A DNA stretch of 35,566 nucleotides, taken from positions 1,963,079 through 1,998,644 of the forward strand of contig MU004231.1 of the NCBI GenBank assembly GCA_010405405.1, written 5' to 3'. The stretch comes from Microthyrium microscopicum (Eukaryota > Ascomycota > Dothideomycetes > Microthyriales > Microthyriaceae). The position numbers and the translations under genes were made by a program. A model generated the notes under the pieces. That model worked only from the letters and a program-made list of their open reading frames with translations, did no database searches and had not been told where the DNA came from. How positions within the stretch are numbered: the first letter of the stretch is position 1; every line of letters starts with the position of its first letter. Below, one piece after another: positions 1 to 35,566 of the stretch.

Positions 1-198
1 AATATCCTATTAGATATAGAAGAAACTATAATTATTAAACCTGCCTTAATTCCTTACTTATATTATATTATGAAGTAGTATATAAGCTATAGCTACTAGA
101 TCTAGCATTATTAGAATTTAAATCTATATAAATATTTACTAGTTAGTTTCCTTTCCTATTTATTAATTAATATAAATAGTTATATTAATAGCCTAGAT

Positions 199-405
199 TT
201 AGACCTACGTATACTCTTTCTTACTAATTAATTATAAATATATAAATAGTATACTTATTAAACTCTACTTTAGTAAGATTTTCTCTATCTCCTATTATAA
301 TTATTTATATTAATACTTATAATTAGACCTATATATAGTCTTTCTTACTAATTAATGTAAATATATATAAATAGTATACTTATTAACCTTTACTTTAGTA
401 AGATT
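199..405. repeat. Degraded direct repeat, two copies of about 82 bp
   Basis: Copies at about 199-280 and 323-405 share a TTAGACC start, a CTTTCTTACTAATTAAT core and a TTTAGTAAGATT end. They differ mainly by small indels and C/T or A/G changes, as expected for a duplicated unit that later underwent RIP. Confidence 0.75.
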
Positions 406-1110
406 CTAGAGTTATTACCTTACTACGTAGGTAATCTTTAAATAGATACCTTAATTAGTATATATATCTTCTAAGTTTATCTATTATAAAAAATAATAAA
501 CTTTAAAACTACCTATTAATTATTTAGAGATAGTAATACCTAAGAGAGCTAGCTAGTATCTTACTTTAATAATAACTTTAGTAAGAAGTAAATATTTAAT
601 GTTTAATAGGCTTACTAGATCTACTCTACTATCTACCTATATGCTACTATAGCTCTCTTCCTTAGTAATATATATATATATATATATAAATGTTACTAAT
701 AACTCTTTAGTAATTAGAGAGAACTACTACTAAGTTAGGAGTAATACGTAAGATAATTAGTAGTTATAGTTTAGGTTATACTAATATGTAGTATTTAAAT
801 ATTAGGAAGGTAAAGATCTTACTAAATAAATAAGATAAGTAAGCTAGTAAGTATATTATTTAGTTATAACTTTCTATTTACTTTACTTATATTACTCTTC
901 TTACTTATCCTCTTTTCTTCTTAAATAATACTTAGAATACTTTTAAACTTTATTATATTTACTTCTCTAAGAGTACTTTTCTTACTACTTCTAGCTACTA
1001 TAGCTTCTTACTTAATATTTATATAATAAGAAGTTAAAAGAATTAGTATAGAGGCTAGTAGAATAACTTTAATAATTAAGAGAACTAAAGATACTTAATT
1101 ATACTTTTTA

Positions 1111-1290
1111 CCTACTCTATAATAGAGTTAAGATATAGCTAATTAACCTTATAAAACTAGTATTAATAGCTATTATAGCACGCTAGCTATGTTATTTACC
1201 TATTTTATAATAAAGCTAATATATAGCTAATTAACCTAATAAAACTAGTATTAATAACTAGTATAGTATACTAGCTATGCTATCTATTTA
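1111..1290. repeat. Degraded tandem repeat, 88-bp period
   Basis: Copies begin at 1111 (CCTACTCTATAATA) and 1199 (CCTATTTTATAATA). Both continue through ATATAGCTAATTAACC and AAAACTAGTATTAATA. Differences are mostly transitions. A weak partial third copy may follow around 1310-1345. Confidence 0.75.
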
Positions 1291-4200
1291 TAAATTAATA
1301 ACTTTAATACCTAAGTAATTAATCCTACTAAGTTAGTATTAATAGCTAGCGTAAAGTGTAATATATAGTACTATTAATACCTACTATGTAATTACCTAGT
1401 AGATTATATAAAAGAAGTAATAAAAGTACTTTAAAATAATCTAATAAATAGAAAGAGTAATTAGACTACGCTTATAATATTACTAGAGTAAATAAAGCAA
1501 ATCTACCTATTATAAGTCTTAGAAGTCTTAAATATAGTAATAAGTATATACTTCTTAATAAAATTACTAAACTCTAAAAGCTTACTAGACTATTAAGAGT
1601 ATAATATATTATTACTATTTATAAATATATACTACTTCTTCTTTCTCTTCCTTTTCCTTAACGTTTATAGATATATACTACTTCTTTTTCTTCTTCCTTT
1701 TCCTTAATAACTACTTTCCTTAGGTTTCTATATAGTAGAGCTATTATTACTATTCTAATAATAATAGGTAATAGTAGCTAATTGAAAACTCTCTAAGACG
1801 TTTATTACTACCTAATAGTAGTTATAACTACTACTAGACTAAATAGTTAATAAATCTCTTACTATACTCTATTAACCTATACTAATATTAATATCCTTAT
1901 TGCCTTAAATATTATAGCTAATACTAGAGTAGAAAGTTAGGAACTACTTCCTTAAAACTAATCTATACTTCTATTAATTTTCTTACTATTTTAGATATAT
2001 ATATAGTATATCTTACTATACTATAACTCTATTAGATAATATATTAACTTCTTCTTAAGATAAGGCTATATTAATGCTAAAGAAGGCTACTACTCTATTT
2101 ATAATAAAAGAACTTTAAGTACTAACTATCTTTAGATAAAACTTAAAATATTATAGAACTAATATAAGATAAAATATAATTATCTATTATTTTATATATT
2201 ACTTTATAAAGAATCCTATATTATAATAAGTAAAGCTAAGACGTTAATTTAAACTATTAATATAGATAATATTAGTTTGCCTAGTAACGTAAAATTACTC
2301 TTATCTTTATACTTTAAGCTAACTTAGAATAAGTCTAAACTAATAAATAGATATAACTAATACTTAAATAGGAAATTATAGTAACTTTAAACTCCTCTAT
2401 ATTTAATATATAATAAAGGTTAATATACTATCCTATATCTAGGACGTGCTTAGAGTTGTCTATTAAATTAATCTTATTATAGAAATAAGAAAGTATTTAT
2501 TAGTAAGGCTAAATTAAATAGTATAATCCTATTAGCTAATATTATCTTATATTATTTTATATTATCTAATATTTTCTAATATTAATTAGATTATATTATA
2601 ATAGATAAGATCCTATTATATCTTACTATAAATTTAACCTTATATAGATTATAACTAAAATAGAAACCTTAGATAAATATATATTTATAAATTAACTTCT
2701 ATAGCTTTAAATACGCTAGGATTATCTCTATTAAATAATATATTGCCTATAGTCTCTTCTATTATAACCTTTTCTTATATATCTAAGTTATTACTATTAA
2801 CGTCTTAGTTAAGAATATTAATAGGCCTAGTTATAATATTATTTCCTATATAATCTTACTTAATAGTAGTTTTATAATTAAAAAACTTAGCTTTAATATT
2901 AAGCTTATTAAGTCTTATCCTTTTTATATCTAGTAAGTTATAATATAAGCTATAGTTCTTAATTATAGACTAGGGTTAAGACTTTATAAGGCTATCTTTA
3001 ATTAGATTCTAGCATAATAAGAATATATTATACTCTATACTAGTATTAGTATACTTATTACTAGCCTTATATATAAACGTATATATAAATACGTCTTATA
3101 AATAACGTATATATATATTATAAAGGTAGACTCTATTAAATATTACCTTAACGTTATAAGTTAAGTTATTAAATAATTTTATATCTCTACTATAGTTACT
3201 ATTTAAATACTTTAGTCCTAGATCTATAAGCTTAAAAGAGTTCTTATAGCCTTTCTAATTAACTAAGCTTAAGGCTAGAATAAACCTTTAAAGTTTAAGA
3301 GTATTTATATTAGATAAGTTTTACTTAAGCTATAGTATCTTATCTCTATAGTTATTCTAACTAGTGCTATAAAAGTAAATAGTTAGGAAATTAATTAGAA
3401 GGCGTAAAAGTCTAATATTGCTATACCTAAGGGTATATTATATAATTAAGAGTAACTTAATTTCTTATAAGTACTAATATATAGTTTAGAACTTAATATT
3501 ATTAGTTCTATTTAGGCGCTTATTCTATACTTTTCTTATAAAGGCTATTTAATAAATATCTTTAATAATCTTATTAAATTATTTTAAGGATAATTTATTA
3601 ATATAGGATTTAAGTAGTTCTAGGATAGTAAAGAATAAATTATTAATATGTCTAAGATAATAATCTTTCTAATTTATACTCTATAAAAATAACGTTAAGA
3701 CTTTACTACTAAATCTTTATATTAAGATAAGAATAACCTAGTAGGTTTAGGTATTATTACGCTTTTTATAGCTTTATCCTTATATATTAACATTATATAT
3801 AATAAAATATAGAGCTAGTATATTAACCTTAAAGAAATCCTAATAGGTTTAAATAATATAGAAGAAGTAGTTTATATATATATAGAACTACCTAGGAACT
3901 AGATAAAGGAACTTCCTTAAATTATATAGTTATATTTTATTAAATGTCTTAGCCTTAATAGAGTAGTTAATCTTTATACTTAACTAATTACTATAAGTAA
4001 GAAATAATCTCTTTTTAAAGATTCTAGTACTTAGATCTAATGCTTATAAACTATTAGTAGAGTTTTTATTATTAACTATACCTAAGATGCTAGATAATAA
4101 TACTAGCATAGAATCTACTAGAAAAATACTATATCTAAGATTAGGAGATATACTTATATTACTAATAAACTTAATATCTATACTACCTTCTTTATTAGAC

Positions 4201-5068
4201 GCCTCTCTAATTTTACTATTATTAAGCTTACTTACGTTATTATTTTTAATATTAATCTACTTATTATTATAGTTATTATCTTTAAGGCTACTACTAGAAG
4301 GGGATAGATTCTTAGATATATCTATATTAAATCCATCCTAGTTAGAGATATAATAGACTAATAAACTCTTACTATATATTTAGCTAAAAAATAAATAGGC
4401 TATACTAAATAAAGAGGCGTCTAGTCTAGAGTTAGGTAGAGAAAATAGAATAGACGCTATAATATTTAATAATAAGGCTATGTCTTCTATATTATTAATT
4501 AGAGGTTTTAGGAAGCTAAAATAGCGTAAGAAGATTTTATTATATACTTAGTAAGTACTATCTATTATTTCTTTATTCTTTATAATAGCGCTAAGCTAAT
4601 TAAACTCTATCTTATATAGTATAAGTATATTAATATTTAGTATACTAAACTAGTATTTATCTTTTTTATACTTTGTAATCTAAGGTTTAATAATATCTAG
4701 AATACTACGTTTTAAAGTATCTATAATAAGGTACTAGCTAATAGTTTTAATATATTTACTTCCTTAGCTATTAGCCTTTACTAATAGGCCTTCCTATATT
4801 AATTTCTAGTTAAACTCCTTTATTAAATTGTATATATCTTATATTAGTCCTTTTAGAGGTAAGGATAGATAAATTATAATAATAGTAGTAGTAATAGCTA
4901 CTATACTTATAGTATTACTTACTATCTTATTACACTTATAAGATATAAAGTTTATATTATTATAATATAGGATAGCCTAATAATTTAGTATATATTATTT
5001 AATATTTCTTTATATATTAGGCATTAGTAATATATAAGGTCTTTTAAAGTTATAAACTTAAGATTTTT

Positions 5069-5170
5069 AAAGATCTTATAAGATATATAAAGATCTTATA
5101 ATATATATAAAGATATTATAAAATATATAAAGATTTTATAATATATTTAAAAATTTTATAAAATCTTATA
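5069..5170. repeat. Short tandem repeat, about 20-bp unit, five copies
   Basis: The unit is close to AGATCTTATAATATATATAA. It repeats about five times and decays toward the right end. It lies wholly within AT-rich DNA. Confidence 0.8.
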
Positions 5171-6225
5171 TTTAATACTAAGTATAGTATTATTATATAC
5201 TAAAGCCTATCTTAAAACCTTCTTTATATATCTTAGTATAGTCTTATAACTAGTATATACTCTAAGAGCTACTAGTAAGTTAATAACCTATCTCTTTATA
5301 TTTAACTTAAGTAAATAGATACTAAGCGTTATTACTAAATAGTTATTTATCTCTCTACTTTACTAATAAAGAATAATTACTATAATTATATATATAAGCT
5401 TCTATTTTAGCTTATTACTTTATTTATATATCTTATAGTTCTAATTACGTATAAGTTTATAAAGGAAGGCTATCTAGATAGGTATAGTATTTCTTATCTT
5501 CTTAATAGCTTTCTTAAAGTTAATACTTATACTATCTACTTTACTATTAAAGTAGTTAAAGCTTATAAGTTTTATAAAGGCGTAAAACTCTACTTATAGT
5601 TTAGAATCTATATAATACTTTAGTAAAATTTTATTACTTAATAACTTTTCTATAACGTTCTTTAAAAACTTATAGTAAGTAATAACGTTAGTATATAGAT
5701 TACTATTAAGAATAATATTACTATAAGTATCTTTTTAGCTAGCTTATAATAGAAGAAACGATTTTATAGTTATCTTCTAATCTTAGATATATTTTAGTAT
5801 TAAAGTAAGCTTTTATTTAACTAAATTTAAGCTCTACTATAGTATTATTGTTACTACTAGTTATAAATAACCTAATAGTTTAGTATTATTAAGCTTATAT
5901 TAGATCCTACTTAAAGTATTTATAAGATCTATTATAGTTATTATATTGCTAGAGATATATAAATATAGACTCTTTATTATTATAGAGATAAATCTACCTT
6001 TACTACTATTATTACTAAAGAGAGGTACGCCTAGCCTATATAGAAATTAGGTTATCTTTATAAGATTCTTCTCTATAATACGTACTTTTAATAGAAAGTA
6101 TAATTTATAGAATTAATAAAGGAAAAGATAGTAATTATAATAATAGTAGAATTATTAAAAATATATATATATTAGTAATAAGGACACAATTATAATAATA
6201 TAGGCATTTACTAATAACTACGAAG

Positions 6226-6639
6226 CGCGTCGCACTAAAAAGGTCCGAGTTGGCCTTAGACCCTCCTGCGGAGGGAGCCCGCGGACGGGCAGGGTTAGGG
6301 TTTGAGAACTGAGATAAGGCTCAAGCGTCTTCTTTGTTGGGGTCCTCCTTCGTTTCGCGCTTACTTCAGCTGGAAACAGTCTTCGGTTTCATCGGCAGCG
6401 ACATCCCACCTTCTCGGTAACTCGGGTGTTTGAAACCCTGCATGTGCTGCACGTGTCGGAATTCCTCTCGGCATGCCGTTATGCATTGATCAATAGCCAA
6501 ACCACGGTTCGATACCGACCAAACTTTGGAAGAGACAGCGAGGCAGCTTTCTATGCGCTCATCCACTCTTTAAAAGTCTGCTCGCCGCCTCCCTCATCGA
6601 TTATTGTCCGAGTCTCGTCTATCTGTTTCCATAGCCATT
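6226..6639. other. AT/GC border and upstream region of the UBX gene
   Basis: Composition switches abruptly near 6226 from RIP-like AT to GC-rich sequence. Two small perfect inverted repeats follow: CCCTCC-TGC-GGAGGG at 6261-6275 and CCCG-CGGA-CGGG at 6278-6289. Next comes a telomere-like GGGTTAGGGTTT at 6292-6303. The rest, to 6639, is probably promoter and 5' leader of the gene starting at 6640. Open frames here on either strand show no family resemblance. Confidence 0.6.
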
Positions 6640-8222
6640 ATGGAATCAACAGACATCGATATCGGCGACCTCACACCTGTCCAACAGGCTGCGCTGGAAC
6701 AATACACGGCAGTGACAGGTCAAGATGTCGAAGCTGCGATACCCCTTCTCCAACGAGCGCAGTGGAATACTCAGGTAAGGCTTACCCTATCTCATATTCT
6801 GGGCTCACAACTCATCTCTATTAGATTGCCATTACCCGTTTCTTTGACGGCGAACCCGAAGTAGACCCAGTTCAAGAAGCCTTGAGTGCTGCAGCTCCTC
6901 AAGACACTCGCCGGCAAGAGACATTGGCCGAATCACTACAGTTCTCACGTCACAGATCGAGAATACCTCCAGCGCCTCGAATAGTACCACCTCCAAATCC
7001 CGAATTAAATTACCGTCCCGGGTTTCCCTTCAACATCATACTCGCCCCCTTCAGCCTTGCCTCATATATCCTTACTAGAGTCTTTCGCATTTTTGCTCCT
7101 CTAATTCCGTTCCTCCCAACATTACTTGCTCGATTAAAGTCACAAGATAGCACACGCGTGTCCAACCGAAGATCCCTGAAACCGCGAGACACAGCAGCAA
7201 GATTCATCCGAGAATTTGAAGAGCAATACGGCTCCAACCAGCTACCTTTCCGCGAGCTCGGTTATGCTCACTCCCTAGACGAGGCTAAGCGCGATCTTAA
7301 ATACCTCCTCGTAGTCATCCTTTCCCCTGAACACGACGATAATGACTTATATGTACAAGAGACATTACTTGCCCCGGAGGTCATTGCCTTTGTGCAGAAT
7401 AAAGACAGCAATATAATTCTCTGGGGAGGTTCAATACAAGACTCGGAGGCATATCAGGTGGCCACTGCTTTTAATGTCACCAAATTTCCATATGCAGCTC
7501 TCATCGCAAGCACGCCTAATTCGAGCTCATCTAGCAGTTTCGCCACCTCAGGAACTGGTATGGGCATTATTGCGCCTCTATCTGGACTTTTACCTCCTGC
7601 AGAATTTCTTTCCAAAATACGGCGCGCCATGGATTCACACATGCCCGAAATCAATCGCCTACGCTCGGAACAGGCGGAACGCAACGCAACTCGAAGCATT
7701 CGTGAACAGCAGGACAGCGCATATGACCGGAGTCTAGCCAAGGACCGCGAACGTGCGAAGCAAAAGCGGGAGGAGGAAGAAAAGCGCAAACAAGAAGAAG
7801 AAAGTGAGCGCAAAGCCGAAGAACAACGCGAGCAAGCAGCGCACAAATCCGAAGGTTGGAAGATGTGGCGCGCAGTGCGAATCAAGCCAGAGCCCAGCAC
7901 CAGCGACCAGAATGCCGTGCGAGTCAGCTTACGGCTACCTGATGGCTCTCGCGCCATGCGGAAATTTGAAGGCAGTGCGGAGGTTGAAGAAATATACGCA
8001 TTTGTTGAATGCGCCGAGCTGCTTGACAGCGCAGTGTTGAGTAAAGAAATAGCTAAACCTGAGGGCTATGATCATCAGTACCCATTCAAGCTGGTGAGTC
8101 CGATGCCCCGGACCGTGTACGATATCAACAGCCAAGGCACGATTCGAGAGGTCATTGGGCGGAGCGCAAATCTCATTGTCGAGCCTATTGATGTTGATGA
8201 TGAGGACGATGACGATGTATAA
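6640..8222 (+). CDS. UBA-UAS-UBX domain protein, FAF2/UBXD8 (Ubx2-like) ER-associated Cdc48 adaptor
   Basis: Exons are 6640-6774 and 6825-8222, with a 50-nt intron (GTAAGG...TTAG), giving 510 aa. Residues 1-45 form a UBA-like ubiquitin-binding helix bundle (LTPVQQAALEQYTAVTG). Residues about 114-147 are a hydrophobic hairpin rich in Phe, Ile and Pro. A thioredoxin-like UAS domain lies at about 189-320, a Glu/Lys/Arg-rich coiled coil at about 324-390, and a C-terminal UBX domain at about 408-499. The UBX loop reads SPMPR, matching the FPR-type Cdc48/p97 contact. The protein ends in an acidic tail. This order is that of FAF2/UBXD8 and yeast Ubx2-type proteins, which sit in the ER or lipid-droplet membrane by a hairpin and recruit Cdc48 to ubiquitinated clients. 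The ATG at 6640 begins the UBA-like domain and was preferred to upstream non-ATG codons. It appears intact and has ordinary composition despite the adjacent RIP block. Confidence 0.92.
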
Positions 8223-8664
8223 ACTCCTTTTATGAGCATTTACCTCAGTTCATGGACATATTCTGTCTTGTCTTATTACCTAGAAGATTATTTGTGATCA
8301 GACACGCCATTTGCAAACTTTAGACTGTTAGAAAGAGCACTAGCCGCTACTACTTGAATGTTGGCATATGAAGCATTGTATAATTATATTTCATTATTTT
8401 GCATGATCTACATTCTGCTTCTAGGCATTGCTTCACCGAGTGAACGATCCTTGAATTTCTTCCTCAAAGCTCAAACTCTAGGGCGTGCTTGTACTGGCGT
8501 GGAGACTACCCTACTCTAGGTAAGGAGGATGGTGACTCACTACTTGTCCACCAGTAGAGAACTTCTCGCCCATCTTCAATTGCGGACTTGAGTTCTATCA
8601 CAAACCCAATCCTCGGAGTACAATTACAAAATTCGTCTCAATTCGTCCCAGAACTACCCTCAAA
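8223..8664. other. Intergenic region between the UBX and GNAT genes
   Basis: This should hold the 3' UTR of the UBX gene (AT-rich up to about 8400) and the promoter and leader of the GNAT gene. I see no ORF, repeat or RNA gene in it. The downstream start codon lies in a good context (CTCAAAATGGCC). Confidence 0.6.
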
Positions 8665-9398
8665 ATGGCCTTTCGCATCGAGCCCCTGACCGATGCAGAC
8701 AAGGATGACTTTATGCGAATCCATTATGACGCATTTGAATCAATTTTCCAGGTTTTCTACCACAAACGACCATCCCCAGAGGGATTCAAAATCATGGCAG
8801 AGGAGCGCACCAAAGTCCTCGGGTCACCAGCCACTCGTGCGTTCAAGGCCGTAGATTCGGAAACTGGAAAGATCGTGGCTGCTTCGGTTTGGAAAAGATA
8901 TCCAGAAGGAAGATCAAATGAAGAATTTCTGGCCGAATTGGACTCAACAAGCAATTTTGCACCAGAGCAGAACGTTGAAGCTTGGAAGGCGGTGTCAGCT
9001 CACCTTTTGCAATTGAGGATGAATATCATAGGCGCTAGACCACATTTGTTCTTGTCTGGGCTGATCGTTGATCCTGAGTACCAAGGAAAAGGCATTGGTA
9101 AACTTTTGATGCAATGGGGAGTTGAAGAGGCGGATAGGTGAGTAATGCTTACATTAAGATTTCAGTAAGCTGACTTAGCCAGGTATGGACTTTTTGGATA
9201 CATCGAATCGAGCGAAGCAGGGAAGCCATTATACGCAAAATACGGATTTAAAGACCTTTGCGCCGTTGACTTTGATATTACCAGATGGGGCTATAGTGAT
9301 TTCCAAGTTAATACCGTGAGTAAAGTTCTGGGTTCGTCAGTAAGGAGATCTAATCCGGATAGATCATGGTTCGGGAGCCGAAAGCAATTGGGGCGTAA
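8665..9398 (+). CDS. GNAT-family N-acetyltransferase
   Basis: Three exons are inferred: 8665-9137, 9183-9315 and 9363-9398, giving 213 aa. Intron 1 is 45 nt (GTGAGT...CCAG). Intron 2 is 47 nt (GTGAGT, branch CTAAT, ATAG); it moves the C-terminus from a read-through tail to a short MVREPKAIGA ending, typical for compact fungal GNATs. Residues 1-20 carry the usual beta1-alpha1 start (FRIEPLTDADKDDFMRIHYD). Motif A is LIVDPEYQGKGIGKLLM at about 133-149; its Q-x-x-G-x-G loop binds the acetyl-CoA pyrophosphate. After intron 1 the GYIESSEAGKPLYAKYGFK segment is the usual motif B region. The substrate cannot be told from sequence. It is a single, intact gene, same strand as the UBX gene but with its own upstream region. 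Confidence 0.88.
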
Positions 9399-10178
9399 CA
9401 TAACGGTTATAGATCCCCAAGTTCGTATTTCAGAATAGTAGCTTATCATTAGAATTTATTGGGAGTCAATTTACTTGCAGTCAACTGACAAGTCATCTCT
9501 ACTATTTATGGCGCTTGCCATATGTGCCAGAAATTTTAGGAAAGAGCACCTAAGAAGCCGGCACGCTAAGGGCGCCACGTTTTCGAGCCACGCGCGTTTG
9601 GCGGCCCAACCCAGTTAGCCGAAACTTTAAACCAACCTCTCAACTTCATGAAACATAACCTCAACTACAGTTCTTGACAGTCGTGAGACTTGAGCACATC
9701 TACACATCATTTCCCAATGGCATATCGAAAGCAGCTCATTGCACAGAGCTGCAGTTCAGAATTAGTTCAAAAGAGTCGGCCTCCGAGATGATCAATGCAT
9801 CATCCCTGCTTGCATACATGCACACACTCAGCCGCAGCGGCAAAGCAATGCACGCAGGATTCTTTGGCGCTTAGGCAGGCACGTTGTCTATTTTCAAAAA
9901 CCCGACTTATTTTCTCTCTCTGTACCACATGAACACACCAATGACTGGCTTCAGCTGTTGATTAGCCGAGACCCTGACTGTTACGACTGACTAGAGTTCT
10001 GGCTCAAAATATGCATACCTACAAAGCCAGGTTATGGCTCAGTCAGTATACCTAATAGGCGCATGGTATGTTTCAGGTCATTTTCTGGGTCTACGCTAGT
10101 ATAGTGCCAATCACTCTATCATATCTGGCGGCAAGCCTGAGCCCAAATACAATCATTTTGGGGTCTAACTAAATATGA
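9399..10178. other. Intergenic region upstream of DUF3176 copy A
   Basis: No supported gene. A 66-codon open frame at 9674-9874 has no recognisable features and no obvious splice partners. A GC-rich patch around 9560-9610 is the only compositional feature. The right end should hold the promoter of the DUF3176 copy A gene. Confidence 0.5.
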
Positions 10179-12171
10179 ATGGATCCAATACAACATTTCA
10201 GCTCGTTGAGTAGTAGCTCGCATGGCTTTATGATTGCAGAAAAATGCTTGCGGCGAGCCACATTGATTCCGCCATACCATCGAACAAAATTGACAATTAT
10301 GAATCGGAGCCCACCAGAGTTAAGGATATCCTGGAATCCTGCCTTGGCTCAAGAGGAAGAAGAACCCAAAGGCTTCTGGACAAGATGGTTTGTTGATTGG
10401 TGGGCCTTCGAGATACTGAGTTGGCTTTTCAGCGCAATTTGTGTTGTAATCATCATAAGCGTCTCTCTCAAGTACGATGGTAAACCGGTCCCACAATGGG
10501 CAGGGCTGTCATTCAATGGACTTCTTTCGACGCTATCGGCATTCTTCAAATCAGCTCTACTCCTTCCTACCGCTGAGGCTTTAGGACAGCTAAAGTGGGA
10601 CTGGTTCAACAACAAACCCAAGGCTATGATAGATTTTGAGGTTCTTGACAAAGCCAGTCGAGGCGCCTGGGGCTCATTTATGTTGATATCCCGTTCAAAA
10701 GGGGTGTAAGTACTATGAACACCACGACTAGTCCTTCCGGATTGCTTAACTGATGCATCCAAGTAACCTCGCCACTTTCGGTGCAGCAATTATTCTGCTG
10801 TCTTTGCCGTTAGATTTTTTCTTTCAGCAATTTATACAATCTCCAGCTGTATGGGTTCAGACAAACAACGCCACATTGGCAAGATCAGTATATTACGATC
10901 CTAGCCCTAGTGTATATTTTCAGAATGGACAAATGATCATTGACCCAGATGTCTAGATGATTTCCGTTCTGTACTCGAATATGGGTCTCATTGACCCTCT
11001 GCCTGTTCAAGCAAATTATTCGTGTCCAACGAGCAAGTGTACGTGGGCTCCGTTTGATACGCTGGCAATTTGTAGCACCTGCAAACCAACACCCAGCATT
11101 CTGACCTACAGCTGTCAAGAAACTGCAAATGACTGGATGTTCAAGTCAGAAGTCGTGCCCGGTACCTTTGGCAATGCTACTTCCTGTGGCTGGTTTCTGA
11201 ATCCTCCAGCCGGCCCGCCAGTTCTGATGAGTGGAGTCGGTTTCAATCAGACAGTCGACAATACGTCACAGATACTTGTCTCCCGAGTCTTACCTTTAAC
11301 TGACCCTTGGACTAGAGAGCATATATATCCCAACGGTACACTCAACTTTAGTGACCTTGATGTGCCTATTGGGGACTTCTTTGTAGCAGCTTCACCAGAC
11401 GCCGCGGCCGTCCTTTTGCAACGGGAACCTGAACTGCACGAGTGCGCCATGTGGTGGTGCGTGCAAACAATGCATTCTGAGGTTGTAGGCGGTAGACTCT
11501 CCGAAGTAGTAATGGATAGTCGTCCTGTCCCCGCAACAAACCCTACGGGCCCATGGCTAACTCCAGCGGTTTTCAATACAGAGTATAACTTAACGCTCCA
11601 AGACTCCCACTCGCGAAGTAATCTTTCGATCTTCGGTACCGGCAACTGGACAGGAAGGGAGACCTTGGATGTTATTCAGACTTTTGCCCCCTCAACATGG
11701 GTTTCAGAAGATCCTGATGTTAATTCGACCTGGGGCAAGTTTGCTTGGAGAGGAGGAACCACTAATTCACAATTGGTGCCTGATGACACAAATCCCTGGC
11801 TTTCTACCACCAATGTTAGTGCAACTATTGATCGATTTGCAAAGCTGTTCTCAACAACTCTGCGAAGGACAGCTCATGGCACTACACATCAATTTGAGAC
11901 GGTGTCCGGAAGGGCATACGAGCAAATAGAGCATGTGAGGATTGTATGGGCGTGGATCACTTTGCCTTTAGTTTTGCTTGCGTTCAGTCTTGGTTTTCTG
12001 TCCGTCACAATATGGAGAAGCTCCAATGCAGAAAATACTGGTGTTTGGAAAACTTCAGCGCTTGCTGTCCTGTTCAAGGGGCCCAGTGAGCGCATTCAAA
12101 ATGCAACGGATTCGGCGAGCAGAATGAGACGCCATGCTACAAAAGTCCGCGGCAAGCTCGAAGATGTATGA
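10179..12171 (+). pseudogene. DUF3176 membrane protein, copy A, interrupted by one in-frame TAG
   Basis: Exons are 10179-10705 and 10764-12171, separated by a 58-nt phase-2 intron (GTAAGT...CCAAG) at the same site as in the three paralogues. The frame spans 644 codons, but codon 240 (10954-10956) is TAG. Everything after it is intact to TGA at 12169. Layout: short cytosolic N-terminus, TM1 at about 74-98 (WWAFEILSWLFSA), a second hydrophobic segment with the family core KSALLLPTAEALGQLKW at about 124-140, TM3 just after the intron, then a large ectodomain with C-x4-C-x10-C-x2-C (CPTSKC...CSTC) and ECAMWWC, many N-x-S/T sites, TM4 near the end and a VWKTSALAVLF tail motif. Paralogue D has Gln (CAA) at the aligned position, so a CAG to TAG change, in a CpA context, is the simplest cause. 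It could also be a rare allele or a sequence error. The acceptor is an unusual AAG. Confidence 0.85.
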
Positions 12172-13135
12172 TAATATAATCTCACGATTTATGTTACACA
12201 AAACTTTTGGTCCAGATAGCTGGTCTCACTTACCTACATAAGCTCTATCGCCGAAGTAGCTATAATTTGCTGTCATCTGACACACCTCACTTCTCATTGT
12301 GCACCCGTGAAATCTGAGTTCTTTTGTCTCTGCCGCAAAGACCCTCCGTCATCAAGCTATTATAAATTATCATGTAATCATCCCGATTTCACCCAACAAC
12401 AAATAATGCTGTTCTAGCCATCATAACGAAGAACCGACTTGAAGTCCCCCTTTAGGCGTGTTACTTACCTGAGGTAGGTGCAACCCAAATAGTGTCCAAA
12501 GTCGGCTTTATAGTGGGATCCTGAAACAAGCTTGGTAAACGTTTAATTAGCTAGATCATGTATGTTCAGCAATACTACTCTAATTAGATGTAGTGTGTCC
12601 TCTCTTCTATATGTGATCAATTTTCTTCGCTGCTACTTGGAAACAATGCTTCAAATTTCTATTATAGAACAAAAGCACTATGTGTATAAACCTTAACTGA
12701 AATTTAAGGCAAGGCAGCTTAAACTTTTATACTTTATTAATTCAAAAGCTGACTCAAAAAAGTCACGCCACTTGAAGGCTCTTTAACCCTGTAATTTGGA
12801 CGCACTTTTTGCATGCCCTTGTGCACGCCCTTAGACAAAACGGACTATTTTGGGGGAAATTATTGGCTAAACTGCGAATATGTCATAAGAGATATACGGT
12901 ATCTCTCAAATCGCATCGAGTCCAAATCCTTACCGCCTCTAAACCTGTCGCGGCGGGGAGTAATGACAGCGGCTGTTGATACATTATCAGAGAACCCAAT
13001 CCAGTAGATTAAGGGCTGACTTGCGCACTTCAATGCAAGAGTCAGGTCACATTAGTCGGTTATGTGATTCGAAGTACTTAAGATGTGCCGCTATAGCTTT
13101 AACCTGGACAAAGAACCTGCATCAATTCCCCCAAC
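12172..13135. other. Intergenic, AT-leaning, no gene seen
   Basis: Contains the likely 3' UTR of DUF3176 copy A and the upstream region of the small secreted gene at 13136. Short open frames (for example 12813-13007) lack recognisable domains, signal peptides or splice support. No clear repeat stands out. Confidence 0.5.
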
Positions 13136-13336
13136 ATGTACAGACCCACTCTTGTCTTCGTTATTATATCCACCTTGGTATTCAGCGCCATATCAGCTCC
13201 AACCAACAAACCAAATGCTCAAGAATCTGGAATCGGCATGACCAATGCGGCTTCGCAACAAGATAATCTGAAAAAGAGAGATGGCTTCACCGATGTAGCT
13301 TCACAGAACAACAATATGCTCGGACCGCCGATGTGA
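13136..13336 (+). CDS. Small secreted protein with a Kex2-type site; candidate peptide precursor
   Basis: A single-exon 66-aa product. The start has a good context (CCCAACATGTAC). Residues 1-21 form a clear signal peptide: Arg3, hydrophobic core TLVFVIISTLVFSAI, then SA before PTNKP. A dibasic Lys-Lys-Arg at 46-48 is a kexin cleavage site that would release an 18-residue C-terminal peptide, DGFTDVASQNNNMLGPPM. Two imperfect 11-residue repeats flank that site: GMTNAASQQDN (34-44) and GFTDVASQNNN (50-60), identical at six positions. Signal peptide, dibasic site and repeats together resemble a minimal kexin-processed precursor. I do not recognise the peptide. The alternative is an ordinary small secreted protein; expression is unproven. 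Confidence 0.55.
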   Translation: MYRPTLVFVIISTLVFSAISAPTNKPNAQESGIGMTNAASQQDNLKKRDGFTDVASQNNNMLGPPM

Positions 13337-13763
13337 TGTAAGCCGCATAACACTCAACTGCTGTAAGTTGTTGACGGTCACTCTCATTCTGCCGTAACTG
13401 ATTAACAAATTGATCATAGTGGGTGTTAATATCAATTCAACGATGTTTCCTTGCCAACTTCCCAAAGCAGAAAGCTCTCATAGGCGCACCAGATTATTGA
13501 CTTACATATCCATCTACAGCTTGATAAAACCAATTCTATCATATTCATTTCCTAGTTCTTGTATCTCTGACGTTTTGAAGCTGAAGAAAGTTCTCGAACT
13601 GACAAGTCGGTTTATGATAGAGCACAGTGACCAATGTTAATCCTACACATAAGCATGATCCTGTAATGTTATTATAAGATATTCAAGAGATTGAGCTACG
13701 CTGATTCCAGGTAATCATTTACTTCAAGACTACTCAGATTCTTATCCTATATGTATAATTTAG
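13337..13763. other. Convergent intergenic region between the small secreted gene and the WD40 gene
   Basis: Both neighbours end toward this stretch, so it should hold their 3' ends. It is AT-leaning with no supported ORF. The 76-codon frame at 13410-13640 shows no family features. Confidence 0.5.
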
Positions 13764-16515
13764 CTACCTCACAGCCCATAACTTGATAGTTTTATCTCCA
13801 GATGCGGATGCAAGAACAAAGCCATCTGGCGAAAAAGCCACACTCCTGACTATCTTGCTATGACCACTGAATGTCTGTCTAGGAGTCTCTCCCCGCCTCA
13901 AGTCCCAAACTTTGACGGTTGTATCAGCTGAAGCAGAGGCTACCAGATAGCCATTGGCAGAGAAGGCTATACCACGGATCGAGTCAGTATGACCATTGAG
14001 TGTTTGTTGTGCGTACTTTAGCCGGCTATCCCACAACTTGATGGTACCATCCGCAGATCCCGAGGCCAAAAGCCCGCTTGCTGAAAAGGCCACACCATAA
14101 ACATAGTCACAGTGACCTTCTAGTGTTTGCTGCAAGTCTCCTCGTAGTGTGTCCCAAAGCTTTATAGTCTTATCACCCGATCCAGACGCTAAAATAGTCC
14201 CGTCTCGAGAGAAGGACACATCTCGCACCACATTGTCATGCCCCTTTAGAGTATGACTTTTGGTACCTGACCGTAAATTCCACAGCTTCACAGTTTGATC
14301 TGTTGATGCGGAAGCCAGTCTCGATCCATCAGGTGAAAACTCAAGTCCCCACACTGAGTCATTGTGTCCGTTTAGTGTCTGTTGTTCGACTCCCAACTGC
14401 GCGTTCCAGATTTTAATGGTCCTATCCATCGACGCTGACGCCATTGTTAAGCCATCAGGTGAAAATTTCACATCTCGAACCGCGTTCTCGTGTGACTCAA
14501 GAGTATACCGCTCCGCTCCTAGGCGCAAGTCCCACAGCTTTACACTTCTATCGGCTGAACCGGATGCGACGAACAAGCCGTTTGGAGAGAAGGCCACGCT
14601 CCACGTAGAGTCAAGATGGCCTTTGAGGGTTTGCTGTTTTTGCGCCGGTATGCTTCTCCACCAACCCGCCTTTTTGCTTTTGAGTAATGGCTTTGTTGCG
14701 ATGACACATTTCTCGCCGAGCAGATTGCTTGATATTCTACACGCTAGACTTTTTGAAGAAGCGTTTGGTAGACCCTTTTTGAATAGGGTGAAAGACTCCT
14801 CGTTGATATATGAGTCATCGTAACCATCGTGACTATCGTGACGAGTTCTTGATGATTGATGAATTGCTATTGTTTGAACTTGTGCCCGGGAGCCGGTAAG
14901 CATTCTGTTATCTGGTTGCTTTGCGGATTGTTCCAGGGACTCCTCAGGCCCATCATTTCCATCCCCTGGCCTTGCTTCGACTTCCATGGCCTTTAGGCAA
15001 TACAACTGTATGGGACTGGTTTCTGACTGGGAAAGCTGGCACAGAATGGCATGATATATCCCTGCATCGTTGTCTCTACCGCACAGCTGAAGTATACGAA
15101 TGAGATTTCGCAGAGCCTGTAAGCAGCAATCTAGCTGGCGGGGATATTGCTTTCTGAATCCCTTATAGGCTCGCCGAGCATAGAGAAGAGCTTCTGTCAA
15201 ATGGCTTTTCTCCACCAAGATTTCTGAAAGCATCAAAGTATCTTGAAGATGAGGAGCGCAGCTTTCAAGAACATCGGAGGAGGCCACAAAAGCAATCTTC
15301 TCCCTCAGCAGCTTTTCCGCTTCGTCCCACTTTCGTTGTGCTTTAAAGGCGAGAATCAAGCATGACAAGACCTCAATATGTAGAAAATGGAGGTCTTCAT
15401 TGTTTCTCCTTCTTTTTTTCTTCTTAAGCCACTTGACACAACTTTTTAGATCCGCTTCAGCCTCGCTGGATTTGCTTGCGTGAAGTTTGGCTTTGCCTTG
15501 CTGAAATAGTGCGAGAATAAGTTCCGATTCTTCCTCGTCAGCTGGATCTCCATCGCTTGCTACCTCCGTTTGTTCATCGCCATGTCGATCTCTTTTCATG
15601 AAGGCATTGGAGGAATGATCAGAAGCGTCATCAATAGAAGTTCGTTCATGTGATTTGATCCAGTCAATCATCAAGGTGTTCGGTCGGGGAAGAAAAGCTT
15701 CTCCAAAATCTGACAAGCAGAGAGTGTTTCGTTGACCATCATTGCCGTTACTGACTACAGTTGACGCCGAAGAAACCACACTGGCTGCAGAATTCAAACA
15801 GGTGCGTAGGTGATCCAATTGTTTGAATTGTGCGGATTGTTTCTTTGATGTACGCTCCTTGTTTCCAAGCTGGGTGTTTGATTTCATCTTTTCTTCCATG
15901 GAGGCTAGTCGATAGTTCATGTCAATAGCCAGCTCCTGTATCGTTGAATTTACTTGATTCAAAGTTGGGAGCCCAACCTGAAGAGCTTCGCTAGTAGAAG
16001 CTTGGTGCCATCTAGTGATTGTTTGGTCAGCAATAGATTCTGGGGTCACTGATATCTGTGTCAAGGACTTACAACAATGTCGTTTGTAAGGAAACCTGAA
16101 TTGTATCTTTGTAGGAGCGTATCTGCTGCTGATATACAGCAATTTCATGGGTGGCCGCATGGAGTCTAATGTGCTTTCGCGTAGAGTCTAAGAGATTCAC
16201 ATGCTTGTTGACGCGTACAATTGTGGTCTGAAGCGACTTGAGCGTTCCTTCCGCATCATCCAAAGACGTTTGAAGATGGCGCCAATGTGAGGTTAGACTT
16301 CCCTCAGATCTTAGAGAACTCTTTACTTTCGGTTCATCGATTATGTCTGTAACTTGGTCCAATATCTTCTCGAAGGCCGTGACTTCTTGCAGAAGCCCAT
16401 TAATTGCTGTCCCAACTAATTTCGTGCCGCTAATAAATTTCTTCAACTCCCAGCCGAGCCCGCTGCAGAGGCTTGCAATGGTGAGCGACGAGACGACAAT
16501 TGATAAGGGATCCAT
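13764..16515 (-). CDS. PigL_N-like domain, TPR-like and seven-bladed WD40 protein (NLR-like architecture without a visible NACHT)
   Basis: Exon 1 is 16515-16073 and exon 2 is 16011-13764. The 61-nt intron (GTAAGT, branch CTGAC, acceptor CACTAG) joins the two open frames in phase, giving 896 aa. Residues 1-148 begin MDPLSIVVSSLTIASLCSG and continue as amphipathic helices, matching the PigL_N-type N-terminal domain (PF17111-like) found on fungal NLR and ankyrin proteins. Residues about 308-470 are helical with TPR-like pairs (AEADLKSCVKWLKK, DEAEKLLREKI, ALLYARRAYKGF). Residues about 610-896 are seven WD40 repeats of 41-43 aa with GH and WD/WN dipeptides, enough for one propeller. No Walker A or B (NACHT or NB-ARC) motif is visible between the domains. 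Canonical fungal NLRs carry such an NTPase in the middle, so this may be a scaffold or sensor lacking the switch. Partner and function are unknown. It lies opposite in strand to, and between, DUF3176 copies A and B. Confidence 0.85.
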
Positions 16516-17225
16516 GAGTTGGTAAGTTTATCAAAAATTCCATTGCAAACAGATCATTCCAAGTGATGAAAGCTGGACTACACTTGATGAACAAGAACGT
16601 TTGACGCAAGAATCAGATTTAGTTGAACTTCTCCTTAGCTCAAAAGTTAATGATCATCTCGAAGATAGTGGAGCCGCTACTCGAGGCGCTATAGATAGCG
16701 CGTAAAGGCTGGATGGCGGCCCGCGCCTCGATCTAGGCTGTTTTGGGATGTTTATGTTTCAGATTGCTGCATGTCGAGCGTTCAGCGCTTGTTTAAGCTC
16801 TGCCATTTGCGCTTGGCTTTGCGGCGCCTTGGGTCCTGCGAGGCGATCATTCACTCACTCATTCCTAATGGGCCAAAATGCCATCAGCCGACTTGCTTTC
16901 AAGCTTTACTGCAAGCCTACCCAGAACAGAATTGTGTACTTGGTGCTAATGGCGATCGCTTAGAAAGTAGAAGTACTTCCTAGTAAGATGTCTTAGATAT
17001 GGTCTTTATTGGCCAGTCAGACAGGTGCCGTGCTTATACAGACTCTAACAAAACTAAAGTTTTTCTCTATCACCTATTAGTGCCTGTTTATGCAGCTTTA
17101 TCATGTGCTGTGGTTGACCTCCAGAGTTCCTCGTCTTTCGCAACATACTTCAGCTCTGGCAGAAGCGCAACAGTGTAACTTATACATCTAGACAAAACCG
17201 GATCGCAAAAGCTCAGAAAACGAAA
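16516..17225. other. Divergent intergenic region between the WD40 gene and DUF3176 copy B
   Basis: Neighbouring genes diverge from here, so it should carry both promoters. A perfect 7-bp inverted repeat with a 2-nt loop (GCGCTAT-AG-ATAGCGC) sits at 16686-16701. A hydrophobic 71-codon frame at 16748-16963 and an overlapping frame at 16771-16983 lack supporting features. Confidence 0.5.
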
Positions 17226-19324
17226 ATGGCTGGCCAGCCTTCTATCTCTGAGCAAGCAAGCCCACAATCTCCTACCAGTCCAATACCTGAGCCGGATACT
17301 CAATCAATAACCTCAACTCGTCAATACTCTGATAATGGTCTCAGCATAAACAACGACACATATTATGCAGAAACAAAATCTTCAGGCTCTTTTCAGACTT
17401 TCTATATCGCCTCGCAGCAACGAAAGTCTATAGGATCAAAACCTTCCGAATCATCTGCACAAAACCATGAACACTTGGAGATGGACCAACCCGGCTTCTG
17501 GAGAAAATGGTTCCTAGAATGGTGGGGAATTGAGCTTCTGAGCTTAGGCTTCAGCGCACTATCTATGGTTATTATCCTGATAGTACTTGCGCAATATGAT
17601 GGCAAAGGACTACCTCAATGGAAACTCGGCATTTCAATAAATGCTTTTATATCCATCTTTGCTGGATTTACCAAATCGGCTCTTTTACTCCCCACTGCAC
17701 AGGCTCTTGGCCAGTTGAAATGGAATTGGTTTACCAAATCTCGCCCTATGCACGATTTTGAGCTCTTGGACAGTGCTAGTCGAGGGCCTTGGGGCGCTCT
17801 ACTCCTCCTTGGTCGCATGAAAGGAATGTGAGTTACATCTTTGTTAGGTTCGTTCTTTAAAGAGTTGACTAATTCCTTCAAAGTACACTGGCGTCCATTG
17901 GGGCTGCTATAATTCTGCTTTCTGTACCGCTTGATCTTTTCTTTCAACAAATAGTGCAGTTTCCTACGGTCTGGATTGTATCTGGGGATGCAACCCTCGC
18001 TCGGACAATCTATTACAACCCGGTTCCAAATGAATACTATGTACAGGACGATACTGTTTACTCGCCAGATCCTACTACTGATTCTGCGGTTGAACCACTT
18101 ATTTGGTCAACGGGCAATCCTCAGCAAGTTCGTTCCAGCTGCCCCTCTAGAAGATGTACGTTTGAACCGTTTGAGAGCCTTGGGGTGTGTAGTTCATGTA
18201 TCGAACTACCCGACTTACTCAAATTTGGTGTTCGAAATGTTGTTGACAATTGGTCTGCGGATTCGGTGGCTAACCCAAACTTGGATAATCTCACAAACAC
18301 GCCATCTGTCGGATGGTATTTGGAAGCACCTGGTCAAGATCCGATCCTGATGGCAGGATATTCTTATCAGTCGAATGATACCTTAACTCCCAAGTCCATC
18401 CTCAGAGGAAGGATTGAACCCATGCGGGAAATGTTCACCAGACAAGCAAGATTCCCCGGTGGGACCATCAACTTTCACAACATTACAAATCCATTGGCAG
18501 ACTTCCTCATTGCATTCAATCTGGGAATTTTAGGTAGCTCGGATAGTGGGATATTTAATCAGACGCCCGTTGTTCACGAATGCGCTCTGTATTGGTGTGT
18601 ACAAACCATACAGGCTCGCTTGGAGGGCGGGATCATTGCTGAAAACATCACTGCCACCCGCCAGCTTGTTTCAAGCCACGCTGATGATCCGTGGGACCCG
18701 GATACTAAGACGTTTCTGACAAATTTCACACTCACAAAGCCTGACTTACAGAACCCGAAGGGAGCGCTATTAAACTTCGGAGTCAGCAATATCACAACTC
18801 GCACAACGATCCAGGTTTCAGAAATATTCTCTCCTTCTAGCTGGACAGAGTTCAATGGTGACACTACGATGGCGAAAGTGAATTGGAGAGGCAACCCATT
18901 CTACAATCGTCCCGTTGCAAATTCAGCGAACCCATGGAGCAGTCACAACGATCCAGTCGCGCATGTTGCAGCGATTGCTGAAGAGATGAGCAAGGCAATG
19001 CGGAACACTCCCCAAGGAGCGACTGATACATACGATCTTGTGATTGGAAAAGCATGGGAAGAACAGATCCGAGTGCATATTATATGGGCTTGGATCGTAC
19101 TGCCAGCGGTGCTAATGGCTATAAGTTTTGTTTTTCTGGCAGCGACAATGGCTCGAAGTTCAAGAGATGATTTCATTGGAATTTGGAAGACTTCGGCGTT
19201 AGCAATCTTGTTCAACGGTTTTGGGGATGATGTACAGAGGAAGATAGGAGGCTCTTCTACGGAACGTTTAGGACAAGCCAAAAGAACGGCTAAAGATTTG
19301 ACCGTCAGATTAGAAGAGGACTAG
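17226..19324 (+). CDS. DUF3176 membrane protein, copy B
   Basis: Exons are 17226-17827 and 17884-19324, with a 56-nt phase-2 intron (GTGAGT, branch CTAAT, acceptor AAAG); 680 aa, uninterrupted. Residues 1-90 are Ser/Pro/Gln-rich and probably disordered and cytosolic. TM1 is at about 99-123 (WWGIELLSLGFSALSMVIIL), a second hydrophobic segment with KSALLLPTAQALGQLKW lies at about 136-166, and TM3 (LASIGAAIILLSVPLDLFF) comes right after the intron. The ectodomain follows, with C-x4-C-x10-C-x2-C (CPSRRC...CSSC), HECALYWCVQT and several N-x-S/T sites. TM4 (IIWAWIVLPAVLMAISFVFL) precedes a short tail with IWKTSALAILFNG. DUF3176 is a fungus-restricted family of unknown function. The topology, with termini inside and one big extracellular domain, is inferred. 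Confidence 0.88.
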
Positions 19325-19888
19325 TGAGAAAACGCAATATCTTCAGTCTGAGTAGCTTAACAAAAACCATTTCAGCAGACATGTCTGATTTGCTAAAGTT
19401 GGCCAAGTGGCATTGAAAATCATGCAGATGTCCAGTTCTGTTTTGGGAACGTGGATGAGGCTGACTGCGGCGATGTAGGCGCTTAGCCAGAAATTCCATC
19501 TGAGGGGCCGCTTTGGAGGCGTCTGCAGGATGCAGCTGCATTAGTCCTCTGTAAAGTAGTACTTACAAGGTATAGGTTCCTTCAGGTAGACCGCTTGAAC
19601 CAGGCGGCTATGCATCTATAAACTCCAATGCGGCTACAAGGCAATGTTGCGATGGAATGAATAATAGTGTAGAGATTCTTTCTTGTTTATGCGTAAGACT
19701 CCTAGAGCAATGTTCTATAGCATACTGTGCAGATTGCAAAGAAAGGAAGTGGTTGACCTCGCTGCTTTCTGATTTGCTTTAGTATAGACTGGTCTATTGG
19801 ATCTTGCATTTCTTCCATCATTGTCTTTTCACTCCTTATGCTGGTATACTACAATCTGATCATTGTGCTTTGATCTCTATTCCAGAAC
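19325..19888. other. Intergenic region between DUF3176 copies B and C
   Basis: This is 564 bp with no supported ORF. It should hold the copy B 3' UTR and the copy C promoter. The stretch just before 19889 is pyrimidine-rich, a common feature of fungal promoters and leaders. Confidence 0.5.
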
Positions 19889-22051
19889 ATGGCCCACCTT
19901 TCTGTTCAGAGTCAGACTGTTCTAGATGAGCATCTCTCCTTATCCCCAAGGACACCAGATTTAGGTCAATTCCCTTCGCCAGTCAATTACGGATCAGTCA
20001 CACCCACGTCAGAACATCATCCTTTTTCAGAAAGGAGTTCGACCCAATTCCAAAAATCCTTCGTGGAGAAGTTCCAGAATACGTCGGCAAACTTCACCTT
20101 CAACTCCAAAGGAGACGAACAATTATCACAAAGTTCGGCAAGCCATACCGTCGGAAGTCGACTTCAGCGAGAAATTGAGGATGGTTGGCTATGGGAAGCT
20201 CTCAGCTGGGTGATAAGTGCGGGCTGTATGCTAGCACTAACTGTTCTTCTGGGGCTTTATAACAACAAGCCTTTACCGGCAAGGTGGCCTTCTGGCATCA
20301 GCCTGAACGCCGCTATATCTGTACTTTCTAGTATCGGAAAATATGCTCTCTCAGTCCCACTGGAGAACTCGCTTGGCCAGCTGAAGTGGATCTGGTTTCG
20401 AAGCAAAAAGACAAAAAAATTGATCGATCTAGAAAGATTTGACGAAGCAAGTAGAGGACCATGGGGTGCTTTTCTTCTACTGTGGCACATCAAAGGAAAG
20501 TAAGTGTTGAGCGATTCAACGATCCTTATACTTGTTGCTAAAACGAGGAACAGAAAACTTGCCTCGTTCGCCGCCGTAATAACCATCTTATCTCTGGCAA
20601 TGGATCCCTTTTTCCAACAAATTGTTGCATATCCGCAAAGGCCAGGCGAATTCGGTAAAAGCACGATTACGAGAGCCGTAAAGTTCTTCACTCACGAAAA
20701 CCTCGAGTACGCCAATGGAGGAAACTATAGTATTTCAGATGAGAGTATGTGGAGTGCTATGGAAAGCGCATACTTCGGTGACGGTAAAGAGTCAAAAATT
20801 GACGCATTCTGCCCTACATCAAACTGCCAATGGCCAGAATTCCAGACTTTGGGAGTTTGCAGCAAATGCCATGACGCCTCCGAGCTGCTTCAATTTGGAT
20901 GCATGCCAGAACGAGGGGAGTGGTTGACCCAGAGAAGCACAGCAATGCTGGGAATCAATCAAACAATCAGTACTGCACCAGTCCTATCTTGCGGATGGTT
21001 CTTCAATGCCAGCTCTGAAGATCGTATGCTGATGAGTGGATATGTCTTGGATAATACCACATCGCCCCCAAGTCCTGGAGAGGCTCTTTTCATACGCTCT
21101 TTAGCTACTGCTACACCTGCAGATGCTGACAACGTCACTTACTGGGATCGATCCTACTATTACAAGAATGAGTCAAATGCCTTGCCATTTTGGGACTTTC
21201 TGGTTGTGATGAACAAAAACGTATCTTCGGTGTATCTACATGAACGCCCAGAGGCTGCTGAATGTGTTCTGCAATGGTGCGTCAAAAACATCACTGCGTC
21301 GGTCATCAACGGAGAGTACAAAGAGGAGATTGTCTCGACATTCATCAACGAGACTCAGGTTGGCTATCCAGCTCGCCACGAATCCAAATGGAGGCCGCCT
21401 GGAACTTCATACATGCATGGTGTAGCAGATGTTATCATCGAGCCCCCAGGACAGGATGAGCAATTCTTCGTCCCAGACTATACGGTGTTCCAGACGGTCA
21501 ACCCTTTCTACTGTTTTATTCCATCATATATGACAGTGGCAAATATCACAGCAAATCCACTTATGCGAGTTGATAACAAGAATACAGGTGGAATGGACAA
21601 TTCCTACATACTGAACTTCAATCTCACTGAATGGTCAAAACCAAGCAACATATCCGTCTGGTCGGACATAATGGCAACTGCAGTTACAAACACTATTCGA
21701 AGTTTTCCAAACAGTTCTGAGCCAGTTCCCGGTTTCGGAGGACTGGAGACTTATATTCACATTCAGTGGGCTTGGATATCACTGCCGGTGATCATATTAT
21801 TTGGCACGGCTATGTTACTAATCTGTGTCATTATCACCGGACCAACAAAACAAGAAGGAGGAGTGTGGAAAACCTCTCCGCTTCCAATGTTACTTCATGG
21901 ACCCAGTTCACAGCTGCGAGCAGATTTTGGAGATGCATGGAGTATGTACGATATGAGAAGGAAGGCCAGGCAGGTGGATGTCGTCCTCAGGGAAGAAGTA
22001 GATGGATTAAGGTTTCATCCTGATAAGAATGGAAGTTATGCTGAGAAATGA
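19889..22051 (+). CDS. DUF3176 membrane protein, copy C (divergent)
   Basis: Exons are 19889-20499 and 20554-22051, with a 54-nt phase-2 intron (GTAAGT...ACAG) at the conserved site; 702 aa, intact. It is the most divergent of the four. The family core reads KYALSVPLENSLGQLKW (about 151-167) rather than KSALLLPTAEALGQLKW, and the segment before TM1 is WLWEALSWVISAG. The ectodomain keeps C-x4-C-x10-C-x2-C (CPTSNC...CSKC) and ECVLQWC but has a longer, different second half that includes PFYCFIPSY and extra aromatic residues. N-x-S/T sites are frequent. TM4 (WAWISLPVIILFGTAMLLI) is followed by VWKTSPLPMLLHG and a Lys/Glu-rich tail. The N-terminal 95 residues are Ser/Thr/Gln-rich. It may bind a different partner from A, B and D, but that is only inference from ectodomain divergence. 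Confidence 0.85.
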
Positions 22052-23333
22052 ACGGGTTGTGTACTAACCAAGATAACAAGATCTGTACATAGGTAGTTCA
22101 TTATTCTTTCTGTTCGCTTGATGTGCACATGATGAAGCAGGTCTACATTACAATATCCAAGATGAAGCGACTTCTGGAGTTTTTCATCAACGGTCATTCG
22201 CTTCAAGATTTTGGTCAGCTGCAAGCGAAGTGGAAGTCGTAGGGATTGGCCAGCACTTAGAACTGACTGCAAGCATAATGCAAGTTCTTGTGATCAGTGG
22301 CCAACTGGATCAAAAGGCGATGTTCCTGCATTGCAGGCTGCAGTATTTCTGCCATGCGATGTGTGAGAATATTATGAGTAGAGTGCAGGCTCCTCACTGC
22401 CAGCCTCTGAAGTTAGAAAGGACGGTTTGGTGCAAAGTCCTTACAATTGAGCTCAACGATGGCGAAAAAGGGTAGGTGTTTACCAGCATAACAGGTAGCA
22501 TCGACTTCTCCAAGTGAGGTGGGCCGAAAGCTTGAGCCAATGGCAAACATCGCGTTATCCGCCGAGTGAAGGTTCCAAAAATTCCTCAAACACTTCCCTC
22601 TCTCTGGGCGTAAAAAGGCCGCTGAAGGGGCCGCTGGAAATCATGCGAAGGCGGGGTTTCTTAAGGAAAAAGAAGCAGACAAGCAGGTTTTTAACCAGGC
22701 GGATAAAAATATCTCAAGGGCGACCGTCGAATCCGGGGGTTGGGCTGTGCGAGAAGAGCTGCCAGTACTGGGAACCTATCAAAGCGCGTTGGCCGGCGCG
22801 TACGTGCATATGCAAAGCCACTCTGTTTGCCGTGATTGGCGATGTCTCGTTTAAGCTCATCGAATAACAAAGTCTGCGTCTAGAAATCCAAGTTGATTTG
22901 CTCTTACAGCTCCAACTCTACCGAGAAGCAGGACTCATGATCCAAGAAGTGTCCGAGCAGACTGCCCGCGATGTACATATTTTACCGCTTCGAATGCAAC
23001 TCCGCCCCACGCGATGCCTGTTACGGATGTCAGATAGGCCGCGGATGTTGACCACCTGCAACATTGAACCTACAGAGACTATCCTCGCCGCAGGATCCTA
23101 AATGCAACCAATTTGCAAGATGCGGGCTGGACCTCATAGGCATATCTAACTGCATGTCTACCCCTCCCACCCTGTTGTTGGTGTTGTACTCGGGTCCACA
23201 CTTGCAATCGTGATCTTCAGTAACCTGTTGTAGCACCAAATTAGCTTCAAGAGGTCGATATTCATCTGTTTTGTTCTTTGCCATACCCATCTCTATCACT
23301 GATCCACATCACCCTGAGTGGTGTTGCTCTACC
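22052..23333. other. Long intergenic region between DUF3176 copies C and D
   Basis: There are 1282 bp with no gene I can support. A GC-richer part (about 22520-22860) has a 94-codon stop-free frame (22570-22851) but no ATG at its start, no domain and no splice signals that join it to a partner. A Cys-rich 26-codon ATG frame near 22974 is probably chance. The right end holds the copy D promoter. Confidence 0.45.
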
Positions 23334-26035
23334 ATGGTCGATTCTCAATCAAGCAACATTAAACAGTTTATTCGAAGTGGAAAGTTCTCAAAACGTCTCA
23401 ACCTGAACCGACCAAGAGCACCAGAGCCATCCCTTTCCACCATTCACTCCGCGGGGTCAGACGAAGAAGATGGCAATTCCACTGACATTGAGGATTTTCC
23501 GGAGGAGAAGAATGGAGTAGTGAAGGCGGTAGCAAGGGAGGACAATGCAGCCGATGGCTCTGAGTCTACGAACAATCCACAAGGTGGAAGGTTAGTCACT
23601 GGTCAAAGACCACTTCTATCTGGTGTTCTTTCCAATATCGCCAACCTCGCCAACCGGAGGTCAAATACCAGTCGGACCTCTACAGCAAGCCGGTCAAGTC
23701 GGACATCAATGTCCACACGTTCTTCAATTGCTTCTTCTACTGGCGGGCTGCCAACCATAACAGAAATCCCTCCTCTGCCCGGGCTTGTTTCCGATCACGG
23801 TTCATTGCCGCCAACATCAGAACCACCCTCAACTCCGCCTTTAGAAGACCACATTATGCCGGTAATACCTCCCCATCCAGGTTTCACCCCAGTCCAGCAA
23901 TGCGATAACAGCGACACTCATTCCCAAGGTTCAACACTTGTGGGATCTCCACCTCGTCACAACGGAAACTCTCAGATACCTCCATATTCTATTTCTGATG
24001 TATTTGCAAACTCACCACCTCCTCCTATGCCCTCATGGCCATTGCCATCAGATACAATGAGCGAAAAGAGTGGCAAGAGCTCTCTACCTTTAACAGCTTC
24101 GCCTCACTCTTCGCACTCCTTTGCCTCAACTCCAGCCTATAGCCCACCCTCATATTGTCAGCCTTTTGGGGATAGTAATGCCCCTGGCTCAAGATTCTCA
24201 TGGCATGTTACACCAGTCGATCGGGCTCGAAACTGGTTTACTATTTGGTTCGTAGAATGGTGGGCCTTTGAAATCATTAGCTGGCTGTTTAGTGCAGTTT
24301 GCATGGCGATTATCTTGGGCGTTTTGTTCCGTTATAACAACAAAGAAATACCCCATTGGAGAATCGGCTTTACTCTTAATGCTTTCATTTCAATACTCTC
24401 GGGGTTCGCCAAATCTGCTCTTCTTCTTCCGACGGCAGAAGCGCTCGGACAACTCAAATGGAATTGGTTTACCAAGAAATCTAAAGCCATGCTAGATTTC
24501 GAAGTCCTTGACAGTGCTAGTCGCGGACCTTGGGGCTCTATGGTGTTGCTCGCACGAACTAAGGGAGTGTAAGTCTGACATGGTTGACAACCTACCGCCG
24601 ATATGCTAATGTACTTTACAGAACCCTTGCCTCAGTTGGTGCAGCCATTATCCTGCTCTCATTACCGCTTGATCTATTCTTCCAACAGATTGTCCAGTAT
24701 CCCAACGTAATGGTCGCACTGGGAAATTCAACTCTCACAAGATCGGTGTATTATGACCCTATTCCAGAAACAGTCTTGCAAAGCGGCTCTACGATCACGA
24801 ACCCGAACGCGCAAATGGTCGCCAACCTGTGGGAGATGATAACTGCCAAGCAGCCTTTGCTCACGTCGCCTAACTTCACTTGCCCAACCAGCCAATGCAA
24901 TTTTCAACCATTTGATACCCTTGCGATATGTAGCTCATGCACAGCGGTACCGGGCCTTCTTGAGTACGGCTGCAAGAATGCTACCAATGAGTGGATGGCT
25001 GACGCATCTACTGACCCCGACGACTTTACTAATACAACTGCCTGCGGATGGTATCTCAATCCTCCAGGACAAACTCCCATCTTGATGAATGGATATGCCT
25101 ACAACGCTTCTACTCAAACGCCTGGAGAAATCCTTGTTTCAAGAATCGTGCCATTGAGAGACATTTGGACTCGAAAACCCGTCCTTCCCAATGCCACTAT
25201 CAACTATGGGGACATTATCAATCCGTTGGGCGATTTCATTATTGCGTCATCTCCGGATGCCAAGTCTGTTCTTTCAAACAAGCCTCCTGAAGTTATCGAA
25301 TGTGCAATGTGGTTTTGCGCGCAAACACTCAGGTCTCAGATTAAAAATGGACAGCTCTCAGAGCAGATTCTGAAGACTCAAGTAGTACCTCCAACGAATA
25401 CTGGTAATCCTTGGAAGACATCTGCTTGGTACGACAACTCTTTCAACCTTACTCTTCCAGACTCCCGCAGCTCAAGTGGCTCATCTGTGTATGGAACTGG
25501 GAATTGGACGGGCCGAACCACTTTGGACATAGTACAAGATTTCGCTCCTTCGACCTGGACCAGCCAATCCAGCCAGGATTCAACAATCGCAGGGAAATTC
25601 AATTGGAGATCAGGTACGCCAGACGTGAAAACGATTCCTTTGGAGACCAGTCCCTGGATCACGACTTCGAATGTTACCCATAGCGTGACAACAATGGCAG
25701 AAAGCATGTCCGCTGTCTTGAGACGAACTTCACATGGCTACTCAAATCAATTTGAGTTTATCCAAGGAATAGCCTACGACGTCAGGACTCACGTTCAGAT
25801 ACGATATTTCTGGATCATCCTACCTGCATGTTTGCTACTCTTCAGTTTTGTTTTTTTAATGGCGACAGTCCTCAAGAGCTCGAAAGATGATAAGAAGATT
25901 GGCGTTTGGAAGAATTCGGCACTCGCGGTTCTGTTCAATGGTCCATCTGATGACGTTCAAGACCGAATGGGCAGTCAGCTCAAGTTAGGCTCTGCAAGGG
26001 AGAAGGCACGGAATATTCGAGTGACGTTGGATTGA
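23334..26035 (+). CDS. DUF3176 membrane protein, copy D (long disordered N-terminus)
   Basis: Exons are 23334-24568 and 24622-26035, with a 53-nt phase-2 intron (GTAAGT, branch GCTAAT, TACAG); 882 aa. The ATG at 23334 is in a strong context (CTACCATGGTC); earlier in-frame codons are non-ATG. Residues 1-300 are Ser/Pro/Thr-rich with arrays such as NTSRTSTASRSSRTSMSTRS and proline runs, so they look disordered and phosphorylatable. TM1 is at about 309-334, a second hydrophobic segment with KSALLLPTAEALGQLKW is at about 347-378, and TM3 is at about 413-435. The ectodomain carries C-x4-C-x10-C-x2-C at about 499-518 and ECAMWFC. TM4 is at about 805-829, followed by VWKNSALAVLFNG. The ectodomain is closest to that of copy A; both contain YGTGNWTGR or FGTGNWTGR and FAPSTW. 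It appears intact and is the best reference for copy A's missing codon. Confidence 0.9.
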
Positions 26036-26786
26036 TAAACCAATGGCTGCTTGCTTTCATCCGAAATTATGTAATACCCATGAGACATGTTTATACGTTC
26101 AAATATTATACTTCACCTTTCTTAATTACGGAGTACATCATGAGACCATATTGACCTAGGCGAGTCCTCGGTTTACGGAATGTCTTGCAACGTCGAGGTT
26201 CCGATTATGGACTCAATTCTATTAACAATTAGTAGAAACACATTGACACACCTTGACCGCCGAGGAAATAGGTAACCGTCTGAAAGTCAGGAAAAAGGCC
26301 AGGCTTGCTTTTCTACCAATAAAATCTGCCAAGCGTACGGTCATCGAATACGGCAAGTCAATCTGCACCGGCACCAGCAGCAAATCACTACGGTCATGCT
26401 AAGAGAGGGCTGAGGTGTTCAAGATATCTCGACCTGGTACGCCAGGCCGAAATGTAGCATATAATTGAAGTAATGAGTTGCCTCGTTCCATTCCTAATTT
26501 GAGACCAGTCCACTATGACAGAAGAAATTTTTGAGCTAAAAGATGTATCCCAACCAAAAGTATATACAGAAATTTGTTGACATGAAAGAATCGAAGAGTC
26601 GAAGAATTGAAAAGTCGAAGAATTGAAAAGTCGAAGAGTTAAAGATGTGTACAGTGAACGGAGGTTGGTCGAAAATGCTGGACTCGAGGAGCTCCTGGCT
26701 CTTAAGTCTGAATGTATAAGCTGCTGACACGATTAGCTCAATCAATGGTTGACAAGGCAGTATCATCTGAAAACTCACGATCGTCC
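26036..26786. other. Convergent intergenic region between copy D and the repeat-peptide gene
   Basis: This should hold the 3' UTRs of both flanking genes. A short tandem repeat occurs at 26588-26640. No ORF has support; the minus-strand frame 26536-26778 merely reads through that repeat. Confidence 0.5.
26588..26640. repeat. 16-bp tandem repeat, about three copies
   Basis: The unit is GTCGAAGAATTGAAAA, perfect at 26598-26613 and 26614-26629 with partial copies on both sides. It probably lies in the 3' UTR of the minus-strand peptide gene. Confidence 0.75.
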
Positions 26787-27220
26787 TCAGTATCCGCTTT
26801 GCATGGCATCTTTACGCTTCTCCTTGTAGCCACTTTGCATGGCATCTTTACGCTTCTCCTTGTAGCCACTTTGCATGGCATCTTTGCGCTTCTCTTTGTA
26901 GCCACTTTGCATGGCATCTTTGCGCTTCTCTTTGTAACCACTTTGCATAGCATCCTTGCGCTTCTCCTTATAGCCACTTTGCATGGCGTCTTTGCGCTTC
27001 TCTTTGTAGCCGCTTTGCATGGCATCTTTGCGCTTTTCCTTTACAAAGTGCTCTGTCTGCATATATGTCAGTATGCATGGTTCGTATGTCTGGACTTTCA
27101 ACTTACGCCTTCACTTCTGACAGCCATCGGAGCTATTGTACTGATCGAAGAGACAGGGGCGGCACTAGCTGTCCAGGCTAGAGCAGCGGACAATACCAGA
27201 AGAAGATTGACTTGAACCAT
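26787..27220 (-). CDS. Kexin-processed repeat peptide (KEP/RiPP-type) precursor with seven KEKRKDAMQSGY repeats
   Basis: Exon 1 is 27220-27107 and exon 2 is 27056-26787. A 50-nt phase-0 intron (GTAAGT, branch CTGAC, acceptor GCAG) joins them; 127 aa. Residues 1-20 are a signal peptide (MVQVNLLLVLSAALAWTASA, cleavage before APVSS). Residues 21-43 are a short pro-region, and 44-127 are seven perfect 12-residue repeats KEKRKDAMQSGY followed directly by TGA. Each repeat has one Lys-Arg site, so kexin cleavage after KR with carboxypeptidase trimming would give copies of KDAMQSGYKE and one KDAMQSGY. This is the layout of KEP proteins and of UstA-type RiPP precursors, where a Tyr-containing core is repeated. 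I do not recognise this core. No tyrosinase or DUF3328 gene is visible nearby, so unmodified secreted peptides are equally possible. The gene sits about 1.5 kb from the right AT-rich block. Confidence 0.88.
26790..27041 (-). repeat. 36-bp coding minisatellite, seven units
   Basis: Seven exactly in-register 36-nt units encode the peptide repeats. Units differ at nine of the twelve codons but only by synonymous changes (for example CGT/CGC, AGT/AGC, GGA/GGC/GGT, TAC/TAT). Confidence 0.95.
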
Positions 27221-28744
27221 AATGAATCTGACTTAAAAATGGAATGAATAGTTTGTGGAATACCAAGATAAATACTGAATGAAATGTACAAGGCTGAAGG
27301 CGGTTGATGTCAATTAGTTCAAGAACATGGAGTCCGAGGATCTTAAGTAGGTACAAGTAGCACGCTATGGCACATGGGACAAGGCCAGCTGCTTGGTGAC
27401 AGGACCACCGATAAGTCCACTAGATATCACATCCACAGCGGTTAGAGAGTTCACATACGAGGCAGTAATCAATCAATCGGAATGAAAATGAACAATGGCG
27501 TCATGCGGTACCAACGGCTAACCAGACTACCGCCTTGAAGTGTGATATCAAGAGTTGAATCGCAGCCAAGGTCCCAAGTTCATGACTACCTATTGCACAG
27601 ATCAAGAAACGCAGCAGAAAATTACTTTGGACTCTAAAGATGTGTCTCAAGAGACGCCGTGATTGTCTTGTTCTGCATGAAGAACTCGAAATAATTGGTG
27701 CAATACGAACGCGATTCGTGAATGATGGACTAGAATGTTGCCACAAGACCAGGCTCAAGGTGATATCGAGCCAGGCACAGCATGGCTTGCAGAGGATCGC
27801 ACGTTGAATTCGTGGACTCTACAAATCAGGGCGTTCCATTGGCCTGACTGGCCTACAAAATTGCTCCATGTCAAAGAAAAGTGTACATTTCCACGCACCT
27901 TCCAAGGAGCTTTGGCCAGATATCAAGCATCGCGGAAGCCGGAAGGCCAATGCGTGCGCCCTGACCTGATGTTAGCCGAGGTGGCCGAATTGTGATTCGT
28001 TACCAGCCTTCAAAAAGTCGAGAAACTACGAAATTTGCTTAGAAAAAGATGGAGAGTGGTGATCAAATGGACAATGTGGCGGCAGGGAGGTTGTGAAGAA
28101 GCTGGAAGCATCACAGCCAAAGCGCAACAAGGCTGCATGTGTTCCCTAACCATCAACAAGTCGCAAGCTCCCATGGCCAGCCTCACAGCAGTCCGATTTG
28201 CGGTCTTGAAACTCTGACTGGTGGACAGATCCTGGAATCGGGTCATCATTGGCCATGTCATGAATGTCAAATCTTAGCGTCCTGCAGGCTAGACCTGTGC
28301 CTTGCCGCGACTTGGATGCGTTCGCATACAGGCTCTGAAAGTAGAGCCTCCCTGAACACGCGCACATGCAGTCTTTCATTGATTTCGTGATTGCCGATGT
28401 GCATCGTGAGTATGCATACGCGCTTACTCATCATCAGGTGAATGTCGTGAAAATGATCACAATCACATCCAGGATTCTTGGATGCGCTCGCCTTCCAGCC
28501 ACGGAGACACTAGGGAAAGATGTGGATGAGCAAGCCATTTTTTACGCCGGAAGACGGCCACCAATTTCCACCAAGTGGGCCACGATGGCAGCTGGTAATC
28601 GGCCCGCGACGACGGGACATGCCTTCAGCCTACGGGAGCTCGAGTTGCAAAGGAGCTTTGACGAAGGCAAACGTCAACTTAGAGAGTGCTCGCCGATCAA
28701 AGCTCGAGGTCAGCCTTGCGTTCATCACAGTGTTGGCACTCGAG
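27221..28744. other. Gene-poor segment before the right AT-rich block
   Basis: The part next to 27220 should contain the promoter and leader of the repeat-peptide gene. The remaining 1.2 kb has normal GC and several overlapping open frames on both strands (longest 28366-28764, 132 codons). None has a recognisable domain, a signal peptide or convincing splice signals. I looked for DUF3328 HxxHC-type motifs and saw none. Confidence 0.5.
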
Positions 28745-28759
28745 TTAGTATAGTCGAGT

Positions 28760-28928
28760 ACTAGTACTAGTACGGCTAGTATAGAATTATTTTAATACTT
28801 ACTCAACTAGACTAGTCCAATCAAGATCCAGGACTAGTACTAGTACTATACTAGTCTAGAAATATATAATAAATACTCTACTAGTACTCAAATACTAGTA
28901 CTAGTATTACTAGTATACTAGTACTAGT
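28760..28928. repeat. ACTAGT-rich palindromic cluster at the GC/AT border
   Basis: About a dozen copies of the palindrome ACTAGT occur in roughly 170 bp, many overlapping as CTAGTACTAG. They mark the exact composition switch at the right edge of the gene island. Confidence 0.85.
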
Positions 28929-30381
28929 TTTATATATAGATTAGGGTTAATATTATAGGGTTATTTTTATATTATTTAATTCGGAATTTTACGTAGATTA
29001 CAATGGTATTATTAGTTTTTTAATAGCTAGTCTTATTCTATAGTTATTATACTTTAAACATAAAGTTATTTAATTATATTATATTTTTAAAGGTTATTTA
29101 GTTATATAGTACTTAATATTATAAATTACTTAATAATATTTTAGATTTAGGGTTCTAGATTTATAATACATACGAAACTATAAAAATTAGACCTAAATAT
29201 ACTAATAATTAGTTTAAATACTAATAATTAGAAGTTAAGAGTATAAAACAATTAAGAAAAAGAGATAAATCTTAAAAATTTATATAAATAACTTAATAGT
29301 AGTAGATTTTAAGATAAATATATAAATTATTATATATTTAGATTCATTAAAGTATAAGGAAAACAGCCCTAGAGTTAGTTTTTTAATAAGTCGCTTATAT
29401 ACTAATATATAGTAGTATTTAAGAGTTTTTAATAAATATATTAATAAAAGTTTAAGGTTTATATTTTAATACTAGATAAATAAGGAGTATTATAGGTTAT
29501 TAAAGATCTTATATATATATTAGTATTATATATATACTATAATCTAGATTTAAGATCTTATCTAAGCTTAATAAAGATAAAAAATAATAATAAAGATAAT
29601 AATTAATAATAATAATATTCTAAAAAGAAATTATATTTAAGACTTTAAACCTATATTATAGTAAAGACCTTAGTAGTAAGTATATATTAGTCTCAACTAT
29701 ATTATATAAATATACTAAAATAGCTATATAATCTTAAATCTAAGATTATATTTAAGATTTATAAAATAAGAATTTAAAATATATATCTTTTAAATAATTA
29801 TTTTATAACTTAAATATAAGTAGCTACATAGTAGTAATATATATAAATATATATACTAAAATATTCTAGATTTTACGATCTATCTAATGCTATAGGTCTC
29901 AAAGCTTATTCAAGTCTAGTTTTAATACTATTACTAATAATACTATTTTATTTTTAATAATTATAATTTACTTAATAAGCTAGAATAAGGGTTTTGCTAT
30001 AGTATACCTAAAGTAAAAGGTATAACTATTATAATTATCTATATTTTAATTTATTTTATAGTATACTAACTACTAATACCTATATTTAAGTAATAAAATT
30101 CTATATATTCTTAAAATCTTTATTTATTTATATTATATTTAATTCTTTTATTCTACTCTTTATAATATACTATTAACGTCTAATTTCTATATAAATTCTA
30201 ATGCTACTAACCTTATATCCTATAAACTACTATCTAACCCTTTATTCTAATTTAAATAGTCTACTTTCATTTAATACAAATACTTATTTTAAGTTAAAAC
30301 AACATTTTTTTATTTCTTTTATTTAAATACAATCCTAACTCTACTAACGCCTAAATAACAAATATAAACAATTTAACTCCT
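28929..30381. other. AT-rich stretch with no readable gene
   Basis: Dense stops in all frames and strong TpG loss. It lies downstream of the hAT transposase frame and may include the element's 3' end, but I could not identify terminal inverted repeats. Confidence 0.5.
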
Positions 30382-32718
30382 CTAATAATTACTTTCCTCC
30401 TCGCTATCACTATCACTATCACTACTATCCTCTTCTAGTAAATATAATAAAGACTTTTATAGCTCTTTAATACTAGGCATTTGCCAGTTTTTTAACTAAA
30501 TAATCCATTTAGAAGTTTCAGCTAAAAGCTTATTTCTATCATTAGAAATAATATTACCGCCAATACTAAATATACTTTCAGCACTAGCTAAAGTAACAGG
30601 TATTATTAAGTATTTCTTAGCTAAGTAAAATAAAACAAGAAATTCTATTTGTTTTATATTCCAGTATTTTAAAAGAGATATTTTAGGATCAGTAACGTGT
30701 ACTTCTCTTAAATAACGAACAAATTCCTCTTCTATAGGAGTATTCTCACTAATTAGAATAAAAAACTCGTTTTATTATTTATTTAGAATAATAATAAGAA
30801 TATTACTATTTTAAGTACCTAAAGAACTAGGATTTAGCTTTCTAAAAGCTATATAATACTCGTCTTCAAATAGTTTAGATATATTACTTAGAATATCATC
30901 GTAGTAATATAATATACTATAAGGCATATTTTTAAAATACTTTGTTTTATATCTAGGATCTAGAATTAATACTAGAATAAAAGGTTTTAACTTTTTTACC
31001 TATTCTAGATTATAAATCTTACAAAGATAGTACTCTTCTAGCTTTTTAATACCTACTTTTATAGCTTTAACAAAGTATTTACGCTCTAGATAATTAGCTA
31101 ATAAAATAGATCTAACAGACATTAAAAATTCAAGCATCTTTTCTTCTAATTTATTAAATAAAGAATAAATATATAAAAGCGTTCAATTTAATATAGTATA
31201 AATTTGCCCTTATAGAGTAACTATAGGTACATCAAAAAACTTAAGAATATCTTTTAAATTCTTTAGTACTAACTAATTAGCTTTATTAAAAGTAAACTTC
31301 TTTTTAAAGTTTTTATCCTTAGTATTTATAAAGACATATTCAACGCATAATTTAAGCTTAAAAAGACACTCTAAAGTATAATACATAGAGTTCCATCTAG
31401 TATTATTATCTATAGGTACTTTAGTAATTTATACCTCTTTAGGAATTAATCCTTATTCAAGATAAAGCTTTCTAGATAATTCAAAGTTTTTTTAATATTC
31501 TATCTCGTATTTAATACCCTTTACTACTCTTTTAAGTCTACCTATAAGACTTTTAGAAGCTATATTATCTAGAATAGCTTCTAGTTCAGCTAGTATAGTA
31601 TTTACATTAATAAGAGTAGCTCTTTCTCTAGCAGATTTTATTTCTTTATCATAATTAACTAAAAATACTCTTAAAACAGTTTTAGCAACTAGATTAATTA
31701 TATGCGCAACACATCAAATATCATAGAAATCTACAGTAGAGCCCTATAGTTCTTTTTCAGCTTTTAGCTATTCAATAAGTATAGTATTATTACTAGCGTT
31801 ATCTCACAAAAAACTAATAATATTATTAAGACTTAAATCAAAAGACTTAATAATTCTATCAAATACACTATAAAGATAAATACTAGTATAATTAGAAGTT
31901 AATCTTTCAAATCCTAATAGCCTATACTATATTTTACAATCTTTACTAATATAAACTACTATAACACCTAAAAAGGCATACTAATTAGAACTACTAGTCC
32001 AAGCATCTAGCGCAATTACAAAATAATCATTTCTAGACACTACAGCTTTTAATTCACGCTTTAGCTTCTCTTTAGCAGTATCATAAATAGAATATAGTAA
32101 ATTCCTTATATTTTTACAATTAATTATAGGACTATAACAATTATAATACTTTAGTAGTTCTTTAAAAGAATTAGAACTATAAGCATTAAAAGAAAGGTTA
32201 TTTTCAACTATAAATTTTACTATTAAGTGCATAGCACCTTCGTTAGTAAATTCCTAATTAGTATTAGCTCTTACTCGTTTATTACTAGTTATAGCTATAA
32301 AAAAAGGGGTATTATTACCTTTAGATTTAATTCTAGCGCGATATTTCCTAATAGTCTCTTTATTAGTTTCATCGTTCTTATTTAAAGTAACCATTTTATA
32401 GGCTGCTTTATAGTATTTAATAAAGTTAGAGGTTTAAAAACCTTCTAATTTAACTATAAGACTATAGGAACAAAGAGTATATCTAACTCTAACTTCTCTA
32501 TGCTTAGTAACATCAATAGGAAGTAGTTCTCTAATAAATAGCCCATTAGAAAGAGCATAAGCTTTAGAATTTCTATCATTTAATTAAAAGTGCTATTTAT
32601 TATACTTATAATAAGCATAACTAACATTACTAAAGATATTAGACGCACTATCTCCAGGCACTATAGAATTAGCATTTAATACTTAGCTAGCTCCTAGCAT
32701 ATTATTACTATCCATCAT
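30382..32718 (-). mobile_element. Degraded hAT-superfamily transposase (DNA transposon remnant)
   Basis: A single minus-strand frame runs from ATG at 32718 to TAG at 30384-30382, exactly 779 codons, with many premature stops but no net frameshift. hAT hallmarks appear in order in that frame: FVIALDAWTSSSN (near 31985-32030), DNASNNT, CVAHIINL, TRWNSMYYTL, LDPRYK and the C-terminal dimerisation motif ASAESIFSIGGNIISNDRN, followed by an acidic Ser/Asp tail (SSDSDSDSEEE). Stops that I read fall where Gln (CAA/CAG) or Arg (CGA) is expected, for example codon 12, while Trp codons survive. That is C to T change on the coding strand. The element is inactive. Flanking inverted repeats and the target-site duplication were not found. 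Confidence 0.92.
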
Positions 32719-33099
32719 TTTAAAGAATAGTAAACTTCTAAAAGAAAGAAATCTATAGAATAATACTTAAAGCTAGATAAGCAAAAGTAAAGAGACAGTT
32801 CTTATTATTTATATTAATAGATAGATAGTATAAAATAACTAGTCTTAAATACCAAAACTAAGTATAGCAAAAAATAAATAAGAAAATATTTTTTTTTAAT
32901 TTTAGAGATTTTAAAGATTTTTAGATATTTTTTTAGATATAAGTAAATCTAATAGCAAAATTACTAGAACAAGAGTAAACTAGATACAAGATAAATAATC
33001 AAAGTAAATAGAAAAGCTATAAAGCTATAATTGAAATAAAAGCTTAAAAAAATACTAGAAAAATAGTAAATAATCTAAATATTCTAATAGTAGAATTAG
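32719..33099. other. AT-rich sequence upstream of the hAT frame
   Basis: Probably 5' non-coding DNA of the transposon or flanking repeat DNA. No gene or clear repeat was seen. Confidence 0.4.
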
Positions 33100-33391
33100 C
33101 TAAATAAACTAATACTAAAGAACAAGAGCAAATAAAAGCTAGAGGCTATAAAAGCTAATCCTAAGAATAGAATAGTATAGAAATATATTATATAGCAATA
33201 GCTTTTATATAAAAAAACACTTAAAAAGTAGTTTCTAACTAGAATTTCTAGTAAAATACTAACTAAATAAACTAATGCTAAAGAGCAAAAGCAAATAAAA
33301 GCTAGAGGCTATAAAAGCCTAACCCAAAAAGGGAATAGTATAGAAATATATTATATAGCAATAGCTTTTATATAAAAAAACACTTAAAAAA
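33100..33391. repeat. 129-bp direct repeat, two copies
   Basis: Copies at 33100-33228 and 33263-33391 begin CTAAATAAACTAAT and end AAAAAAACACTTAAAAA. They are separated by 34 bp and differ at few positions. Their similarity within RIP-affected DNA suggests a fairly recent duplication, or one below the length that RIP detects. Confidence 0.85.
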
Positions 33392-34401
33392 AAAAGTAAA
33401 AAAGTCAAAAAATATAAATACTATATAGTAAGTATAAAAACAAGATTTAGGTAGTAAGAAGAAGTAGACTAGCTACAAATAATACAGAGAGTAACAGCTA
33501 TAGATAGCAGTCTAGCTCACAGGGGGGGGGAATGTCTAAAAAACCAAGAATTCTAAGTAAAATCCGCCTCTATAAGTATACACACAACGCTAGATTAACA
33601 CATACTAATCACCATCATATTCAGCAGGTTTAGAGCTACCAAACGCCATTAAGATTACCTCTTTTAGGCCAGTATTGCAAAAGTTATAGGTAATAATAAT
33701 AAGGAGTAATATTAAAACTATAAAACAGTCTATTATAATAGAGTAAACGCATAGTAATAAACACAGTTTCAAGAGGCTAGACCCCATAAAACAACGCTAA
33801 ACAGGAGTATAAACACCAAGAGTTTTAATAGTAAATACATTATTAACCCTTTTAATAATACCATTTATATAGCTTGTTTACTTTATAACAATATTACCCC
33901 TTATTATTATTATACATAACTTTCGTAATACTAGCCCAAAATAGGTAATCTTTACGGCGTTTAGAAGCGCTAAACCTACTAAATACAATAGTACTATTTA
34001 GGTCTTCATCACGAGTCGTTATTATATATATATCCTTCAGTTACCCACAAAGAACTTACTTTTCAACAATCCACCCATCACTTCTACTTTCCTATTAAGG
34101 ACTACATTTCAGTAGTATCTAGAAGTAGCCTTAGAGGCTATTTCTACTTATCTTTTACTTTATTCTATACAATATCTCTTAGTAAGAATTCTTTTTCTTT
34201 TTTTTTTTTTTTTTTTTTTTTACTTATTAACTTTCTAGTCTCTATACCCAATCTAGTATACTTTTATACTAGTTTTTAGTACTATTTAAATTAGTAAATT
34301 CTTCTCTATTAAATAGTATAGCTTTTATATTTTTATTAACCTCATAGCGTAAGTTATCCATTCCTTTTTAACTTTTTTTTTTTTTACTTATTATTTATTA
34401 T
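33392..34401. other. Non-coding stretch with homopolymer runs
   Basis: A run of nine G lies at 33522-33530 and a run of 24 T at 34198-34221. A hydrophobic 60-codon minus-strand frame (33605-33787) has no recognisable family. The right part probably holds the upstream region of the degraded gene beginning near 34402. Confidence 0.5.
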
Positions 34402-35354
34402 AGAGACGTAGCAACCGCTAGATATTTCAAAAGTAAGTCCCCCCTACTCCTCATTATAGCCTCAACTAATTTATATTTTTTTATAGAGCTTTCCCTCAAC
34501 AATTCCCATATCAAACTACAAAGATTCTTAAATAAATTCTTAGGTTACAAAAACGCCCTTTTATCCAAAAATAAATTAAACTATAATTCTTAGATACTAC
34601 AACGTAAATAGGCAGGAAATCAGGAATTTAGATATATTATTTATATTCACCAAGAGTATAATCTACGACGTGTATATCTCAATTTCTTACCCCTTTTAAA
34701 AGGAAGAAACGTTAAATCTTTTATAGTTTATTTCGTCTTAGAAATTAGGCAAGTTGATTACAAAGCTATATTCTTACATAATAGTAAGGAAACTACTATT
34801 CCTATTACTTACAAGCCTATTGCTATCTAGTCTTCTCGTAGTTCTAAAATAGAACTATCTTTACCTAAATTGATAATTAACTAGAAAGGTCTCAAAGCTA
34901 ATTAGTCAGAAGCTACTTTTAAACCAGATCCTATAACACCTAGGTAAGCCCTTTATACTTCTTTTTATTTAAATTATATACTAACTCTTTATAGTGGTAA
35001 AGATTATATACAAAAAGTATATAAATCTAACCCAAAATAGAATTCTAAGCTAAATGCTTCTCACGCTACAGAACGTTAAATTAAGCATTAAAAGCTACTA
35101 AATAACTATGCCCTAGCGAAGAAGGAACGAGTAGCTAAACAGAAGCTAAAGCATCTTCTTTAGAAGGTTAATAATATTACTTTTATTTACTTTATTTTAC
35201 TAATTTTTAATAGAAACTAAAGCTTAAAAAAGCTATAGATTCACAAGAATCTAGCCCTACCCCTAGTACTACTTCTAATTCTACGTACATAGATAACGCT
35301 AGTATTAATACTTCTAATCTAGATATAGATTACGACCCAGATCGTTTCTTTTAG
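34402..35354 (+). pseudogene. Degraded three-exon gene of unknown function
   Basis: A protein-like + strand frame survives despite AT bias. The segments are about 34402-34943, 34995-35166 and 35214 to about 35354. Two introns remain recognisable and join the segments in phase: 34944-34994 (GTAAGC, branch ACTAAC, TATAG; 51 nt) and 35167-35213 (GTTAAT, branch ACTAAT, AATAG; 47 nt). Nine premature stops occur before 35354, seven of them TAG, as expected from Trp codons, whereas Gln codons (CAA, CAG) survive. Readable stretches include QEFRYIIYIHQEYNLRRVY, then a Lys-rich helix (AKKERVAKQKLKHL) and a Ser/Thr-rich, Asp-rich C-terminal part. The true start is not clear. The frame may continue past the stop at 35352-35354 toward the window end. 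I do not recognise the family; a transposon accessory gene or a captured host gene are both possible. Confidence 0.6.
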
Positions 35355-35566
35355 TTAAATTTCTATATTTTTTCATTAAAGTTAGGATTTCCTTACAAAA
35401 TTGCTTACATAATTAAAAAAAAATATCTACTATCTTCTAGAGCTAAATTTTCTTATTTAAACGCTATATTTATTATATCTTAACTCTTAGTATTACCTAT
35501 AGTATTTAATAAATAAGTTTTTTTAAAATTAATAATAAATATAAAAAATAAGAAGTAAATAAGAAA

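Follow-up and report, generated by a model that had tools for sequence, protein, structure and literature searches.

The question raised by this locus of Microthyrium microscopicum, a fungus with a leaf-litter habitat, is what is released from a small gene built around a perfectly repeated 12-residue unit and what the fungus does with it. The window, the whole 35,566-nucleotide stretch that was analysed, corresponds to C2:1963079-1998644 of the genome searched (36,878,185 bases, 20 contigs). The earlier note had placed at 26787..27220 a spliced gene for a 127-aa product with seven perfect KEKRKDAMQSGY units, and all of this proved right on translation and by TRF, which returned a period of 36 and 7.0 copies for the repeat region. 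The explanation favoured here, to which a probability of about 0.72 is given, is that the gene encodes an orphan KEX2-processed repeat protein (KEP) from which Kex2 and Kex1 would produce six linear KDAMQSGYKE peptides and one KDAMQSGY, probably acting as an extracellular signal. The parts of the gene are as follows.

27107..27220, minus strand: exon 1, exactly 38 codons, with the start, the signal-peptide-like region MVQVNLLLVLSAALAWTASA and the greater part of the pro-region (translation, hydropathy)
27057..27106, minus strand: intron of 50 nt, phase 0, GTAAGT...ACTGAC...CAG (sequence-based model)
26787..27056, minus strand: exon 2, with TEHFV, the seven repeat units and TGA (translation)
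27042..27056, minus strand: start of exon 2, the final pro-region residues TEHFV (translation)
26790..27041, minus strand: seven tandem 36-nt units, each KEKRKDAMQSGY (translation, TRF)
26787..26789, minus strand: stop codon TGA, immediately 3' of the last Tyr (translation)

The order of exon 1, intron and exon 2 on the minus strand, and the 127-aa translation predicted from them, can be read directly from the DNA. The N-terminus of the product is hydrophobic, with a 10-residue hydropathy maximum of 2.78 (judged by composition only), and the intron has the donor GTAAGT, an ACTGAC 10 nt from its end and a CAG terminus. Many GT-AG pairs in the gene region retain the open frame. This was the sole model in the 364 nt tested once three demands, chosen after the gene had been seen, were imposed (GTRNG at the donor, CTRAY at the branch site and hydrophobicity at the N-terminus), and the alternative introns were rejected on the same three grounds. 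In dinucleotide shuffles a spliced model appeared in 4/5,000 and any model in 85/5,000. The gene is predicted to be transcribed and spliced as modelled. Two sub-threshold Pfam matches to the product, zf-NOSIP (25.9 bits against a cut-off of 30) and YmiA-like (18.5 against 27), were dismissed as composition artefacts, no stretch passing alone in either case. Downstream of the gene, at 26586-26639 of the window, there is a short tandem repeat, AAGAATTGAAAAGTCG.

The best evidence for the peptide's importance to the fungus is the silent-only divergence of its repeats. Nine nucleotide columns vary among the seven units, all nine at the third codon position and silent; units 4 and 5 are identical in nucleotides. 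For at least 10 events the probability that all were silent by chance is between 9e-9 (kappa 1) and 2e-6 (kappa 10), values that are approximate, since tandem units are copied from one another and their events are therefore partly dependent. Since every variable column is silent, selection keeps the 12-residue unit in the minus frame and so maintains the repeat peptide. It was also considered whether the locus is no gene at all, being a minisatellite, or is coding in another frame, as a plus-strand ORF of 167 aa (26712-27215) covers the same place. That is extremely improbable, as it is in the minus frame only that the nine variable columns are all silent. When six units were compared in the other five frames, four had 8-9 of 12 residue columns variable, and the fifth, on the plus strand, had two variable residue columns but a stop codon in 5/6 units. 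In the frame of the 167-aa ORF all eight variable columns (8/8) fall at codon position 1 and 8/12 residue columns vary over the six units, and the ORF is without a Pfam match at E 0.1. The plus-strand ORF and the other frames were ruled out as coding by this frame-wise residue variation and the stops.

The layout of the product, a signal-peptide-like N-terminus, a short pro-region and repeats with KR sites, is that of the KEPs surveyed by Le Marquer 2019 (PMC6339444) and Umemura 2020 (PMC7329392). The repeat definition given in the latter requires at least three tandem repeats of at least eight residues between KR, KK, RK or RR, none longer than 100 residues; here there are seven 12-residue units with a KR in each. 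A repeat share of at least 15% of the protein is set in PMC6339444, and in this product the repeat makes up 84/127 residues, between dibasic sites. A kexin gene in the genome also belongs to the definition, and a profile search of the fungus's own genome gave one kexin-type P_proprotein match (C1:1728256, E 1.4e-25). The pipeline described in PMC6339444 also demands a non-membrane protein, by a TMHMM step. The proposal that this is a kexin-processed repeat precursor is therefore supported, both by the KEP repeat criteria tested and by the P_proprotein match.

As described in PMC9769878, Kex2 cleaves after dibasic sites and Kex1 then trims, and linear KEP-derived peptides have been demonstrated by mass spectrometry. 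By applying this scheme of the KEP literature to the product we infer secretion, cleavage, trimming and the linear form of the peptide, as well as its role. The product would enter the secretory pathway by way of its putative signal peptide, Kex2 would cleave after each KEKR in the late Golgi and the C-terminal Lys-Arg would be trimmed by Kex1. As the last unit stops at Tyr before the stop codon, the peptides predicted to be released outside the cell are six linear copies of KDAMQSGYKE (computed M 1155.523) and one of KDAMQSGY (computed M 898.386), and these exact masses are now available to look for the peptides of this KEP. A cyclised, UstYa-modified form would not be expected. The context of the cleavage site, with Lys at P1' (KR/KD), is non-ideal for kexin and counts against the KEP explanation. 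Cleavage being a predicted step, the product might instead stay uncut, as a lysine-rich secreted repeat protein of the cell wall or surface, and it counts for this that wall proteins too can carry perfect short repeats; it is nevertheless unlikely, given that KEKR is retained in every unit and that so large a part of the product is repeat between dibasic sites, as in KEPs. The released peptide would most likely serve as a small signal outside the cell or mediate interactions with other organisms. The functions of KEPs are mostly unknown according to PMC9769878, in which six kep genes of Coprinopsis are described as knocked out without phenotype and roles in biotic interactions are suggested. 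By analogy with the roles suggested for those KEPs, it is proposed that the peptide may signal, outside the cell, to kin or neighbours.

Attempts to find relatives began from both the product and its core. Against ~5.8 billion proteins the product gave no match at E 1 among 4,431 candidates of ~70-222 residues, and a twenty-fold tandem of the unit gave none at E 10 among 6,463 candidates of 132-420 residues; other relatives may be missed, as candidates had to share exact words and to be of like length. That these searches yielded no homologue from another species, by which conservation might be judged, counts against the KEP explanation. The latter search, which had been put forward as a check, supports an undescribed core. 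Fungal proteins are present in the database, the neighbouring DUF3176 ORF having given 33 matches. Although the database includes a protein that probably comes from this genome, it gave no match for the product; annotation may therefore have missed the gene, and the number of short, spliced KEP genes may be underestimated. No second copy was found in the genome, its search returning the two exons and one chance-level match (on C1, E 0.26, 26% identity). Four core fragments were absent from the main text, as distinct from the supplements, of 5.39 million papers. Within those databases and that text the core appears to be undescribed, and it is by these unmatched fragments and by the want of a homologue for the product that the gene differs from catalogued KEPs. 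The description of the gene as undescribed-looking is thus correct within the searches, but such a gene is common among KEPs: Umemura 2020 counted 7,878, of which 2,560 were stand-alone, without homologue, and 22% were accompanied by DUF3328 genes (PMC7329392). On these figures there is nothing unusual in an orphan KEP that has a private core and no UstYa gene beside it: the type is ordinary, the sequence new. The main text of the two KEP surveys (PMC6339444, PMC7329392) makes no mention of Microthyrium. What the gene adds to the KEP class is a core sequence unmatched in the searches, together with evidence, drawn from the gene's own repeats, that selection acts on the peptide.

A UstA-type (dikaritin) precursor, the other layout named in the earlier note, would be a RiPP precursor in which a UstYa-type enzyme cyclises the Tyr of each core by oxidation. 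The precursors of ustiloxin, phomopsin and asperipin-2a share with this gene the layout and one Tyr per repeat, and UstYa genes are present in the genome, with at least 22 exon matches to PF11807 that were grouped here into 12 loci (profile-match counts in the genome being lower bounds). The Tyr is weak support, as one is also present in 38.2% of the repeats of KEPs that lack a linked DUF3328 gene (PMC7329392). The nearest PF11807 match listed on C2 ends at 671,618, 1.32 Mb from the gene, against a mean of 3.09 genes for KEP-linked DUF3328 (PMC7329392), so that in the readable sequence, the flanks holding N runs, no UstYa (DUF3328) lies near the precursor. Tyrosinase gave at least 16 matches in the genome, none on C2 among the matches listed, and the EDYXI motif given in PMC6339444 for ustiloxin and phomopsin is absent from the core. 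A script searching between KR/RR sites for three or more similar fragments detected repeat precursors in three of the 12 UstYa loci, each taken as 10 kb, with cores unlike that of this gene:

2468-2743 of L018: KEP-like frame, core GVVTWADVSKR, beside a UstYa gene
6667-7566 of L025: KEP-like frame, core EPRDWSKWSFEIPA, beside a UstYa gene
48-773 of L027: KEP-like frame, core YFAGTEYIA, beside a UstYa gene

These frames have the kexin-site repeat layout in common with this gene but are UstYa-linked, and the three are candidate dikaritin-like loci. In L018 a signal-like frame lies just upstream of the repeat frame (seen in translation only), a similar layout which speaks for the dikaritin alternative, and its units have four variable residue columns. 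The silent-only differences in L025 and L027 arise partly by construction, as only exact-core units were compared; in L025 many different segments are mixed between KR sites. Around the gene itself the script found no repeat precursor in the readable sequence of four 10-kb flank pieces (L012-L015), N occupying 5,504 bases on the left (L013 from 4,497 to its end) and the first 1,215 bases of L014 on the right. UstYa could act on the precursor from an unlinked locus. KEP-like loci with linked UstYa do occur in the genome; this gene was not observed in any of them. The dikaritin alternative was accordingly not upheld and is improbable, on account of the distance to the nearest UstYa, the lack of a tyrosinase match on C2 among those listed and the different precursors that three of the 12 UstYa loci have of their own.

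Ascomycete alpha-type pheromone precursors, which are likewise multi-copy with Kex2 sites and no linked UstYa, offer a further comparison, and a mating pheromone precursor of this fungus was considered on that ground. In yeast MF-alpha-1 the last pheromone copy abuts the stop, as does the last copy in this gene. The genome has a STE2-type receptor match (C5:468585, E 9.3e-67), and two cysteine-type pheromone DNA patterns gave eight and six single matches (controls 2 and 1) and no tandem array. A caveat that must be applied to these counts is that the two patterns cover part of the known pheromones, PYGxPxG lying outside them, and that 12 of the 14 match loci were examined. At the six loci read per pattern there was no tandem array, and those with short frames show no evident precursor. 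Pheromone-like letters were seen at L035 (WTACRHPGQQC, in a 22-residue frame) and at L041 (match at 1501; KR-WCCCHGQRC, in a 19-residue frame). With the receptor present and no other alpha pheromone gene revealed by the two partial patterns, a mating role keeps some, though low, odds. Dothideomycete pheromone signatures are given in PMC6339444 as two conserved Cys or PYG[L/M]P[I/V]G, and the STE13 signature as XA/XP dipeptides after the kexin site. Unlike such pheromones, the core KDAMQSGYKE has neither the Cys pair nor PYG[L/M]P[I/V]G, and KR is followed by K-D-A, so that XA leads only if one Lys is lost first. The composition of the decapeptide (two Lys, one Asp, one Glu and no Cys, Trp or Pro) likewise speaks against its being a membrane-active peptide or a classic pheromone. 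An alpha-type pheromone is therefore unlikely, and the orphan KEP remains the preferred reading.

To the left of the gene are four tandem DUF3176 genes, identified by Pfam.

10179-12171, plus strand: DUF3176 gene
17226-19324, plus strand: DUF3176 gene
19889-22051, plus strand: DUF3176 gene
23271-26035, plus strand: DUF3176 gene

The Pfam run covered 16 of the 27 window ORFs and the spliced product, the other 11 being overlapping ORFs or the unspliced form of the gene; apart from DUF3176 the window matches were UBX, GNAT and WD40 repeats beside a PigL_N-like ORF. DUF3176 has at least 21 exon matches genome-wide. TM-like segments occur in the DUF3176 ORFs, and 8-14 N-glycosylation motifs were counted in every gene's long downstream ORF, so that a large glycosylated extracellular part of the proteins is plausible. 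The peptide might on this basis be a ligand or partner of the adjoining membrane proteins, and a bolder version would make it a peptide hormone confined to the lineage of this litter fungus, with the neighbouring tandem family as receptor. If the latter were true, DUF3176 would gain its first function, the sensing of peptides, and a KEP and its receptor would be paired at one locus. Both ideas must be rated very unlikely, as five of the 12 other DUF3176 loci were scanned, over 6 kb apiece, and none had a KEP, so that there is no sign of a recurring adjacency. A sixth locus (C9:1837543), at the edge of L026, had no KEP by a stricter scan. L026 (C9:1831997-1834222) has four UstYa matches, with this DUF3176 match within 6 kb, and the script found no repeat precursor in it.

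On the other side, to the right of an AT-rich block, 10 of 18 ORFs (at least 110 residues, outside the N run) were scanned; five matched, to a short-chain dehydrogenase, a fungal transcription factor domain, a lipase, an MFS transporter and a ferritin-like protein, and five did not. No RiPP-type enzyme set was seen among the scanned ORFs of the window and right flank. The window holds a gene island of ~45% GC between AT-rich blocks of 16-27% GC (~1-6200 and ~29000-35566), with N stretches beyond the window, and the blocks are perhaps RIP-degraded repeats. Within the island the WD40-repeat ORF (13764-16160) and the overlapping PigL_N-like ORF (16069-16515), both on the minus strand, are perhaps one spliced gene.
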